Shown one piece after another: positions 1-64,000 of a stretch of 64,000 nt of DNA. This DNA is from Gillisia limnaea DSM 15749. GTDB lineage: Bacteria > Bacteroidota > Bacteroidia > Flavobacteriales > Flavobacteriaceae. Position 1 is the first letter of the stretch; every line of letters begins with the position of its first letter. The translations under genes and the position numbers were made by a program. The stretch spans positions 3,315,526-3,379,525 of the forward strand of contig NZ_JH594606.1 in assembly GCF_000243235.1 (NCBI RefSeq), in the 5' to 3' direction. The notes below the pieces were generated by a model, which saw only the letters and a list, made by a program, of their open reading frames with translations, was not told where the DNA came from and did no database searches.

Positions 1-372
1 TTGAAGGTTTAGGGCGATCACGGTTTTAAATTGCGCTTTCCTATTGCGTGTGGCTTTTAATTCGTCCAGCAACTTTGATATATTGGCCTCATCATTTTTC
101 CTGTTCCCTGCATATCTTGCAGAATGAACCCCGGGTTCTCCATTTAGAATCTCGACTTCCAAACCGGTATCATCGGCAAAACAGTCAAGGTTATAATGTT
201 GTTTGACATAATCTGCCTTTAAAATAGCATTTCCTTCAATAGTATTGGAAGTTTCCGGGATATCCTCATTGCATCCTATGTCGTCCAGGGATAGTAATTC
301 GAAATTGGATGGCATCATAGCCGCAATTTCCAATAGTTTGTTTTTATTATGGGTGGCAAATATTAGCTTCAT
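1..372 (-). CDS. rdgB: Non-canonical purine NTP pyrophosphatase, 3' end beyond the window
   Basis: The visible 124 codons start with ATG at 372 and encode the N-terminal two thirds of a RdgB/HAM1-family house-cleaning enzyme, which hydrolyses dITP, XTP and dUTP-like nucleotides to monophosphates. The family signatures are clear: the phosphate-binding start ([11 protein letters not shown]), the loop around [10 protein letters not shown], and the acidic metal-binding segment [10 protein letters not shown] followed by GVHSARYAG. The stop codon lies outside the window. The gene begins four bases after the rlmH stop, so the two are probably one transcript. No internal disruption is seen in the visible part. 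Confidence 0.93.
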
Positions 373-376
373 ATAA

Positions 377-850
377 TTATTTATGGTGATAGGGTTCGTT
401 TTTTAGGATTGTAAATGCACGGTAAAGTTGTTCTACAAAAAACAATCGGATCATTTGATGTGAAAAGGTCATTTTTGATAGGGAAATTTTTGCATCAGCA
501 CGTTTATAAACATCTTCGGAAAACCCATATGGTCCGCCAATAATAAATACCAGTTGTTTCAGTCCGCTGTTAAGTCTTTTTTGAATGAATTCGGAGAACG
601 CTTCCGAGGAATATTGCTTTCCATTTTCATCTAAAAGCACTACAAAATCTGATGCAGCGATTTTATTCAACAACAATTCTCCTTCTTTTTGTTTTTGCTG
701 ATTTTCATCTAGATTCTTTGCATTTTTAATATCCGGGATAAGTTCAAATTCAAATCTATTATAAAATACGAGACGTTTTATATACACCTCGGTTAAATTT
801 TGAAGAGCGGGATCATCAGTTTTTCCTATCCCAAGTAATTTTATGGTCAT
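377..850 (-). CDS. rlmH: 23S rRNA (pseudouridine1915-N3)-methyltransferase RlmH
   Basis: A 157-residue protein, the usual size for the RlmH (YbeA) SPOUT methyltransferases that methylate pseudouridine 1915 in helix 69 of 23S rRNA on the assembled ribosome. The SAM-binding knot loop FIIGGPYGF lies near residues 102-110, and the C-terminal segment ([20 protein letters not shown], then [12 protein letters not shown]) is the conserved RlmH tail. It is followed after four bases by rdgB. It is divergent from nadC, with 41 bases between the two starts, so both promoters must sit in that short gap. Confidence 0.96.
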
Positions 851-891
851 TTTACTAAGACTTTGCTACATTTACAAAAATAATCATTGCG

Positions 892-1749
892 ATGATCTCA
901 CAAGCACAATTTGACAAGGAAATTGAAATAATTATTGCGAACTCCGTAAGGGAAGACGTAGGGGAGGGTGACCACAGCTCTCTGGCTTGTATTCCTGCAA
1001 ATGCAAAAGGGAGGGCCAAACTTCTGGTAAAGGACAACGGGTTGATTGCCGGGGTGGAATTCGCTAAACAGGTATTTCAATATATAGACAAAGATCTTAA
1101 GGTGGAAACGGTTATAGAAGATGGAAGTGTAGTCAAAAAAAGAGACATTGTGTTCTATGTAGAAGGATCTTCCCAATCAATATTAAAAGCAGAAAGACTT
1201 GTTCTAAACGCGATGCAAAGAATGAGTGCCATTGCCACAAAAACAAATGAATTTGTAAAAAAACTGGAAGGAACCAAAACCAAAATTCTGGATACCCGCA
1301 AAACCACGCCTGGTATACGGGCTCTGGAAAAATGGGCTGTAAAAATAGGCGGAGGAGAGAATCACCGGTTTGCGTTATACGATATGATCATGTTAAAAGA
1401 TAACCATATAGATTTTGCAGGTGGTATTACCCAGGCTATTAACAAAACTAAAATTTACCTTCAAGAAAAAAACCTTGATTTAGAAATAATAGTGGAAGCA
1501 AGAGATCTGGATGAAATAAAGGAAATTTTAGAAAGCGAAGGTGTTTATAGGATATTAATCGACAACTTCAATTATGATGATACCAGAAAAGCGGTAGAAT
1601 TGATCAATAATAAATGTTTAATCGAATCCAGTGGAGGAATTAATTTGGAAAGTGTAAGAAAATATGCAGACTGCGGTGTGGATTTTGTGTCCAGTGGTGC
1701 GTTGACCCATTCGGTTTATAATATGGATTTAAGTTTAAAAGCAGTTTAA
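892..1749 (+). CDS. nadC: Nicotinate-nucleotide pyrophosphorylase (carboxylating)
   Basis: This 285-residue protein matches quinolinate phosphoribosyltransferase, which converts quinolinate and PRPP to nicotinate mononucleotide in de novo NAD synthesis. The hallmark DTRKTTPG is at residues 134-141. It is followed by the GGGENHR and MIMLKDNHI motifs that bind quinolinate and phosphate, and SSGGIN near the C-terminus forms the PRPP-phosphate site. ATG at 892 gives the full N-terminal domain. The next gene starts three bases after the stop, suggesting a shared transcript. Confidence 0.96.
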   Translation: MISQAQFDKEIEIIIANSVREDVGEGDHSSLACIPANAKGRAKLLVKDNGLIAGVEFAKQVFQYIDKDLKVETVIEDGSVVKKRDIVFYVEGSSQSILKAERLVLNAMQRMSAIATKTNEFVKKLEGTKTKILDTRKTTPGIRALEKWAVKIGGGENHRFALYDMIMLKDNHIDFAGGITQAINKTKIYLQEKNLDLEIIVEARDLDEIKEILESEGVYRILIDNFNYDDTRKAVELINNKCLIESSGGINLESVRKYADCGVDFVSSGALTHSVYNMDLSLKAV

Positions 1750-1752
1750 TTA

Positions 1753-2670
1753 ATGCCAATAAAAAGGATTAAATCTTTGCCGCAAAGAATAGCGAATGCC
1801 TGGAAAAAGAAAACCAGCAAAATCGTGCTTCCTGGTCTGGATGGCCTTACCGCTTATGATCTCTGGATTATTTATTACAGCGGAATAATTAATGGTACTT
1901 TTTCTACCAGGGCAAGTGCGGTGGCTTTTAGCTTTTTTATGGCCCTATTTCCTTTTTTACTTTTTGTGTTGAATTTAATTCCATATATCAATTTTATTGA
2001 CGATTTTCAATTGCAGTTCCTCGTCTTTATGGACTCCCTTTTGCCACCTACCACTTCCGAATTTTTTAATGATATTTTCCTGGATATAGCCAACACCCCA
2101 AGGGCAGGTTTACTTTCATTATCTTTTTTACTATCCATCTTTTTAATGGCCAACGGAGTGAATGCAATCTTTACCGGATTTGAATTTTCGTATCACACAA
2201 AAGCAAACAGATCCATCATAAGGCAATATATCATTGCGCTTGGAATATCTATTTTAATGGCATTGTTATTGCTTATTACAGTGGTAGTAGCGGTTTACCT
2301 TACGTATGCCATAGACGACCTGAATGATTTGGCAATCATGGGGGAACGAGGAATTTCTGCTCCACTGGTGAAGTATACTGTTTTTATTTTGTTGATCTAT
2401 ATCGCAATTGCCACTTTATATTATTTTGGCACAAAGGAAGGCAGGCTGGCAAGATTCTTTTCAATAGGAGCAACTTTTACGACCCTGCTTATTTTGTTAA
2501 CTACCTATTTCTTTGGTCTTTATATAGAAAATTTTTCTCAGTATAATGAATTGTATGGCTCGATAGGAGCATTATTGGTATTGATGATATATATTTGGCT
2601 AAATTCAAATGTACTTTTATTAGGATTTGAACTAAATGCCTCTTTAATTAAAATGAAAAAGAAATTTTAA
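1753..2670 (+). CDS. YihY/BrkB-family inner-membrane protein
   Basis: A 305-residue polytopic membrane protein of the YihY/BrkB (UPF0761) family. The characteristic start of the first transmembrane region (TRASAVAFSFFMALFPFLLF) is present at about residues 51-70, and roughly six hydrophobic helices are visible. The family was once annotated as ribonuclease BN and is now regarded as a membrane protein of unknown, possibly transport, function. It lies three bases downstream of nadC. The final hydrophobic segment (YIWLNSNVLLLGFELNA) is typical of the family, so the gene looks complete. Confidence 0.9.
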   Translation: MPIKRIKSLPQRIANAWKKKTSKIVLPGLDGLTAYDLWIIYYSGIINGTFSTRASAVAFSFFMALFPFLLFVLNLIPYINFIDDFQLQFLVFMDSLLPPTTSEFFNDIFLDIANTPRAGLLSLSFLLSIFLMANGVNAIFTGFEFSYHTKANRSIIRQYIIALGISILMALLLLITVVVAVYLTYAIDDLNDLAIMGERGISAPLVKYTVFILLIYIAIATLYYFGTKEGRLARFFSIGATFTTLLILLTTYFFGLYIENFSQYNELYGSIGALLVLMIYIWLNSNVLLLGFELNASLIKMKKKF

Positions 2671-2694
2671 ACAAGTATCTAAAATTAAGCAAAA

Positions 2695-3255
2695 ATGAAA
2701 AAAATTCTGTTTGTATTATTCGCGGTAGTTACTATCACATCTTCATTTGCACAAACAAAAGCAGCCGGTGTTACTATACCTAATAATGTGAGTTTTGAAG
2801 GTGAAAAGTTAGTTTTAAACGGAGTAGGGGTGAGAGAGAAATTCTGGATGGATATGTATGCAGGAGCTTTGTATTTAGGTTCTAAATCTTCTGATGCTAA
2901 ATCCATTGTAAATGCAAATGATCCTATGTCCTTAAAATTACATATGGTTTCATCTTTGATCACAAGTGAAAAAATGATTGATGCCGTGAATGAAGGTTTT
3001 GAAAATGCTACCAACGGGAAGACTTCCGGTATCTCTTCAGAAATAGCCAAATTCAAAGCTTTTTTTAGTGATGAAATCAATAAGGAGGATGTTTTTGACA
3101 TTGTTTACATTCCTTCTAAAGGAGTGCTGGTTTATAAAAATGGAAAAGAGAAAGGTTCAATCAAGGGAATGGAATTTAAAAAGGCCCTTTTTGGAATCTG
3201 GTTATCAGACAAGCCTGCAGATAAAAAACTGAAGCAAGGGATGTTGGGGAAATAA
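2695..3255 (+). CDS. Chalcone isomerase-like periplasmic protein
   Basis: A 186-residue exported protein with a short signal peptide ending near FAQTKA (residues 1-20). The body matches the bacterial chalcone-isomerase-like domain: the opening NNVSFEGEKLVLNGVGVR and MDMYAGALYLG segments near residues 26-63, and the closing VYIPSKGVLVYKNGK and FGIWLSDKPADKKLKQGMLG. Such proteins in Bacteroidota are not flavonoid enzymes; they may bind fatty acids or other small hydrophobic ligands, so the name indicates fold only. It follows the YihY-like gene by 24 bases and precedes another small secreted protein. Confidence 0.85.
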   Translation: MKKILFVLFAVVTITSSFAQTKAAGVTIPNNVSFEGEKLVLNGVGVREKFWMDMYAGALYLGSKSSDAKSIVNANDPMSLKLHMVSSLITSEKMIDAVNEGFENATNGKTSGISSEIAKFKAFFSDEINKEDVFDIVYIPSKGVLVYKNGKEKGSIKGMEFKKALFGIWLSDKPADKKLKQGMLGK

Positions 3256-3318
3256 TTTCAAATTTGAGAATTTCCAGATGCTATTGAAATTGACTTAATC
3301 TAAATCTAAAAAATTCAT

Positions 3319-3753
3319 ATGAAAAAATCGATCATATTATTTTTATGTCTTGTTTTTACAGGTATGAATTTTCATGCACAAACAGTTTTTGGCAAGTGGA
3401 AAACCATAAATGACGAAACCGGAATATCACATTCTATCGTAGAGATATATAAGGATAAGGAAACCGGAGAGGTTAAGGGAAAATTGGTAAGAATGCTGAA
3501 AGAGGAAATGCAAGATAAACTTTGTACCTTATGTGAAGGAGACAGGAAAAATGAACCATTGGAAGGATTGCTTATTATGGAGGGCCTTGAAAAACAGGAT
3601 TCAGAATATGTAGGAGGGGTGGTAATGGATCCAAAGACCGGAAAAGAATACAAGTGCAAAATATGGGTGGATGAAGATAACCCGGACCAGTTAAAGGTTA
3701 GGGGGTATATGGCCTTTTTATACAGAACACAGGTCTGGGAAAGGCATAAATAA
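3319..3753 (+). CDS. DUF2147-family secreted protein
   Basis: A 144-residue protein with an N-terminal signal peptide (cleavage likely after the FHAQ at residue 21). The rest is the DUF2147 domain: it opens with VFGKWKTINDETG, has a central LLIMEGLEK segment and a closing RGYMAFLYRTQVW. Two CxxC-spaced cysteines (LCTLCEG, near residues 73-76) could bind metal or form a disulfide. DUF2147 proteins are small lipocalin-like extracytoplasmic proteins of unknown role, common in Bacteroidota. The gene ends ahead of a hairpin shared with the convergent lipoprotein gene. Confidence 0.85.
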   Translation: MKKSIILFLCLVFTGMNFHAQTVFGKWKTINDETGISHSIVEIYKDKETGEVKGKLVRMLKEEMQDKLCTLCEGDRKNEPLEGLLIMEGLEKQDSEYVGGVVMDPKTGKEYKCKIWVDEDNPDQLKVRGYMAFLYRTQVWERHK

Positions 3754-3836
3754 CTTTTTTTAACTACACTTTTATAATATACAGGACGAAATAATAGCTT
3801 CAGTCAGGATATGGACTTTTGAAAAAAGACAAAAGA

Positions 3837-3862
3837 AAAGGCAAGGATTAACCCCTGCCTTT
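3837..3862. terminator. Hairpin between convergent genes
   Basis: The arms AAAGGCA (3837-3843) and TGCCTTT (3856-3862) pair perfectly and can be extended inward by AGG/CCC. The hairpin lies between the DUF2147 gene (+) and the lipoprotein gene (-) and has A-rich and T-rich flanks, so it could terminate both transcripts. Confidence 0.6.
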
Positions 3863-3889
3863 AATGCTTTTATTTACTTTGTCCGGATA

Positions 3890-4522
3890 TTATCTGCATT
3901 CTATCTGGCAGGCATCAGGAGCTGCAAACCAACCGTTTGTTTTGGTCATAGTTACTTTTGGTCTTCCGCCGCTTCTTGCGCATTCTGCTATTGCAGCACC
4001 GCATTCAGCACCCAGTTCATATTGAGAGAGCTCTATTACTGCTCCCAGAACGCTTGAGTTAATGGCAACAGAAAATTCTTCATGCCATTTTTGGGTTACA
4101 TCCTTTTTGAATTTATAGATCACAGATCTAAAAACCTGTCCATTACTTAATTCAATATCAAATTTGAGACTTGTGCTATTTAATTCCTTAAAGTGAAAGA
4201 ATCTTATAAATTCTGCTGTTTCAGAATTGGTTATAATCACTTCCTCACCGGCATGCTTTGCATCGATTTTCTCGACATCAAAATTCAATTCATTTAAAAA
4301 CGAGAAGTCAAAAGCTCTGTCTTCGGCAATAAATTTAACTGTTTCACCTGTTTCTTTAAAAATATAGGTATTTGATTCTATCTCAAACACACCTTTATTT
4401 TCTATTGCCAACTCTATTTCAAGAGCATTTTCTTTGGGAACTTCATCATTCTCGGTACTACAAGAGTAGAAACCGAAGGTTAAAAAAAGTATTCCCGAAA
4501 TAATTTTGTAGGTATTTTTCAT
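3890..4522 (-). CDS. Hypothetical lipoprotein
   Basis: A 210-residue protein with a clear lipoprotein signal peptide: basic start, hydrophobic core and lipobox GFYSC with the cysteine at about residue 21, followed by an acidic STENDEVPKEN spacer. The mature part is rich in beta-type sequence and ends with four cysteines clustered in the last 50 residues (ECGAAIAECA and DACQIECR), which could form two disulfides. I do not recognise the family. The upstream region carries a 14-base perfect palindrome and an 11-base cytosine run, both described separately. Confidence 0.75.
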   Translation of the reverse strand: MKNTYKIISGILFLTFGFYSCSTENDEVPKENALEIELAIENKGVFEIESNTYIFKETGETVKFIAEDRAFDFSFLNELNFDVEKIDAKHAGEEVIITNSETAEFIRFFHFKELNSTSLKFDIELSNGQVFRSVIYKFKKDVTQKWHEEFSVAINSSVLGAVIELSQYELGAECGAAIAECARSGGRPKVTMTKTNGWFAAPDACQIECR

Positions 4523-4569
4523 TTTTTCTTTGGGTTTTGATTGGGTGCCTACTCTTTTGATTTTCAGCG

Positions 4570-4583
4570 CGGCAAATTTGCCG
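4570..4583. promoter_or_regulatory. Perfect 14-base palindrome upstream of the lipoprotein gene
   Basis: CGGCAAATTTGCCG is a perfect two-fold palindrome 48-61 bases upstream of the lipoprotein start at 4522. Its position suits an operator. No known regulator is assigned. Confidence 0.35.
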
Positions 4584-4699
4584 GTCAGTTACTTTTTATT
4601 TTATGTCGAGATTCACTTTCACATTTTCGACTTTGGATGGTCAGTCCTTTGATGACTTTGTTTTATATTTTAAGATGTACTGAAACATTTTATAAAAAT

Positions 4700-4716
4700 C
4701 CCCCCCCCCCTTTTTT
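4700..4716. repeat. C11-T6 homopolymer tract
   Basis: Eleven consecutive C residues are followed by six T in otherwise AT-rich DNA, about 180 bases upstream of the lipoprotein start on the opposite strand. Such tracts are prone to slipped-strand length change and also to sequencing error. Confidence 0.9.
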
Positions 4717-5061
4717 AAGTAAAAAATAAAGGCCGAATTTTAATTTTACTCCCAAATCTATTAAAATTTCGTTAAACAATTACAGGAAAGTTAATTATTG
4801 TGGGATATTTTTATTGAATTTAATCCAAAAATCGGAAAAACATAGCTCCAACTTAGAATTTTTCAGGGAATTTATTTCCAGATTGTGAAAATTTAGAGGG
4901 TTTTCGGGAGATGAAAAAACTCCCTTTTGAACTCAGTCTTCTTTTCAGAAAGCCGTATGCTAATAAAAATGAATTGAAAAAATTTGTTGGGTGAAGGAGC
5001 AAATTTCAAAAATAATTGCTCCATACTACAAGGGCGAATAAACCCAATTGAAGAAAGTCTT

Positions 5062-5745
5062 TTAATTTCCAAGGATAAAATCAGCCGCCATTTGTGCGTG
5101 TAGTTGTGTAGTGGCAATCAGTGGTAAATCGAAATCATTTTCGCTTAAGAGCATAGGAAGTTCTGTACAGCCTAAAATAATACCTTCAGCGCCTTTTTTG
5201 CGCAACTTTTGCATTTGTTCCAGACAGAAAACCCTGGCTTCCTTGCTGAAGATTCCCTGGGTGAGTTCATTGGAAACAAAATGGTGGCATTTATCGATGT
5301 ATTCATCATCCGGGATTAGGGTGTTTATATCATATTTTTCAGAAAGATGAGAAGAAAGAAAATCACCTTTCATTGTTGGCCGGTTGCCCAATAACCCCAA
5401 TGTCTTCAATTCTTTTTTGGAGGCTTCCTTACCTATTGCATCCGCAATGTGAAGTATGGGAATATCTATTTTGGGTTGAACAAAAGGGAAAACCATATGA
5501 GGTGTATTTGCACAGATAACTATTGCTTCGGCACCTGCTTGCTGAAGTGTTCTGGCAACTTCCAAATATTTATTATTGATCTTTTCCTTGTTTTGTTCCC
5601 GCATCAATTCAATGTTTAAACTGTAAAGTACTAGATCCGGGTTAGCCTGAGTTCCTATTTTTTCCCCTACCAGTTCATTGATCAAACGATAATAAACTAT
5701 AGTAGAGTGCCATGATGTGCCGCCTATTAATCCTATTTTTCTCAT
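5062..5745 (-). CDS. Aspartate/glutamate racemase family protein
   Basis: This 227-residue protein belongs to the cofactor-independent Asp/Glu racemase superfamily. The N-terminus (GLIGGTSWHSTIVYYRLIN) and both catalytic cysteines are visible: Cys78 in VICANTPHMVF and Cys193 in GIILGCTELPML, giving a complete two-base racemase site. The likely reaction is L/D-aspartate interconversion (YgeA/RacX-like), but the substrate cannot be read from the sequence. It stands alone between two spacers, so context adds little. Confidence 0.88.
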   Translation of the reverse strand: MRKIGLIGGTSWHSTIVYYRLINELVGEKIGTQANPDLVLYSLNIELMREQNKEKINNKYLEVARTLQQAGAEAIVICANTPHMVFPFVQPKIDIPILHIADAIGKEASKKELKTLGLLGNRPTMKGDFLSSHLSEKYDINTLIPDDEYIDKCHHFVSNELTQGIFSKEARVFCLEQMQKLRKKGAEGIILGCTELPMLLSENDFDLPLIATTQLHAQMAADFILGN

Positions 5746-5898
5746 TTTATTGGTTTAGTTTAAAGAGTTATATTTAATTTAAAGAAACAGTCTTAGGTGT
5801 TAAATGGATTATATTTTCTTTGACTTATAATTTTCAGAATAATATAATCCATCTAAAAGGTAAGTTTATTAATTTACGTGTTTCTGAATTTATAGTTT

Positions 5899-7050
5899 TT
5901 AGAAATTTTTAAAGAACCAGTATTTTTCAGCCCACCATTTCGACCAGTGTCCCAAATGTTCTGGTTCTTTCATTTTAACACCCGGACTGGAGGGGTCATA
6001 TAAATGAATTTCTGCAGGGCTTGCCAATCCTTTTCCATATTCAATAAAATACTCACCTTCTCCGGTAAAAGTTTGATCTGGGTCTTTATTATCCATTTTA
6101 CGTCCTATATTGTGTGCCACGATCTCTGCCTGATGCCTTGCGAATACTCCAATTTTTGGAAGTGAAATTCCTGTTTCCAGCGGAATGTCGGTAATGTCGC
6201 CAATAGCATATACATCTGGGAATTTGGTTTCCATGGTATTCCTGTCTACATCTACCCAGCCGGATTTTCCTGCCAAGGTGCTATTTCGGATCACAGAAGG
6301 ACTTCGATGAGTAGGAGTGAAGGCCAAAAGATCATATTCATAACTTTCACTATTGCTGAACTTTAAGTTGTTTTCCGTAACAGAAGTCACCTGGTGATCC
6401 GGGAAATAATTGATCCCTTTTCCTTTTAGTAATCCCTTTAGTTCATCCGACATTTCTTTTCCTGCAAATTCCATAGGCCCTTTTTCCGGAGTATAAATGG
6501 AAACTTCGGTATTGCTGCTCAGTCCGTGACTGCGCACATAATCTTCAATTAACATAGCGGCTTCATAAGGGGCTGCCGGACTTTTAAAGGGAAGGGAAGA
6601 AACCAGGATGGCAATTTTTCCACCGGAAAAATTCTCGAGTTTCTCATGGAATTGAGTCGCACCTTCAAGACTGAAAAAATTGTAACCGAACTTGTCCAGA
6701 TTATGGTCAATAACCTGTTCTACACCAAGAGAAACGACCATATAATCTCCTTTATATACTTTTCCGTTAACTTTTACCAAGATATTTTTTGGATCTACTT
6801 CCTCAATTTCTCCGTTAATTACTTCAAGTCCGGCAGTATTTAGTTTTTTGATATTTTCATACAATTGTTTTGGCTTTCTGTCGCCCACCATCAACCATGG
6901 GAGGGAAGGTGAAAAAACACTTTTTTCTTCCTTCTCAAATACAAGTATTTTTACGAGGGTAATATCCTCTTCATTTCCACTGTACCTGCTTATTTCTTTG
7001 GCAGTTACAATACCACCTGTTCCTGCGCCTAAGATTAAAATTGTTTTCAT
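5899..7050 (-). CDS. Sulfide:quinone oxidoreductase-like flavoprotein lacking cysteines
   Basis: A 383-residue FAD-dependent oxidoreductase. The N-terminal dinucleotide-binding motif GAGTGGIVTAKE is at residues 8-19 and the second FAD motif VYAIGDITDIP is near residue 290, a layout shared by SQR, flavocytochrome c sulfide dehydrogenase and type II NADH dehydrogenases. The segment LPFKSPAAPYEAA corresponds to the SQR segment that usually reads KCPxAPYE, but residue 157 is Ser (AGT codon at 6580-6582), and the whole protein has no cysteine. SQRs need redox cysteines, so this is either a Cys-independent paralogue or a protein with another acceptor reaction. It sits at the edge of the sulfur cluster, 175 bases downstream of the ArsR regulator and in the same direction. 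Confidence 0.8.
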   Translation of the reverse strand: MKTILILGAGTGGIVTAKEISRYSGNEEDITLVKILVFEKEEKSVFSPSLPWLMVGDRKPKQLYENIKKLNTAGLEVINGEIEEVDPKNILVKVNGKVYKGDYMVVSLGVEQVIDHNLDKFGYNFFSLEGATQFHEKLENFSGGKIAILVSSLPFKSPAAPYEAAMLIEDYVRSHGLSSNTEVSIYTPEKGPMEFAGKEMSDELKGLLKGKGINYFPDHQVTSVTENNLKFSNSESYEYDLLAFTPTHRSPSVIRNSTLAGKSGWVDVDRNTMETKFPDVYAIGDITDIPLETGISLPKIGVFARHQAEIVAHNIGRKMDNKDPDQTFTGEGEYFIEYGKGLASPAEIHLYDPSSPGVKMKEPEHLGHWSKWWAEKYWFFKNF

Positions 7051-7225
7051 ATGTGTTTTTTTATTATTCTTTAATTAGTCTCCCAATAGCTAGGGAGTGA
7101 TTTGCATATCTTCATAGGTGTTTGTATTGAATCCTTGTTATGCTCATTTCATAATTTAAAATTTATTGATTTTCTGCAATTTGATTTTTAACTAATAGTT
7201 CGATTTACTAATTCACATGTGCAAC

Positions 7226-7552
7226 TCATATTTTAACTGTATTAAATATTTCCTGTTGTTTCTGTAAATTTTCAATGAGCACCTCACGCATCAATTCACA
7301 GGCCTGTGCCACCTTGTTTGAACTAAGAGAAAAGTGACTGCATTGCCCATCTCGTCTAACATTAAGGATCCCCTTTTTGGTCATAACTTTTAAATGTTGG
7401 GAGAGATTGGATTTAAGTCCGCCAGTAATTTCAAGAATGTGGGCGAAACAATATTCCCTTTCCTTCAGTATATGGATTACCTCCATTCTTAAAGGATGTG
7501 CAAGTGCTTTGCATACTTCTGCCTGGAATTCGAATCTCCTTTTATGCTCCAT
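7226..7552 (-). CDS. ArsR/SmtB-family transcriptional regulator
   Basis: A 108-residue winged-helix repressor. The opening CKALAHPLRMEVIHIL and the recognition region GGLKSNLSQHLKVMTKKGIL (about residues 44-63), followed by the wing VRRDGQCSHFSL, are typical of ArsR proteins. Cysteines fall at positions 14, 35, 71 and 85. A pair of these could form a persulfide/tetrasulfide-sensing dithiol as in SqrR/BigR, but I have not aligned it and the spacing differs. It precedes the SQR-like gene and is divergent from the TauE gene, so a role as a sulfide/persulfide switch is plausible inference. Confidence 0.88.
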   Translation of the reverse strand: MEHKRRFEFQAEVCKALAHPLRMEVIHILKEREYCFAHILEITGGLKSNLSQHLKVMTKKGILNVRRDGQCSHFSLSSNKVAQACELMREVLIENLQKQQEIFNTVKI

Positions 7553-7932
7553 TGTTTACTTATTTAGTTGTTTATGAAATACTAAACATTGATTTATGGA
7601 TAATTTTTAATTTTAGCATTTCTAAATGTCAAAAGACAAAGAAAGGAGGAAATCGGCAGGAGATTTATGACTTTAATCATATATTCACAAATCAGGTTAT
7701 ATTTTTGTAATTTTATTGAAGCCATTACTTTTAATAAGCAATCCTATATAAGTATTATCCAATTTGTTTATCAACTTTTTATAACGGTCATAAAAATTGT
7801 GACTGGCTATAAGCAAATACATAAATTTGAAAAGGGTGTTAATTTTTGAAAATTAATTTGCTGTGTAACTATTGTTACTGTGTTGCCTGCATTAACAACC
7901 TACTTTTGCCAAAAAAAATATAAATCTTATAA
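7553..7932. other. 380-base divergent intergenic region
   Basis: This spacer lies between the ArsR gene (-) and the TauE gene (+). The right end carries the palindrome-plus-promoter unit described separately. The left and middle parts are AT-rich and I see no further gene or strong repeat. Confidence 0.6.
7865..7908 (+). promoter_or_regulatory. Sulfur-cluster promoter unit 1 (tauE)
   Basis: Palindrome GTAAC-TATT-GTTAC at 7865-7878, then exactly 22 bases, then TACTTTTG (a perfect TAnnTTTG -7 box) at 7901-7908. Transcription would start near 7913, placing the palindrome centre at about -41.5, with a leader of about 20 bases before the TauE ATG at 7933. The same unit occurs five more times in the cluster. 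Confidence 0.75.
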
Positions 7933-8730
7933 ATGGAAGTAATTGATCTTTTAGGTTATGCAGGCGCATTGATTATTGGGCTGGTTTTAGGTTTAATAGG
8001 TGGAGGTGGTTCTATACTTACGGTTCCCGTATTGGTTTATTTATTGATGATTAACCCGGTAACTGCTACAGCATATTCACTTTTTATTGTTGGGACTACC
8101 TCCCTGGTAGGAGCGTTCAAAAATATGCAGAAAAAGCTGGTAGATTTTAAAACTGCCGGGGTTTTTTCCATTCCTGCTTTTATCGCTGTTTACATAACAC
8201 GTATGTATATCGTGCCGGCAATCCCGGACCATATTTTCACGCTGTTTGGTTTTGAGGTGACCAAAAATATAGGGATAATGTTGTTTTTTGCTATTGTAAT
8301 GGTTGCAGCTTCCATTTCGATGATAAGGGAGAAAAAGAACAAGGTTGAAACTGAGGAAGAAATAAAATTCAATTATCCGCTCATTATTATAGAAGGAGTA
8401 GTAGTGGGGATATTAACAGGAATTGTGGGTGCAGGTGGTGGTTTTCTAATTATTCCGGCATTGGTTCTTCTGGCTAAACTCCCAATGAAAAAAGCGGTTG
8501 CCACTTCACTTTTGATCATTGCAGTTAAATCCTTGATCGGGTTTTTGGGCGATGTTCAAAATCTGGAAATAGACTGGATGTTTTTATTGATCTTTACCAC
8601 GCTCTCTGTAATAGGAATCTTTCTTGGGATCTATCTCAATAAATTTATAGATGGCAAAAAGTTAAAAAGGGTTTTTGGTTGGTTCGTGCTGGTAATGGGG
8701 ATCTATATAATCTGGAAAGAACTTTTCTAA
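7933..8730 (+). CDS. TauE/SafE-family sulfite/sulfonate exporter
   Basis: A 265-residue polytopic membrane protein. The family's two-fold repeat is visible: the first half opens with a GLIGGGGSILTVPVLVY segment (about residues 20-36), and the second half repeats this as GIVGAGGGFLIIPALVLL (about residues 162-179). TauE/SafE proteins export sulfite, sulfoacetate or related sulfur anions. Next to persulfide dioxygenases they are thought to remove the sulfite made by persulfide oxidation, as in the staphylococcal cst locus. It has its own palindrome-controlled promoter and is directly followed by a second copy of that promoter in front of the CstB-like gene. Confidence 0.9.
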   Translation: MEVIDLLGYAGALIIGLVLGLIGGGGSILTVPVLVYLLMINPVTATAYSLFIVGTTSLVGAFKNMQKKLVDFKTAGVFSIPAFIAVYITRMYIVPAIPDHIFTLFGFEVTKNIGIMLFFAIVMVAASISMIREKKNKVETEEEIKFNYPLIIIEGVVVGILTGIVGAGGGFLIIPALVLLAKLPMKKAVATSLLIIAVKSLIGFLGDVQNLEIDWMFLLIFTTLSVIGIFLGIYLNKFIDGKKLKRVFGWFVLVMGIYIIWKELF

Positions 8731-8741
8731 ATAAAGCCTTT

Positions 8742-8785
8742 GTAACTAATGTTACTGTAGATAAGCCATAATCATAGTATTTTTG
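8742..8785 (+). promoter_or_regulatory. Sulfur-cluster promoter unit 2 (CstB-like gene)
   Basis: Palindrome GTAAC-TAAT-GTTAC at 8742-8755, 22 bases, then the perfect -7 box TATTTTTG at 8778-8785. The predicted start near 8790 leaves a leader of about 150 bases before the ATG at 8944, which contains a structured dispersed repeat. Confidence 0.75.
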
Positions 8786-8807
8786 CAACTGAAATTAATT
8801 ACTTGAG

Positions 8808-8890
8808 AGCAAGCTCACAAGCTAGGTCACAGGAAGAAATATCCTGAATTTCGATAAAATCCCGACCGAAAGGGACGGGTAGACATCGGT
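8808..8890 (-). repeat. Dispersed structured repeat (family A), copy 1
   Basis: Read on the minus strand, this segment contains the ordered blocks CCCGTCCCTTTCGGTCGGG (imperfect hairpin), GGATTTTATCGAAATTC and CTTGTGAGCTTGC. The same blocks occur in the same order near 31.15 kb, and degenerate forms occur at 16.1, 33.4 and 35.1 kb. It lies within the untranslated leader of the CstB-like gene. Confidence 0.6.
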
Positions 8891-8943
8891 GAATTAAATG
8901 CACCAGTGGAATAAAAATTAAATTAACTTTAAAATAAATAAGT

Positions 8944-10338
8944 ATGTTTTTTCAACACGTATATGATAAAACCCTGGCACAGGCAAGCTATGTAATAGGA
9001 TGTCAAAAAACAGGAGAAGCTATTGTAATTGATGCTAAACGCGATATCGATACCTATTTGGATATTGCCAATCAAAACAACCTAAAGATCACTCATGTAG
9101 CCGAGACCCATATTCATGCCGACTTTCTTGCAGGTTCAAGGGAACTGGCGGCAGTAACAGGTGCCAAAATGTATCTTTCAGACGAAGGAGGTCTGGATTG
9201 GAATTACGAATTTGACCACATAGGTCTTAAGGATGGTGATTCTATTAAAGTAGGAAACCTAACGTTAGAAGTAATGCATACTCCCGGACACACTCCGGAG
9301 AGTATCAGTTTTCTTTTAATTGATAATCCGGCCACCAATGAACCAGTGATGGTATTTACAGGTGATTTTGTATTTGTAGGTGATATAGGGCGTCCGGATC
9401 TTTTGGAAAAGGCAGCGGGTTTAAAGGGCACTCAGGATAAAGGAGCTGAGGATATGTATACCTCGATAAAAAAATTCAGTAATTTACCTCCATATTTGCA
9501 GGTATGGCCCGGGCATGGTGCAGGTTCTGCCTGCGGAAAGTCCCTTGGGGCGGTACCAAGTAGTACGGTTGGTTATGAATTGATTCGTAACTGGGCATTT
9601 CAATATCAGGATAATAAAAAAGGTTTTGTGGAATATTTATTAGAAGGGCAGCCTGAGCCTCCTAAGTATTTCGCGATGATGAAAAAACTGAATAAGGTAG
9701 ATCGCCCGTTGCTTACTGAAGTTCCCAAGCATAAAAAACTATCTGTTTCCGAATTTAAATCGGCATACGATAAGGGTATTAAAGTGATTGATGCAAGGGA
9801 AAAAGAAGAATTTGCAAAAGGACATCTTCCAAATACAATTCATATTCAGGGAAACAATTCCTTCGCAACCTGGGCCGGTTGGTTTTTGAATTATGAAGAG
9901 TCTTTTATCCTTATAGCTTCAGATGAGCAAATGGAAGATCTTACCCGTAAATTAATGCGGATAGGGCTTGATAATATTCAGGGATATATTTCAGATATTG
10001 ATGCAATGGGAATTCCTCTTGAGAAAACAGAGGTTATTGCTATTGATGAGTTTAAAACCTACTTGGGTAAAGAGGATGTAGAGGTGATCGATGTTCGTGG
10101 AGCTTCAGAATATAAGGAAGCCCACATCAAGGGCACTAAAAATATTTTTGTCGGCACTATTCAAAATCATATCGATGAAATAGATACAGATAAGGAAGTT
10201 GTAATTCATTGCCAAAGTGGTGCCAGAGCTGCCATTGCGGAATCTATGTTAGCAAAACACGGAGTTAAAGATGTGAAAGTTTATTCCGGAGGAACCGAAG
10301 AATGGTTGGCGAAAGAGAATCCGGTTGTTTCTGAATAA
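8944..10338 (+). CDS. CstB-like persulfide dioxygenase with two rhodanese domains
   Basis: A 464-residue, three-part cytoplasmic protein. Residues 1-235 are a metallo-beta-lactamase domain of the persulfide dioxygenase (ETHE1/CstB) type, with the iron-ligand motif H56-x-H58-x-D60 (HIHADF) and the C-terminal PGHGAGSACGKSLG loop. Residues about 260-355 are a rhodanese fold without a catalytic cysteine (the loop reads ILIASDEQ). Residues about 365-464 are a complete rhodanese with Cys423 in HCQSGARA. This dioxygenase / pseudo-rhodanese / rhodanese order is that of staphylococcal CstB, which turns low-molecular-weight persulfides into thiosulfate. A TauE gene directly upstream and an SQR-like gene nearby reproduce the cst-locus content. 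I assign the reaction by family, not by direct evidence. Confidence 0.88.
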   Translation: MFFQHVYDKTLAQASYVIGCQKTGEAIVIDAKRDIDTYLDIANQNNLKITHVAETHIHADFLAGSRELAAVTGAKMYLSDEGGLDWNYEFDHIGLKDGDSIKVGNLTLEVMHTPGHTPESISFLLIDNPATNEPVMVFTGDFVFVGDIGRPDLLEKAAGLKGTQDKGAEDMYTSIKKFSNLPPYLQVWPGHGAGSACGKSLGAVPSSTVGYELIRNWAFQYQDNKKGFVEYLLEGQPEPPKYFAMMKKLNKVDRPLLTEVPKHKKLSVSEFKSAYDKGIKVIDAREKEEFAKGHLPNTIHIQGNNSFATWAGWFLNYEESFILIASDEQMEDLTRKLMRIGLDNIQGYISDIDAMGIPLEKTEVIAIDEFKTYLGKEDVEVIDVRGASEYKEAHIKGTKNIFVGTIQNHIDEIDTDKEVVIHCQSGARAAIAESMLAKHGVKDVKVYSGGTEEWLAKENPVVSE

Positions 10339-10349
10339 TTATAAAAGTA

Positions 10350-10378
10350 TGGACTCCCATTAAGTTACCGGGAGTCCA
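10350..10378 (+). terminator. Hairpin between the CstB-like and rhodanese genes
   Basis: Perfect nine-base arms TGGACTCCC (10350-10358) and GGGAGTCCA (10370-10378) are followed by TTAAT and A-rich DNA rather than a long T run. It may be a partial terminator or a processing signal within the operon, because the rhodanese ATG follows at 10397. Confidence 0.55.
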
Positions 10379-10396
10379 TTAATAAAAATAGCATAT

Positions 10397-10708
10397 ATGA
10401 AAAATATAAAACAGGACGAGTGGAGAAAATTAGTAGCAGAAGATAAGGATGCTGTAATTATCGACGTGAGAACCCGGGAAGAATTTGAGTCGGGATATCT
10501 TGAAACTGCTCAACTTATAGATATTATGCAGCCACAAACTTTTATGGATGCAGTGAGCAAATTACCTAAAGATAAAAATTATTATATGTATTGCCGTAGC
10601 GGCAACAGGAGCGGACAGGCTTGCCAGATTCTGGATGCCCGGGGATTTGAAAACACCTACAATCTTGAAGGCGGTATGCTGGAGTGGAATGGAGAAATAA
10701 AGCAATAA
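10397..10708 (+). CDS. Single-domain rhodanese sulfurtransferase
   Basis: A 103-residue cytoplasmic rhodanese. It shows the entry motif VIIDVRTREEFESGYL (residues 20-35) and the active-site loop YCRSGNRSG with Cys66, closing with the usual LEGGMLEWNG. Single-domain rhodaneses carry sulfane sulfur as a cysteine persulfide. Its position after the CstB-like dioxygenase suggests persulfide supply to, or from, that enzyme. There is no signal peptide, unlike the second small rhodanese of the cluster. It is probably cotranscribed with the CstB-like gene unless the intervening hairpin stops transcription. Confidence 0.92.
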   Translation: MKNIKQDEWRKLVAEDKDAVIIDVRTREEFESGYLETAQLIDIMQPQTFMDAVSKLPKDKNYYMYCRSGNRSGQACQILDARGFENTYNLEGGMLEWNGEIKQ

Positions 10709-11050
10709 AGAGTTTTAAAATCTATTTGGTTGATTATAAAGGGAGTCATCGTAAAGAAGACTTCCTTTATTTGATTTAAAAATTATTCAGTTAAACATAG
10801 ATAATTTCTTTACATCCAGATCCAGCCTTTTATGATTTGTTTTTTATTCAAGTTGAATTAGATCTTCAAAAAAGCATGTTTTAATAGTAAACTTGCTTTA
10901 GATGCTATATCGTTGTAGTGTAACAATTGTTACTAAGAATGATAAACAAACTCAATACTTTAGGAAAAAATAACCGTTCGCTCTGGCAATAAAAAAATCA
11001 TTTATTTTAAGGATAATATTTCGGGAATTGTTATTATAAGGAGGATATCA
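10709..11050. other. 342-base intergenic region
   Basis: The left end holds an imperfect hairpin (arms 10738-10747 and 10759-10768, AAAGGGAGTC against GACTTCCTTT with G-T pairs) that may terminate the rhodanese transcript. The right half carries promoter unit 3 and an unusually strong Shine-Dalgarno, AAGGAGG at 11038-11044, ahead of the TsdA-like ATG at 11051. The part between is AT-rich without a gene. Confidence 0.6.
10920..10963 (+). promoter_or_regulatory. Sulfur-cluster promoter unit 3 (tsdA-like operon)
   Basis: Palindrome GTAAC-AATT-GTTAC at 10920-10933 (the most symmetric copy, two-fold symmetric over all 14 bases), 22 bases, then TACTTTAG at 10956-10963, one mismatch from TAnnTTTG. 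Predicted start near 10968, leader about 80 bases. Confidence 0.7.
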
Positions 11051-12082
11051 ATGGAGAGGTTTAAAAAAATCATCAAGTCGCTGTATTTTTTATTTGGGAC
11101 TATTCTTATTTTAGTAGTGGTGCTTTTTTCGGTATTGCTCTATTATAATTCCAACCCTGATTATTTTTTGGTGGATAAGGCAGATCATGAGTTTTGGACA
11201 CCAAAAGATATCTTAAATGATCCTTTAAAAAATTTCATCGATCCGGAAGTCCAGTATGGATTTCTCCTGGTGTCGGAATCCCCTTCTCAAATGGGGCCCC
11301 AATCTCCCGATGCATCTATGAGGTATGCGGGTAATAATTTGAAATGTACCAATTGTCATTTAAAAAACGGTACTCAGGCCGGTTCGGGATCCTGGGTGGG
11401 CGTTACCAATCGTTTTCCACAATTTGGTGCCCGTGGCAATAAAATTGGGACCATAGAAGATAGGGTGAATGGCTGTTTGGAGCGGAGTATGAATGGGAAA
11501 AAAATGCCGGTTGATTCAAAACCTATGAAGGCCATTGTAGCTTATATGGAATGGCTTGGCGAAGATATCCCTAAAGACAAAGAAGAGGAATATAAGGGAT
11601 TCCCTTCTATAAAACTACCAGATGTAGCTGCAAATGTTAATATAGGAAAGGAAGTTTATAATAGCCAGTGCATGGTTTGTCATAGTGAAAACGGAGAAGG
11701 ACAGCGCGCTGCAGATTTAGCACAGGGATATCTCTACCCGCCTTTATGGGGGAAAGATAGTTATAACCATGGGGCGGGAATGCATAGAGTGATTACTGCT
11801 GCCGAGTTTATTAAAGGAAATATGCCTTTTGGAGAAGCTACCTGGGATAATCCAAAATTAACCGATGAAGAAGCCTATCATGTTGCGGCTTACATCAATA
11901 GTTTTGAGCGGCCTTTAAAATCTTTGGCGGAAAATGATTTCCCTGATAAAAAGCTTAAACCTGTCTCCACACCTTACGGCCCCTGGGAGGATAGTTTCTC
12001 TGAAGAGCAGCATAAATATGGACCATTTCCTCCAATAATTGAATTTTATAATAGAAAATATTCTATTGTAAAAACCAAATAG
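11051..12082 (+). CDS. tsdA: Membrane-anchored dihaem cytochrome c, thiosulfate dehydrogenase TsdA-like
   Basis: A 343-residue protein with one uncleaved N-terminal membrane helix (about residues 11-31) and two c-type haem sites: C99-TN-C102-H103 and C207-MV-C210-H211. The segment RVNGCLERSMNGKKMP places Cys142 where TsdA and SoxA use a cysteine as distal ligand of the catalytic haem, which supports TsdA identity over a generic cytochrome. Met258 (KGNMPFGEA) is a candidate distal ligand of the second haem. TsdA oxidises two thiosulfates to tetrathionate, or the reverse, in the periplasm. Anchoring instead of secretion is a variation. It has its own promoter unit and strong ribosome-binding site and leads the rhodanese lipoprotein and TlpA genes. 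Confidence 0.85.
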   Translation: MERFKKIIKSLYFLFGTILILVVVLFSVLLYYNSNPDYFLVDKADHEFWTPKDILNDPLKNFIDPEVQYGFLLVSESPSQMGPQSPDASMRYAGNNLKCTNCHLKNGTQAGSGSWVGVTNRFPQFGARGNKIGTIEDRVNGCLERSMNGKKMPVDSKPMKAIVAYMEWLGEDIPKDKEEEYKGFPSIKLPDVAANVNIGKEVYNSQCMVCHSENGEGQRAADLAQGYLYPPLWGKDSYNHGAGMHRVITAAEFIKGNMPFGEATWDNPKLTDEEAYHVAAYINSFERPLKSLAENDFPDKKLKPVSTPYGPWEDSFSEEQHKYGPFPPIIEFYNRKYSIVKTK

Positions 12083-12124
12083 CAATTTCGGTTTGATAAA
12101 AAAATAACCAGTTATTACATATCA

Positions 12125-12619
12125 ATGATTCCTATGAAATACTTCTCACAATATTTTTTAACAACTCTACTATTTCTTTCGGTTTCCTGTAAACAAAATA
12201 CAACCAATCAGCCTTCAGAAAAAGATAAAAATAATGGAGAAAACCTTGAGTTGTCTTCGAAAACTGATTGTAATTATCTAAGTAGCATTTCAAAAGAAAA
12301 TGGCCAGAACCTGACGGCTTTAGAAGTAAGAGATCTGATACGTGAAAATCCAGGCTTAATTATTATAGACGTGAGGACACCAGAAGAATTTGAATTAGGA
12401 AGTGTTGAAAATGCCATTAATATTGATATTTATAACCAGAATTTTTTACTGGATATCAAAGAATTGAGGATGGATAAAAAATATTTGCTCTATTGTGCTG
12501 TGGGAGGCAGAAGTTCTGCAGCTTCAGAATTGATGGAAAATGAAGGTTTTACAGGTGTTTTTAATTCTATTAATGGCTTTGCAAGCCTAAAAGAGGTGGG
12601 AATAACTATAAAAAAATAA
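12125..12619 (+). CDS. Rhodanese-domain lipoprotein
   Basis: A 164-residue protein with a lipoprotein signal peptide ending in the lipobox LSVSC (Cys22; an alternative ATG at 12134 would shorten the start by three residues). After a hydrophilic linker comes a complete rhodanese domain (about residues 62-160) with the opening LIIIDVRTPEEFELG and the catalytic Cys124 in LLYCAVGGRSS. It would sit in the cell envelope, probably facing the periplasm, where it could accept or donate sulfane sulfur beside the TsdA-like cytochrome encoded 42 bases upstream. This envelope rhodanese is distinct from the cytoplasmic one at 10.4 kb. Confidence 0.88.
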   Translation: MIPMKYFSQYFLTTLLFLSVSCKQNTTNQPSEKDKNNGENLELSSKTDCNYLSSISKENGQNLTALEVRDLIRENPGLIIIDVRTPEEFELGSVENAINIDIYNQNFLLDIKELRMDKKYLLYCAVGGRSSAASELMENEGFTGVFNSINGFASLKEVGITIKK

Positions 12620-12719
12620 CGCTCGTTTATTATAACGGGTTATTTATAAAGCAAGTTTTTTTTATGTGCTGAATAAGGTTGACTGCAAATTTGAATTCAA
12701 CAGTTTAATTTAAGAGATA

Positions 12720-13313
12720 ATGAATAAAAAGACCAAAAAAAATATAATTGAATACGGGATAATAGGGGTGGTAATACTCACTCTTTTTGCAACAGGATTG
12801 CATACAGAGGTCATTGGTTTTCTTCAAAGGGGGATCTTAAAAACCGGATTGATGGATCCGGATTTAAAAGATACTAACGGGTTTACCAATAAGAAAAACA
12901 ATCCTCCCGCCGATTATAGCTTGAGCCTTGTAAATTCAAAAGACGAAAAAATCAATATGGAAGATTTTCGGGGGAAAGTTATTTTTATGAATGTATGGGC
13001 AACCTGGTGTCCGCCTTGTGTGGCGGAAATGCCGGGAATTAATAATCTTTATAATGATGTCAAAAATGAAGACATTGTTTTTATAATGCTTTCGGTAGAT
13101 CAGGATTTTCAGAAAGCAATCGATTTTAACGAAAAAAAAGGGTTTGATTTTGAGGTTTTCAGAGCTTCGGGTCCAATGCCTCCACAATATAACTCTCAGA
13201 GCCTTCCTACCACCTTTGTTATAGGTGCAGATGGAACCCTCGCACTCACCCATATGGGAATGGGAGATTATGACACCGAAGAGTTTAAAGAATTTTTAAA
13301 GGCATTGAAATAA
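12720..13313 (+). CDS. TlpA-family membrane-anchored thiol:disulfide oxidoreductase
   Basis: A 197-residue protein with an N-terminal membrane helix (about residues 10-28) and a TlpA/ResA-type thioredoxin domain. The active site W-C97-PP-C100 is within NVWATWCPPC and the cis-proline loop is SLPTTFVIG. Such proteins reduce disulfides or apo-cytochrome haem-binding cysteines in the periplasm. Next to a dihaem cytochrome and periplasmic sulfur carriers, either cytochrome maturation or reduction of carrier-bound sulfur is plausible. It is the last gene before a bidirectional terminator and probably belongs to the TsdA-like operon. Confidence 0.9.
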   Translation: MNKKTKKNIIEYGIIGVVILTLFATGLHTEVIGFLQRGILKTGLMDPDLKDTNGFTNKKNNPPADYSLSLVNSKDEKINMEDFRGKVIFMNVWATWCPPCVAEMPGINNLYNDVKNEDIVFIMLSVDQDFQKAIDFNEKKGFDFEVFRASGPMPPQYNSQSLPTTFVIGADGTLALTHMGMGDYDTEEFKEFLKALK

Positions 13314-13495
13314 TTGTTATGTCAGGCTTCCCGAAGATTTTAGATGCCGGAACCCACTATTATTTTGAGAGATCCATAAAGGGATAAACACCCGAATCTC
13401 ACAGCAGTTTAGTCCCATTTTAAGGAGATTCAAAAGAACTACCACGTTTATTCGTGGCTAATAAATAAATCATTACTCTCTTTATACTAATAGAA

Positions 13496-13528
13496 AAGCC
13501 CTGTAAAGTTTAAAACTTAACAGGGCTT
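13496..13528. terminator. Bidirectional terminator
   Basis: Perfect arms AAGCCCTGT (13496-13504) and ACAGGGCTT (13520-13528), with an inner AAGTTT/AAACTT pairing, lie between the convergent TlpA (+) and SoxB-like (-) genes. Confidence 0.8.
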
Positions 13529-13560
13529 ATTACTTGAGGAAAATGTTATGTTTCCATGTT

Positions 13561-15213
13561 TTACTGAAACTTATAATTTGTCCCGGGTACCGTAGAGAAA
13601 GAATACTGGCCTAAATAATCGCAATAGGCTCTTCCTTCCAGTTTAGGAGACACCGGGGAGTTCACTTTTAAGTATTCTTCCACAACATCGTGAATGGTAT
13701 AATCTTTTACTTCTACATCTTTCACTCCGGGAATACGACATAAATTGTCTTCAGGATCACCGGGACGAACACAGGCAGAAATGGTATAATACTTATCATC
13801 CTGCATTTCTTCGCCTTTCACGATAACAGAGTTTACGCGCTCTCCTTTTGGAGCCTGACTGTTAAAGTCTACTTCCATCCCGGAGAAACGTACCAACCAA
13901 CCACCAAATCGTTCGGTGGAATTTTGGGCAAAGGCATTGTGCATTTCCCGCTCCAACCAATCTTTAATTTGTTTTCCGGTAACTTTTCCTGTTTTTACTT
14001 TTTCATTAACCGGAAGTAAATTCCATAAATTAGCGCGCGTAATGGGGGCCGGTTTTCCATTTACCGGAACTATAGGATTTCCAAATCGAAATCCGTTTGA
14101 GATAGCGATATCTGCACCGGTTTTCCAGCGGGCAGCATCGGTGATCATATTATCCATTGGATTTTCAACGGTTAAATAGCGATAAATGGGAGTATTGGTG
14201 TAACCAACAATAGCTTCCAGGTGCTCTTTATAAGGCGCTTTTGCTTGATCTATAAGTCCCTGGATCTTTGGATTCGCAACATATCTCTCAGGATCTACAT
14301 CCATTAGCTCATAATCGTCTTTTACAATTTCACCATTTACAAAATACAGGTTTAATTTGCCTACAAAAGATCCAAAAGCTCCCGGTTCTGTTACTTTTGC
14401 ATATTTTCCTTCGATGGGTTGACGCACCCTTTCGTGGGTATCATTTCCCAAAATGTAATCTACATCTTTAGATATTTCACTATTGGCAAGTTCCACTTGC
14501 TTAAAAATTCCCATATGGGTTACGAGGAAGAGTGCATTTACTTTTTTTTCATTTTTAACCTCATCAATAAGTTTCAGGACATTGTCATCCAACCCGCTAA
14601 AGGTCATTCCCTCGCTAAAGATCGGGTTTTGACGAATTGGAACATCCGGATCATTAACCCCAATAAATCCTATTTTCACTCCTTCTATCTCCTTGATCCA
14701 ATAGGGAGGGAAAAGCCGCTCTTCGGATTCCTCGTGATACATGTTCTCTGCAATTACAGGAGTATCATAGGCGTTTAAAACATTCATCATCGAAGCTTTG
14801 CCGTAAACCACTTCCCAATTACCGGGAATAAGCAAATCGTAATTCATATTTTTCACAATCTCGGGAAAAATATCTCCTTTGGAAAGGGCTGCATATCCAC
14901 TTCCCTGAATAAGATCGCCACCATCTACAATAATGGTTCGGTTAGGGTTTTTAGCACGTTCTTCCTCAAACAAGGTTTTAATGTTTGCCATCCCGCCGCG
15001 GGTTTTGAATACAATGCTGTCATTTTCCCAAAACAATTCTGGATGTGGATCTAATTGACCGTGAATATCGGCAGTTTGCAAAATGGTGATCCGCAAGGTA
15101 TCCTGGCCATTATCCCCTTGTTTTTCACCTGATTTCATGTCTTGACAGGATCCTAGTAGTGTAAGTCCAAAAATCCCCAATCCTATAAACAATGCTGTTT
15201 TAAGTGTTTTCAT
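13561..15213 (-). CDS. SoxB-like metallophosphatase-fold lipoprotein (5'-nucleotidase/thiosulfohydrolase family)
   Basis: A 550-residue lipoprotein (lipobox LLGSC, Cys23) with a two-domain 5'-nucleotidase fold. Metal-site motifs are in order: TADIHGQL, VDGGDLIQGSG, PGNWEVVYG, THMGIFKQ and LGNDTHERV. The usual nucleotidase signature GNHE is replaced by GNWE; a histidine-to-tryptophan change at this spot is the mark of SoxB, the thiosulfohydrolase that removes sulfate from SoxYZ-bound thiosulfate. SoxB is normally Tat-exported and soluble, so a lipidated form is unusual. No SoxYZ, SoxXA or SoxCD gene is in the window. The upstream genes in the same direction are dsrE and doxX, 13 bases and about 440 bases away. 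A nucleotidase role remains possible. Confidence 0.8.
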   Translation of the reverse strand: MKTLKTALFIGLGIFGLTLLGSCQDMKSGEKQGDNGQDTLRITILQTADIHGQLDPHPELFWENDSIVFKTRGGMANIKTLFEEERAKNPNRTIIVDGGDLIQGSGYAALSKGDIFPEIVKNMNYDLLIPGNWEVVYGKASMMNVLNAYDTPVIAENMYHEESEERLFPPYWIKEIEGVKIGFIGVNDPDVPIRQNPIFSEGMTFSGLDDNVLKLIDEVKNEKKVNALFLVTHMGIFKQVELANSEISKDVDYILGNDTHERVRQPIEGKYAKVTEPGAFGSFVGKLNLYFVNGEIVKDDYELMDVDPERYVANPKIQGLIDQAKAPYKEHLEAIVGYTNTPIYRYLTVENPMDNMITDAARWKTGADIAISNGFRFGNPIVPVNGKPAPITRANLWNLLPVNEKVKTGKVTGKQIKDWLEREMHNAFAQNSTERFGGWLVRFSGMEVDFNSQAPKGERVNSVIVKGEEMQDDKYYTISACVRPGDPEDNLCRIPGVKDVEVKDYTIHDVVEEYLKVNSPVSPKLEGRAYCDYLGQYSFSTVPGTNYKFQ

Positions 15214-15226
15214 CTGTTTTATTTTT

Positions 15227-15652
15227 CTAAAGTCCTAAACTGTAATATCCTTTTTTCTGAAGCTGAAAATCGTGTAAAATACCATTTTCAACTATTTCCA
15301 TTTCCTGTGGAATCTCTTTGCGATCAACCTTGAATTTATTCAGGGAAAATCCGCAGGCTACCAGATGTACTCCTGCTTTTTCAGCTTGAGCAACAAAGTC
15401 TTTCATCTTATCGGCATCGGTTAATTGTGAAATGTCCTGCCCGCAAACAATGACCTGAAAATCCCCAAACCGCTCTCCGTCCTCCAGCGCTAGTGCTTCA
15501 GCGGTAAGTAGTATAGGTTTTAACTGATCTACTTTCTTAGTTAGCACAACATAATTGTTCTTATCATGAGTGTGTTCTTGTACCTGTGCATTAACCTGTA
15601 TGGTGGTTAAAGCAAAAAATAATGCAAGGCTGCTTAAAAATACTGTTTTCAT
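15227..15652 (-). CDS. Periplasmic DsrE-family sulfur-carrier-like protein
   Basis: A 141-residue protein with a cleavable signal peptide (about residues 1-22, ending VNAQ) and a DsrE/F-like domain. Two cysteines are embedded in conserved-looking strands, VIVCGQDI and VACGFSL; the second is in the position of the sulfur-carrying cysteine of DsrE/TusD-type proteins (inferred, not aligned). Most DsrE proteins are cytoplasmic, so export suggests a periplasmic sulfur shuttle. It overlaps the doxX stop by four bases (ATGA) and ends 13 bases before the SoxB-like gene, a tight doxX-dsrE-soxB unit. Confidence 0.85.
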   Translation of the reverse strand: MKTVFLSSLALFFALTTIQVNAQVQEHTHDKNNYVVLTKKVDQLKPILLTAEALALEDGERFGDFQVIVCGQDISQLTDADKMKDFVAQAEKAGVHLVACGFSLNKFKVDRKEIPQEMEIVENGILHDFQLQKKGYYSLGL

Positions 15653-16047
15653 TGTTTTGTTGTTTTAAAATCGTTTAATATAAAAAATAGGAGTCCGCCC
15701 ATAATTGCTATATTCTTAAAAAGCGGCCCCAGGGAATTCACCTGTCCTACCTGAACAGTAATTGTAATTGGAATTAATATCAATGCCAGAATTGCAGCAG
15801 CCCACTGGGTTTTAAAACCGGCGAGAAGACCAATCCCGGCAGCCAGCATGATTATTCCAGAGATAATAATAAGGTATTCGGGATTCCCAATAAAATAGGC
15901 CATGCTTTTAAAACTGGCCTGATCCAGTTTGGCAACAGTTTCTTTCAAATTCATCAAATGATTGAAACCTGCCACAAGGAAAATTCCGCTTAACATCATT
16001 CGGAATATATGAACTGATCGTTGTGTAACCATTATTTTGGCTGTCAT
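15649..16047 (-). CDS. DoxX-family membrane protein
   Basis: A 132-residue protein with four predicted membrane helices. The pattern FRMMLSGIFLVAGFNHLMN near the start and GIIMLAAGIGLLAGFKTQWAA in the middle match the DoxX/DoxD-like family. DoxD subunits belong to archaeal thiosulfate:quinone oxidoreductase, and the wider family is often found near sulfur and redox genes, but many members have no known reaction. Translation is coupled to dsrE by a four-base overlap. The 254-base gap to the next upstream gene holds a stable hairpin repeat. Confidence 0.8.
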   Translation of the reverse strand: MTAKIMVTQRSVHIFRMMLSGIFLVAGFNHLMNLKETVAKLDQASFKSMAYFIGNPEYLIIISGIIMLAAGIGLLAGFKTQWAAAILALILIPITITVQVGQVNSLGPLFKNIAIMGGLLFFILNDFKTTKQ

Positions 16048-16080
16048 AAGCTATAATAGATTTATTAATTTTCACCAAAT

Positions 16081-16201
16081 TCCGGTGCCTATCCCGTTCG
16101 GGTAGGATTTTATCAAAATTGTGGGAATTTCTTCCTTTTAAAATTCCCCGTGAGCCCGCCCGTACCGTTCGGGCGGGCTTGCTCCGAGGTTCTTGATTCA
16201 T
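16081..16201 (+). repeat. Dispersed structured repeat (family A), copy 2
   Basis: It contains the hairpin CCTATCCC/GGGTAGG, then GGATTTTATCAAAATT, then a very stable stem with ten-base arms AGCCCGCCCG (16153-16162) and CGGGCGGGCT (16170-16179) around a TACCGTT loop. The order of blocks matches copy 1 (inverted) and the copy at 31.15 kb. The GC-rich stem with the same loop recurs at 35.1 kb. It lies between doxX and the gene upstream of it. Confidence 0.65.
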
Positions 16202-16301
16202 TTTTTCTGAAAGATTTTGATCATTGCAAAAAAAAATCAGTGAACCGGCAACTGCTTTCTGTGTTATGTAAAGAAAACTGCTGATTAAATTAAAGTGTCT
16301 A

Positions 16302-16658
16302 TTAAACTTGTGGGGGAGGATAAAACTTATCTCTGAAGGTTTCAAAAAATTCTGGAGATGTATAATTGTAGCCCTGATAATTGGTTTTCACCTCGGGAAG
16401 TGTCCACCCGAATAACTGGAACTGAAATGGAGCGTTACAATATGAATCTATAGGGATGATTAAAACTTTGGAAGCAGGGATAAGGTCCTGAGTACTTCCA
16501 TTCTCAAATACATCGGCGGTCTTATTATCACAAAATGGATTTATATATACCATTTCTTCGGCATCAAGAATGCTTACCAGAAATTTGGTATCTATCATCA
16601 GGGATTTTCCGAAAAAAACCACCGTAAAGAATATGGCTATATAAGACTTTAAGTTCAT
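16302..16658 (-). CDS. Unknown small membrane-anchored protein, sulfur-regulon member
   Basis: I choose ATG at 16658 (118 residues). An in-frame ATG at 16682 exists but lies upstream of a perfect -7 promoter box at 16666-16673, so it should not be transcribed. The start MNLKSYIAIFFTVVFFG is a membrane anchor or signal. The body has two cysteines (NPFCDNK and DSYCNAP) and a proline-rich tail ending FYPPPQV. I do not recognise a function. With the chosen start the messenger RNA would have almost no leader. It is driven by promoter unit 4 and may carry doxX-dsrE-soxB along, though a hairpin repeat intervenes. Confidence 0.7.
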   Translation of the reverse strand: MNLKSYIAIFFTVVFFGKSLMIDTKFLVSILDAEEMVYINPFCDNKTADVFENGSTQDLIPASKVLIIPIDSYCNAPFQFQLFGWTLPEVKTNYQGYNYTSPEFFETFRDKFYPPPQV

Positions 16659-16665
16659 TCGACGC

Positions 16666-16709
16666 CAAATATAGGTATTCATAGCTGCTTTGAATGTGAC
16701 ATTTGTTAC
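16666..16709 (-). promoter_or_regulatory. Sulfur-cluster promoter unit 4 (minus strand)
   Basis: On the minus strand: palindrome GTAAC-AAAT-GTCAC (16709-16696, one mismatched half), exactly 22 bases, then the perfect -7 box TATATTTG (16673-16666). Predicted start near 16661, three bases before the ATG at 16658. It is back to back with unit 5, the two palindromes being 40 bases apart. Confidence 0.72.
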
Positions 16710-16749
16710 ATAGCGCTTAAGTTCATTTTAGAATTTCTTTTTAGGGAGC

Positions 16750-16793
16750 GTAACACTTGTTACAGATATTAAGAAGCCTTTTATAGAGTTTTG
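16750..16793 (+). promoter_or_regulatory. Sulfur-cluster promoter unit 5 (porin)
   Basis: Palindrome GTAAC-ACTT-GTTAC at 16750-16763, 22 bases, then GAGTTTTG at 16786-16793: the TTTG half is exact, the TA half is not. Predicted start near 16798, leader about 24 bases to the porin ATG at 16822. Confidence 0.65.
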
Positions 16794-16821
16794 CAAAAAA
16801 AAAGTCTTTAAAAAATATATA

Positions 16822-18195
16822 ATGAATTTAGTTAAGTGGTATTTTACAATTATATGGTTAAGTTTTAATTTCACCATTTATGCACAGGAACACGATGAAT
16901 CCGGGAATAAGGAAATTTCACAATTGAAGAATGTCTTCCGCGATGCTTCTTTTCATGGGCATTTTAGAAATTATTTTATGAATACCATAAACCGGGGTGA
17001 TCTAAAGGATTATTATACCAATGCTACAGGAGGTGCTGTGGGATTTACAACTGGAAATTACAAGGGTTTTGAAATTGGTGTAAAAGGTATTTTTACTTAC
17101 AAAACCTTCGGCAGTGACCTTGGGGTAGAAGATCCTATTACCGGAAAAAACGCAAAATGGGAATATGAGCTTTATGATGTTTTGAATAAGGGGAATTTCA
17201 AGGATCTCGATCGGTTGGAGGAGTTATTTATCCGGTACCGTTTTGGAGACTCCTATATCTCCTACGGAAAGATTGAAACAGAATACACTCCTTTGCTTAA
17301 CCATAGCGACGGCCGTATGAAGCCTTTTGCACATCGTGGAGCCTGGGCACATTTAAATTTCGACCCTTCCCACCAGGTTAACCTTGGTTGGTTAAACGGG
17401 GTTTCCCCAAGAGCTACTACTGAGTGGTTTAACTTTGAAGAAGGGATGGGACTTTTTTATAATGGTTTTCAACCCAATGGGCACTTAGCAGAATATCATG
17501 AATTTTACCCTTCCTCCGGGATTGGGATCTTTAATTACAGTTTCAAAAAAAACAATCTCCATTTAGAGATATATGATTTTTATTTGGACAAGATGATGAA
17601 TACACTTTGGACAGAAGTAGGATATAACATTAACAGCATTAACTTTGGAGTTCAATATGTGTATCAGTCCCCATTTTCCTATTCTGAAAAGCTTTCTTAT
17701 GAAAACAGGTATATACAACCCGATGAAAATGGACAGGTATTAAGCACTCAATTAAGTTGGAAACAGGCAGGCTGGAAATTGGGTTTTGCGTATTCCCATG
17801 CATTTGACACGGGAAGGTTTTTATTTCCGAAGGAATTAGGAAGGGATCATTTTTTCACATCCATTTCCAGATCACGTATGGAAGGACTTGGAAATACAGA
17901 TGTTTTTATCCTGAAGGGGGAGTATACCATCCAAAAACCGGAAGTTCATCTGGGGTTGGAAATTCAGAAACTTACAGGTCCTGAAACGGCTGTTTTTGAG
18001 TTCAATAAATATAATGTAGCGGAATCTTTTCAGTTAAATGCACATTTAACTTATAAAGTACATGGCTTCCTGGAAGGCCTAAGCTTCGATTTTCTTTGGG
18101 TTTATCGGGAAAATAAAAATAGTTTAGATGCTCAAAGCATATTTAATAAAAGTAATTTTAATCAACTTAACTTAGTTACTAATTTCGATTTTTAG
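16822..18195 (+). CDS. Outer-membrane porin, OprD-like
   Basis: A 457-residue outer-membrane beta-barrel with a signal peptide (cleavage likely after IYAQ, residue 22). Alternating strands rich in aromatic residues and a C-terminal phenylalanine (VTNFDF) fit a barrel. The pattern of the first strands (HGHFRNYFMNT, then TGNYKGFEIGVKGIFTYK) and of KIETEYTPLLNHSDGRM resembles OprD-family substrate-specific porins. The substrate is not evident. Control by the same promoter layout as thiosulfate and persulfide genes suggests entry of a sulfur anion. The MFS gene starts 16 bases after its stop, so they are probably cotranscribed. Confidence 0.72.
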   Translation: MNLVKWYFTIIWLSFNFTIYAQEHDESGNKEISQLKNVFRDASFHGHFRNYFMNTINRGDLKDYYTNATGGAVGFTTGNYKGFEIGVKGIFTYKTFGSDLGVEDPITGKNAKWEYELYDVLNKGNFKDLDRLEELFIRYRFGDSYISYGKIETEYTPLLNHSDGRMKPFAHRGAWAHLNFDPSHQVNLGWLNGVSPRATTEWFNFEEGMGLFYNGFQPNGHLAEYHEFYPSSGIGIFNYSFKKNNLHLEIYDFYLDKMMNTLWTEVGYNINSINFGVQYVYQSPFSYSEKLSYENRYIQPDENGQVLSTQLSWKQAGWKLGFAYSHAFDTGRFLFPKELGRDHFFTSISRSRMEGLGNTDVFILKGEYTIQKPEVHLGLEIQKLTGPETAVFEFNKYNVAESFQLNAHLTYKVHGFLEGLSFDFLWVYRENKNSLDAQSIFNKSNFNQLNLVTNFDF

Positions 18196-18211
18196 ATAAT
18201 TTGAAACTTCT

Positions 18212-19444
18212 ATGGATTCTGTAAAATTAGGCTTAAAGGAAAACTGGAAACAATTCAGTCTGCTAGTGCTGGTCAATGCTTTTGTTGGTGGAATGGTAGG
18301 CTTAGAGCGTAGCATTATTCCAGAATTGGCTACCAAAGAGTTTGGTGTTGAAGCTACTACTGCGATCCTTTCTTTTATTGTAGTATTTGGGGTGGTGAAG
18401 GCGATTTCCAATTATTATGCGGGTGCTTTAGCCAATAAATTTGGAAGAAAAAATCTTCTGGTCCTTGGGTGGATCTTCGCTATTCCAATTCCTTTTATAC
18501 TAATCTATGCTGAAAACTGGGACTGGATTATAGTGGCCAATGTTTTTCTGGGCATTAACCAGGGACTTGCATGGTCCAGCACGGTGGTGATGAAAATTGA
18601 TCTGGTTGGGGAAAAACAGCGTGGATTTGCGATGGGGCTTAATGAGTTCGCCGGATATCTGGCAGTAGCGGTGGTCGCATTTCTTACAGGGTGGATCGCT
18701 TCAGAATACGGCCTGAGACCTTATCCTTTTTACCTTGGAATTGGATTGATGATTCTGGGCTTATTCTTCAGTATTTTTCTGATAAAGGATACCAGGCATC
18801 ATGTGACCAAAGAAGAGGGTTTTAGCACTGTTTCAAAATTGAAGAACATCTTCTGGGAAACAACATGGAAAGATAAGAACCTGGGATCTGTAAGCCAGGC
18901 CGGACTTATAAATAACCTCAATGACGGGATGGCCTGGGGATTATTTCCAATTTTGTTGGCTGGGAAAGGTTTTAATCTGGAACAAATTGGAATCGTAACC
19001 GCATTGTACCCTGCAGTTTGGGGGATGGGACAGATTATTACCGGAAAAATGGCCGATAAATTCAGCAAAAAGGATATGCTGGTCACGGGAATGCTTTTGC
19101 AGGCTATTGTTTTGGTTGTCCTTATTTGGGCCGAAACTATGACACATTTTGTGATCCTTTCCTCCATGCTTGGCTGGGGAACAGCGATGGTTTATCCCAC
19201 ATTTCTAGCCAGTATTGCAGAAAACACCCACCCACAGGACCGGGCAAAAAGCATTGGTGTTTTTAGGCTTTGGAGGGATTTGGGGTATGCAATAGGAGCT
19301 ATTTTAACCGGGGTTATAACAGACCTTGTAAGCATTGATGCTTCTATTTTACTGGTAGGTTTACTTACTTTTATTTCTGCTGGGATAATTTTCTTCCGAA
19401 TGAAATATAAAACCGATGGAGCTGTTCGGTTTTTGAAATTATAA
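18212..19444 (+). CDS. Major facilitator superfamily transporter
   Basis: A 410-residue protein with about twelve membrane helices. The MFS signature in loop 2-3 reads ALANKFGRKNLLVLGW (about residues 69-84), with its second-half counterpart KMADKFSKKDMLVTG (about residues 279-293). The substrate is unknown. It follows the porin gene after 16 bases and precedes the yeeE pair, so import or export of a sulfur compound is an inference from context only. Confidence 0.88.
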   Translation: MDSVKLGLKENWKQFSLLVLVNAFVGGMVGLERSIIPELATKEFGVEATTAILSFIVVFGVVKAISNYYAGALANKFGRKNLLVLGWIFAIPIPFILIYAENWDWIIVANVFLGINQGLAWSSTVVMKIDLVGEKQRGFAMGLNEFAGYLAVAVVAFLTGWIASEYGLRPYPFYLGIGLMILGLFFSIFLIKDTRHHVTKEEGFSTVSKLKNIFWETTWKDKNLGSVSQAGLINNLNDGMAWGLFPILLAGKGFNLEQIGIVTALYPAVWGMGQIITGKMADKFSKKDMLVTGMLLQAIVLVVLIWAETMTHFVILSSMLGWGTAMVYPTFLASIAENTHPQDRAKSIGVFRLWRDLGYAIGAILTGVITDLVSIDASILLVGLLTFISAGIIFFRMKYKTDGAVRFLKL

Positions 19445-19532
19445 TAATCAGCTCTTTTTTAAGTGTTTCAATATGATTATTAACTCGTTTGAAACAAAAT
19501 TTACCTTTGCGAAAGCTTGAAAAAATAACAAT

Positions 19533-19576
19533 GTAACTTTTGTTACTGTAGGAATTAATATTAAATGAGTTCTTTG
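19533..19576 (+). promoter_or_regulatory. Sulfur-cluster promoter unit 6 (yeeE pair)
   Basis: Palindrome GTAAC-TTTT-GTTAC at 19533-19546, 22 bases, then GTTCTTTG at 19569-19576 with the TTTG half intact. Predicted start near 19581, leader about 18 bases to the ATG at 19599. Confidence 0.62.
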
Positions 19577-19598
19577 CATCTCAAAAAAAATAACTTTT

Positions 19599-20156
19599 AT
19601 GAATTGGATATTTGAACCCTGGCCCTGGTATGTTGCGGGGCCGTTAATTGCCTTAATAATGTTTTTACTGCTATTTGTGGATAAACAATTTGGAATGTCT
19701 TCAAATTTAAGAACCATGTGTGCCATTGGAGGCGCAGGTAAGCAAGCCGATTTTTTCGCTTTCGACTGGAAATCTCAGCGATGGAACCTGGTTGTCGTTT
19801 TAGGAGCAATAATTGGCGGATTTCTGGGTGCTCATTTATTAACTAACGACCCCTCTGTGGCGATTAACCCTGAAACTATAGCAACTTTGGAAGGCCTGGG
19901 TTTTGAAAATGCAGGAGACACCTATTTGCCTGAGCAGTTATTTGGTTTGGAAGCATTTTCCAGCATTAAATCTTTATTGATTTTGTTAGGCGGAGGATTG
20001 CTCATAGGCTTTGGTTCCAGATATGCCGGAGGCTGTACTTCCGGACACGCTATTTCTGGCCTTAGCAATTTACAATTGCCCTCACTTATAGCGGTAATTG
20101 GTTTTTTTATTGGTGGGTTGGTTATGATCCATCTTTTATTTCCTTTAATTTTTTAA
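19599..20156 (+). CDS. YeeE/YedE-family transporter, first half
   Basis: A 185-residue membrane protein of the YeeE/YedE (thiosulfate transporter TsuA-related) family. The family's conserved cysteine motif is seen as RYAGGCTSGHAISGLSN near residues 142-158. In TsuA, cysteines along the channel pass thiosulfate inward. Here the transporter is split into two short proteins; this is the GGCTSGH half. The second half starts immediately after its stop, so both are made from one message under promoter unit 6. Confidence 0.9.
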   Translation: MNWIFEPWPWYVAGPLIALIMFLLLFVDKQFGMSSNLRTMCAIGGAGKQADFFAFDWKSQRWNLVVVLGAIIGGFLGAHLLTNDPSVAINPETIATLEGLGFENAGDTYLPEQLFGLEAFSSIKSLLILLGGGLLIGFGSRYAGGCTSGHAISGLSNLQLPSLIAVIGFFIGGLVMIHLLFPLIF

Positions 20157-20157
20157 G

Positions 20158-20574
20158 ATGAGAAGAACAATAGCATATTTATTTATAGGTATATTTTTTG
20201 GGATAGTGATGTACAAGTCGGAAGCGGCTTCCTGGTTTAGAATTTATGAAATGTTTCAGTTTCAATCCTTCCATATGTATGGGATCATAGGATCTGCATT
20301 ATTCCTGGGAGTACTGGGCGTATTGCTTATCAAAAAGAATAATGTAAAATCCTTTTATGGAGAGCCTATCAAGTTTAATCCAAAGGATAAAAGTTTTAGC
20401 AGGTATATGTATGGAGGGATCATTTTTGGTCTTGGCTGGGCACTTGCCGGGTCTTGTCCCGGACCCATTTATACGCTTATTGGTGCAGGATACGTCTCTA
20501 TTTTAGTAGTTTTAGTGGGTGCCCTGGGTGGTACATTTATCTATGGCCTAATCCGGAAGAAATTACCACATTAG
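20158..20574 (+). CDS. YeeE/YedE-family transporter, second half (DUF6691-like)
   Basis: A 138-residue membrane protein with four hydrophobic segments. It contains the partner cysteine motif of the family, LGWALAGSCPGPIYTLIGAG (about residues 97-116). Together with the preceding gene it makes up the equivalent of a full-length YeeE-type thiosulfate channel. Its ATG lies one base after the stop of the first half, so translation is coupled. It is the last gene of the sulfur cluster and ends at a strong hairpin. Confidence 0.9.
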   Translation: MRRTIAYLFIGIFFGIVMYKSEAASWFRIYEMFQFQSFHMYGIIGSALFLGVLGVLLIKKNNVKSFYGEPIKFNPKDKSFSRYMYGGIIFGLGWALAGSCPGPIYTLIGAGYVSILVVLVGALGGTFIYGLIRKKLPH

Positions 20575-20608
20575 CATGAAAAGACGCCCTAAAAAGGGCC
20601 TCTCAGTT

Positions 20609-20661
20609 AAGTGCTTAAAGTAAAAAACGCCCGGATAGGGCGTTTTTTACTTTAAGCACTT
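20609..20661. terminator. Long perfect bidirectional terminator
   Basis: Two perfectly complementary 24-base arms (20609-20632 and 20638-20661) enclose a five-base GGATA loop. The inner part is ACGCCC/GGGCGT flanked by A and T runs in both directions. It serves the yeeE pair (+) and the ABC permease gene (-), whose stop codon at 20652-20654 lies inside the right arm. Confidence 0.9.
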
Positions 20662-23207
20662 TGCTTTCTCAATACCTCCAGCGGCGGACTTGTAATAACA
20701 CTTCTGCTATTGAGTAGGCCAATTATCAACACCAGCACCACAATCCCCGGGAACAAAACCAGGAAGGGTATCCAGGAAGGTATGAACGGGGAATCGAATA
20801 AGAACCAGGCCAGCATTTGGCTGCTTAAAAGCGATAGCAGGATACCAGACAAGCCACCTAAAACCCCCAGGTATAAATATTCCAAGGCAAGGATCTTCAG
20901 GATCTGATCGCTTTTGGCTCCTAAAGTTCTTAGAAGTACACTTTCTTTTATTCTTTGATATTTGCTTGTTCGCACCGCGCCTAAAAGCACGATAATCCCT
21001 GTTAGTATGCTAAAAAAGGCCATAAAATTGATTAGCCATGAAATTTTGTCAAGCAGGCCTTCTATTACTGTTAGTACCTGTCTAAGGTCAATGATGGTCA
21101 CATTTGGATATTTTTTTACCAACTCCTGTTGCAAATTAGCCGAGCTTTCCTCATTGGGAACATTGGAGGTAAGCACTCTAAACTGAGGCGCATCTTCCAG
21201 AACACCTTTAGGAAAAACGATTGAAAAATTCATCTGCATCCTGCTCCAATCCACAGTCCTGATACTTCCTATTACAGTATTTAACAATACTCCCTGGACG
21301 TTAAAAGTTACTTTATCACCAACTTTAACTTTTGCGTCATCGGCAAAATTATCACTTACCGAGATAGGAACCATTTCAACATCCTGCACTTCCGAAGTCC
21401 ATTCTCCTTCCTGAAGACTTTCAGAAGCGATGAGAGAATCTCGGTAAGTAACGCGAAACTCATGAGTCAGTATCCACCGGTTTACGTTGGAAGTTGTATC
21501 ATCCTTCATTTGATTCACCGATTTTCCTTCTATGCTTTGAACCCTCATAGTAACAATTGCAATATCATCCAAAACGGGAAGATCTTTTTCGGTAATAGTC
21601 TTGACAACAGCATCTTTTTGTTCAGACTGTATATCAAGCAGGATCATGTTTGGACTGTTTGATTGTGTTTCCAGAGTTGCCTGGGACATCAAAACATCTT
21701 TGGTGAAATAAAGTGTGCTTATTAGGAAAGTTCCTACTCCAATGGCCAATACTAACGTAAGGGTTTGGTTTTGAGGACGAAAAAGGTTCAGCAAACTCTG
21801 TCTCGCGGGAAAACCCCAGGAGTTGGGAAAATATTTTTTTATCAATTTCATAAATGCTTTCGCTATCCCTGCTAAAATTGAGAATGTGAGAATGATCCCT
21901 GCTACAAATGAGAAGGAATACCGCCAATCTTTTAATAACCAATATGAAAAGAGTAAAATAAACAGAAAAATACCTAACAAAACCAGTGTCCCTGCTTTCC
22001 CAGATTTGGATTTACTCTCATTTTGTACTCTTAACGCCTGTAAGGGGGAAATGTATAAGGTTCCCATAAGGGGATATAAGGCGAACAAAACCGACATAAA
22101 AATCCCCAGTAATAATCCCATCAGGATCACTTGTGGCGAAAAGGACATTTGAACATCTACCGGTAAGAGATCCCCTAAAAACAAAGGGAATAATTGCTGA
22201 AGAATTAAACCCAGACCTGTACCGGCAATTCCTCCTAAAAGACCCATTGCGGCAATTTGTAACAAATAGATAAGGAAGGTTTGTCTTTTGGTAGCTCCTA
22301 TGCATTTAAGAATGGCTACTGCCCGTAATTTTCCTTTGATGTAAATGTTTATAGCACTGGCAATACCAACACAACCCAGTAAAAGAGCAATAAAGGCTAC
22401 CAGATTAAGGAACTTACCAAAATTATCGTACCGGCTGCCCAACCTTTGGCTGGTGGAGGTATGGGTATCAAGATCGGCATCCTGAGTATCGAGAAGAGGA
22501 CCAAGGTTTTTATCGAGTTGTTCCATATTCATACCCTGGTTTGCCACAAAATAATAATCATAACCCACGCGGCTTCCGGTTTGTACCAGGCCTGTTTCGG
22601 AAATCAACCTGTAAGGAATAAGCACAGGGGGTGCCACAGAACTAAAAATTGCGGTACTCCCCGGAACAGACTTTAATGCCCCTGCAATAGGCAAAGTAAC
22701 TGTTCCTATCTTAATACTATCACCCGGTTGTATCCCTAATTGAAGCATTACCGTTGCATCTACCAATGCTGCATCCTGTTCCTGATAGCTTCCTGCGGCT
22801 GATGCTGGTTCTGTTTCCAGATCACCGTAGAATGGGAAACCACCTTCTATTCCTCTTACCTGGATCAGTTTAGTGAGCTCGGTTTTTGGGAAGGCAGCCA
22901 TAGAAGTAAAACTGATTTCCCTGGCATCTGCGCCACCCAGGGAATCCATTATTGCCAGTACGCGTTCGTTTGGCGGATTATTGCTGTCTATTCTAAAATC
23001 GGCACCCATTAAGGATTTTGATTGCAGGGAAATATTTTCCTTCAGATTTTCGCCAAAGGATTGTATGGAAACAACTGCAGCAATCCCCAATACAATAGAA
23101 GCCATGAACAGGATAAGTTTCCGGCTGCTCGCTTTTCCGTCCCGCCAGGCCATTTTTAACAGCCAGCCAAAATTTGCCCGGGAAGTAATGGTTTTATTTC
23201 TGTTCAT
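20652..23207 (-). CDS. ybbP: ABC transporter permease, YbbP/FtsX family
   Basis: An 851-residue permease with the long architecture of YbbP: an N-terminal helix followed by a large periplasmic domain, three helices (about residues 262-390) in FtsX-type arrangement, a central pair of helices, a second periplasmic domain, and a C-terminal FtsX domain. The MacB/FtsX-like first block (MAWRDGKASSRKLILFMASI) and the two FtsX repeats (NLVAFIALLLGCVGIASAIN and WLINFMAFFSILTGIIVLLGA) are visible. It overlaps the ATPase gene by one base. With a TesA-type esterase divergent next to it, the set matches the E. coli tesA-ybbA-ybbP arrangement. A role in extraction or transfer of a lipid or hydrophobic product is inference. 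Confidence 0.88.
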   Translation of the reverse strand: MNRNKTITSRANFGWLLKMAWRDGKASSRKLILFMASIVLGIAAVVSIQSFGENLKENISLQSKSLMGADFRIDSNNPPNERVLAIMDSLGGADAREISFTSMAAFPKTELTKLIQVRGIEGGFPFYGDLETEPASAAGSYQEQDAALVDATVMLQLGIQPGDSIKIGTVTLPIAGALKSVPGSTAIFSSVAPPVLIPYRLISETGLVQTGSRVGYDYYFVANQGMNMEQLDKNLGPLLDTQDADLDTHTSTSQRLGSRYDNFGKFLNLVAFIALLLGCVGIASAINIYIKGKLRAVAILKCIGATKRQTFLIYLLQIAAMGLLGGIAGTGLGLILQQLFPLFLGDLLPVDVQMSFSPQVILMGLLLGIFMSVLFALYPLMGTLYISPLQALRVQNESKSKSGKAGTLVLLGIFLFILLFSYWLLKDWRYSFSFVAGIILTFSILAGIAKAFMKLIKKYFPNSWGFPARQSLLNLFRPQNQTLTLVLAIGVGTFLISTLYFTKDVLMSQATLETQSNSPNMILLDIQSEQKDAVVKTITEKDLPVLDDIAIVTMRVQSIEGKSVNQMKDDTTSNVNRWILTHEFRVTYRDSLIASESLQEGEWTSEVQDVEMVPISVSDNFADDAKVKVGDKVTFNVQGVLLNTVIGSIRTVDWSRMQMNFSIVFPKGVLEDAPQFRVLTSNVPNEESSANLQQELVKKYPNVTIIDLRQVLTVIEGLLDKISWLINFMAFFSILTGIIVLLGAVRTSKYQRIKESVLLRTLGAKSDQILKILALEYLYLGVLGGLSGILLSLLSSQMLAWFLFDSPFIPSWIPFLVLFPGIVVLVLIIGLLNSRSVITSPPLEVLRKQSA

Positions 23208-23893
23208 TATAAAGTATCTATGGGGTTTTCAATAATTTTCCCACCTTTCAGCCTAAGGATGCGTTGGGTTCTTTGTGCCAGTTCTAAATCGTGAGTCACA
23301 ATCACCAGGGTAGTACCCGATTCCTTATTTAGATTAAATAGCAGGTCGATTACTTTTTCTCCGGTTTCAGCATCAAGGTTTCCCGTGGGTTCATCGGCAA
23401 AAAGAATGGAAGGAGTATTGGAAAAAGCCCGTGCTACGGCAACCCGTTGTTGTTCTCCTCCTGAGAGTTGTGATGGATAATGATGAAAACGATCTCCAAG
23501 TCCCACTTTTTCCAGAAGTTCCTTCCCAACTTTAGAAGCGTTTTTTGCGCCCTGCAACTCCAGGGGAACTGCTACATTCTCAAGGGCGGTAAGGGTTGGT
23601 AATAATTGAAAATCCTGAAATACAAAACCTATATTTTTGTTTCGCAGGATAGCGCGCTCATCTTCGGTAAGGCTGTTCAATTGTGTTCCACAAAGATCTA
23701 TCGAGCCCGAATCGGCTTGATCCAGACCGGCACAAAGTCCAAGTAAAGTGGTTTTGCCACTTCCTGAGGGTCCCACAATTGAAAAGGTTTCACCTGCTTC
23801 TATATCAAAACTTATGTCGTGTAATACTGTTATTTTTTTTGAACCACTGGAGAAGGTTTTCTCTAAGTTGCGAACGTTTAATATCTTTGTCAT
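23207..23893 (-). CDS. ybbA: ABC transporter ATP-binding protein, YbbA/LolD type
   Basis: A 228-residue ATPase with all nucleotide-binding motifs: Walker A GPSGSGKTTLL (about residues 39-49), Q-loop VFQDFQLLPTLTALENVAVP, signature LSGGEQQRVAVARA, Walker B ILFADEPTGNLD and H-loop IVTHD. This is the MacB/LolD class that works with FtsX-type permeases by mechanotransmission rather than classic transport. It is translationally coupled to the ybbP-like gene and divergent from the tesA-like gene. Confidence 0.94.
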   Translation of the reverse strand: MTKILNVRNLEKTFSSGSKKITVLHDISFDIEAGETFSIVGPSGSGKTTLLGLCAGLDQADSGSIDLCGTQLNSLTEDERAILRNKNIGFVFQDFQLLPTLTALENVAVPLELQGAKNASKVGKELLEKVGLGDRFHHYPSQLSGGEQQRVAVARAFSNTPSILFADEPTGNLDAETGEKVIDLLFNLNKESGTTLVIVTHDLELAQRTQRILRLKGGKIIENPIDTL

Positions 23894-23960
23894 CTTTCGA
23901 CTCTTAATTTATCTGAATAAAGACAAAATAAAGAAAGATTTTGATTTTAATCCCTGTACT

Positions 23961-24647
23961 ATGAGAAACTTGTTGGTATTTTGTGTTTTGTTTAGTTTTA
24001 TTTTTTTCAACTCCTGTGGTGAACCTTCAAAAAAAAAGGAGGAAAATCAGTTAGAAGAAATTTCAGAAAATGATAATCAGGAAAAAAGTGAATCCGGAGT
24101 GATCCTTTTCTTCGGTAACAGCCTTACAGCCGGAATGGGATTAGATCCAAATGAGGCATTTCCTGCAGTTATTCAGCAAAAAATAGATTCTTTAGGTCTT
24201 CCCTATGAGGTGGTAAATGCCGGATTAAGCGGGGAAACTACAGCAGCGGGAAAGAATAGGATAAGCTGGGTTTTGAGTCAGGACGTGAGCGTTTTTGTCC
24301 TGGAACTGGGAGCCAATGATGGTTTGCGTGGGGTCCCCCTGGAAGAGACCAGAAAAAACCTGCAGGAGATCATCAATACCGTACGGGAGAAAAACCCCGA
24401 TACAAAAATTATTCTCGCCGGAATGCAGATCCCTCCAAATATGGGACAGGAGTACACTTCAGAATTCAGGAATATCTTCCCGGAACTAGCTGAAAAGAAT
24501 GACGTTCATCTTATTTCCTTTTTACTGGAAGATGTTGCCGGAAATCCTGAGTTGAACCAGGGAGACGGAATTCATCCTACCGCAGAGGGGCAAAAGATCC
24601 TTGCCAAAAATGTTTGGGAAGTTTTGGGCCCGGTGATTAGTGAATAG
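23961..24647 (+). CDS. tesA: TesA-like SGNH-hydrolase lipoprotein
   Basis: The ATG at 23961 gives a 228-residue protein with a lipoprotein signal (FFNSC). Upstream in-frame codons overlap the divergent ybbA gene and are rejected. SGNH blocks are clear: FFGNSLTAGMG (block I, nucleophile Ser), NAGLSGETTAAG (block II, Gly), LELGANDGLRG (block III, Asn) and GDGIHPTAEGQ (block V, Asp and His). This is the TesA/arylesterase group of thioesterase/lysophospholipase enzymes acting in the envelope. The divergent ybbA-ybbP neighbours are conserved with enterobacteria, hinting at a shared physiological task. Confidence 0.92.
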   Translation: MRNLLVFCVLFSFIFFNSCGEPSKKKEENQLEEISENDNQEKSESGVILFFGNSLTAGMGLDPNEAFPAVIQQKIDSLGLPYEVVNAGLSGETTAAGKNRISWVLSQDVSVFVLELGANDGLRGVPLEETRKNLQEIINTVREKNPDTKIILAGMQIPPNMGQEYTSEFRNIFPELAEKNDVHLISFLLEDVAGNPELNQGDGIHPTAEGQKILAKNVWEVLGPVISE

Positions 24648-24818
24648 AGTTTCTCGCATTATTCTATTGAATTCTTGCAGGAAGACTTGCATAAAAGTTA
24701 ATCCTAAAGTATTCCAACTTTGAGTTAACCTCTACAAATATTTCTTATTTCCAGGCTGGAGAAAATCTGTAATTTGGTTTTAAAACAATATCTTGGTATT
24801 CCAAATACAAATGAACAG

Positions 24819-25307
24819 ATGACTAATCCGGTTATATTTAAATCCAGTTATTTTCTTAGAGCTCTTAACAGTGATTTCAATCCTTTTACTCCAAATATTT
24901 TACTTGTAGATGAGGAGCATATCGAATTTAAAAGAAGGAACTGGCATCTCATATCTGAAGACACAGAAAGTCTTCACTTTAAAAATATCACCGGTGTTAC
25001 GGTAGATTCTCATCTTTTTGGAACCACAATTACTATTAAGAGCACAGGAAATGATCCTATACAAATTCGTGGGTTCTGGAAAAAGGAAGCAGCGAAAATT
25101 AAAGATCTTTGCGCAAATTATATCGCAGCGTATAATCAAAAAAATAGCAACGAGGCATTATCGTCCTCACTGGCTAAAGCGATGGAAAATCGGCACGGGA
25201 ATTATAGCGTGGCAGACGAATTGACTAAATTAAAAAACCTGCTGGATCAAAAAGTGCTTTCTCCGGAAGAGTTTGAAGAACAAAAACGCAGACTTCTAAA
25301 AAGTTAG
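24819..25307 (+). CDS. Hypothetical protein with C-terminal SHOCT domain
   Basis: ATG at 24819 gives 162 residues; a TTG 45 bases upstream would add a less typical start. The N-terminal about 105 residues form a beta-rich segment resembling a bacterial PH-like domain (DEEHIEFKRRNWHL, then LHFKNITGVTVDSHLFGTTI). The last about 30 residues (LTKLKNLLDQKVLSPEEFEE) are a SHOCT short helical motif, usually an oligomerisation or membrane-associated C-terminal tag. Function unknown. Confidence 0.75.
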   Translation: MTNPVIFKSSYFLRALNSDFNPFTPNILLVDEEHIEFKRRNWHLISEDTESLHFKNITGVTVDSHLFGTTITIKSTGNDPIQIRGFWKKEAAKIKDLCANYIAAYNQKNSNEALSSSLAKAMENRHGNYSVADELTKLKNLLDQKVLSPEEFEEQKRRLLKS

Positions 25308-25462
25308 TTTCGAAGTAGAACTATTCAAATTCAGGATTTATTTAGTATTTTGATTTTTAGGATACTGCTATTTTCGATGCTGATGCATTATTTTATAAAC
25401 TGTTATGCTTAATCATTGACAAATAAAGGATCCTCCGGATGTTACTAATTTGTTACCCTCAC

Positions 25463-26557
25463 TCAATCTTTGAAAGTCAATGTAAAAGTGGTCCCTTTAT
25501 TAACCTGGCTTTCCACTTTTATAGTTCCTTCCAGGCTTGTCATGTGTTTTTGAACTAAATATAACCCAATTCCTTTGCTGTCGATGTGATTATGAAATTT
25601 TTGATGTAATCCAAAAATTTTACCCTTTACATCCTTCATTTCAAAACCAATTCCGTTATCGGTAAAAATAAGCTGTGTGCAATCCTTTAATTTTTTGGAA
25701 GTAATAGAAATAACAGGATAAGTTTCCAGGTTAGAATATTTTATCGAGTTTGTTATAAGGTTGAGAAATATACTTTGAAGATAGGCTGAATTAAACTTTA
25801 CTTCTCCGGCTTCAGAAAAATCTATCTTCAAATTGGCTTTGGAGTTTGCGATTAAGGTTTTAATTGAATCCAGTGTAATTTGCAAGGTATCTTTTAAAGA
25901 CAACTTTTCAACTTTCACGTTTATTTTTTCTTCCTTACTTAAATGGTCAACGTATTCATTCAGGGTATTTTTCAGCTTAAAGGCCGACATTTTAAGCATA
26001 TCAATGTATTAGAGGGTTTCGGGATCCTCAATTTTCGATAAGTCTAATAGCCCGAAAAGGGAAATCAAATTATTTACCGGAGACCTCAAATCGTGCGATG
26101 TTGTATAGGTAAATTGTTTGAGTTGATCATTTACACTGGTAAGATTGGTGAGCAGTAAATTCCGTTCTTCCTCAAGGTTTTTTAAATGGGTAACATTTTT
26201 AGCGATGGCGTAAATTAATTTTTCGGAAGGTTCTGAAACCGAAGTCCAGGAGAGCCAGACAATTTCTCCCGATTTAGTTACATACCTGTTTTCGAAATTT
26301 AAAAGAGGTTTATCCTTATTTATACGTTCCCTAAGTTTGGAGGTAATATTCTTGTCTTCGTGATAAATAAAATCGCTAACATGCCCCGCCATGATCTCCT
26401 CTGTCGAGTAGCCCAATAATTGCGAAAAAGCTGGATTTGCTTTTTTGATATAACCGTCATAGCTTGCAATACATAGAATGTCCGCGGTTAACTCAAAAAA
26501 ATGATCGAGATCAAAATGTGGCTCGGATTTTAGGTTTATAGATTTAAAATCATTCAT
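25463..26557 (-). pseudogene. PAS histidine kinase interrupted by an in-frame stop codon
   Basis: Read from 26557 the first part encodes a PAS domain (about residues 16-125) and a HisKA dimerisation helix with the phospho-acceptor histidine in TTSHDLRSPVNN. After SKIEDPETL a TAA codon at 26011-26009 stops translation. The same frame continues without a gap (YID at 26008-26000, then ATG at 25999) through the rest of the helix and a full HATPase_c domain with LNLITNSIKYSN (N-box), FTDNGIGFEM (G1) and GIGLYLVQKH (G2). One substitution (GAA or CAA to TAA) explains it. The parts could be made separately, since an ATG lies ten bases downstream of the stop, but phosphotransfer would need both. Confidence 0.85.
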
Positions 26558-26819
26558 GTTATAGGTTTGGGGAAAAAATATTTGAGGCTAAAATATTAAA
26601 AGTATGTAAAGTTTAAAATTACTTAATTTTCTAACCAATAAATTCATTTTGAAGAAATTGTTAAGAGAAACCTAGGTTTCCAGTCCGCCTTTACTATTCT
26701 GTTTTGGTGTATTTAGCTGAAAGAATCCTGCATTTAAAGCTAACTCATAAAGAAGAAGCTTTCTTAGTTTTTCAGGAATTCAGGATAGATCAACTTGATT
26801 GAAGGATAGGTTCCCCAGT

Positions 26820-27038
26820 TTATTTTCCTTCATCAACAGAATAATTCCTGATTTCTTCCAGGATATCCTGAACATTTTTTTCGGTCTTGAACAGTTTGTC
26901 TTTGCATATTTTTAGAAGTTCAGAAGCGCGTTTGATTTTGGTGTCCAGTTCATCTATGCTAATTTCAGAATTTTCCATTTCTGAGACAATTTCCTGAAGC
27001 TCCTTATGAGCGTCGGTATAGTTTATTTCTTCAGTCAT
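26820..27038 (-). CDS. xseB: Exodeoxyribonuclease VII small subunit
   Basis: ATG at 27038 gives a 72-residue protein, the usual XseB size. The family pattern is clear: NYTDAHKELQEIVSEMENSE, then SIDELDTKIKRASELLKICK and KLFKTEKNVQDIL, forming the antiparallel helices that wrap the large subunit. A longer in-frame reading to 27134 overlaps xseA heavily and is rejected. The start overlaps the xseA stop by eight bases, a classic coupled pair. Confidence 0.93.
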   Translation of the reverse strand: MTEEINYTDAHKELQEIVSEMENSEISIDELDTKIKRASELLKICKDKLFKTEKNVQDILEEIRNYSVDEGK

Positions 27039-28359
27039 TTTTAGTTTTTTTATCGATTTTTTCGATTCGGCTGTATAGGTTTCCTTTATATAACTGTGTT
27101 TCCAGCAGAAGGTCTTTTTGAATTTCATCTGCATTTCGAATCACTTTACCATTTTGGCGCGTAATGCTAAAGCCTCTTTTAAGGATGTTTAACGGAGACA
27201 GCATTCTGATTTTTTCTTCGGTGAAACTCAAATTTGCTACAGCTTCATTCAAGGTGTTTTTTGCATTGGACAAGATGGAACGTTTAGCCTGATGCAACAT
27301 GTTTTTTTGGTCATTTATTGATCGGTGGCTCAGGTTGTCGAGTATAGCTGCAAGTTGGTTGAGGTTTGATCTTGAGTTATTCATGGCATTTCCCGTAAGC
27401 GAACTAAATAGTCTTGCTGTTTCCTTAAGATTGATTTTTTCATTTTTAAACATCCGGCTCACTTCATTCTGAATCTTTTGTTCGGCATCTTTTACCGGAA
27501 TAGCAAAATCGTGAAATTTTTGCAAAAGGAATTCTGCTATTTTAGTTGGAGTGATGAAACTTTGATAGCTTACCAGTTCGCTCACGGTTTCATTTGCAGA
27601 ATGTCCAATCCCGGTCAAAATGGGGATAGGAAAAGTTGCGATTTTCTCTGCCAGTAAATAATTGTCAAAACTGCTTAAGCCAATTTCCCCGCCACCGCCA
27701 CGAATTATTGCCACCGCATCAAATATCTTCTTATGCTTTTTAATTCGTTCCAACTGCTGGCTTATGGAACTTACCGCCCGTTCTCCCTGCAAAATAGCAG
27801 GAAATAACAAAAAATGAAATTTATATCCCCAGGGATTATTTTGTATGATATCCATAAAGTCCCCGTATCCTTTACTGGTTTCTACAGAAATGATCGCGAT
27901 GGTTTTAGGTAAGTTGGAAAGAAGTGTGTTTTTATTGGCATTAAAAACCCCGGTTTCCTTAAGCTTTGCAATAGTTTCGGCTTTTTCCCTGGCAAGTTCT
28001 CCCAGAGTGAACTCAGGATCAATATCTACTATGTTTAATGCAAGCCCATGGAGTGGGTGATAGGAAACAGTTCCCTGGATTACCACCGTTATATTGTCTT
28101 TAAGTTCTTCCTTCAACACCGATTTGAACTTAGTATTTATCATTTCAAAATTGCCACTCCATATATTTCCACGAAGTTCTGCGATCACTTTTCCATCCTT
28201 TTTCTCTACCAGGCTAGGGTAGCAGTGGCCGCTTTTGGGGTAGTAATTAAGTCGTACGATCTCAGCCTTGATCCACACTGTCTTATTGCAATATGTATTA
28301 ATTACATTTTGAATAGACTGAGTTAAATTAAATAAGGAATAGACTTTTTTTTCAGGCAT
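27031..28359 (-). CDS. xseA: Exodeoxyribonuclease VII large subunit
   Basis: A 442-residue XseA. An N-terminal OB-fold (about residues 1-100) contains VWIKAEIVRLNYYPKSGHCY. The catalytic domain has the family motifs IAIISVETSKGYGDF, AIIRGGGGEIGLSSFDNY and PILTGIGHSANETVSE, and a long coiled-coil follows before the C-terminal segment LKRGFSITRQNGKVI. ExoVII degrades single-stranded DNA from both ends to oligonucleotides. It is complete and overlaps xseB. Confidence 0.95.
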   Translation of the reverse strand: MPEKKVYSLFNLTQSIQNVINTYCNKTVWIKAEIVRLNYYPKSGHCYPSLVEKKDGKVIAELRGNIWSGNFEMINTKFKSVLKEELKDNITVVIQGTVSYHPLHGLALNIVDIDPEFTLGELAREKAETIAKLKETGVFNANKNTLLSNLPKTIAIISVETSKGYGDFMDIIQNNPWGYKFHFLLFPAILQGERAVSSISQQLERIKKHKKIFDAVAIIRGGGGEIGLSSFDNYLLAEKIATFPIPILTGIGHSANETVSELVSYQSFITPTKIAEFLLQKFHDFAIPVKDAEQKIQNEVSRMFKNEKINLKETARLFSSLTGNAMNNSRSNLNQLAAILDNLSHRSINDQKNMLHQAKRSILSNAKNTLNEAVANLSFTEEKIRMLSPLNILKRGFSITRQNGKVIRNADEIQKDLLLETQLYKGNLYSRIEKIDKKTKND

Positions 28360-28469
28360 AGGACACCTTTAAATTAGGGTAGGCTAAAGGTATTAAACTT
28401 ATTTAAAATTTGATGGATTTCAATTTAAAGTCAGTTGGTTTTCTGTGATGAAATAAAAGGTAATCCAAT

Positions 28470-29609
28470 TTAAAAATCCCCATATACCGGCAGGATAAAA
28501 TTCCCTTTTAAAAATTCTTTTGGATCTATTTGGCTTTGCAATACAACTCCTGTTATTTCAGATTCAAGCAAGAGTTGGGCTGCCTGCAGCAAAGGTGCAG
28601 CAGTTGTAGTTTGAATGGCCCGCAAAATGTGTTTTCCTATTTTTTGAGGAAGTATGCGTTTGGCAATCTCCCGCCGTCGTAAAATCCCTTTTGAATCTTT
28701 ACCTTCCACCGCGGCATATAAAACAATTTGATCATCTTCGCAATGTGGAATAATAACCTCCATTTTTTTCTGTAATTCAGAAATTTTATCCGAATTTTTG
28801 ATGGCAGAAATCTGTTTTTCCACCCAGGAATAATGACCCGGATACCGCAGGGTTTTGTAGTCCAGGGAACGAACTTTTCCTGCCAGGGCATCAGGAAGAT
28901 CTGCAGCTCCACCGGAAGTAAGGTCCTCTTCATAGGTTATTCCTTCTATAATAATCCGGGCTCTTTCAGACAAGGCAGGCAATGCCGTTTTTTTGAAATC
29001 CCGCAATACCAAAGCCTCTTTCAAATATTCTGTAGCCACGCCCACAGTGCTCCAGGTAAATCCATAATAATGCGGAGCAACCACGTGACGGGTAAGTGCA
29101 CCAACTTTAAATTCCAGTGTATCTACTTTATCAATTTTAAAATCCTCGCAGAATTGTTGAAAAAGTCCATTTGCAAGGATATTGATATAGCCGGGAGCTA
29201 TTCCGGATTGAAGAACAAAGCCTGTTTTGCTATTCTTTGCCAATTCGATTATTTCATCGGTTTCTGCAACATATTCGGTTAGGTTGGCGTAATGCAATCG
29301 ATACTCTTTTGCAAGACGGGCGATTTTTGGAGCGAGACTTCCCGGAAGGCAGTCCAGGATAATGTCTCCTTTGCTCAGGATCGTTTTCATTTCTTCTGAA
29401 ATTCCTTCTTCCTGAAGATGAAATGCTTTAACAGAACATTCTTTTTCCGTGCCGTTCTCAATCCAGAGAGCAAGCCTTTGCGCTTTTGAAAGTGTTCGGT
29501 TTCCAATAAACAGGGAAGGAGGAACTTTGCTCCATTCCATAAGCAATAAGCCTGCAGCTTCTGCTATACCGCCGGCTCCGGCAATTATGATGTTATAATG
29601 TTTGTTCAT
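28470..29609 (-). CDS. Saccharopine dehydrogenase-family protein
   Basis: A 379-residue protein with an N-terminal Rossmann domain (IIAGAGGIAEAAGLLLMEW, residues 8-26) and the saccharopine-dehydrogenase C-terminal fold (SGIAPGYINILANG; VGALTRHVVAPHYYGFTWS). In this family the reaction can be saccharopine cleavage in lysine metabolism, carboxynorspermidine formation or others; the substrate cannot be read here. It stands alone with no lysine or polyamine genes next to it. Confidence 0.85.
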   Translation of the reverse strand: MNKHYNIIIAGAGGIAEAAGLLLMEWSKVPPSLFIGNRTLSKAQRLALWIENGTEKECSVKAFHLQEEGISEEMKTILSKGDIILDCLPGSLAPKIARLAKEYRLHYANLTEYVAETDEIIELAKNSKTGFVLQSGIAPGYINILANGLFQQFCEDFKIDKVDTLEFKVGALTRHVVAPHYYGFTWSTVGVATEYLKEALVLRDFKKTALPALSERARIIIEGITYEEDLTSGGAADLPDALAGKVRSLDYKTLRYPGHYSWVEKQISAIKNSDKISELQKKMEVIIPHCEDDQIVLYAAVEGKDSKGILRRREIAKRILPQKIGKHILRAIQTTTAAPLLQAAQLLLESEITGVVLQSQIDPKEFLKGNFILPVYGDF

Positions 29610-29976
29610 AAATGAAAGTTAGTACTTTATTTCCGGATTTTAGTCCCTAGAATACGAACAAATAAAAAAGGGCTAGCTAGATTAGTAACTTAAGGTTATT
29701 CATGATTAATAATACCGGAAATCCCTACTTGCAAAAAGCTGAAAAGTGATTTAAATTATTCTACGGAAATTAAATTCAGTAAAAGGGATGGTAATAAAAT
29801 TACACTAAAAAAAATTAGGGTTTTTAAATCGGTTTGAATGCTTCTTTCAGCCTTTGCCCTAAGTCTTCAGTTTATCCATTTCAGTTTTTAATTTTCGGTA
29901 TATAACCGGTTGGTGCCTGGTTCGGAATTTTTTTATTTTCCGTGTTTAGCCGGGTAGCAACGCAAAAACAATTATT
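29610..29976. other. 367-base intergenic region
   Basis: AT-rich spacer between the divergent saccharopine-dehydrogenase-like gene and a small membrane-protein gene. I see no further gene, clear hairpin or repeat. Confidence 0.5.
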
Positions 29977-30129
29977 ATGAAAACACTGAATTTCTTTATC
30001 GAAAATTACAAGATCACTACAGAAGGGTTTAATTTTTTAGGGAAGATTTTTGTTCTTCTTGTTCTCGCGTTTATTTTTATTGCCGTTTTATTTGCAATAT
30101 TTGGTGTAGCACTGGATTTTTTCCGTTGA
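29977..30129 (+). CDS. Small single-span membrane protein, 50 residues
   Basis: ATG at 29977 to TGA at 30127. The product has a short polar start (MKTLNFFIENYKITTEGFN) and one long hydrophobic helix (about residues 21-47), a pattern typical of real small membrane proteins rather than chance reading frames. It resembles DUF6747-like flavobacterial small proteins in general form, but I cannot assign a family. It is divergent from the saccharopine-dehydrogenase-like gene and lies upstream of the SDR gene. Confidence 0.5.
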   Translation: MKTLNFFIENYKITTEGFNFLGKIFVLLVLAFIFIAVLFAIFGVALDFFR

Positions 30130-30324
30130 GGAGCTCTTTCAGTTTTATCAATTAAACCGCTAAAAGGGAAGCTTTCCCACAACTTATAATTTGGGAGGCA
30201 GGAATAACATTGCTTCAAAAAAAAATCGGAACTCAATACCCAGCATTTATAATTGGAGACTTGTTGTTGCCCAGGCTTCTTAACTTTCCTATTTTTAGTG
30301 TCATTCTACTATAATTGGAAAGAA

Positions 30325-31128
30325 ATGAAAAATATTAAGGGTAAAACGGTTTTGATTACCGGGGGAGGATCAGGCATAGGTAAACTTATGGGAAAGCTGG
30401 TGCTTGGGAAAGGAAGCAACCTGATAATTTTTGACATCAATGCTGCAAACCTTGAAACAACCATCTCTGAATTTTCTAAATTGGGTAAAGTATCCGGTTA
30501 CCGGGTAGATGTTTCTAATCCTGAAGAGGTAGCAAGAGCCGCTTCTCTTATTAAAAAAGAACAGGGTGAAGTGGATGTATTAATCAATAATGCGGGCATT
30601 GTGGTAGGGAAATATTTTCACGAACACTCAATTCCGGAAATAGAAAGAACCATCAATATTAATGCGATGGCTCCTATGTATGTAACCCGTGAGTTTTTGC
30701 CGCAAATGATGGGGCGTAACTCAGGTCACATATGTAATATTGCTTCCTCTGCAGGATTGATTTCCAATCCGAAAATGTCCGTGTATGCGGCAAGCAAATG
30801 GGCGCTTATTGGATGGTCCGATAGTCTTAGACTGGAGATGAAACAACTTAAAAAGCATATAAATGTTACCACCGTCAATCCATATTATATCGACACAGGA
30901 ATGTTTTCTGGAGTGCGTTCTTTAGTCCCAATTTTAAAGCCTGAAAAAGTTGCCATAAAAGTGATAAGGGCTATCGAGCGAAACCACATTTTTCTAACAA
31001 TGCCCTGGAGCATGAGAATTGTTAGGCTAAGCCAGGGACTATTTCCGGTATGGTTCTTTGATTGGTTTGTAGGAAAGGTTCTTGGGATGTATAAAACTAT
31101 GGACCATTTTGAAGGCAGAAAAAACTAA
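30325..31128 (+). CDS. Short-chain dehydrogenase/reductase
   Basis: ATG at 30325 gives 267 residues with a classical SDR start (MKNIKGKTVLITGGGSGIG). The cofactor motif TGGGSGIG, the structural NNAG (VLINNAGIV), the catalytic Ser in IASSAGLIS and the YAASK tetrad are all present. An Asp after beta strand 2 (IIFDINAANLE) favours NAD over NADP. The sequence style resembles the SDR16C group that acts on retinoids, steroids or long-chain alcohols. An aldehyde dehydrogenase follows 183 bases downstream, so alcohol-to-acid oxidation of a lipid-like substrate is a reasonable inference. Confidence 0.88.
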   Translation: MKNIKGKTVLITGGGSGIGKLMGKLVLGKGSNLIIFDINAANLETTISEFSKLGKVSGYRVDVSNPEEVARAASLIKKEQGEVDVLINNAGIVVGKYFHEHSIPEIERTININAMAPMYVTREFLPQMMGRNSGHICNIASSAGLISNPKMSVYAASKWALIGWSDSLRLEMKQLKKHINVTTVNPYYIDTGMFSGVRSLVPILKPEKVAIKVIRAIERNHIFLTMPWSMRIVRLSQGLFPVWFFDWFVGKVLGMYKTMDHFEGRKN

Positions 31129-31133
31129 TTTTT

Positions 31134-31235
31134 GAACCCACTAATACCGGCTCGTACCCTTCCGGATTTCATCGAAATTCTGAAGACTTCTCTCTTTTAC
31201 AAACCTTGTGAGCTTGCCCGGATGCATTGGATTGC
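31134..31235 (+). repeat. Dispersed structured repeat (family A), copy 3
   Basis: The blocks CGTACCCTTCCGGATTTCATCGAAATTC and CTTGTGAGCTTGCCC (given in pieces: CGTACCCTTCCGG, ATTTCATCGAAATTC, CTTGTGAGCTTGC) match copy 1 in order after inversion. It fills the gap between the SDR and aldehyde dehydrogenase genes. Confidence 0.6.
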
Positions 31236-31311
31236 ATAGAGCCTTTATCATTCTCCAGCTATTTTATATACCTTGTAGGCTGGAGCAGCTTATTCTACAA
31301 AAAACAGTTAT

Positions 31312-32697
31312 ATGGCAGAAATTTCGAAAAACAAAATTGAAAATATTCATAAAGCTCAAAAAGCATTTCAGGCATCCCATCAAACTAAAAGTTTGGATTT
31401 CCGGATTGATATGCTTAAAAAATTAAAATCGGCGGTAAGTCAATACGAAGAACGAATCTTAGAAGCACTCTGGAAGGATCTTCACAAATCTGGAGAAGAA
31501 GCTTACCTCACTGAAATCAGCATCCTTACCCAGGAAATAGATTTCCATATAAAGAATTTAAAAAAGTGGGTGAAACCCCAAAAAGTGCCAAATCCTGTAT
31601 ATCTTTTTCCATCTACCGGCAGGATTTATTATGAACCTTTGGGAGTAGTGCTTATTATAGCGCCCTGGAATTATCCTTTTCAACTTATGATGAATCCCCT
31701 TGTTGGAGCAATAGCTGCAGGTTGTTGTGCCATTTTGAAACCTTCAGAATCTACAGTACATATTGCAGCGGTCATGGATGAAATGATACATACAACCTTT
31801 GATGAAAATTATATCGCATTGGTTCAGGGAGATCAGGAGATAGGGGAGTACCTGCTAAAACAACATTTTGATAAAATCTTTTTTACAGGAAGCACAAAAG
31901 TTGGAAAAATAGTGATGAAAGCTGCAGCCGAAAATATCACTCCTGTTATCCTCGAGCTGGGAGGTAAGAGTCCCGGGATTGTAGATGAGAATGCAGATAT
32001 AGATCTTGCGGCAAAACGCATTGCCTGGGGGAAAACCATCAATTCCGGTCAAACCTGTATAGCTCCAGATTACCTGCTCGTTCATCATTCAGTAAAAGAG
32101 GAATTAATTCAAAAAATCCCGGTTTATCTTGAAGAAATGTACGGTAAAGATCTACAGAAAAGTAAATACTATGCCAGGATCGTTCATCAAGAAGCTTATG
32201 ATTCGTTAGTGGATTTATTGGACAAAAGCAAAGGAAATATCCGGTACAGCGGTACTTCTAGCAGGGAAGAATTGTTTCTTCATCCAACAATTGTGGATAT
32301 GACCTCACCAGAGACGGATTCCCTGATGCAACAGGAAATATTTGGCCCAATATTGCCGGTGATCACGTATACAAATTTAAAGGAGGCGATCTCTTTTATA
32401 AATTCCGGTGAAAAACCCCTAGCGCTCTATTATTTCGGGAAAAGTAAACCGGCTGAAGAGGTTATAAGAAAAACCAGCTCCGGAGGAGTTTGCATTAATG
32501 ATACCCTAATGCATATTGCTAACCATCACCTTCCTTTTGGGGGCGTTGGGAATTCTGGTTTTGGGAGGTACCATGGAAAGGAGAGTTTTCTCGCATTCAG
32601 CAATCAAAGAGCCGTTTTAAACTCGCCTACCTGGATGGATATACCTTTTAAATATGCCCCTTTCAAATATTTCAAGTTTATAAAGAAGTTTTTATAA
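31312..32697 (+). CDS. Aldehyde dehydrogenase, ALDH3-like
   Basis: A 461-residue enzyme, the shorter length typical of class 3 aldehyde dehydrogenases. Family motifs: APWNYPFQLMMNPLVGAIAA (about residues 117-136), KPSEST, FTGSTKVGKIVM, the general-base glutamate in VILELGGKSPGIV, and the catalytic cysteine in NSGQTCIAPDY. The C-terminal hydrophobic/basic tail (FKYAPFKYFKFIKKFL) could aid membrane association, as in fatty-aldehyde dehydrogenases. It converts aldehydes to acids with NAD(P). It is in the same direction as the SDR gene. Confidence 0.93.
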   Translation: MAEISKNKIENIHKAQKAFQASHQTKSLDFRIDMLKKLKSAVSQYEERILEALWKDLHKSGEEAYLTEISILTQEIDFHIKNLKKWVKPQKVPNPVYLFPSTGRIYYEPLGVVLIIAPWNYPFQLMMNPLVGAIAAGCCAILKPSESTVHIAAVMDEMIHTTFDENYIALVQGDQEIGEYLLKQHFDKIFFTGSTKVGKIVMKAAAENITPVILELGGKSPGIVDENADIDLAAKRIAWGKTINSGQTCIAPDYLLVHHSVKEELIQKIPVYLEEMYGKDLQKSKYYARIVHQEAYDSLVDLLDKSKGNIRYSGTSSREELFLHPTIVDMTSPETDSLMQQEIFGPILPVITYTNLKEAISFINSGEKPLALYYFGKSKPAEEVIRKTSSGGVCINDTLMHIANHHLPFGGVGNSGFGRYHGKESFLAFSNQRAVLNSPTWMDIPFKYAPFKYFKFIKKFL

Positions 32698-32776
32698 GTG
32701 CGTAAGCCAGATAATCATTTCAATGTATCTACTTTTGCCTTGCTTCTGAAATAGACCGGACCTCTGGGAGATTTTC

Positions 32777-32986
32777 TTAAGATTGTTTTTTCCTGTTTTT
32801 AATATTGATGTATTGAACTCCGAAGGATAGGATTAACAGCAGTAAAAACACAGAACCGGAAATAAAGAAATAAGAGTAAAAGTTGGAGTAAGAATCAGAA
32901 AAGCTCAGGCAAACAATGGTCATAATATAACAAAAAGAGAATAGGAAGAATAAAATGTAACGTAGGAGAGTTAAGGATTTGGGCAT
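32777..32986 (-). CDS. Small membrane protein, 69 residues
   Basis: Two hydrophobic segments (about residues 8-28 and 38-60) are separated by a short serine/tyrosine-rich loop, and the C-terminus is strongly basic (KNRKKQS), fitting a two-helix membrane protein with an N-in/C-in topology. Family unknown. It stands alone, convergent with the aldehyde dehydrogenase gene. Confidence 0.5.
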   Translation of the reverse strand: MPKSLTLLRYILFFLFSFCYIMTIVCLSFSDSYSNFYSYFFISGSVFLLLLILSFGVQYINIKNRKKQS

Positions 32987-33523
32987 ATATTCGGAAATGT
33001 TAATTTCATTTAAATTTATCCAAATATAGTGTTAAAATTCACTTTTTGTTATTCTATTACTACTAATCATAAAAAAAGCCTTAATACAATTTTGAGATGC
33101 TTTTTTTAGATATATCCTCAATCCTGAATCAATTGACCCTAAGTTTAATTCCAGTTATTTGATTTAGTAATATTTTTATAAAATTATTAACTAGTAAATG
33201 AAAAGTCAATAATTTTCAGAGGGTTATTCTTTTGATGTTTTTGCCAATTTATAAAGATTAGTATGTTACTTTTGGTTTTCTTAAACTTTTGCGACGAACC
33301 AATGTACTAAAAATCTCGGATTTCATCTTTTAAATTTTCTTGCATCGTCAGAAAATTTATTGCCAGCATGAGACTTAATAATTCAATGCGCACCCGACCT
33401 GTAATGGCGGATTTCATCGAAAATTAAATTTCTTCTTGGCATTCAATTTATACCACCCTGGGATAGATGATGTTTTGGATTATTAACTAAGAAAGCTTAT
33501 TTGAATGCCAGAAATACAACATA
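32987..33523. other. 537-base gene-poor intergenic region
   Basis: Contains an A/T-tract hairpin (AAAAAAAGC at 33071-33079 with GCTTTTTTT at 33099-33107) and, at about 33385-33480, a degenerate copy of dispersed repeat family A (blocks GCACCCGACC, GGCGGATTTCATCGAAAATT, TTTCTTCTTGGC). Otherwise I see nothing coding. Confidence 0.5.
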
Positions 33524-33895
33524 ATGGATAAATTAATTGACCTCATTGAAAAGGGGGATGCCGATAAAATACTTTCTGAAGAGGATTTATTTCCCAAATT
33601 TAATAGATTGGTGAAATATGGCTTGGTGGTACTAAAGGATGAAAAGGTTTTTCTAACCGAAAAAGGAATTCAGGGGAAAAAGGAAGGGGTAGAGGCATTT
33701 ATTAAAAAGGAAGAACTAGCGCGGATTCAAAACCAACACCTACAACAAGAAAATTCTAATAAAAAAGGTAAGCGATTCTTTAAAAGAATTAGCCCTCCAA
33801 AACTTATACATTGGGGATATCTAATGATTTTATTAGCACTGGCTTTAGGCAATAAGCTGTATCAGTTAAAAATAAGAGGTAAATTCAAAAAGTAA
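33524..33895 (+). CDS. Hypothetical protein with winged-helix-like start and a membrane segment
   Basis: A 123-residue protein. Residues 1-60 have the look of a winged-helix module (LVKYGLVVLKDEKVFLTEKG), followed by a charged glutamine-rich linker and a single hydrophobic segment near residues 95-112 (WGYLMILLALALGNKLY). That would tether a small regulatory-like domain to the membrane. I do not recognise a family, and function is unknown. Confidence 0.6.
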   Translation: MDKLIDLIEKGDADKILSEEDLFPKFNRLVKYGLVVLKDEKVFLTEKGIQGKKEGVEAFIKKEELARIQNQHLQQENSNKKGKRFFKRISPPKLIHWGYLMILLALALGNKLYQLKIRGKFKK

Positions 33896-33992
33896 TTTAT
33901 ACACTATAGCAGCTAAATCAACTACCGATAAGAACAGCCCATAAAATTAAATTCAGGCCAAATTCAATGCCTTACGGATTAAGCTTTTCTAC

Positions 33993-34000
33993 TATCTTTG
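33993..34000 (+). promoter_or_regulatory. Candidate -7 box for the dus gene
   Basis: TATCTTTG matches TAnnTTTG exactly and lies 16 bases before the ATG at 34017. There is no GTAAC palindrome upstream, in contrast to the sulfur-cluster promoters. Confidence 0.45.
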
Positions 34001-34016
34001 TCGTAATTACGGTACT

Positions 34017-34964
34017 ATGAGTTTTACACTTCTCTCCTCCCCACTACAGGGATTTACAGATTTTAGATTTCGGAATGCTTTTAATCACTACTTTGGAGGT
34101 ATAGACACTTTCTATGCGCCTTACATCCGGTTGGATGGAAAACTTGTTGTTAAAAACTCTTACCAACGTGATATCCTGCCTGAAAATAATACCACCCCGG
34201 AGTTAATTCCACAGGTTATTACAAACGACGCAGATGAATTTTTGTTTGTTGCAAAGTATGTTCAACAGTATGGTTACAAAGAGCTTAATTGGAATTTAGG
34301 TTGTCCATATCCTATGGTTACAAAGCGTGGTATGGGTTCCGGACTTATTTGTGATCCCGCAAAAATTGATCATATTCTGGAGAGGGTACATTCAGAAACA
34401 AACATTGTGGTATCTATGAAAATGAGAATGGGTTATGAAAATAGTGAAGAGATTCTTAATGCATTCCCGGTTTTGGACAAATATCCCCTTAAAAATATTG
34501 CCATTCACGCCCGCATAGGAAAACAGCTTTATAAGGGAGGAGTAGATCTGGAAGCTTTTCAACGTTGTATTGAGCACACAAAACATAAGTTGTATTACAA
34601 TGGTGATATCACATCGGTAGCTGCATTTAAAAGCCTGCAGGAGCGTTTTACCGGGATTGACCACTGGATGATTGGAAGAGGGCTTATTGCCGATCCTTTT
34701 TTACCCGGAATGATAAAAAATAATACCACCGAATATCCCAAAAACAGATGGGAATTATTCCGTGAGTTTCATGATACTATATACGAACAGTACGATGCAG
34801 CCTTATCCGGACCAACACCTATCAAAATGAAAATGCAGGGCTTTTGGGATTATTTTTCCCATTCTTTTTCCCATCCACAAAAAACTTTTAAGAAGATCAA
34901 AAAGGCCAATAATGCGATCGCATATAAACAAGCCGTTCGGGAAATACTAAACAGCGAACAATAA
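34017..34964 (+). CDS. dus: tRNA-dihydrouridine synthase
   Basis: A 315-residue FMN enzyme that reduces uridines in the tRNA D-loop. It begins with LLSSPLQGFTDFRFRNAF, and the conserved catalytic cysteine is in NLGCPYPMVTKRGMGSGL (about residues 97-114). FMN-binding signatures VSMKMRMGYE and MIGRGLIADPFL follow. The particular Dus subgroup (target uridine) cannot be decided by eye. A good -7 box sits just upstream. It is not in an obvious operon. Confidence 0.92.
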   Translation: MSFTLLSSPLQGFTDFRFRNAFNHYFGGIDTFYAPYIRLDGKLVVKNSYQRDILPENNTTPELIPQVITNDADEFLFVAKYVQQYGYKELNWNLGCPYPMVTKRGMGSGLICDPAKIDHILERVHSETNIVVSMKMRMGYENSEEILNAFPVLDKYPLKNIAIHARIGKQLYKGGVDLEAFQRCIEHTKHKLYYNGDITSVAAFKSLQERFTGIDHWMIGRGLIADPFLPGMIKNNTTEYPKNRWELFREFHDTIYEQYDAALSGPTPIKMKMQGFWDYFSHSFSHPQKTFKKIKKANNAIAYKQAVREILNSEQ

Positions 34965-34989
34965 ACTACCTTTGTAAGCATTTAATCCC

Positions 34990-35130
34990 ACAAATGGGTT
35001 TAACCCGTTTGACCGTCGGGCAGGTTCCCCATTCCGGTAGCTCGGGATGGCTCGAATGAAAAAATAATATTCCAATCCATACCTGGTGGGTCTGCCCGTA
35101 CAGTTCGGGCGGGCTTGCCCCAAGGTAGTT
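34990..35130 (+). repeat. Dispersed structured repeat (family A-related), copy at 35.1 kb
   Basis: Contains the imperfect hairpin AATGGGTTTAACCCGTTT (34993 on) and the stem GCCCG (35094-35098) / CGGGC (35106-35110) with the TACAGTT loop, followed by GGGCTTGCCCCAAGGT. The last part matches the GC-rich stem and downstream sequence of the 16.1 kb copy. It ends 19 bases before the start of the radical SAM gene. Confidence 0.55.
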
Positions 35131-35148
35131 GATTTTTAAGCTGCAATT

Positions 35149-37350
35149 TTGAAAGATATATTACTCCTTACGCCACCTTTTACTCAATTAAATACTCCGT
35201 ACCCTGCAACGGCCTATCTAAAAGGCTTTTTGAAGACAAAGGATATTGATGCCTTTCAAATGGATTTGGGTATTGAAGTTATTCTGGAGCTTTTTTCTAA
35301 AAAAAACTTCACGAGATTGTTTGATATTGCTTTTGAAAAGGATGTTATTGTTTCCGGGAATTGTGAGCGTATTTATGCGCTAAAGGAACGCTACCTGCAA
35401 CCTCTGGATGAAGTGATCCGGTTTTTACAGGGCAAAAATCCTACCTTTGCCAGGCAAATTTGTACCGATAATTTTTTGCCTCGTGCCTCCCGGTTTGAGC
35501 AACTTGATGATATGGACTGGGCATTTGGCTCTATGGGAATGCAGGATAAGGCGAAGCATATTGCCACGCTATACCTGGAAGATTTGTCCGATTTTATTAT
35601 TGAATGTATAGACGATAATTTTGGGTTTAGCCGCTATGCAGAACGCCTGGGGCAAAGCGCCAATTCCTTTGACGAGATCTATACTCAATTACAACTGCCT
35701 ATAACTTTTATAGATGAGATTACTTTAAAAATACTGGATACCAGGTTAAAGTTGATACAACCCAAATTGGTATGTGTTTCGGTGCCTTTTCCAGGGAACT
35801 TATACAGCGCTTTTCGCTGTGCCCAATATATAAAAGCCAACTATCCCGGAATAAGGATCGCCATGGGTGGCGGATTTCCAAACACCGAACTGCGCTCGGT
35901 TTCAGATATTAGGGTTTTTGAATTCTTTGATTTTATCACCCTCGATGATGGAGAGTTACCCATAGAATTAGTATTGTCTAATGTGCTGGATCCAACTCCG
36001 AAAAATCCGGAGTACAGGCTGTTCAAAAGAACTTTCTTGATGGAGAACGGAGAAGTTACCTATAACAATACTTCAGCGAGAGCAGACTATAAACAGGCTG
36101 CGGTGGGCACTCCCGATTATTCTGATTTGTTCCTCAAAGAATATATATCGGTTATAGAAATTGCTAACCCTATGCACAGTCTTTGGAGTGATGGTCGTTG
36201 GAATAAACTCACGATGGCTCATGGTTGTTATTGGGGAAAATGTACCTTCTGTGATATTTCCCTGGATTATATAAAAATATACCAGCCTGTAGCCGCGAAA
36301 TTACTGGTGGACCGCATGGAGCAATTGATCGCACAAACCGGAGAGAATGGATTTCATTTTGTGGATGAAGCAGCACCTCCCGCGCTTATGAAAGCGGTAG
36401 CTCTTGAAATTATCAAGCGAAAAATTACGGTTACCTGGTGGGCCAACATTCGATTCGAAAAGAACTTTACCCGCGATCTTTGTATGTTGCTGAAAGCTTC
36501 AGGATGTATCGCTATTTCCGGCGGACTTGAAGTAGCATCAGACCGGCTACTGAAATTGATAGACAAAGGCGTTACAGTGGAGCAGGTGGCACAGGTCACC
36601 CGAAATTTGACCGAAGCCAACATTATGGTGCATTCTTATTTAATGTATGGGTATCCAACGCAAACGGTTCAGGAAACTGTGGACAGTCTGGAAATGGTGC
36701 GCCAACTTTTTGAAGCCGGCGTTTTACAATCCGGGTTTTGGCATCAGTTTGCCCTTACCGCACACAGCCCTGTGGGTTTAAATCCTTCAGAATATGGCAT
36801 CACGCCACATTACAAAGACATTACATTTGCAAATAACGATGTGGATTTTGAAGATCAAACGGGAATTGATCACTCTCAGTTTAGCTACGGATTAAAGAAA
36901 TCCCTTTTTAATTTCATGCACGGGATTGGTTTTGAAAGGCCACTTCAGGAATGGTTTGATTTTAAAATTCCGAAGACAAGGATTAAAACCGATCTCATTC
37001 AGGACTTTTTGCAATTCGAACCTAATTTTAACATCCAACCCACTGCAAAAATCCTGTGGCTGGGTGGAATGCCTTTGGTTGAGGAACAGCTTAAGACCAA
37101 AAGAGGCGTTACCCGTCATCAGCTCCACATGACTTTTCACGATACGAGACAAAGCTTTCATATCACTCTGGAAAAGGAAACAGGCGATTGGTTGTTGCAT
37201 ATGCTGGAAATGATAACCCCACATCAGGAAAAACAAGTCACATTTTCGCAACTCAAAACAGATTTTGAAACCCGGTTTGAAGATTTTGAACTGTTTTGGT
37301 TCTCAAAACCTATAAAGGTTTTAAAAGAACATGGCTTGCTGGTTTTGTAG
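35149..37350 (+). CDS. B12-binding-domain radical SAM protein
   Basis: A 733-residue protein that begins at TTG (35149); no in-frame ATG precedes it, and the start LLLTPPFTQLNTPYPATAYL is the usual N-terminus of cobalamin-type radical SAM proteins. Residues about 190-300 hold the degenerate B12-binding-like region (RCAQYIKANYPGIRIAMGGG). The iron-sulfur motif is HGCYWGKCTFCD (about residues 360-371), a C-x4-C-x2-C spacing seen in this subfamily. A TIM-barrel segment with GGLEVASDRLLKLIDKG and a long C-terminal region follow. The reaction and substrate are unknown; no RiPP precursor or biosynthetic partner is adjacent. Confidence 0.85.
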   Translation: MKDILLLTPPFTQLNTPYPATAYLKGFLKTKDIDAFQMDLGIEVILELFSKKNFTRLFDIAFEKDVIVSGNCERIYALKERYLQPLDEVIRFLQGKNPTFARQICTDNFLPRASRFEQLDDMDWAFGSMGMQDKAKHIATLYLEDLSDFIIECIDDNFGFSRYAERLGQSANSFDEIYTQLQLPITFIDEITLKILDTRLKLIQPKLVCVSVPFPGNLYSAFRCAQYIKANYPGIRIAMGGGFPNTELRSVSDIRVFEFFDFITLDDGELPIELVLSNVLDPTPKNPEYRLFKRTFLMENGEVTYNNTSARADYKQAAVGTPDYSDLFLKEYISVIEIANPMHSLWSDGRWNKLTMAHGCYWGKCTFCDISLDYIKIYQPVAAKLLVDRMEQLIAQTGENGFHFVDEAAPPALMKAVALEIIKRKITVTWWANIRFEKNFTRDLCMLLKASGCIAISGGLEVASDRLLKLIDKGVTVEQVAQVTRNLTEANIMVHSYLMYGYPTQTVQETVDSLEMVRQLFEAGVLQSGFWHQFALTAHSPVGLNPSEYGITPHYKDITFANNDVDFEDQTGIDHSQFSYGLKKSLFNFMHGIGFERPLQEWFDFKIPKTRIKTDLIQDFLQFEPNFNIQPTAKILWLGGMPLVEEQLKTKRGVTRHQLHMTFHDTRQSFHITLEKETGDWLLHMLEMITPHQEKQVTFSQLKTDFETRFEDFELFWFSKPIKVLKEHGLLVL

Positions 37351-37574
37351 TGGGATTCTGTAAGATTTTTAAGATAAATTTAAGAAATGAAATTCTGATT
37401 CTATTCGGGCGGTATTTACATGAGATTCCGGATAGTGCTGGGTTGTGAGCTTACTTCATGCTAACTGATTAAAATTAATGTTATATTTTCATTAATATTT
37501 GGAGATTTTATAAATATTTCAAAGAATACTAATTAAATAAATTATCTTGGAAATTATTAGATAAAACAGGAGTT

Positions 37575-37982
37575 ATGCGATTTGTGATAAGCTATGTTAG
37601 TACTGCAATTAGAGAACTCCATCAGGATGAAGTTGTGAATATTTTGGAAGAAACTCAAATCAGAAATAATAAACATGGGGTAAACGGTTTGCTTATTTAT
37701 ACCAGCGGTAATTTCTTTGAAGTAATAGAAGGTGAGAAAATTAGGATCACGGATCTTTTTAAAGTGATCAAGGAAGATCCAAGACATAAAAATATTATAC
37801 TGATCTTTGAAAAAGAGGTAGATAAACCATTATTTAAAGATAAGGATGCAAATTTTATATCTGAAAATACCCTGCATCGCCAAATGGAGGTGGAAAACTT
37901 TTTGTATTATATAAAAGATCTTGACGAAGGTACCCAAACAACGGTTAAAAATATTCTTAAGGCCATCGCGACAAACAGTTGA
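37575..37982 (+). CDS. BLUF-domain protein with Glu replacing the photochemical Gln
   Basis: A 135-residue single BLUF domain plus a short C-terminal helix pair. Blue-light sensing in BLUF domains depends on a Tyr-Gln-FAD hydrogen-bond network. Tyr7 (ISYVST) and the flavin-binding Asn31/32 (RNNKHGVNGLL) are present, but the motif normally FxQxxEG reads FFEVIEG, with Glu49 (GAA at 37719-37721). The rest (LFKVIKEDPRHKNI) fits the family. The C-terminal part (YYIKDLDEGTQTTVKNILKAI) resembles flavobacterial BLUF tails. Flavin binding is likely; normal photocycling is doubtful. Confidence 0.85.
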   Translation: MRFVISYVSTAIRELHQDEVVNILEETQIRNNKHGVNGLLIYTSGNFFEVIEGEKIRITDLFKVIKEDPRHKNIILIFEKEVDKPLFKDKDANFISENTLHRQMEVENFLYYIKDLDEGTQTTVKNILKAIATNS

Positions 37983-38044
37983 TTTCTTAAAATTCGCGAA
38001 GGAATGAAGACTGGTCCTGAGCGGTCAATACGCTATTTAACATT

Positions 38045-38197
38045 TTAAAAAAGAAAGTAGATAAGAACACCAGCCAATCCGCCAAAAAGTAAAATGTGAA
38101 ACAAAGCAAATATACTTTTAAAAAAAAATATATCACGGCTGTTGGAAAACGGGGGATTCAAATCCCTTGTTTCCAAATATTTTTTAACTGCTTTCAT
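38045..38197 (-). CDS. Small membrane protein, 50 residues
   Basis: ATG at 38197 to TAA at 38045. The N-terminal half is polar and basic (MKAVKKYLETRDLNPPF) and the C-terminal half is one hydrophobic helix (SIFALFHILLFGGLAGVLIY). The composition change is typical of a real tail-anchored small protein. I cannot assign a family. It lies alone, convergent with the BLUF gene. Confidence 0.45.
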   Translation of the reverse strand: MKAVKKYLETRDLNPPFSNSRDIFFFKSIFALFHILLFGGLAGVLIYFLF

Positions 38198-38727
38198 ACC
38201 TTGGTTTTAATTGGTTGCCCTGGAAGGATACAAGTTTAAGTCCAAAATTTTCTGTGACTCATTTCAATAGGCTATAAAAGACTTAAAACAGCCAATAAAT
38301 TAACACGTAAATCTAATTAATGGAGAAGCAGACTTCATTTTAAAAACCTTATATTAAAATGTTTATGCCTAACATAAGCGTGCATATTTTTCTCTAAATC
38401 GATTAAATTTTTTAGTACTATTTTAACAAAAAAAGAGCAGAATAATTTTGCTGAAATAGGATGAGCAACTTTTTTAAGGCCTGGTATTTTTCAAATTTTG
38501 TGACGTTTTACCTGGTCTTTAAGGTAAATTTTGAAGCTGGCTCTGCAGCTTTCACTGGCATAAGTTCATTTGAAATCCAACGCTTTAAAAAACTTCATTT
38601 TGAGTTTTAGGATACTATAAAGTTTTTAAAGTTTTACATTTACAAATCGTTTGAAGATAATAGAGATACGAACCAAAATAAAGCATCCCGGTTAAATTGA
38701 TAATTTGCTTAATTCAAATTCATTTAA
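38198..38727. other. 530-base intergenic region
   Basis: Largely AT-rich. A 49-codon plus-strand reading frame at 38461-38610 (MSNFFKAWYFSNFVTFYLVF...) is preceded by TAATTTTG, a match to the -7 box, only about 10 bases upstream, but its composition is not convincingly coding. Nothing else is seen. Confidence 0.4.
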
Positions 38728-39798
38728 ATGTCACAAGGTAAAAAAATTCTGTTTTATTCCACCCTGGTGTTTGTAGGGGCATATTTTCTATTTACAGGTC
38801 TGGTTGAAGCAAAGGGTTTCCTGGCTCCGTTATTAACAGGAATAATACTTTCTCTAGTTGTACTTCCTATTTCCCGGAAAATGGAAAAAATTGGAATAGG
38901 AAGAGGAATTACCTCTTTTCTGTCTACATTTTTCATCTTTTTACTATCCCTCGCTTTTATGTGGCTTATTTCATTTCAGGCAAAGAGTTTTGTAGACGAT
39001 TGGCCGGAAATCCAGGAAACTATGAAGCCTAAAGTGGAGCAACTAAAATCTTTTGTAATGGAACAAACCCCTTTAACAAAAGAAGATCTGAAAATTTCGG
39101 AGGAGGGCGGGGAGTCTGCTATTGTAGGAGCAGTATCCAACAACAAAGCAAAAGCTTTAGGGTTTTTCAGTCAGACATTTGGCTTTCTTGGAACCTATTT
39201 ACTGGTGTTTATATATATTTTTTTTCTGCTTAATTATAGAACGAAATTAAAGAAATTTATAGTCTTGCTTTTCGCTGATGAAAAGAAAAAGGAGATCCAA
39301 AAAGTTGTAAATAAATCCGGAAATGTAGTTCAGGAATATTTGGTAGGAACATCGCTTTTAATGCTTTTTCTTGCCATAGTTTATTCCATTGGGTTAGGTA
39401 TAACAGGTATCGATAATTTTATACTAGTAAGTATGATTGCAGCCTTCCTAACTCTAATTCCTGTGGTAGGAAACATAATTGGTTTCTCTCTTGCATTGGT
39501 TTTAGGTTATCTTACTACCGGGGAAACTTCGGTATTAATAGGGATCATAATCACATTTAGTGTAGCACAGATGCTTGAGAACTATGTGCTTCAGCCATTC
39601 GTAATTGGTGACAAGGTAGATCTGCATCCCTTTTTCGTTATTTTGGTGGTAATATTAGGAGGTGCAACTTGGGGTGTTATAGGAATGATTCTGGCTATAC
39701 CGGTTATGGCCATTATTACCATAATCTCTTTGAACGTTCCTGCCTTATATCCTTTTGGGTATCTATTCAGTAAAAAAGCACCCGATAAAAAATCCTGA
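38728..39798 (+). CDS. AI-2E family (PerM-type) membrane transporter
   Basis: A 356-residue membrane protein with about eight helices, the conserved early segment LAPLLTGIILSLVVLPISRKME, the long hydrophilic loop around residues 95-135, and the C-terminal family motifs AFLTLIPVVGNIIGFSL and QMLENYVLQPFVIGDKVDLHPFFVI. The family includes TqsA (autoinducer-2 export) and Na+/H+-coupled exporters; the substrate is not predictable. It stands alone. Confidence 0.9.
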   Translation: MSQGKKILFYSTLVFVGAYFLFTGLVEAKGFLAPLLTGIILSLVVLPISRKMEKIGIGRGITSFLSTFFIFLLSLAFMWLISFQAKSFVDDWPEIQETMKPKVEQLKSFVMEQTPLTKEDLKISEEGGESAIVGAVSNNKAKALGFFSQTFGFLGTYLLVFIYIFFLLNYRTKLKKFIVLLFADEKKKEIQKVVNKSGNVVQEYLVGTSLLMLFLAIVYSIGLGITGIDNFILVSMIAAFLTLIPVVGNIIGFSLALVLGYLTTGETSVLIGIIITFSVAQMLENYVLQPFVIGDKVDLHPFFVILVVILGGATWGVIGMILAIPVMAIITIISLNVPALYPFGYLFSKKAPDKKS

Positions 39799-40157
39799 TA
39801 GCGAAACAAAAAGCATTTAGTTTAAAACCGGGAATACGCTTCGGTATGCTTTCATTCAAATAATTCAGGTATTCCTTTTGCCTGATTATATTCCTACTCA
39901 AACCTTTTTTTTGCATAAAATAAAGATGCTATGTACTCAAATTCTTTTTTGAAGGATGGTTGATAGGACAAGTAAATAGAAACACATACCTACTTATTTT
40001 TAGATCCTGGTACTTTTTAATAAAGAAAGAAAAAGTTTTTCATCGCTGAAAAATCAAACTTTGGGAAGAAATACAGTTATGTTTAACATTTAATTTCAAC
40101 AGAAAAATAGGTTGTTTTTATAATTTGTAGGGTATTAACTATCAAATTATAATTATT
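39799..40157. other. 359-base intergenic region upstream of the catalase
   Basis: AT-rich; no gene or repeat recognised. It presumably contains the catalase promoter but no convincing TAnnTTTG box was identified. Confidence 0.4.
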
Positions 40158-42296
40158 ATGAAAAATAAAGGAAAGAAGCAGCCAGCCTCTAAAAAAAAAG
40201 AAGAAATGGCTAAAAATACCTCAAATCCCGAAGGAAAAATCTTAACTACCAATCAGGGATTAAAGGTCAATGATACCAATAATTCATTAAAAGCAGGGGA
40301 ACGCGGTGCCACTTTATTGGAAGATTTTATCCTCAGGGAAAAAATTTTCCATTTTGATCATGAACGAATTCCGGAGCGAATTGTTCACGCCCGCGGAAGT
40401 GGAGCCCACGGTTTTTTTGAACTTTATGAAAGTCAGGAAGCCATTACGAAAGCAGGAATTTTTACCGATACCTCAAGAAAAACCCCGGTGTTTGTTCGAT
40501 TTTCTACGGTGGCCGGTTCCAAAGGTTCTGCAGATTTAGCAAGGGATGTACGCGGATTTTCAACTAAATTTTATACAGAAGAAGGAGTATTTGACCTGGT
40601 AGGGAACAACATGCCAATTTTCTTTATACAAGATGCTATCAAATTTCCAGACCTTATCCATTCTGTAAAACCGGAACCGGATAGGGAAATTCCTCAGGCT
40701 GCATCGGCACATGATACATTTTATGATTTTATTTCTCATGCCACCGAGACTTTGCACAACCAAATATGGGTAATGAGCGACCGGGGAATTCCACGAAGTT
40801 TTAGAATGATGGAAGGCTTTGGAATTCATACCTTCAGGTTAATCAACCAGCAGGGCAAATCAAATTTTGTAAAATTCCACTGGAAACCAAAATTAGGAGT
40901 GAAATCTATTACCTGGGATGAGGCTGTAAAAATTCATGGAGCCGATGCCGATTTTCATAGAAGAGATCTCTGGGATGCTATTGAGGAAGGACATTATCCG
41001 GAATGGGAATTAGGGTTTCAGGTAGTACCGGAAGAAGACGAACATAAATTTGACTTTGACCTTCTGGATCCCACCAAATTGATTCCTGAAGAAATGGTAC
41101 CGGTAAAAATTGTTGGGAAAATGACCTTAAACCGCAATCCCGATAATTTCTTTGCAGAAACAGAACAGGTTGCTTTTCACCCGGGCCACATTGTACCTGG
41201 AATAGATTTTACCAACGACCCCCTATTGCAGGGACGGTTATTTTCATATACAGACACCCAACTCTCGAGATTGGGAAGTCCAAATTTTAATGAAATTCCA
41301 ATAAACCGACCGATTAATGAGGTGAACAACAATCAACGGGACGCTCAAATGAGAATGACTGTAAATAAAGGAAAAACCGCTTATTTCCCCAATTCCATAG
41401 GAGGTGGTTGTCCGCACCTGGCAAAAATGGCCGAAGGTGGATTTACCAGTTACGAGGAAAGGATCGATGGCAAAAAGGTTCGTGAACGAAGTGAAAGCTT
41501 TAGCGATCATTTTTCTCAGCCTGCACTTTTCTATCGCAGCTTAACTAAGCCCGAACAAAATCACGTTGCCGAAGCCTATTCTTTTGAGCTGGGAAAATGT
41601 ACCTATGCTCATATTAAGCAGCGTATGCTTTGGTTGATCAATCAAATAGATGAAAGTCTGGCTAAAAAGGTTTCAAAAAATCTGGGATTAGAAATTCCGA
41701 AAAAGATCGATGAACCCATTAATCAGGCAATAGGTGCCGATGCGGATGTCAAAAAACATCAGCCTGGTAAAAAGAAAATTTACCTTGACAAGTCTGCTGC
41801 ATTAAGCCAAACCCATATAAAATCTGATAGTATAGCCACAAGAAAAATCGCTGTACTTGTAAGCGATGGTTTTAAAGAAAGTGATTACAATAAAATAAAA
41901 AAAGCGCTTGAGGCTAAGGGAGCCATGGTTCAAATAATAGCTACTCATGGAGGTGAAGTGAATTGCGATAAAGGAGATAAACACCCGGTTAAGCATTCCT
42001 TGATGACTACCGAGAGTGTTCTTTTTGATGCGATTTATATTCCCGGAGGTAAGCAAAGCGTGGAAGCATTAAAAAAGGAAGCCAAGGCTAAGAAATTCAT
42101 CAATGAGGCGCTAAAACACTGTAAGGCAATCGCAGCCGATTCTGAAGGAGAAGAGTTGCTTGATGTAACTTATGCCCTGGATTTTAAAGATGATGAAGCT
42201 ATTTGTATTAATAAAGATGCCTCAGTATTCATTAATGCTATCGCACAACACAGGAACTGGAAGCGGGAAGAAGCGGCAAAGGCTATTCCGGTTTAA
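40158..42296 (+). CDS. katE: Large-subunit (clade 2, HPII-type) catalase
   Basis: A 712-residue haem catalase of the large class. The basic lysine-rich N-terminal extension is followed by the core: distal histidine segment [34 protein letters not shown], the distal asparagine in [19 protein letters not shown], and the proximal tyrosine region [14 protein letters not shown]. Residues about 570-712 are the extra C-terminal DJ-1/PfpI-like (flavodoxin-fold) domain of HPII catalases ([26 protein letters not shown]). It removes hydrogen peroxide. A strong terminator follows; the gene appears monocistronic. Confidence 0.95.
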
Positions 42297-42325
42297 GGTG
42301 CTTTCTTAAGCAGTTACTTTTTATG

Positions 42326-42356
42326 CCGTTGCACCTTTGGTGTAGCGGTTTTTTTG
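42326..42356 (+). terminator. Intrinsic terminator of katE
   Basis: Arms CCGTTGCACC (42326-42335) and GGTGTAGCGG (42339-42348) pair with two G-T wobbles around a TTT loop and run directly into a T-rich tract. Confidence 0.85.
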
Positions 42357-42605
42357 TTTTTTACAATTGAAAAGTGTATCATTTTTGAATACTTCGATCG
42401 AGGATGTAGCTGAAAAAAATCGGAGGAAAATTTAATGGCGCAGAGGATTTAGGAATTTGATAAGATTTCCAGAAACAATGAGATTGGGTATCCCTTGAAG
42501 ATCTAATTGGAACAAGACGGGTTTCAATATTTCTTTATATAAGAACTCTATCACTGCTGAAGTTTTAGTGAATTATGTTTTGTATTCTATGTATACCAGC
42601 TTATC

Positions 42606-44297
42606 TCAATGGTTGGTTATATTTTTAACTTCCAAACCTGTTCCCCTATTTTCAGATAAAAAGGAATTATAAAAGTTTTCTGCAGCCATTTGATGGGGTA
42701 ATAAAACCCGATAAGCTCCCAGTTCGTTTAAAGCCTTAAAATCTTTTTCGTGAATTGCGGTAAGATATATTTTACCTTTATACCCCATTCCTTTAAGTGT
42801 TTTAATGAGGTACATAGAATGATCGATATCGGAAACGGTACTTATCACATTTTCGACATTTTGAAATGGAACACGCTCCAGGAGTTCTGGGTCCTCAATG
42901 TCTCCATATACAATGCTTGAGTTTTTTTTCTGAAAATTCTTGACAACCGTTGGGTCAAAATCTACACCCAGGAATCTTACTTGAGTGTGTTCCTCCAGTA
43001 ATTTAGCGAGTTTTCCTCCAAATCTTCCCAGGCCAAAAATTATAAGTTCATATCGATTTGAGTTCAAAGTATTCATTTCAATTTCCTTATTTGGGTTCTT
43101 CTTTTCAAAAATACCCAGGACAGGAGCAATAACTTTATAGATTTGGTGGGAATAAAGAATAAGGTACGTGGAAAGTCCTATAGTAATTAAGCCTACCAGG
43201 GTAATCAAGGCCAGAATTTCATCATTGATATGGCCAATGCTAAGTCCTAAACCGGCAAAAATAAGGGAGAACTCACTTATTTGGGCAACGGTTAAACCTG
43301 CCAGAAATGCCGTTCTCTTTCTATACCCCATAACGCCCATTATGATCAAAACAATAATGGGATTCCCAATTAATACAAAGGCTGAGAACAGCAGGGCAGG
43401 AGTAACCTGGCTCCCGATTATAGATAGGTCCAGGTTTGCTCCAAGATTTACGAAAAAGAATATGAGCATAAAATCTCTTAAACTTATAAGCCGGCCACTT
43501 ATAGCCTCTTTGAATTGTGAGGATGCCAAGCTAACCCCGGCGAGAAAGGCTCCAACTTCTCCGCTAAACCCCATTAATTCACCGGCTGCTGCAAGTGTAA
43601 CAGCCCAGGCAATGGCAAACAGGATCAACATTTCCTGGGATTTTGCAAGAAAAAAACTCAGGCTGGGAATTACCCATTTCATGGCGATAAGGGTAATGGA
43701 AAAGAGAATTCCTCCGGCCAGCAAAGTTTTAACAATAGCATAAGCCAGAGAAGCATCGGAGTTTTGGCCAAGGGCAGAGAGAACGATCATTACCAGGATG
43801 ACCACAATGTCCTGAACAATAAGAAACCCAATCGCAATTTGGCCGTGTAAAGAATCGATCTCTTTTTTGTCACTGAGTAATTTTATAATAATAATGGTAC
43901 TTGAAAATGTGAGTCCCACGGCGATATAGAAGCTATGTAAATTGGAAAACCCCAGGCTAATAGCGATAAAATATCCTATTAAGGAGGTGAAAAACACCTG
44001 GCCCAAGCCAGTCAATAGTGCAATCTTCCCAACAGATTTTATGATGCGTAGATCAAGGTTCAACCCTACTATAAATAATAAAATGGCAATCCCTATCTCT
44101 GCAAGCAGGTGAATATATTCTGTAGATTTCACGATATCCAGAACAGAAGGTCCCACAATTATTCCAAGAGCAATAAACATTACAATAAGTGGCTGTCGCA
44201 GGAATTGCCCCAGGGCTCCTAAAACAGCCGCCAAAAAAAGGATGAGTGCTATCTCAAAAAATGGATTTTCTAAAAGTATCGAAGACCAGGGCATCAC
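42606..44297 (-). CDS. Cation:proton antiporter with TrkA-N domain, KefC-like
   Basis: A 563-residue monovalent cation:proton antiporter-2 family member. About twelve membrane helices occupy residues 10-395, including the family segment GFSGEVGAFLAGVSLASSQF. A cytosolic Rossmann-type TrkA-N (RCK) domain follows from about residue 415 (LIIFGLGRFGGKLAKLLEE) with the acidic binding site VDFDPTVV. Such proteins exchange K+ or Na+ for H+ and are gated by nucleotides. It overlaps the stop of the upstream universal stress protein gene by four bases, so the two are made together. Confidence 0.92.
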   Translation of the reverse strand: MMPWSSILLENPFFEIALILFLAAVLGALGQFLRQPLIVMFIALGIIVGPSVLDIVKSTEYIHLLAEIGIAILLFIVGLNLDLRIIKSVGKIALLTGLGQVFFTSLIGYFIAISLGFSNLHSFYIAVGLTFSSTIIIIKLLSDKKEIDSLHGQIAIGFLIVQDIVVILVMIVLSALGQNSDASLAYAIVKTLLAGGILFSITLIAMKWVIPSLSFFLAKSQEMLILFAIAWAVTLAAAGELMGFSGEVGAFLAGVSLASSQFKEAISGRLISLRDFMLIFFFVNLGANLDLSIIGSQVTPALLFSAFVLIGNPIIVLIIMGVMGYRKRTAFLAGLTVAQISEFSLIFAGLGLSIGHINDEILALITLVGLITIGLSTYLILYSHQIYKVIAPVLGIFEKKNPNKEIEMNTLNSNRYELIIFGLGRFGGKLAKLLEEHTQVRFLGVDFDPTVVKNFQKKNSSIVYGDIEDPELLERVPFQNVENVISTVSDIDHSMYLIKTLKGMGYKGKIYLTAIHEKDFKALNELGAYRVLLPHQMAAENFYNSFLSENRGTGLEVKNITNH

Positions 44298-45115
44298 GGG
44301 AGTATAATTAAAGGAACTGCACCGTGATAAATGAGATCATTTACTACAAATTTTCTAAAAACCTGATCTTTGAGGCTACGAGACCCTTTTTGTAACACAA
44401 GAAAAGTTTTATTATCCCTTGGCATATAATTCTTTATTTCTTCAAAGGCATTTTTTCCGGAAAAGATCTTATAATTTGTATTAGGCACCTTTACGCGATA
44501 ATCTTCACTAAGCTGCCTAATGTATTTTATGGTGTCATTTTCCTTATCATCCGGAGTTATAACCGAGATGAATTCGAGTTCCAGTACACTTCCTTCCAGC
44601 GTTCTTAAAAGGTGATCCAGTCCCGATCTATTTATAGGATATCTGTAATTTATTCCTACGATCAATTTTTCTGGTTTTAAATCTTTTGTCTTTAATGGAA
44701 CTGCAATGGTAACAAGGTTTAAATCGTCAATTATCTTTGAAATGGTACTGCCTAGAAAGATCTTTTTTAAGATTCCGGTTCCTTTAAGGCCGGCAAGCAC
44801 TACATCGTCAGAATCATAACTTCCAAGTTCAGGTAAGAGCAAAATAAGTGGTTTTTGAGTAACCAGGTATTTTATATTTTTTTGTGCTGAAATTTTTTCC
44901 CTCGCCAGCTCTTTTAATCTCTTAAGGGCTTCACTTAATTCAATTTCAATGATCTCTTTTCGGCTGTTATCATCAGAAAGAGCAGGGACTATTCCGGCTA
45001 CCTGGTGGATCAATAAAATATCGGCCTTTGTAATATCGGCCAGGGTTTCTGTAAAGTTCAGTAAGTTCTCAGAGTATGAGGAAAAATCTATTAACGTAAT
45101 TATTCTTTTTTTCAT
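44294..45115 (-). CDS. Tandem universal stress protein
   Basis: ATG at 45115 gives 273 residues, beginning MKKRIITLIDFSSYSENLLN as expected for UspA; a longer frame to 45199 lacks coding character. The first Usp domain spans about residues 1-140 and ends GILKKIFLGSTISKIIDDL, close to the G-x2-G-x9-G-S ATP loop. A second, divergent Usp-like half follows. Usp proteins next to antiporters are often thought to regulate them. Translation is coupled to the antiporter by ATGA overlap. Confidence 0.87.
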   Translation of the reverse strand: MKKRIITLIDFSSYSENLLNFTETLADITKADILLIHQVAGIVPALSDDNSRKEIIEIELSEALKRLKELAREKISAQKNIKYLVTQKPLILLLPELGSYDSDDVVLAGLKGTGILKKIFLGSTISKIIDDLNLVTIAVPLKTKDLKPEKLIVGINYRYPINRSGLDHLLRTLEGSVLELEFISVITPDDKENDTIKYIRQLSEDYRVKVPNTNYKIFSGKNAFEEIKNYMPRDNKTFLVLQKGSRSLKDQVFRKFVVNDLIYHGAVPLIILP

Positions 45116-45462
45116 TTTATACAAGGTTTTTCCTCCAGGAACGAAGTGATTATTTAATATTTTCTGGCTTGAATTATACTTTAATTTACGATTTTTCAAG
45201 GAATTAACATCAAAAAAAGGTAGCCTGTAAATAAAAAATGTAGAATTTTTTAAAAGAATTAATTTTTTGGAAAAGCACGCTAAGCTAAGTTCTATGCTTT
45301 CTGCCTGTATAAGGAAAACAACATGCTAAAAATTAGATTTAGTTCTATTATTCATTAAATTGTAAATAATAATGAAAATATAGAGTTGTATTATCAATAA
45401 AGTAATGGGTTTTTAAAGACAATGACGTTCTCCCTAAATTTGCCCGTTAAATTGTTCAGAGA
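45116..45462. other. 347-base intergenic region
   Basis: AT-rich, between the Usp start and the stop of the dnaE-like gene. No gene, clear hairpin or repeat recognised. Confidence 0.45.
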
Positions 45463-48432
45463 CTATTTCGAACCATTCAACAACCTTGGGTCACCAAGAG
45501 TTTCCTGCCTCACTAGTTTATTTATACGAATAGAAATATAATCTAATTCATTGTTCACCTTTCCGTAGCATTTATAAATTCCTTTGCTCCTAAGGGGATA
45601 TTTCTCTGCAATAGCCGAAAATTGGACGGTATCGAAGATAGTTGCTTCGGAATCAAAGAAAGTTCCGAAATACATATACTTCCCATTGGAAGTGCCGGTT
45701 TTCTTAGCGGTTATTAGGTCACCATAAATTATTATCTCCCTACCTACATAATTGCTTAAGTCCTTTGCCTTTACCGAATCTTCCATAGCATATCTAAGCA
45801 ATTTGAAATGGGAATAAAGCGGAAACCCCAGGAGCTCCATTTGATCGAAGGCTTCTATACGATGTGAATATTCAAACTCCGGTAATTCAAAATCTTTATG
45901 AGGCGTATTAAAAAGGCGTTCCTGTTGGGTGGAGGCTTTGGAGGCATTTAGTTTAAAATGAGCTTTCCATAATAAATGATGTTTATCCAATCCCGTAAAC
46001 CTAAAGGCGTTTATCTTCAGTAAAATACTTAGCTGTTCAATAGAAATATTAACCCGGTCTATAAAATCATCAAGAGAGGTAAATTGTCCAAAAAACTGCC
46101 GGTTTTCCAGGATTTTCTTTACCGTTTGAGTTTCCAGTTCTTTGATATAACCTAAACCCAGGTAAATATCTTTTCCGTAAATTGAAGTAGGATGATCACT
46201 TTTATTAATACAAGGTGCATATACACTGCCCCCACATTTTCTAATTTCCTGAATATAGGTTTCTACATTATAGAATCCACCGCCATTATTAAGCGCAGCT
46301 ACCATAAACTCAAGAGGAAAATACTTTTTTAAATATAAGCTCTGATAACTCTCAATGGCATAAGACGCTGAATGTCCCTTGGGAAATGCATAACCTGCAA
46401 AAGATGAGATTTGCTCCCAAACTTCACTAATGATATCTTCGGAATAACCTTTTTCCCTGCAGTTACTCCTGAATTTAGCCTGAATTAACTCCATTTGCCC
46501 TTTTGAAGTTTTCTTCCCGCTCATCCCTCGCCGCAAGACATCGGCATCTTCAAAACTAAGTCCGGCAAATTTATGTGCTACTTTCATCACATCTTCCTGG
46601 TAAACCATAATCCCGTAGGTGTCGTCCATAATTTCCAACATAACAGGATGGCCTTGTTTTCTTCGTTCAGGGTCCCGATGGCGTTTTATGTACTCTTCTT
46701 TCATTCCCCCACTGGAAATACCGGGCCTGATAATTGAACTTGCCGCTACCAGGTTCAAATAATTATCGGTTTGTAGCTTGGTAAGCAGGCCACGCATGGC
46801 CGGGGATTCCACATAAAAAACCCCCATACAATTACCGGTTTTTAATAAATTATTGATTTCAGGATCTTCTTTGAAAACAGCGATATTTTCTATAGGTTCT
46901 ATATAGGCATCGGGCTGATTTTCCTTTATAATTTCTATGGCATCGGTAATTTTTGAAAGACCACGCTGCGCAAGGATATCGAATTTATGGATACCAACTT
47001 CCTCCGCAATATTCATATCAATCTGGATAGTTTCAAATCCTTTTGGGGGCAAAAAAGTTGCAGCGTAATTATAAACACTATCGTTAAGAATCAAAATCCC
47101 GCCCGAGTGCACGCTTAAATAATTAGGAAACCCTTCAATTAGGGCGCTATACCTCAAAACAAGCTTCTCCATTTTATCCAACAGATCAAGATGGAAGAAC
47201 CCTGCCGACAATTTATCAATATTCTCTTTTGGCAAACCAAAAACCTTCCCCAGTTCCCGTGCTACTGCGCGACGCTTAAAGGTTACATAGGTTCCCATAA
47301 GCGCTGTATTTTTATAGGTGCTAAAAATATGGGCAGTCACCTCATTGCGGTCCTTCCAGGAAAAATCGATATCAAAATCGGGAGGTGAGCTTCGGCTTTC
47401 GTTGATAAAACGTTCAAAATATAAATCCAGTTCAATGGGGTCTACATTGGTAATGCCCAGAATGTACGCAACAATAGAATTGGCTCCACTCCCTCGTCCA
47501 ATAAAGGGGAATTTTCGAAATCTTGCATAGGTTATAATATCGTAATTGATTAAAAAGTAAGAGACAAACCCAAGTTTTATAATGGCATTAAGCTCCTTAT
47601 GTATTCGCTCAAAAACTTTTTTATTGGCACTGGGGTATCGTTTTTCAAGCTTTTCATCACATAATTTTTTTAATCGGACGACATCAGCTGCAGCGTTCTC
47701 TCCTGCTACCAGTAAATTTCGGTTTTGGGTTTTTCCGAAGCGGAAACTCACCTCGCAGTTACGTATCAATTTTTGTGTGTTTTCCAGGATATACGGATAC
47801 TCTTCAAACGCTTCAGCAATAACTTCCGGGAGCATCATTTGATCAGAAAAACTTCCTTGTTCACTTACCGGCAGTTTACTTAGCAGGGTATTGTTATCTA
47901 TTGCCCGTAATAGCCGGTGGGCATTATAATCGCGTTTATTCCTAAAAGTAACTGTTTGTAGTAAAACCAGTTTATCCTTGTAGTTTAGGTAGCTGGAGAA
48001 TTTAAGCTTCCGAAGACTTTCCTCTGAAATCCCTATAAATTCATTTTCTGAAAAAACAGTTTTTTTATTGGAGACTACCTTATCAAAAGGATAAATAATA
48101 AAACAATCCGGTAAAGCTGGAGCTTCGGGTTTAAATATTTTTTTTAGATGAAGATGATGGGAAAGGTGTTCATTCAACTGCCGGAAACCTTCATTGTTTT
48201 TGGCAATTCCTACATATTGTTGCCTGGCCCCATTTCTAAAGTCGATGCCTACCAGCGGTTTAATGCCGTATTGCGAAGCGATCTTTATAAAATTTAAACA
48301 GGCCGAAGTATTATTGATATCGGTAACTGCCAGGTGTTCCACTTTATGGGATTGTGCAAGTGCGCAAAGCTTTTCTACGGAAAATGTTCCGTAGCGTAAA
48401 GAATACCAGGTATGAGCGTTTAAATAATACAT
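45463..48432 (-). CDS. DNA polymerase III alpha-subunit-like, short DnaE of the mutagenic-repair type
   Basis: A 989-residue C-family polymerase, clearly shorter than replicative DnaE. The N-terminal PHP domain begins LNAHTWYSLRYGTFSVEKL. The polymerase core has FIGRGSGANSIVAYILG and the catalytic acidic motif PPDFDIDFSW (about residues 355-364), then MGTYVTFKRRAVAREL and ASYAIESYQSLYLKKYFP. A C-terminal OB-fold is visible (IIIYGDLITAKKTG). Its ATG shares one base with the dinB stop (TAATG), so the two are translated together. Paired short DnaE and Y-family polymerases form damage-induced mutagenesis cassettes (dnaE2/imuB-type), which I infer here. Confidence 0.88.
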   Translation of the reverse strand: MYYLNAHTWYSLRYGTFSVEKLCALAQSHKVEHLAVTDINNTSACLNFIKIASQYGIKPLVGIDFRNGARQQYVGIAKNNEGFRQLNEHLSHHLHLKKIFKPEAPALPDCFIIYPFDKVVSNKKTVFSENEFIGISEESLRKLKFSSYLNYKDKLVLLQTVTFRNKRDYNAHRLLRAIDNNTLLSKLPVSEQGSFSDQMMLPEVIAEAFEEYPYILENTQKLIRNCEVSFRFGKTQNRNLLVAGENAAADVVRLKKLCDEKLEKRYPSANKKVFERIHKELNAIIKLGFVSYFLINYDIITYARFRKFPFIGRGSGANSIVAYILGITNVDPIELDLYFERFINESRSSPPDFDIDFSWKDRNEVTAHIFSTYKNTALMGTYVTFKRRAVARELGKVFGLPKENIDKLSAGFFHLDLLDKMEKLVLRYSALIEGFPNYLSVHSGGILILNDSVYNYAATFLPPKGFETIQIDMNIAEEVGIHKFDILAQRGLSKITDAIEIIKENQPDAYIEPIENIAVFKEDPEINNLLKTGNCMGVFYVESPAMRGLLTKLQTDNYLNLVAASSIIRPGISSGGMKEEYIKRHRDPERRKQGHPVMLEIMDDTYGIMVYQEDVMKVAHKFAGLSFEDADVLRRGMSGKKTSKGQMELIQAKFRSNCREKGYSEDIISEVWEQISSFAGYAFPKGHSASYAIESYQSLYLKKYFPLEFMVAALNNGGGFYNVETYIQEIRKCGGSVYAPCINKSDHPTSIYGKDIYLGLGYIKELETQTVKKILENRQFFGQFTSLDDFIDRVNISIEQLSILLKINAFRFTGLDKHHLLWKAHFKLNASKASTQQERLFNTPHKDFELPEFEYSHRIEAFDQMELLGFPLYSHFKLLRYAMEDSVKAKDLSNYVGREIIIYGDLITAKKTGTSNGKYMYFGTFFDSEATIFDTVQFSAIAEKYPLRSKGIYKCYGKVNNELDYISIRINKLVRQETLGDPRLLNGSK

Positions 48433-49649
48433 TATTGTTTTCTATGGGCCAGCACTACCGGTGGTTCCCCATTAAATGGATTGCCCATGCGGCCAATGGT
48501 TTTGGTGCCCAGGGTAACGGCGCGCATCACGCTGTGCTCCCCAAAGCGTTCCCTTATTTTATCAATAGAGTTATATAAATCGAGCATTTCCTGGGAATCA
48601 TCAAAAAGGTTGATCTGGTAATTCCCGCCCACAAGTCCGCTAAATTTTACTCCGATTAAGCGAATCAATAACCGCCGGCTGTAGAGTTGTTTAAAAAGCG
48701 CATGCACCTTTGGGATAAGGATATGATCGGCGCTGGTATAAGAAATTCGGGCTTGTTTTGAGTAGGTTTGATAATCGGAATACCGGATCTTCACACTTAC
48801 CACACTGGTGAGCTTATTACCGCGACGTAACTGGTAAGCCAGGCTCTCTGCCATGGCTGCCAGCGTAGCGTGAAGCCTTACCATATCTATGGTATCCCGG
48901 CCAAAGGTACGCTCGGTAGAGATCGATTTTCTTTCGTGATACGGAATAATGGGCGTATTATCCAAACCATTGGCGCGTTTCCAAATCGTCCTACCGGCTT
49001 TTCCCAACACGCTTTCCAGCATTTCTACCGGCATTTCCTGGATGGTTTTGATCTCGCGAACCCCAAGGCTTAACAACTTTTGATAGGTCTTATTTCCTAC
49101 CATCGGAATTTTATTGACATTTAAAGGGGCTAAAAAATGCTTTTCAGTTCCTAACGGAATAATAATTTCGGCATTGGGTTTCGCTTCCCCGGTGGCGATC
49201 TTAGAAACCACTTTATTTTGAGACAAACCAAAAGAAATTGGCAAACCGCTTTCTTTAATAATACATTGCCTGAGTTCGTGGGCAAACTTATTGATCCCGA
49301 AAAATTTATCCATCCCACTTAGATCGGCATAAAACTCGTCTACGCTGGCCTTTTCGAAACTTGGCACCTTACTTTTTATAATTTCGGTAACCGTATGGGA
49401 GTGTTTGGTATAAGTGCCCGCATTTCCTTTAATAACAGTAGCTTCCGGGCATAGTTGCCTGGCCACCTTCATCGCCATTCCCGAATGTACTCCAAACTTG
49501 CGGGTCTCATAACTACAGGCTGCTACAACACCTCTATCTCCAGTACCTCCTACCAAAAGCGGTTTGTTTTGTAATTCAGAATTAAGCAGACGCTCTACCG
49601 AAACAAAAAATGTATCAAGATCCAGGTGAAGGATAGATTTGCTTTTCAT
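48432..49649 (-). CDS. dinB: Y-family DNA polymerase IV (DinB/ImuB-like)
   Basis: A 405-residue translesion polymerase. Catalytic motifs are complete: LDLDTFFVSVERLL (first Asp), YETRKFGVHSGMAM, and SVDEFYADLSG (Asp-Glu pair), so unlike many ImuB proteins it should be active. The helix-hairpin-helix region (GNKTYQKLLSLGVREIKTIQ) and little-finger domain follow. It is immediately upstream of, and coupled to, the short dnaE. A palindromic operator-like site overlaps its promoter. Confidence 0.93.
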   Translation of the reverse strand: MKSKSILHLDLDTFFVSVERLLNSELQNKPLLVGGTGDRGVVAACSYETRKFGVHSGMAMKVARQLCPEATVIKGNAGTYTKHSHTVTEIIKSKVPSFEKASVDEFYADLSGMDKFFGINKFAHELRQCIIKESGLPISFGLSQNKVVSKIATGEAKPNAEIIIPLGTEKHFLAPLNVNKIPMVGNKTYQKLLSLGVREIKTIQEMPVEMLESVLGKAGRTIWKRANGLDNTPIIPYHERKSISTERTFGRDTIDMVRLHATLAAMAESLAYQLRRGNKLTSVVSVKIRYSDYQTYSKQARISYTSADHILIPKVHALFKQLYSRRLLIRLIGVKFSGLVGGNYQINLFDDSQEMLDLYNSIDKIRERFGEHSVMRAVTLGTKTIGRMGNPFNGEPPVVLAHRKQ

Positions 49650-49671
49650 AATTTGGATTATTTCCTATTAA

Positions 49672-49691
49672 TTGGAATTTTTCCAAATTTA
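49672..49691 (-). promoter_or_regulatory. dinB-dnaE promoter with overlapping palindrome
   Basis: On the minus strand TAAATTTG (49691-49684) is a perfect TAnnTTTG box. It overlaps the palindrome TTGGAA-TTT-TTCCAA (49672-49686), which therefore covers the box end and the expected start near 49679. This is a repressor-type position. Leader about 30 bases to the ATG at 49649. Confidence 0.55.
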
Positions 49692-49760
49692 TAAAATCGG
49701 GATGAGATTATTAATATGAATACGTTAATTTTAAACCGATGGGTCTAAAGAATTTTATTA

Positions 49761-49880
49761 GGTTAGAAATCCGCGCCAACTTAGTTGGAGGAGGTGTCGT
49801 CACGGATTAGAAATCCGCGCCCACTTAGTATTGGAGGAGGCGTCGTCACGGATTAGAAATTTGCGCCCACTTAGCGATCA
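49761..49880. repeat. Palindromic repeat family B, cluster 1 (three tandem units)
   Basis: Three units of about 45 bases each contain TTAGAAATCCGCGCC or close variants; units begin near 49763, 49807 and 49853 and are linked by GGAGGAGG(T/C)GTCGTCACGGA. The core CGGATT-AGA-AATCCG is an inverted repeat. The third unit runs to the amidohydrolase stop codon. Confidence 0.85.
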
Positions 49881-51461
49881 CTTCTTAACTCCCGGTTGGT
49901 TAAATTTAAACCCGGTTTCCTCTTTTTTCCTGTCTACCATTTCCTTTACGTCTTGAAGCAATTTTTTTGCATCATAGATGATCCCGTCTTTGATTGTATA
50001 TTTTACACCGCCAACACGTACCACCTCATTTTCTTCTGTAAGCTTGATAGCGCCGGTGCCATAGAGTACTTTAAAGTTAGCAAGGGGATTCTCTTCCACG
50101 ACTACAAAATCTGCCAGCTTACCCACTTCTACAGATCCCAGGTCATCTTCCACACCCAGCAACTCTGCGCCGTTAAGGGTTGCCGCCATAATAACTTCAA
50201 TGGGGTGCAGCCCCGCCTCCCGTAGCAATTCAAGCTCCCGGATATACGCAAATCCATACAGCTGAAAAATAAATCCGGAATCTGATCCTGCTGTTACCCG
50301 TCCGCCACGGTTCTTGTATTCATTGACAAAATCCATCCACTTGCGGTAATTCCTTTTCCAGACCACTTCTTCCTCTGTACCCCAAAAGTGCCAGTAGGAG
50401 CCGTGGGAAATCTTGCTGGGTTGATAAAACTCCCAGAGGGAAGGCATGGTATAATCCTCGTGCCACTCTGCAGTGCGCGCCCGCATAAGGTCGCGGCTGG
50501 CCTCATAGATATTGAAGGTAGGAGAAAGAGTGAAATCCAGTTCCAGGAGTTCTGTCATCACAGTGTTCCATTTTTCACTACCCGGATCTGCAGCCTGTTC
50601 CCAAAGTTTTCCTGCCTGGCTAAATCTGTCCTGTTCATTGTTGTAGTTATAGCTGGCAGGATAATCCTGCACGATACGGTCTGTGAACATAGCTTCCGGA
50701 AGGCCGTACCAGTGTTCCATACTATTAAGTCCAGCCCGTGCCGAATGAAGCACGTTCCATTTGGCCACTGCCATTTGTGCATGGTGGGCTGCAGACCTTA
50801 ATCCGGCCTTTTTATTTTCATCAAGGGCCGCTTCCATGATCTTTGGTGGCGCGCCGAAGAATTTTATTCCATCTGCTCCCCGCCTTTTGTTTTCCCTCAC
50901 CCATTCCCGGGCTTGTTCGGTGGTGGAAATCCCTTCCTTACTTCCCTGTCCAAAAACGGTGTAGGCATAAAGGCGTGGCGCAGTGATCTCATTGGCCGCG
51001 CTTTTTTTCTTCTGGTCCAGCACCCAATCGAGTCCGTTCCCGGCAGAAGGATCCCTTACTGTGGTTACTCCGTGGGCCATCCAAAGCTTAAAAACATATT
51101 CAGCATCTGCTCCCTGTGCTGTGCCGCCAATGTGCCCGTGTACATCTATAAACCCCGGAAGGAGGAACATTCCAGTGGCATCTAGTTCTTTTCCACCTGC
51201 TTTCAGTATTGGTCTTTTAGCGGCATCGATCGCTACCCCGGGATATCCCACCACATGCACCCCGGTGATCCGGTTCCCGGAAACCACCACATCTACGGGT
51301 CCCGTGGGTGGCGCACCATTCCCGTTGATAAGCGTCACGCCCCTTATAATAAGCTGTGACCACGGGCCTTCCCCCTCAGCTCGGGGTGGAGCTTTTTCTA
51401 CCTGTGCTGTACTTAGCTGGAACATTAAAAAGAAAAGTAGGTATTGCATGGTGGATTTCAT
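49878..51461 (-). CDS. Secreted amidohydrolase-family metalloenzyme
   Basis: ATG at 51461 gives 527 residues with a signal peptide (MQYLLFFLMFQLSTAQ); an ATG 33 bases upstream gives a poorer start. The amidohydrolase fold is clear: metal ligands HGH in LPGFIDVHGHIGG, the strand GVTTVRDPS, later histidine-bearing segments (AAHHAQMA; SMEHWYG), the final metal Asp in VTAGSDSGF, and the closing LGSVEVGKLADFVVVEENPL. It resembles the imidazolonepropionase-like, possibly peptidase, group; substrate unknown. Base composition is visibly richer in GC than most neighbours. The gene is flanked on both sides by family B repeats, suggesting transfer or insertion. Confidence 0.87.
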   Translation of the reverse strand: MKSTMQYLLFFLMFQLSTAQVEKAPPRAEGEGPWSQLIIRGVTLINGNGAPPTGPVDVVVSGNRITGVHVVGYPGVAIDAAKRPILKAGGKELDATGMFLLPGFIDVHGHIGGTAQGADAEYVFKLWMAHGVTTVRDPSAGNGLDWVLDQKKKSAANEITAPRLYAYTVFGQGSKEGISTTEQAREWVRENKRRGADGIKFFGAPPKIMEAALDENKKAGLRSAAHHAQMAVAKWNVLHSARAGLNSMEHWYGLPEAMFTDRIVQDYPASYNYNNEQDRFSQAGKLWEQAADPGSEKWNTVMTELLELDFTLSPTFNIYEASRDLMRARTAEWHEDYTMPSLWEFYQPSKISHGSYWHFWGTEEEVVWKRNYRKWMDFVNEYKNRGGRVTAGSDSGFIFQLYGFAYIRELELLREAGLHPIEVIMAATLNGAELLGVEDDLGSVEVGKLADFVVVEENPLANFKVLYGTGAIKLTEENEVVRVGGVKYTIKDGIIYDAKKLLQDVKEMVDRKKEETGFKFNQPGVKK

Positions 51462-51494
51462 AGCGTATGGATTATTAAGTAGCCAGCCCGGCAA

Positions 51495-51785
51495 GGATTA
51501 GAAATTCGCGCCAGGCAATTGAATAATTTCAAATATAAAGTATTATTAAGAATATTTGCTGTTTCGGTATTTTTGTAAAGGTTAGAAATCTGCGTCAACT
51601 CAGTTGTAACCTGAAATCAGGAGACTTAAAGAACTTTATAGGTATATCTGTTAGTGGATGTGATAGGAGGGAGGTTGTTACTGATGAGAAATCCGCGTGG
51701 CGTTGTCACGGATTAGAAATCCGCGCCAACTCAGTTAGAAATCGGCGCCAAAATAATTAGAAATCTGCGTCAACTCAGTCCCCCT
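51495..51785. repeat. Palindromic repeat family B, cluster 2 (about five degenerate units)
   Basis: Copies of GGATTAGAAAT or TTAGAAATC followed by (C/T)GCG(C/T)CA and ACTCAGT occur near 51498, 51584, 51686, 51712, 51738 and 51759. Between 51786 and 51971 nothing else is seen apart from the transporter leader. Confidence 0.8.
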
Positions 51786-51971
51786 TCATATAGGTTTATA
51801 TTTCAATGGTATTTTATTTGATGTAGTTGGGAAATAATTATCCGGAGCCTAATTTTCCTCTTCTAAGTTGAGACATCTGAAAGCCTTTCTAAATAAAATA
51901 AATTTATTTCGATTTTTGCATCTGCCTTTACAATTCCTTTTATATCTTGAAGCTACCTATTTCACTTTAGC

Positions 51972-54167
51972 TTGGAAAATCAAATTAAGAATAAGGTAAG
52001 TCCCGTAAAGTCAACTGGGCTAAGCACCTTCGGCGGTGTTTTTACTCCCTCCATTCTCACCATACTAGGGGTAATTATGTACCTCCGGTTCGGCTGGGTT
52101 GTGGGAAATGTTGGATTATTGGGAAGTCTTATTATTGTCACCCTGGCTACCTCCATCACTTTCCTCACCTCTCTTTCCCTGGCAGCCATTGCTACAGATC
52201 AACAGGTAAAGATAGGAGGAGCTTATTATATGATAAGCCGCTCCCTGGGAATAGAAAGCGGGGGTGCTGTTGGTATTTCACTTTACCTGGCCCAGGCCTT
52301 GTCTGTTTCCATGTACACAGTTGGTTTTGCTGAAAGTATTGTACAGGTATTTCCGCAATTAAATGAAAAATTAATAGCAGTGGCTGCAATTCTATTTGTT
52401 GCCGGCGTAGCTCTTATTTCGGCCAAAGCAGCGAGCAGGGTGCAATATTTCATTCTTGCCGCTATTGTGATTTCTCTTATTTCATTAATTTTTGGTAGCC
52501 CTATAGAATCTACGGAAATAGAATTGTGGGGTGCGTCTTCAGAAAATTCTGTTCCTTTTTGGGTAGTTTTTGCAGTTTTTTTCCCCGCAGTAACAGGTAT
52601 AGATGTAGGGGTTAACATGTCCGGAGATTTAAAAGATGCAAGTAAATCAATACCTAGAGGAACTTTTATGGCGGTGGGTGCAGGATATATTATTTATATG
52701 GTGCTGCCGGTTATCCTGGCCACACGTGCCGACTCGCTTAGCCTAATTGAAGATCCAATGATCATGCGAAGGATCGCTTTTTGGGGTGATGCCATTTTAA
52801 TAGGGGTTTGGGGTGCTACTTTATCCAGCGCCCTTGGCAGTACCATGGCTGCCCCGCGGGTTTTGCAGGCTCTGGCCCGTGATGGGGTGTTACCCAGGTC
52901 CATGGCACGGCTTGGCAAGGGCAGCGGGAAAGAAAATCTTCCCCGAATGGGGACTCTTTTTACACTTATTTTTACAGTTACTGCAGTATTGTTAGGAGAT
53001 CTTAATATGATTGCTCCGGTGCTCACTATGTTCTTTCTAACTGCTTACGGAGTGCTTAATATCTCTGCAGGAGTTGAAAATATATTAAAATCACCGTCCT
53101 TTCGTCCACGGTTCAAGGTCCATTGGTTCTTTTCCTTATTAGGTGCAGCCGGTTGTATAGGGGCTATGATACTCATAAATCCGTGGGCCACTTTAATTGC
53201 TGCTATTTTTGTATCGGCTATTTTCTTCTGGCTTAAACATCGCAACCTTCAGAAAACCTGGGGTGGGGTAGAACGCGGCATTCTGCTAAGCCTTATAAGA
53301 TCAAGTCTTATGCGCCTAGGGGAAGTGGCCGACCCAAAGAACTGGCGACCACATTTCCTGGTTTTATCGGGTGCTCCTTTAAGCCGTTGGCATCTTATCG
53401 CAATGGCCAACAGTTTTGGACAGGGTAAAGCTTTAATGACAGTAGCCACAGTGCTTACAAAGCAGAACATAAACAAGAAAAGGTTAAAAGACCTTGAGCG
53501 GCATACCAAAGAATTTCTGGGGAAAAAGTCTATTTACAGCCTGGTCCATATAGTACCGGCAGCCAATCCCTTTATAGGGGCTAAAACATTGATAGATCAT
53601 TACGGCCTGGGAAGCCTCAAGCCTAATACCATCATCCTGGGAGATACCCGGGAGGAAAGTCATTTACCCGATTATTGTGATATGATTTCCTATTTTTTCA
53701 GGTCTCAGCGAAACGTGATGATCCTGGATATGGAAGAGAATTACAACGCTAATCCCAAAGAAAACATTGACCTGTGGTGGGGAGGGTTAAAATTAAACGG
53801 AGCCCTTATGATCGTGATGGCGCATTTGCTGAAACGAAGCCTCGAATGGAGAGATGCAAATCTTACGATTAAAATGGTAGTACCAAATGAATCTGCCGCC
53901 ATAGACGCTGAACGTAATCTGGCCGATATGGTCGATAAAATGCGATCTACTGCCAGGTATGAATTGATTATAGCAGGCAATAGAAAATTTCCAGAAATTC
54001 TTGCTGAATCCAGCCGTGAAGCCGATCTGGTTTTTCTTGGTTTGAAAGAGCCAGATGATGAATATGTAGATTACTATCGCAACCTTCAGGCAAATACTTC
54101 CAGCCTCAAAAATAAAGTGTTCATATTATCAGGCGAAAATGTTTCCTTTGATGAAGTGCTTTTCTAA
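51972..54167 (+). CDS. SLC12-type (cation-chloride cotransporter-like) amino acid/polyamine/organocation transporter
   Basis: A 731-residue protein starting at TTG (51972), with no in-frame ATG before the first membrane segment. About twelve helices occupy residues 20-430: FGGVFTPSILTILGVIMYLR, IGGAYYMISRSLGIESGGAVG and FFPAVTGIDVGVNMSGDLKD are hallmark segments of the Na-K-Cl/K-Cl cotransporter family. The remaining about 280 residues are the soluble C-terminal domain (HFLVLSGAPLSRWHL; LVFLGLKEPDDEY). Transported ions cannot be deduced. It is bracketed by family B repeat clusters. Confidence 0.88.
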   Translation: MENQIKNKVSPVKSTGLSTFGGVFTPSILTILGVIMYLRFGWVVGNVGLLGSLIIVTLATSITFLTSLSLAAIATDQQVKIGGAYYMISRSLGIESGGAVGISLYLAQALSVSMYTVGFAESIVQVFPQLNEKLIAVAAILFVAGVALISAKAASRVQYFILAAIVISLISLIFGSPIESTEIELWGASSENSVPFWVVFAVFFPAVTGIDVGVNMSGDLKDASKSIPRGTFMAVGAGYIIYMVLPVILATRADSLSLIEDPMIMRRIAFWGDAILIGVWGATLSSALGSTMAAPRVLQALARDGVLPRSMARLGKGSGKENLPRMGTLFTLIFTVTAVLLGDLNMIAPVLTMFFLTAYGVLNISAGVENILKSPSFRPRFKVHWFFSLLGAAGCIGAMILINPWATLIAAIFVSAIFFWLKHRNLQKTWGGVERGILLSLIRSSLMRLGEVADPKNWRPHFLVLSGAPLSRWHLIAMANSFGQGKALMTVATVLTKQNINKKRLKDLERHTKEFLGKKSIYSLVHIVPAANPFIGAKTLIDHYGLGSLKPNTIILGDTREESHLPDYCDMISYFFRSQRNVMILDMEENYNANPKENIDLWWGGLKLNGALMIVMAHLLKRSLEWRDANLTIKMVVPNESAAIDAERNLADMVDKMRSTARYELIIAGNRKFPEILAESSREADLVFLGLKEPDDEYVDYYRNLQANTSSLKNKVFILSGENVSFDEVLF

Positions 54168-54244
54168 AATCTTTCTTTCTGATATTCTCATAATCGTATT
54201 AAAAAAGGAGAAAGTTCCAGTTGCCTGTTCGTTCGTGATTGGAG

Positions 54245-54335
54245 CAGGCGTGGTCACGGATTAGAAATGGCCGTAGTGTTGTCACGGATTAGAAATCCGC
54301 GCCAACTCAGTGCTAGAAATGCGTGTTAGCCTAAC
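54245..54335. repeat. Palindromic repeat family B, cluster 3
   Basis: Two good units (GTCACGGATTAGAAAT followed by variable sequence, near 54253 and 54280) and one decayed unit (CTAGAAATGCG near 54313). Located between the SLC12-type gene and the DUF4494 gene. Confidence 0.8.
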
Positions 54336-54431
54336 ATTAAAATTGAAAAAGTGAAATTGTGAATAACCTTTTGCCGGATTTTTCCCCAGGCCTGTTTTAA
54401 ATTATATTTTTGGCACTCTAAAAAAAATAAG

Positions 54432-54929
54432 ATGAGTGCAACTTGGTATGAATGTAAGGTGAAATACAGAAAAACACACGAGACTGGAGAACAAAAAGTG
54501 TCCACAGATACCTACTTGTTAGATGCGGTATCTTTCACAGAAGCAGAAGCCAGAATTACCGAAGAGATGACTGCTTATACAAGCGAGGATTTTAAGATCA
54601 TGAACATCAAAGTCGCTAACTTCTCAGAAGTTCATCCATTTGAAAATTCAGACAGGTGGTTTAAGTCAAAGGTTTCCCTGGTAGCGCTTGATGAGGAGAG
54701 CGGGAAGGAAAGAAAAACCAATATATATATGCTGGTGCAAGCCAATGATGTAAAAGAGGCTTTTGAGAATACTACTGAAGCTATGCAAAATACCATGGGC
54801 GATTACACGATTCCTTCTATCACAGAATCGCCTATTTTAGATGTATTCCCATATTTTTCAGGTGAAGAAGATGAGTTAGAAAAATTTGAGGCTATAGAGA
54901 GCGCAGTAACAACGGAACAGGAAAATTAG
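54432..54929 (+). CDS. DUF4494-family protein
   Basis: A 165-residue cytoplasmic protein matching the DUF4494 family found almost only in Bacteroidota. It begins WYECKVKYRKTHETGEQKV, and has the repeated TDTYLLDAVSFTEAEARI and TNIYMLVQANDVKEAFENT motifs that suggest an internal duplication of a small alpha-beta unit. Function is unknown. TATTTTTG at 54405-54412 is a likely -7 box 20 bases upstream. An intrinsic terminator follows. Confidence 0.9.
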   Translation: MSATWYECKVKYRKTHETGEQKVSTDTYLLDAVSFTEAEARITEEMTAYTSEDFKIMNIKVANFSEVHPFENSDRWFKSKVSLVALDEESGKERKTNIYMLVQANDVKEAFENTTEAMQNTMGDYTIPSITESPILDVFPYFSGEEDELEKFEAIESAVTTEQEN

Positions 54930-54998
54930 GATAAACCAGGCTGTTGTGATTTAATCATTTCAGTTATTTCTATTTTTTAACTGTTAACCGGTTTTCAA

Positions 54999-55030
54999 AC
55001 ATCTCCTGAAAGGGAGGTGTTTTTTATTTT
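54999..55030 (+). terminator. Intrinsic terminator of the DUF4494 gene
   Basis: Arms ACATCTCC (54999-55006) and GGAGGTGT (55013-55020, one G-T pair) are followed by a T-rich tract. Confidence 0.8.
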
Positions 55031-55701
55031 AAGGAGAACTTTAAGCAGCAGGTCTAATTGATATATAAAGATGAAGTAGTGATTGGCCATATCCCTGTGT
55101 TTATAGCGACAAGGTAGTTTTTACCTGATCTTTCAAAATGGCACCATTCGAACCGTAATATCCAGTCACGCAGCGATAGAAGACTTTGCGCAGCGGGGGA
55201 CTTCAATCCGTTTCCTGGTCCTTTTGAGATTTGAATGAGGCGAAAATCTCATCGGTAAAGGCCTCAATCTGGGATAAATGTAGTTGCATAAATAAATAGA
55301 AGTTCTAAACCTGAAAAATAAACGAAGTGGACCAGGAGTAGGTAAATGTAATTCCTACTTTTCCCGGTAAGGGCGGCTCGAACAAACAAGGGCCTGTGAC
55401 GCACTTATTGCTATAAAAGTTGACAAAACAAACAAAAAATATGAATCTTCTTACATAGAGAATGATGTTAAAACACTGAAAATCATTTTGTTTGAAAAAG
55501 AATAAGTAAATTTAGTAAAATGTAGTAGCATCCTTTATACCTTGAAATAATTAATTAAATGGAAGTGTTATAAAGCCAGGAAACTAATTATAAAAAAGTA
55601 AATTTTGATGTTGGAATTTCTTTTATACTCCTGTTTATAAGTCGGCGATTCAAACCCGCAGTTATTTTAAAAGTAAAACAGTAATACTAAATAGTTATAT
55701 C
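55031..55701. other. Gene-poor region upstream of the AraC-type regulator
   Basis: About 670 bases without a convincing gene. A segment around 55130-55300 is less AT-rich and open on the minus strand for about 70 codons, but shows no recognisable family or start. The last 200 bases before 55702 are very AT-rich. Confidence 0.4.
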
Positions 55702-56799
55702 ATGCCAATTTACATGGACCGTCACGATGTTTCAAAAGAAGTAACTGCAGAAATTGTTGCAGACCTGCATCAAAAGGATTTGAAAATACAGCATAAGTTT
55801 AACTGTAAAGGTTTGACCTATTGGTTTGATGAAAAAAGAAAAACTGCTTTTTGTTTGGTAGAGGCTCCCAATAAGGCGGCGATTAAGGAAATGCATGATT
55901 ATGCTCATGGAGAGGTTCCTAATAGGATAATAGAAGTAGATCACGCTGTGGTAGAGTCATTTTTAGGGCGAATTGAAGACCCTGAAAAATCTCAAAAAAC
56001 GAAATTAAATATTATAAATGACCCGGCCTTTCGTACTATAATGGTAGTGGGAGTCAAACCTTTTTCTTTAAAGGAAAACCTGGACAAAAGCTTAAATACA
56101 ATTGTTGATGGTGTGAACAGAGCCATTGTGAGTACCATAGAATTATATAAAGGACGGCTTGTTAAGCAAAACCCCGATCACTTTTTAATTTCATTTGACT
56201 CGGTCACCAATGCAGTAGTATGCGCCCTGAAAATTCGGACTGAATTTGAAGAAAACTTCGGTAGAAAATACAGTTCTCACATAGAACTAAATATTGGTTT
56301 AAATGCCGGTGTACCTGTGGAAGAAAAGGAAGGCATTTTTGAAAATACCATAAAAGCAGCTCATTCTTATTTTGACCTTGTAAAAGGTATTGTAGTTATT
56401 TCTTCTGAAGTGAAAGACCTGTATGAAAGTGAAAATTTAAATACTCCTTTAGCCCAGGATTCTGTTGTCGCACTCAATCCAGCTGAAGAGCATTTTTTAA
56501 AAGAACTTTTAGATTTTACAGAGAGTGAATGGAGCAACACTTCTTTGAGTATCGATGATTTTTGCAGATATCTCGGGTATAGCAAATCCAGACTGTATAG
56601 AAAAATAGTAACCGTGACAGGCAAATCTGCCAACTCTTTCTTAAAAGTTTACAGGCTCAACAGGTCATTGAACCTTCTGAATAAAAAAGATATGAATATC
56701 TCTGAAATTGCCTTTGAAACCGGATTTAACAGTCCTGCCTATTTTTCAAAATGTTTTCACCAAACCTTCGGAATTCTTCCTTCGCAATACATAAAATAG
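55702..56799 (+). CDS. Three-domain regulator: DUF4242 + degenerate cyclase-like + AraC HTH
   Basis: A 365-residue protein. Residues 1-95 match DUF4242 (the small ferredoxin-like 'nickel-binding' family; PIYMDRHDVSKEVTAEIV, FCLVEAPNKAAIKEMH). Residues about 110-245 resemble a class III nucleotide cyclase fold (GRLVKQNPDHFLISFDSV, AVVCALKIRTEFEENFG), but the first metal-binding aspartate region reads MVVGVKP and the usual G-D is P-D, so catalysis is unlikely. Residues about 265-365 are an AraC-type helix-turn-helix pair (LSIDDFCRYLGYSKSRLYRK; NISEIAFETGFNSPAYFSKC). It probably senses a ligand through the N-terminal part and controls the cupin and oxidase genes downstream. Confidence 0.82.
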   Translation: MPIYMDRHDVSKEVTAEIVADLHQKDLKIQHKFNCKGLTYWFDEKRKTAFCLVEAPNKAAIKEMHDYAHGEVPNRIIEVDHAVVESFLGRIEDPEKSQKTKLNIINDPAFRTIMVVGVKPFSLKENLDKSLNTIVDGVNRAIVSTIELYKGRLVKQNPDHFLISFDSVTNAVVCALKIRTEFEENFGRKYSSHIELNIGLNAGVPVEEKEGIFENTIKAAHSYFDLVKGIVVISSEVKDLYESENLNTPLAQDSVVALNPAEEHFLKELLDFTESEWSNTSLSIDDFCRYLGYSKSRLYRKIVTVTGKSANSFLKVYRLNRSLNLLNKKDMNISEIAFETGFNSPAYFSKCFHQTFGILPSQYIK

Positions 56800-56998
56800 T
56801 TTTTTTCTGACTTTAAGACGTTTCAGTTTATTTTTTACAATCAATAACATTCTGCGGTTGAATGAGGATAATTGATACCCCTGAACTAAACGTCGCATTT
56901 ATTGAACTAAAAGTAGCCCTGAAAAATGTTTTCGCTGCATAACTTTGGGAAGTAAAAGAAAGCAATTCAATTATCACTAATAATTAAAATAGGAAAAA

Positions 56999-57385
56999 AT
57001 GAGAGTAGCAAAAGAAAACATCGAAGTAAAAATGGAAATACCTGGTGCAGTTATTCGTCAAAGAACAGACTTTGGGGATGCATCAGGGCTAGGGAAAATT
57101 AGCGGTGAGTTTTTTAGCCTGGCAGCAGGAGTAGATACTACACCACTTTTCATTGGTCTTGAAGGAAATCTATGCCAGTGCCCCCACTGGGGATACGTTT
57201 TGAGTGGCCAAATTACCACCACTGATTCCCATGGGACTCAGGAAACCGTTAATGAAAGCGATCTGTTTTTCTGGCCGGCCGGGCATAATGTAAAGGTCAA
57301 TAAGGATGCTGAAATTATTATGTTCAGTCCGCAACATGAACATAGTCTGGTGATCAATCATATGATTGAGAAAACAAAGAACTAA
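56999..57385 (+). CDS. Small cupin-fold-like protein
   Basis: A 128-residue soluble protein with no signal peptide. The pattern HWGYVLSGQITTTDSHGTQE followed by VNESDLFFWPAGHNVKV, and a late histidine pair (QHEHSL), fits a single cupin barrel, in which these histidines and an acidic residue would bind a metal. Function unknown; binding or processing of an aromatic or small organic ligand is typical. It follows the AraC-type regulator by about 200 bases and precedes the FAD-linked oxidase. Confidence 0.65.
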   Translation: MRVAKENIEVKMEIPGAVIRQRTDFGDASGLGKISGEFFSLAAGVDTTPLFIGLEGNLCQCPHWGYVLSGQITTTDSHGTQETVNESDLFFWPAGHNVKVNKDAEIIMFSPQHEHSLVINHMIEKTKN

Positions 57386-57482
57386 GATTCACATATTAAC
57401 AGGCTCTTATTAGATTTTAGCCATTTAAAATTGCTGGCAATATCTAAATACACATTTCCGCAAAAATTTAAAAAATAGCATT

Positions 57483-58887
57483 ATGGCTCAAATAGCAACT
57501 TTACCGGTAAAGGATCTGGATTCTTCCAAAATTGAAGGATTCGCGGCGCAACTAAGAGGAAAAATCGTAATGGCCTCTGATGATAACTATAACGAGACAA
57601 GAAAAGTCTTTAACGGTATGATAGACAAGAGTCCTGGGAATGTTTGCTATTTGTACTGATGTAGCCGACGTTATTGCCTCTGTTAATTTTGCAAGGGAAA
57701 ATGATCTCGCAATTGCAATTCGGGGCGGCGGGCATAATGGGGGAGGATTGGGCTTATGCGATGGTGGCCTCGTAGTTGATTTGTCGGGAATAAAATTTGT
57801 TCGGGTAGACACCTCAAATAATACTGTTAGAGTGGGGGGCGGAAATCTTTGGGGTGAAGTGGATCATGCTACTCATGCCTTCGGGCTCGCCATTCCTGCA
57901 GGGATAATTTCCACAACCGGAGTTGGAGGCTTAACCCTGGGGGGAGGTGTGGGGTACCTCTCAAGGAAATATGGACTAACCATTGATAACCTGCTTGAAG
58001 CAGACATGGTTCTGGCAGATGGTACTTGTGTAACTGTAAGTAAAGATCAACATCAAGATCTCTTTTGGGCCATACGCGGTGGTGGCGGAAATTTTGGAAT
58101 TATTACTTCTTTTAAATTTCAGGCACATTCGTTAAAAACAGTTTTTGGAGGTCCTACCTTATGGCCAATAGAGAAAACGGAGGAAATCATGGAGTGGTTC
58201 GATGGATTTATTCATACCGCTCCCGATGATCTTAATGGTTTTATTGCCACTCTTGTTATTCCCGGCCCACCTTTTCCTGAAGAACTTCATAATAAACAAT
58301 TCTGCGGAATTGTTTGGTGTTACACAGGGGATAGTGAAAAGGCAAAGGAAATTTTTAAACCTATTTTAGATAAAAACCCGGTGTTCGAGCATGTTGGGGA
58401 AATGCCCTATCCCGCCATCCAGACATTATTTGATGGCCTATTTCCACCGGGATTACAATGGTACTGGCGTGCCGATTTCTTTAATGAGTTGGGGCCTGAA
58501 ATAAGAGAACAACATTTAAAATTTGGCTCAAAAATTCCAACTCCCCTTTCGCAAATGCATCTTTATCCTATAAGTGGGGCAGCTGGCAGAGTGGGAAAAG
58601 AAGAAACTCCCTGGGCATACCGGGATGCTAAATATGCAGGGGTAATTGTGGGTGTAGATAAGGACCCTGCAAATAACGAAAGAATAACTCAATGGTGCAA
58701 GGAGTATTGGGAAGGACTACATCCTTATTCCGCAGGAGGGGCCTATTCAAATTTTTTAATGGATGAGGGGCAGGAACGTGTAAAAGCAAGTTATAAGCAT
58801 AACTACAAGCGTTTGGCACAGATAAAAAAACGATACGATCCCGAAAATTTCTTCAGAGTAAATCAAAACATAAAACCCGGGGATTAA
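57483..58887 (+). pseudogene. FAD-linked (berberine-bridge-type) oxidase with a +1 frameshift
   Basis: ATG at 57483 starts a normal N-terminus (MAQIATLPVKDLDSSKIEGF) that runs to KVFNGMIDKSPG and then stops at TGA 57657-57659. The rest, from 57640 to 58887, is in the +1 frame: FAICTDVADVIASVNFARE, the FAD motif AIRGGGHNGGG, GVGGLTLGGGVGYLSRKYG and the closing BBE segment YDPENFFRVNQNI. Removing one base in GGGAA at 57636-57640 restores a continuous protein of about 467 residues. It is therefore either a recent frameshift or a sequencing error at a short homopolymer. The intact enzyme would oxidise an alcohol or sugar-like substrate. Confidence 0.87.
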
Positions 58888-59050
58888 TTTTAATTGAGGG
58901 TATTTTTGACGAAGTCAAACTTCAGGTAGATGGCAAGTAATTTAAATTGCACAGGAGTTTACAAGTTTGGCAAACGGCATTTTTTATTTTTTCTCTCTTA
59001 CTATCATATTTATAAAACCGCGCCACATCCTTTCAATAACAATTTACAAA

Positions 59051-59440
59051 TTAGGTAACTGTGTAGATAATCAATACGCCTATCAAAATTGATAGCGGAG
59101 ATATAAGCTGAAAATAGATCGGTTTTAATATTTCTGCTGCCCCAAGGGAAAATTGATGGTGTAACCTTCTTGGTATAATCATAAGAAGTATTGAGGAGAT
59201 TAAGATGAACCAACCAACAAGTTGAAATGTCAGTGGAAACTTAGAGGTTTCAGCATAAACGATAAAGGCAATTCCGGGAATCATTCGAATAGATAATTCA
59301 GCATAATTAATGAATGTTGTGCTTCCCGCTTTTCGTAACATGGACCTTGCTATTTGCGGTCGAAAAGCCATAATTAATCCGGCGGCAATGAAAAAGATAC
59401 CAAAGCTTATAATGACAAATTTGGCTATAGTTTCAGGCAT
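59051..59440 (-). CDS. Hypothetical four-helix membrane protein
   Basis: A 129-residue protein with four hydrophobic segments (about residues 7-27, 46-62, 70-88 and 106-127) separated by short basic loops (RPQIARSMLRKAG; PRRLHHQF). No family recognised. It stands alone. Confidence 0.6.
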   Translation of the reverse strand: MPETIAKFVIISFGIFFIAAGLIMAFRPQIARSMLRKAGSTTFINYAELSIRMIPGIAFIVYAETSKFPLTFQLVGWFILISSILLMIIPRRLHHQFSLGAAEILKPIYFQLISPLSILIGVLIIYTVT

Positions 59441-59659
59441 TCTACTTTTCAGTTAATTAATTCGTTTACCTACACGGCTGCTCCCGGTTTGCAGGTAAGG
59501 GTTTTGTATATGAAACGTAGTGCAGGAAATAAGCACTTTCGTTTCGGATAAACATAAGTCGAATTTAAAAATTTGGCGACTTCCCAAAAATGCACGAACC
59601 ATTGGGGTTTACAATGTCTCGCACTATGTTTAATAAATTTATTGGCCTTATGCGAGAGC

Positions 59660-60022
59660 CTACGATTCGTTATTAATAATGAGCTGCTTTAATTCATTGC
59701 TCTCCAAAGCTTTTTCTAAATCAGCTTTAACATACGAAAACCTATTAAAAAACCTCCTGCCATTCAAAGGAGTTAGCTTTACTGTAGCGTCTTCGGATAT
59801 TTCTACAATTTTCACTTTCATTCCGTCCATAGATTTATAGTTCGCAATGGCTCCTCGTTTAATAATAAAGTTTGTCTTTGGGAAGTATAGATGGTTAAAA
59901 GGGATATTAAAATCCTTATTAATGGATAGGATATCCCCAGGCTTCAAATTTTCACGTTTGTCTTGACTAAAAGAAATATTTGACATTAATAAAAGTATTA
60001 GTAAAATGAATACGTTTTTCAT
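59660..60022 (-). CDS. Hypothetical secreted protein
   Basis: A 120-residue protein with a signal peptide (residues 1-20, ending ISFSQ). The mature part contains a beta-rich module (ANYKSMDGMKVKIVEI; TVKLTPLNGRRFFNRF) and an acidic helical tail. Family unknown. A loose hairpin (TCTCGCA at 59617-59623 with TGCGAGA at 59651-59657) lies just after its stop. Confidence 0.55.
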   Translation of the reverse strand: MKNVFILLILLLMSNISFSQDKRENLKPGDILSINKDFNIPFNHLYFPKTNFIIKRGAIANYKSMDGMKVKIVEISEDATVKLTPLNGRRFFNRFSYVKADLEKALESNELKQLIINNES

Positions 60023-60449
60023 GTTGCTTGAATTTAAAGGTTAAACAATGTTTAAATCAATTCGGGAATCCCTCTTAAATGTTTATTATGTAAATATAAG
60101 GTGCTTTAATTACGAATAAACAATATTTATACGGCTGTTTTTTATAAAAACAAAATAAAGAAAATACATAGAATGATAGTGAAGCTCACGTTAAAATTTC
60201 TGATTTATCCATCAAAATTTTACCCCACTGTCTTGATTTACGGAAGTAGGGTGGAGGATGGACGTGAACTTGTCGGCTTGATTGTTTGTTACTTGATGTC
60301 TAAAATATCACTTTTCACTGTAATACCTGCTATCTGCGATTAACAGAAGTTATCTACAGGCTATTTCTCAAATAAAGTATTAAGTTCTATTTCATTAGCT
60401 GCGTGGATATTCCTTCGCAGCTGTAATAATTCTTCGAGTTTATCCAGGT

Positions 60450-60690
60450 CTTATTCTCGATACAATTTTCCCCTCCGCTTGGCTTTAGGAAAAATCGAAC
60501 TGACGCAGGGCAGGCTATCATTGACGAGTATTGAGTGTTGAGCTTTATAACGGAGGGAGGTTGTTACGGATTGCAAATCCGCGCTGACCTCTATGTGCTT
60601 TTTTACGCAATAGAATCCCCGTCAGGAGTGAATTTGATGCTGCGGGGGCAGATTCGAATTTGTATCGAGAACCGAACTGATTTGTTTATT
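60450..60690. repeat. Inverted dispersed-repeat pair around a family B palindrome
   Basis: TTCTCGATACAATTTTCCCC near 60452 is nearly the reverse complement of ATTTGTATCGAGAACCGAAC near 60658. ATCGAACTGACGC occurs near 60495 and ACCGAACTGA near 60670. Between them lies TTACGGATTGCAAATCCGCG (about 60575), a family B palindrome variant. Confidence 0.65.
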
Positions 60691-61069
60691 TGCCAATACA
60701 GAAATACTTAAGCCTTGCTATTGCTAAGGAAAATAGCGAGGTACAAAAAAGGTACAAGAAAATAACACAAAAAATAGCAATAATAATCTCTTCATTTTTT
60801 TTTAATATTTATTCACTGGTGAATTCATTATAATATTGATTTTTTGAAATTCTTCGTCAAATCAACCATTTCCTTTTAATTCGGATTAAACTATATTATT
60901 GAACTAATTATACACTATGAGGTAAAAAAGAATAAAATTCAATCCCAATATTAGGGGTAAAGCATTGCTTTTATCCCGGGAAATTGGAATGATAAAAGTA
61001 TATATTTGTTGATCATATAATCGGTGGTTAAACATTAGAACTTATCATTTATAGTATCTTAAATTGAAC

Positions 61070-61240
61070 TTGCATAAAGGGCTAATTTTATCACATCACG
61101 CAAGGCTAATTAAGATACGACATACTAGGCTAATTCATCAAGTAAGTTTTGAAGGCAACATTGAATCATTTGCTGTTTTTATTTCGAATTTAGTTAAAGA
61201 GAGTCTAAAAGGGACTCCAATTGCAAAATTAAAAACGTAA
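61070..61240 (+). pseudogene. Possible 3' relic of a Fic-type gene
   Basis: An open frame of 56 codons without a normal start reads LSHHARLIKIRHTRLIHQV and then GNIESFAVFISNLVKESLKG before TAA at 61238. The first part recalls the Fic motif region (HxxLxxIHPF), but the catalytic HPFxDGNGR is absent. The second part recalls the C-terminal helix of some Fic proteins. I regard this as a deletion remnant at best. Confidence 0.25.
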
Positions 61241-61540
61241 TAATTGAAAAGAAACGTTTGTCAACACCGCAAAATTTTAATCAATAACCTGTAGCCATAT
61301 TTTAGGAAGTGTATGGTCAGTTGATTCTTTGTTTATCAGTCTTAATACAGGCTACAAAGCCATCTTAATGGCATTATATCCAATTGAGCTAGTAAACCCT
61401 AATTTCTACCCCATTTTTATTTCCTTTTATTCTTTCAACTATTTTTCCGGATTTGATATAAATGAATTTCCAGAAGCTTGAAGTAGTTTATTGTTTTTGT
61501 TTGTATTGATATAATATTCAATTTTATATTACACAATATA

Positions 61541-62257
61541 TTATTTAGTCTCTTTTTCTTTCAATGATTTAAAAACACTTCTCTTTAACTCTTCTAAGCT
61601 TTTTCTCTCCTCATCGATTAATTTTTCTATTTCTTTAAAAACAAAGTTCAGTCTGTCTTCATTATTCACTTTTTTTTCTTTTGAATTATCATTTAAATCC
61701 ACTACTCCTGATAAAAAATCAATTTTAGCAATCGAATTTAGATGTTCTATCAGTTCTTTCTCTACATCTGTCAAAAAATCTTTATGGTTATTTAGCCATT
61801 CGTTATTTTTAAGCAATAAGTCTCTATGCAAATTTGCTTCAAAAGCATGATAAAATATTTTTTCGGAATTATTCTTTACTTTTTGTACAAAATGTAACCA
61901 GTGGCTATCATCTGAAATTGAATGATACTCCAACCATCTAGGCATTAAGGATGTCCTATCTTTTCCTTTTTTTAGTACAGCTAAGATTTGAAGAAATTCT
62001 TGAGCATTATCTAGTGGTTTTTGAAAAGGAAGGCTGTCTTTTTTTTTCCATAATTTAAGTATTAAGTTACAACACTCTTTTTGCAATTTAATTTTATCAT
62101 CTTCGGATTTACATGCTTCAATTGAGCCCATTAGTTCTGCTAAATAATGAGCCATCCATCTAGCCAATGTGTTTACTGTATAATCAAGTTCCAGTTCAGA
62201 TATTATTTTTTTACCTAATTTTAATATCTCCTCCTCTGATTGTTCTAATTCTCCCAT
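61541..62257 (-). CDS. Hypothetical helical protein, partner of the large AT-rich gene
   Basis: A 238-residue, highly charged, lysine/glutamate-rich protein predicted to be almost entirely helical, with no signal peptide or membrane helix. The C-terminal half ends in a coiled-coil-like segment (FKEIEKLIDEERKSLEELKR). No family recognised. Its start lies 47 bases inside the end of the upstream gene, so the two are almost certainly cotranscribed and may form a complex. Confidence 0.65.
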   Translation of the reverse strand: MGELEQSEEEILKLGKKIISELELDYTVNTLARWMAHYLAELMGSIEACKSEDDKIKLQKECCNLILKLWKKKDSLPFQKPLDNAQEFLQILAVLKKGKDRTSLMPRWLEYHSISDDSHWLHFVQKVKNNSEKIFYHAFEANLHRDLLLKNNEWLNNHKDFLTDVEKELIEHLNSIAKIDFLSGVVDLNDNSKEKKVNNEDRLNFVFKEIEKLIDEERKSLEELKRSVFKSLKEKETK

Positions 62258-64000
62258 CTGGTTTAATTAAATATAGTTTAGTAGTTTCCCAAGGTGTTTT
62301 GTTATCATCATAATTATAGCTTCTTTCCTTTAACTGCCTAGTAATATGACACTCAAGGATTAAGTTCTTTTTAGTGTTTCCTAATAGTTCTAAAACAAAG
62401 TCAATATCTACTTTCAATATTGCCCCCCCACTTTCAAGTAAATCAGAACTTCTATTCCTATGGTCATTAATTTCGTTCCAATTTAGATAAGAAGAAATTA
62501 AGTTCCCATTATAATATCCCTTTTTATTGTTTTCGCTAAAACTTATTGGAAATATTTTTTTGACTTTTTCACCAATCCTGATGATATTCTTGCCCGTGTC
62601 TTTGGATAAATAATCGTGTGAATCAAGACCTTCCCTTTCAGTATTTTCGGTATATAACCAACTCTCAAAAGCAAAACCGTAATTATCTATTTCAAATTCC
62701 TCATTACTTTTCTCCATTGGGAAAGCGTAGTCGTGATGATTCTTTGCAGATTGTAGGGCTCTCATTAATGCTTCAGAACCTTTTTCAGAAACTAAAGCAG
62801 AACGAATACTCACTGATTCAGTATTTTCTCCAATATATCTCTGATATCCTGCATAAGGAATTAAACAATTTGCTTCATTATTAATAACCTCTAGATCTAA
62901 TTTTTCATCATCAATATTATCTCGCCATTTTTCATCAAACTTTTCATTTTCTATTTTCCAAAATTTACCTTCCAAAGGTGTAGAATCCCTTAGATCAGAA
63001 AGCCAAAACTTATTCCAAGTGTTTGAATTGGATTCTAGCCAGTATTCCCAAGAATCCCAAGAATCATTATATTCACTTTCCAATTGAGGCTCTTTTAAAA
63101 GTAAATCGTGAGCAGAACAAAACATTGCATTATATTCAAAGTAGGTGTCCAACGTTTCAACGGTAGGATTTGACCCATGTCTCTTGTCTTTTAATGTCCA
63201 CTCATACTGAGATGTATAATCATCTTCTGACGTATCTCCTAAATAACCCCAATTTTCAACAATATATTTATCTGATAAATCCGCAACATCATATTCAGAT
63301 AGATTAAATACTCTAGCCAAACGGCTGTACCAATATGGTAAAACATCCAAAGTATCAAAATGAAACCTCCAGTTATCATGAATTTGCGATTGATACTTTC
63401 TCTGTTTCCTCGATAATCGCTTTTCTATAACCTTTTTCAATTTTGACTTTAGACAATCTTTAATGAATTTAATATCCTTTTGATCATAAATATCTTTTTC
63501 ATAAGATATAAGATTTAAACATGTATTTTTTATATAATACTTAATTAGCACATGAGGTAAATCATTGTTTTTTAATTCGTGCAAAAATGAATCTTTAAAT
63601 ACCCCTAATTTTTCAGGAGATTCTGAACTTATCCGTTCAATTGCAATCCATAAATATAACTTTGCAGAAATCCAATAAAATATGTAGTTTCTATTCTGAA
63701 AAGGTAAACAGTTCACAGTATTTTGCTTATTCAATAAAAATTCTAAAATTTCTGTCTCACCGTACATAAAGAGTCTCCTTATAGAATGTATTGCTCTCCA
63801 TCTTAAATTTTTATCAGGCTGTCCGAGAGAAAATCTTAAAAAGTGCATTAGAACCTCTTTTGAATTAGGAGGAGGAGCTAGTTCTTTATTCCATAAGCCA
63901 TCTCCAAAGCTTGAATCTATATTTGAATTCCATCTAGACAATATCCATTCAATAATACTTTCATTTTCTTCTTTTGATAAACGATCTTTAATTAAATGAA
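62211..64000 (-). CDS. C-terminal part of a large unknown protein, possibly of the long NTPase/defence type
   Basis: The frame is open from the right edge of the window (HLIKDRLSKEENESIIEWI...) to the stop at 62211, giving about 596 visible residues; the true start is outside. The segment LRWRAIHSIRRLFMYGETEI (about 60 residues in) and the last 100 residues (GGAILKVDIDFVLELLGNTKK, then LILECHITRQLKERSY and LYLIKPDGRIRTI) resemble, from memory, the C-terminal region of very long ATP-binding proteins found in defence islands. No nucleotide-binding motif is in the visible part. It is very AT-rich. Function unproven. Confidence 0.6.
   Translation of the reverse strand, partial: HLIKDRLSKEENESIIEWILSRWNSNIDSSFGDGLWNKELAPPPNSKEVLMHFLRFSLGQPDKNLRWRAIHSIRRLFMYGETEILEFLLNKQNTVNCLPFQNRNYIFYWISAKLYLWIAIERISSESPEKLGVFKDSFLHELKNNDLPHVLIKYYIKNTCLNLISYEKDIYDQKDIKFIKDCLKSKLKKVIEKRLSRKQRKYQSQIHDNWRFHFDTLDVLPYWYSRLARVFNLSEYDVADLSDKYIVENWGYLGDTSEDDYTSQYEWTLKDKRHGSNPTVETLDTYFEYNAMFCSAHDLLLKEPQLESEYNDSWDSWEYWLESNSNTWNKFWLSDLRDSTPLEGKFWKIENEKFDEKWRDNIDDEKLDLEVINNEANCLIPYAGYQRYIGENTESVSIRSALVSEKGSEALMRALQSAKNHHDYAFPMEKSNEEFEIDNYGFAFESWLYTENTEREGLDSHDYLSKDTGKNIIRIGEKVKKIFPISFSENNKKGYYNGNLISSYLNWNEINDHRNRSSDLLESGGAILKVDIDFVLELLGNTKKNLILECHITRQLKERSYNYDDNKTPWETTKLYLIKPDGRIRTIRGGDIKIR

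Follow-up and report, generated by a model that had tools for sequence, protein, structure and literature searches.

Genes and palindromic sites in the window

The window, that is, the whole stretch of 64,000 nucleotides of Gillisia limnaea DSM 15749 that was analysed, carries the following genes, six palindromic sites and their -7 boxes.

7226-7552, minus strand: ArsR-type protein, near site 1 and an SQR-like gene
7865..7878, plus strand: site 1, GTAACTATTGTTAC
7901..7908, plus strand: -7 box belonging to site 1, TACTTTTG
7933..8730, plus strand: TauE/SafE-type exporter (PF01925)
8742..8755, plus strand: site 2, GTAACTAATGTTAC
8778..8785, plus strand: -7 box belonging to site 2, TATTTTTG
8944..10338, plus strand: metallo-beta-lactamase (MBL) with two rhodanese stretches (Pfam), of the persulfide dioxygenase-rhodanese type
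10397..10708, plus strand: rhodanese (Pfam)
10920..10933, plus strand: site 3, GTAACAATTGTTAC
10956..10963, plus strand: -7 box belonging to site 3, TACTTTAG (5/6 consensus bases)
11051..12082, plus strand: SoxA/TsdA-type cytochrome c (PF21342, PF00034)
12125..12619, plus strand: rhodanese (Pfam)
12720..13313, plus strand: thioredoxin-like protein (Redoxin/AhpC-TSA, Pfam)
13561..15213, minus strand: SoxB/5'-nucleotidase-like protein (249.7 bits on the SoxB model, cut-off 550), which closes the minus-strand group
15227..15652, minus strand: weak DsrE-like protein (23.4 and 21.7 bits, slightly below the Pfam cut-offs)
15649..16047, minus strand: DoxX-type membrane protein (PF07681)
16302..16658, minus strand: small protein with zero Pfam matches, start proposed at 16658
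16666..16673, minus strand: -7 box belonging to site 4, TATATTTG (7 nt to the proposed ATG)
16696..16709, minus strand: site 4, GTAACAAATGTCAC
16750..16763, plus strand: site 5, GTAACACTTGTTAC
16786..16793, plus strand: -7 box belonging to site 5, GAGTTTTG
16822..18195, plus strand: protein without Pfam match
18212..19444, plus strand: MFS transporter
19533..19546, plus strand: site 6, GTAACTTTTGTTAC
19569..19576, plus strand: -7 box belonging to site 6, GTTCTTTG
19599..20156, plus strand: YeeE/TsuA-type sulfur transporter part (PF04143; 36.9 bits on the TsuA model, cut-off 400)
20158..20574, plus strand: second YeeE-type part (DUF6691/PF04143)

The six coordinates, the 22-base distance from palindrome to box and the six octamers reported in the first-pass annotation were all recovered when rechecked on the sequence. 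The palindromes had been described as GTAAC-N4-GTTAC, which is exact for five of them; the minus-strand site at 16696-16709 carries one mismatch. The first-pass annotation noticed no further copy in the window. This is right at zero mismatches, but at one mismatch copies also occur at 6377, within the SQR-like gene, and at 30716. With two mismatches allowed, the count in the window (21, vs 17.2 in shuffles) is at chance level. The five perfect palindromes observed compare with 0.010 per 64 kb expected from 100 second-order Markov simulations. Since the flavobacterial -7 box occupies -12 to -5 in F. psychrophilum (PMC9723704), the 22-base spacing puts the palindrome centre at -41.5, as had been proposed. 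The spacing counts and this published box position together give the fixed site-to-box distance, with a centre near -41.5, of a class II promoter. For the small protein we propose a start at 16658, in frame and 24 nt into the longest ORF (16302-16682), since the first ATG precedes the -7 box of site 4. In its start and operon position the protein resembles, by eye, the heads of DoxX/DsrE operons at two other loci (L064 and L086).

Distribution of the composite motif

Across the genome of Gillisia limnaea, the perfect palindrome occurs at 8 places, against 9 for the reversed control, so the palindrome alone is not enriched and its count was rejected as evidence. What is distinctive is the clustering, 7 of the 8 lying inside 61 kb, together with the presence of an octamer at +22 in 7 of the 8. 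The composite of palindrome and box has 4 matches in the genome at zero mismatch, 3 at one and 4 at two, while matches at three mismatches were discarded as background (48 up to that level, against 80 for the control). One of the seven composites with at most one mismatch, at 3314862 and slightly left of the window, repeats the 7865 site letter for letter within a 2,867-bp identical direct repeat and is not independent. A two-mismatch match at 659647 (L029) coincides with the beginning of an unrelated regulator-like ORF and was put down to chance. One composite of this genome stands before a fatty-acid-hydroxylase-type gene.

In order to follow the composite in relatives, we scanned 149 genomes of the family, again with the reversed motif as control. 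The composite was found in 102 of them, with 238 matches in all as compared with 31 for the control, and among the 150 matches listed the spacing was 22 in 126, 21 in 12, 23 in 6 and other in 6. The first genes after 30 family sites, sampled one per genome and assigned by Pfam in 24 cases and by eye in 6, were plainly sulfur-related in 19: 7 TauE, 4 MBL-rhodanese, 1 multi-rhodanese and 3 SulP genes, 3 DoxX/DsrE operon heads and 1 YgaP-YeeE operon head. A TolC-type gene came first after 7 of the 30 sites, and a FadL-type, a porin O/P, a cytochrome bd and a thioredoxin gene after one each. The composite was not equally frequent before unrelated genes, the outcome that the first-pass annotation had named as refuting its reading. 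Enrichment is weaker beyond the family: in 247 genomes of the class there were 103 matches vs 57 for the control (spacing 22 in 59 of the 103), and outside the family 96 vs 56, with 9 of the 96 in one genome. These counts support the composite as well as the near constancy of its spacing, its spread over the family and the largely sulfur-related make-up of the regulon.

A candidate CRP/FNR-type regulator

As the first-pass annotation had stated, the window has no CRP/FNR gene: none of the HTH_Crp_2 matches of the genome (six over the cut-off and one weak) lies inside it. One CRP/FNR protein is encoded outside the window at C2:2023767-2024429. It matches PF00027 (35.0 bits, cut-off 27.5) and PF13545 (35.1 bits, cut-off 27), and its structure model (mean pLDDT 90.7) gave, in a Foldseek search, an E value of 1.9e-14 to 4ev0, with CRP, HcpR and NtcA types as top matches. 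With a beta-roll of the cNMP-binding type and a Crp-type HTH in the predicted structure, the protein is a member of the CRP/FNR superfamily.

Two kinds of evidence connect this protein to the motif by position and by occurrence. With orthologues defined at E<1e-50, the composite is present in 99 of the 117 family genomes that have one vs 3 of the 32 that do not (Fisher 2e-15, 149 genomes); 18 of the 117 have no perfect composite. Further, 23 of 30 orthologue loci have a perfect palindrome whose first base falls between 3 bases ahead of the last base of the regulator gene and 105 bases beyond it; the palindrome is absent from this position in the other 7, the locus of Gillisia limnaea included. 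We also used a named collection of 80 loci, in which the regulator ORF was found in 79 (L350 was dropped). The peptide pattern used to retrieve these loci itself prescribes the recognition helix, so that helix conservation among them is no evidence. A palindrome lies within -10 to +150 of the regulator end in 48 of the 79, and 31 have no perfect palindrome after the regulator. When all 5-4-5 palindromes followed by a box at 21-23 were compared, GTAAC came up in 58 of the named loci and the runners-up in 2 each; the spacing is 22 in 56 of 59 full boxes, with ties broken towards 22 here as in the counts for the Val/Glu loci and the first eight Glu-type loci.

The third line of evidence is specificity. 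The recognition helix of the regulator is TSRVVISR, and CRP position 181 is occupied by either Val or Glu in each of the 78 class loci that could be classed (42 Val-type and 36 Glu-type, from 89 loci of which 11 were dropped since the helix pattern found no match in their ORF). Counting a half-site as present anywhere in the fetched 1.5-3.7 kb, GTAAC was found in 18 Val-type loci and GTGAC in 0, vs GTAAC in 0 Glu-type loci and GTGAC in 4, these in four different families (Fisher 1.4e-4 on those 22 loci). No GTGAC site was seen beside the eight Glu-type loci examined first; they appeared with more loci and a genome search. A GTGAC-N4-GTCAC composite was predicted and then found in 5 of the 11 Glu-type genomes searched, with 0 control matches. 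Its spacings are 22, 22, 21, 21 and 23, all five are in one genus, and the next gene, assigned by eye, is TauE in 4 and a rhodanese in 1. Genomes with a GTAAC composite account for 8 of the 36 Glu-type loci (7 genomes) vs 25 of the 42 Val-type loci. Linkage, co-occurrence and residue-base covariation thus support the CRP/FNR protein as the putative regulator of the sites.

Proposed control and relation to known systems

We consider it very probable, on this comparative evidence, that the six sites serve as class II operators within a single regulon for sulfur oxidation and detoxification, run by the activator from C2:2023767-2024429. The class II CRP/FNR-type regulon proposed at the outset is supported by the near-fixed spacing and by a protein tied to it through linkage, co-occurrence and specificity covariation. 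A dimer of the protein would bind each site, its helix reading each GTAAC half-site, and the palindrome, centred around -41.5, would stand in place of a -33 element; the bound activator would then aid sigma-A RNA polymerase at the -7 box, 22 bases further along. The protein would thus be an activator and not a repressor. A site at -41.5 could also block polymerase, and several known sulfane-sulfur sensors are repressors, as far as the consulted portions of the literature go, so the same protein might repress until sulfur compounds relieve it. We regard this as unlikely: a repressor should tolerate more positions, the near-constant 22 bases suggest the need of an activator that touches polymerase, and NtcA activates from the same layout (PMC3898017).

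Binding of the sites by another CRP/FNR paralogue (L016, or L017 or L019) is very improbable. Glu at 181 is likewise missing from L017 and L019 (helices RAVINR and RAVVNS), while the L014 and L015 helices keep it. However, L017 homologues occur in 17 of the 149 family genomes, with the composite in 15 of the 17 vs 87 of 132 (p=0.09), and L016 homologues in 47, with the composite in 27 of the 47 vs 75 of 102 (p=0.06), a tendency in the wrong direction; outside the own genome, L016 homologues are at most 36% identical among the matches listed. L016 and L017 were rejected on this distribution.

We give equally little credence to an HcpR2 nitrosative-stress regulon. HcpR2, of the CRP/FNR family, has the published consensus GTAACnnnnGTTAC, which the sites share, and the same 180/181 specificity logic as the regulator (PMC1274295); P. 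gingivalis HcpR ranks 4 in the Foldseek search. However, HcpR2 controls hcp, with position 181 mostly Pro, or Ser/Gln in the few with other motifs (PMC1274295, which also quotes a Desulfovibrio CRP-like motif). Here residue 181 is Val or Glu and not Pro, the genes downstream of the sites are largely sulfur genes and not hcp, and hcp (PF03063) is found in 1 of the 149 family genomes, as a 48-aa frame; the HcpR2 identity was rejected on this near-absence.

Finally, a BigR/SqrR-like sulfur repressor role for the ArsR-type protein, with the palindrome as its operator, is largely refuted as a general explanation and has hardly any chance of being correct: the gene adjoins site 1 and the SQR-like gene, and sulfide/persulfide repressors are reported from the ArsR family (PMC12423496, PMC9774250), but at E<=1e-15 the protein occurs in 1 of 149 genomes, its own, against 102 with the composite, and it scores 44.6 bits on the BigR model (cut-off 155).

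Returning to the CRP/FNR activator, Cys88, Cys94 and Cys95 are its sole Cys columns, invariant in 30/30 family orthologues and kept in 40, 38 and 38 rows of a 40-row class alignment (40 of the 58 sequences found). With these three columns in the 30 orthologues, the [4Fe-4S] type with the FNR cluster cysteine pattern was rejected. The motif sits in the predicted ligand-pocket region, seemingly where CRP has its phosphate-binding cassette, as judged by eye from a Vfr alignment alone. The regulator probably senses reactive sulfur, and these cysteines may be what detects persulfide, polysulfide or a related species. Sensing would turn on TauE export, YeeE and SulP uptake or trafficking, persulfide oxidation by MBL-rhodanese and thiosulfate handling by the SoxA/TsdA-like cytochrome. 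A fuller reading, in which the nucleotide pocket has been rebuilt as a C-x5-CC persulfide/sulfane-sulfur sensor, the class II sulfur regulon spans the family and extends to other families of the class and a natural Val/Glu switch at the DNA-reading residue moves operators between GTAAC and GTGAC, is put forward tentatively, and rated lower because 22 of the 78 class loci do not have C-x5-CC (7 among the 42 Val-type loci and 15 among the 36 Glu-type loci).

E. coli CRP, which binds TGTGA-N6-TCACA and has a class II layout at -41.5, shares fold and domains with the regulator; however, the regulator scores 64.4 bits on the CRP model (cut-off 266). NtcA, a cyanobacterial CRP-family activator that binds 2-oxoglutarate and runs a nitrogen regulon, comes close in geometry: its site is GTAN8TAC, likewise 14 bp long and identical in the outer bases, it is also centred around -41.5 in class II promoters, and 22 nt to the -10 box are reported for ilvG (PMC3898017). 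The helices align as TSRVVISRLL in the regulator and STRVTVTRLL in NtcA. Unlike NtcA, the regulator scores 44.1 bits on the NtcA model (cut-off 244.95), and has largely sulfur genes as targets, the Cys motif, a full GTAAC half-site and a Bacteroidota -7 box. SqrR/BigR/YgaV (ArsR-type) and MarR-type sulfane-sulfur sensors likely share inducer class and target functions with it but belong to different protein families, several being repressors in the portions of the literature consulted.

The motif (HcpR2) and the geometry (NtcA) are already in print. The first-pass annotation knew of no description of the regulon in flavobacteria; the sulfur regulon was not found in print in the searches made, and the motif had been published for HcpR2, upstream of hcp (PMC1274295). 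We found no account of flavobacterial control of thiosulfate or persulfide handling in the literature searched, which was mostly without subscription papers. What is new is the sulfur regulon, its candidate regulator and, in the pocket predicted for the ligand, the motif of three cysteines.

Flavobacteria are widespread in marine, soil and freshwater habitats. With regulator, operator and target list named, the proposal is directly testable, and it provides a rule by which the regulon can be recognised in related bacteria, as well as a switch of specificity that occurs in nature. Should the cysteines prove to be the sensor, the CRP/FNR fold would join ArsR, MarR and the other folds reported to sense sulfane sulfur.

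Sulfur-cluster sites in the Gillisia limnaea genome

The GTAAC-N4-GTTAC palindromes lie at 7865, 8742, 10920, 16696 (minus strand), 16750 and 19533, each followed by a -7-like octamer at exactly 22 bases, as the first-pass annotation had described; five are perfect, but the minus-strand one (site 4, 16696-16709) carries one mismatch. A second-order Markov simulation of the window gave 0.010 perfect palindromes per 64 kb against the 5 observed. Genome-wide (3.97 Mb) there are 8 perfect palindromes versus 9 for the reversed control, so the palindrome alone is not enriched. Seven of these eight fall inside 61 kb, and seven have the octamer at +22; the palindrome without one, at 2368055, is within an open frame. 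Scanning the genome for the composite of palindrome and octamer returned 4 matches without mismatch, 3 with one and 4 with two; one, at 659647, is regarded as chance.

Composite matches elsewhere in the G. limnaea genome
3274063: upstream of a fatty-acid-hydroxylase-type gene (PF04116)
3314862: exact duplicate of site 1 (repeat copy)
552582: two mismatches; 270 bases 5' of a Pyr_redox_2 protein, SQR-like by eye, then DsrC- and DsrE-like genes
3248864, minus strand: 34 bases 5' of a DUF302 gene

The first of these (L002:1501-2495) is a perfect composite, and a similar hydroxylase-type gene lies 3' of tauE in L074, a locus from the family sample; the likeness of this second gene to the one behind 3274063 suggests that the hydroxylase-type gene is also a member of the regulon. 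The match at 552582 precedes a second SQR-like gene with its DsrC-/DsrE-like neighbours (L055:6583-8979, from C2:552582 onward). The duplicate of site 1 belongs to an exact 2,867-bp direct repeat (window 5562-8428 and C2:3312559-3315425, locus L011; copies 8,528 bp apart) that takes in an SQR-like gene and the ArsR gene along with site 1 and the start of tauE; it stems either from recent duplication or from faulty assembly.

The composite across Flavobacteriaceae and beyond

Allowing any spacing of 14-30 between palindrome and box, we found the composite in 102 of 149 family genomes (238 matches versus 31 in the reversed control). Among the 150 matches listed out of the 238, the spacing was 22 in 126, 21 in 12, 23 in 6 and another value in 6. 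Such near-constant spacing would point to contact with the polymerase, and hence to activation. The palindrome centre would lie over the place of a -33 element. With the flavobacterial -7 box placed at -12 to -5 in PMC9723704, a further 22 bases put the centre at -41.5, in agreement with the class II position proposed earlier. At site 4 the box falls 3' of the first ATG of the minus-strand gene, so the coding sequence more likely starts at 16658, 7 nt beyond the box; in L064, another locus, this gap is 6 nt.

In the wider class the composite occurred in 64 of 247 genomes, with 103 matches versus 57 in the control (96 versus 56 outside the family, 9 of the 96 in one genome) and a spacing of 22 in 59 of the 103. 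The signal is weaker across the class than within the family. Genome G262 has nine GTAAC composite matches, most of identical sequence with spacing 15, which suggests that they belong to a multicopy repeat and are not promoters.

We sampled 30 family sites, one per genome, checking the first gene against Pfam in 24 and assigning it by eye in 6, and assigning second genes by eye.

First gene after the site (of 30)
TauE exporter: 7
TolC-type outer-membrane protein: 7 (loci L058, L063 by Pfam; L059, L061, L071, L075, L083 by eye)
MBL-rhodanese: 4
SulP: 3
Small protein heading a DoxX/DsrE-type operon: 3
Multi-rhodanese protein: 1
YgaP-type protein heading a YeeE-type operon: 1
FadL type: 1
Porin O/P: 1
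Cytochrome bd subunit I: 1 (L081)
Thioredoxin: 1

The cargo of the seven TolC-type proteins may be sulfur compounds. Sulfide is tolerated by bd oxidases, and cytochrome bd subunit I behind the L081 site fits a sulfur regulon.

A CRP/FNR-type regulator linked to the composite

The window holds no CRP/FNR gene, as had been noted, and the genome has six HTH_Crp_2 matches above the cut-off. One of these, the probable regulator (L018; 221 aa, C2:2023767-2024429; helix TSRVVISR, motif GDTCAMTLSCC), has homologues in 126 of 149 family genomes (E<=1e-20). With orthologues defined at E<1e-50, the composite is present in 99 of the 117 genomes with an orthologue versus 3 of the 32 others (Fisher 2e-15). 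A perfect GTAAC palindrome starts -3 to +105 bases from the regulator's last base in 23 of 30 orthologue loci, and the adjacent gene, by eye, is TauE in 21 of 30. No site is linked to the regulator gene in G. limnaea itself; in another genome of the genus (G111, locus L089) one is.

We also analyzed 80 loci from named genomes, mostly titled as flavobacteria, with Gillisia and Salegentibacter the nearest among them, and with the regulator ORF in 79. Among all 5-4-5 palindromes with a -7 box at 21-23, GTAAC was found in 58 loci, against 2 for each runner-up. Spacing was 22 for 56 of the 59 full boxes, and the palindrome lay within -10 to +150 of the regulator's end in 48 loci. In 51 further loci not classed as Glu at CRP position 181, GTAAC was found in 36 and the runner-up in 3, and the palindrome scan of 8 Glu loci gave GTAAC in 0; all of these sets, the 80 loci included, may overlap the genomes scanned above and are not strictly independent.

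Other candidates fared worse. Homologues of the paralogue L016 occur in 47 of 149 genomes, with an unclear association of opposite trend (p=0.06), and those of L017 in 17, also with unclear association (p=0.09). An HcpR2 would be expected to occur together with hcp, which is present in 1 of 149 family genomes, and the window's ArsR gene is found, among the 149, in G. limnaea alone. For this gene (7226-7552, minus strand) a search of the other 148 genomes of the family gave no relative at E<=1e-15, and it was perhaps acquired.

Operator specificity and the cysteine motif

CRP positions 180 and 181 have been related to the operator, and HcpR2, mostly Pro at 181, has the operator GTAACnnnnGTTAC (Rodionov et al. 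2005, PMC1274295), a motif common to the sulfur sites. NtcA, whose site GTAN8TAC is centred at about -41.5 (PMC3898017), shares their promoter geometry and, in the aligned helix, R-V-x3-R with our regulator. Motif and geometry are thus already known; the regulon, the regulator, a Cys motif in such a place and the Val/Glu switch had no match in the literature searched, partly among best-ranked matches only.

Some class-level homologues carry Glu at 181, and 78 of 89 class loci could be assigned to a type, 42 with Val and 36 with Glu. Anywhere in the fetched 1.5-3.7 kb, the GTAAC palindrome occurs in 18 of 42 Val loci versus 0 of 36 Glu loci, and GTGAC in 0 of 42 versus 4 of 36, the four from four families; an unbiased palindrome scan ranked GTAAC top for Val and GTGAC for Glu. 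Against a switch, the genomes of 8 of 36 Glu-type loci (7 genomes) contain the GTAAC composite, versus 25 of 42 for Val-type. The predicted GTGAC-N4-GTCAC composite gave one match each in 5 of 11 Glu-type genomes (control 0), at spacings 22, 22, 21, 21 and 23; by eye, four of the matches precede TauE and the fifth a rhodanese. This test is strong, though not fully controlled, since one genus (7 of the 11 genomes) supplied all five matches and the search covered Glu-type genomes alone.

An alignment of 30 family orthologues has just three Cys columns, each conserved in all 30, and these cysteines are kept in 40, 38 and 38 of 40 class-wide sequences; among the 78 class loci, C-x5-CC occurs at 35 of the 42 Val-type loci and 21 of the 36 Glu-type ones. 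In a predicted model, residues 91-96 form a short helix including Cys94 and Cys95, with Cys88 immediately before it. Judging from an alignment with Vfr, the motif would occupy the place of the phosphate-binding cassette of CRP-type proteins. It is possible that it senses a metal, heme or a disulfide instead. Given persulfide and thiosulfate targets together with three cysteines, the likeliest role of the regulator is that of a putative thiol sensor of reactive sulfur.
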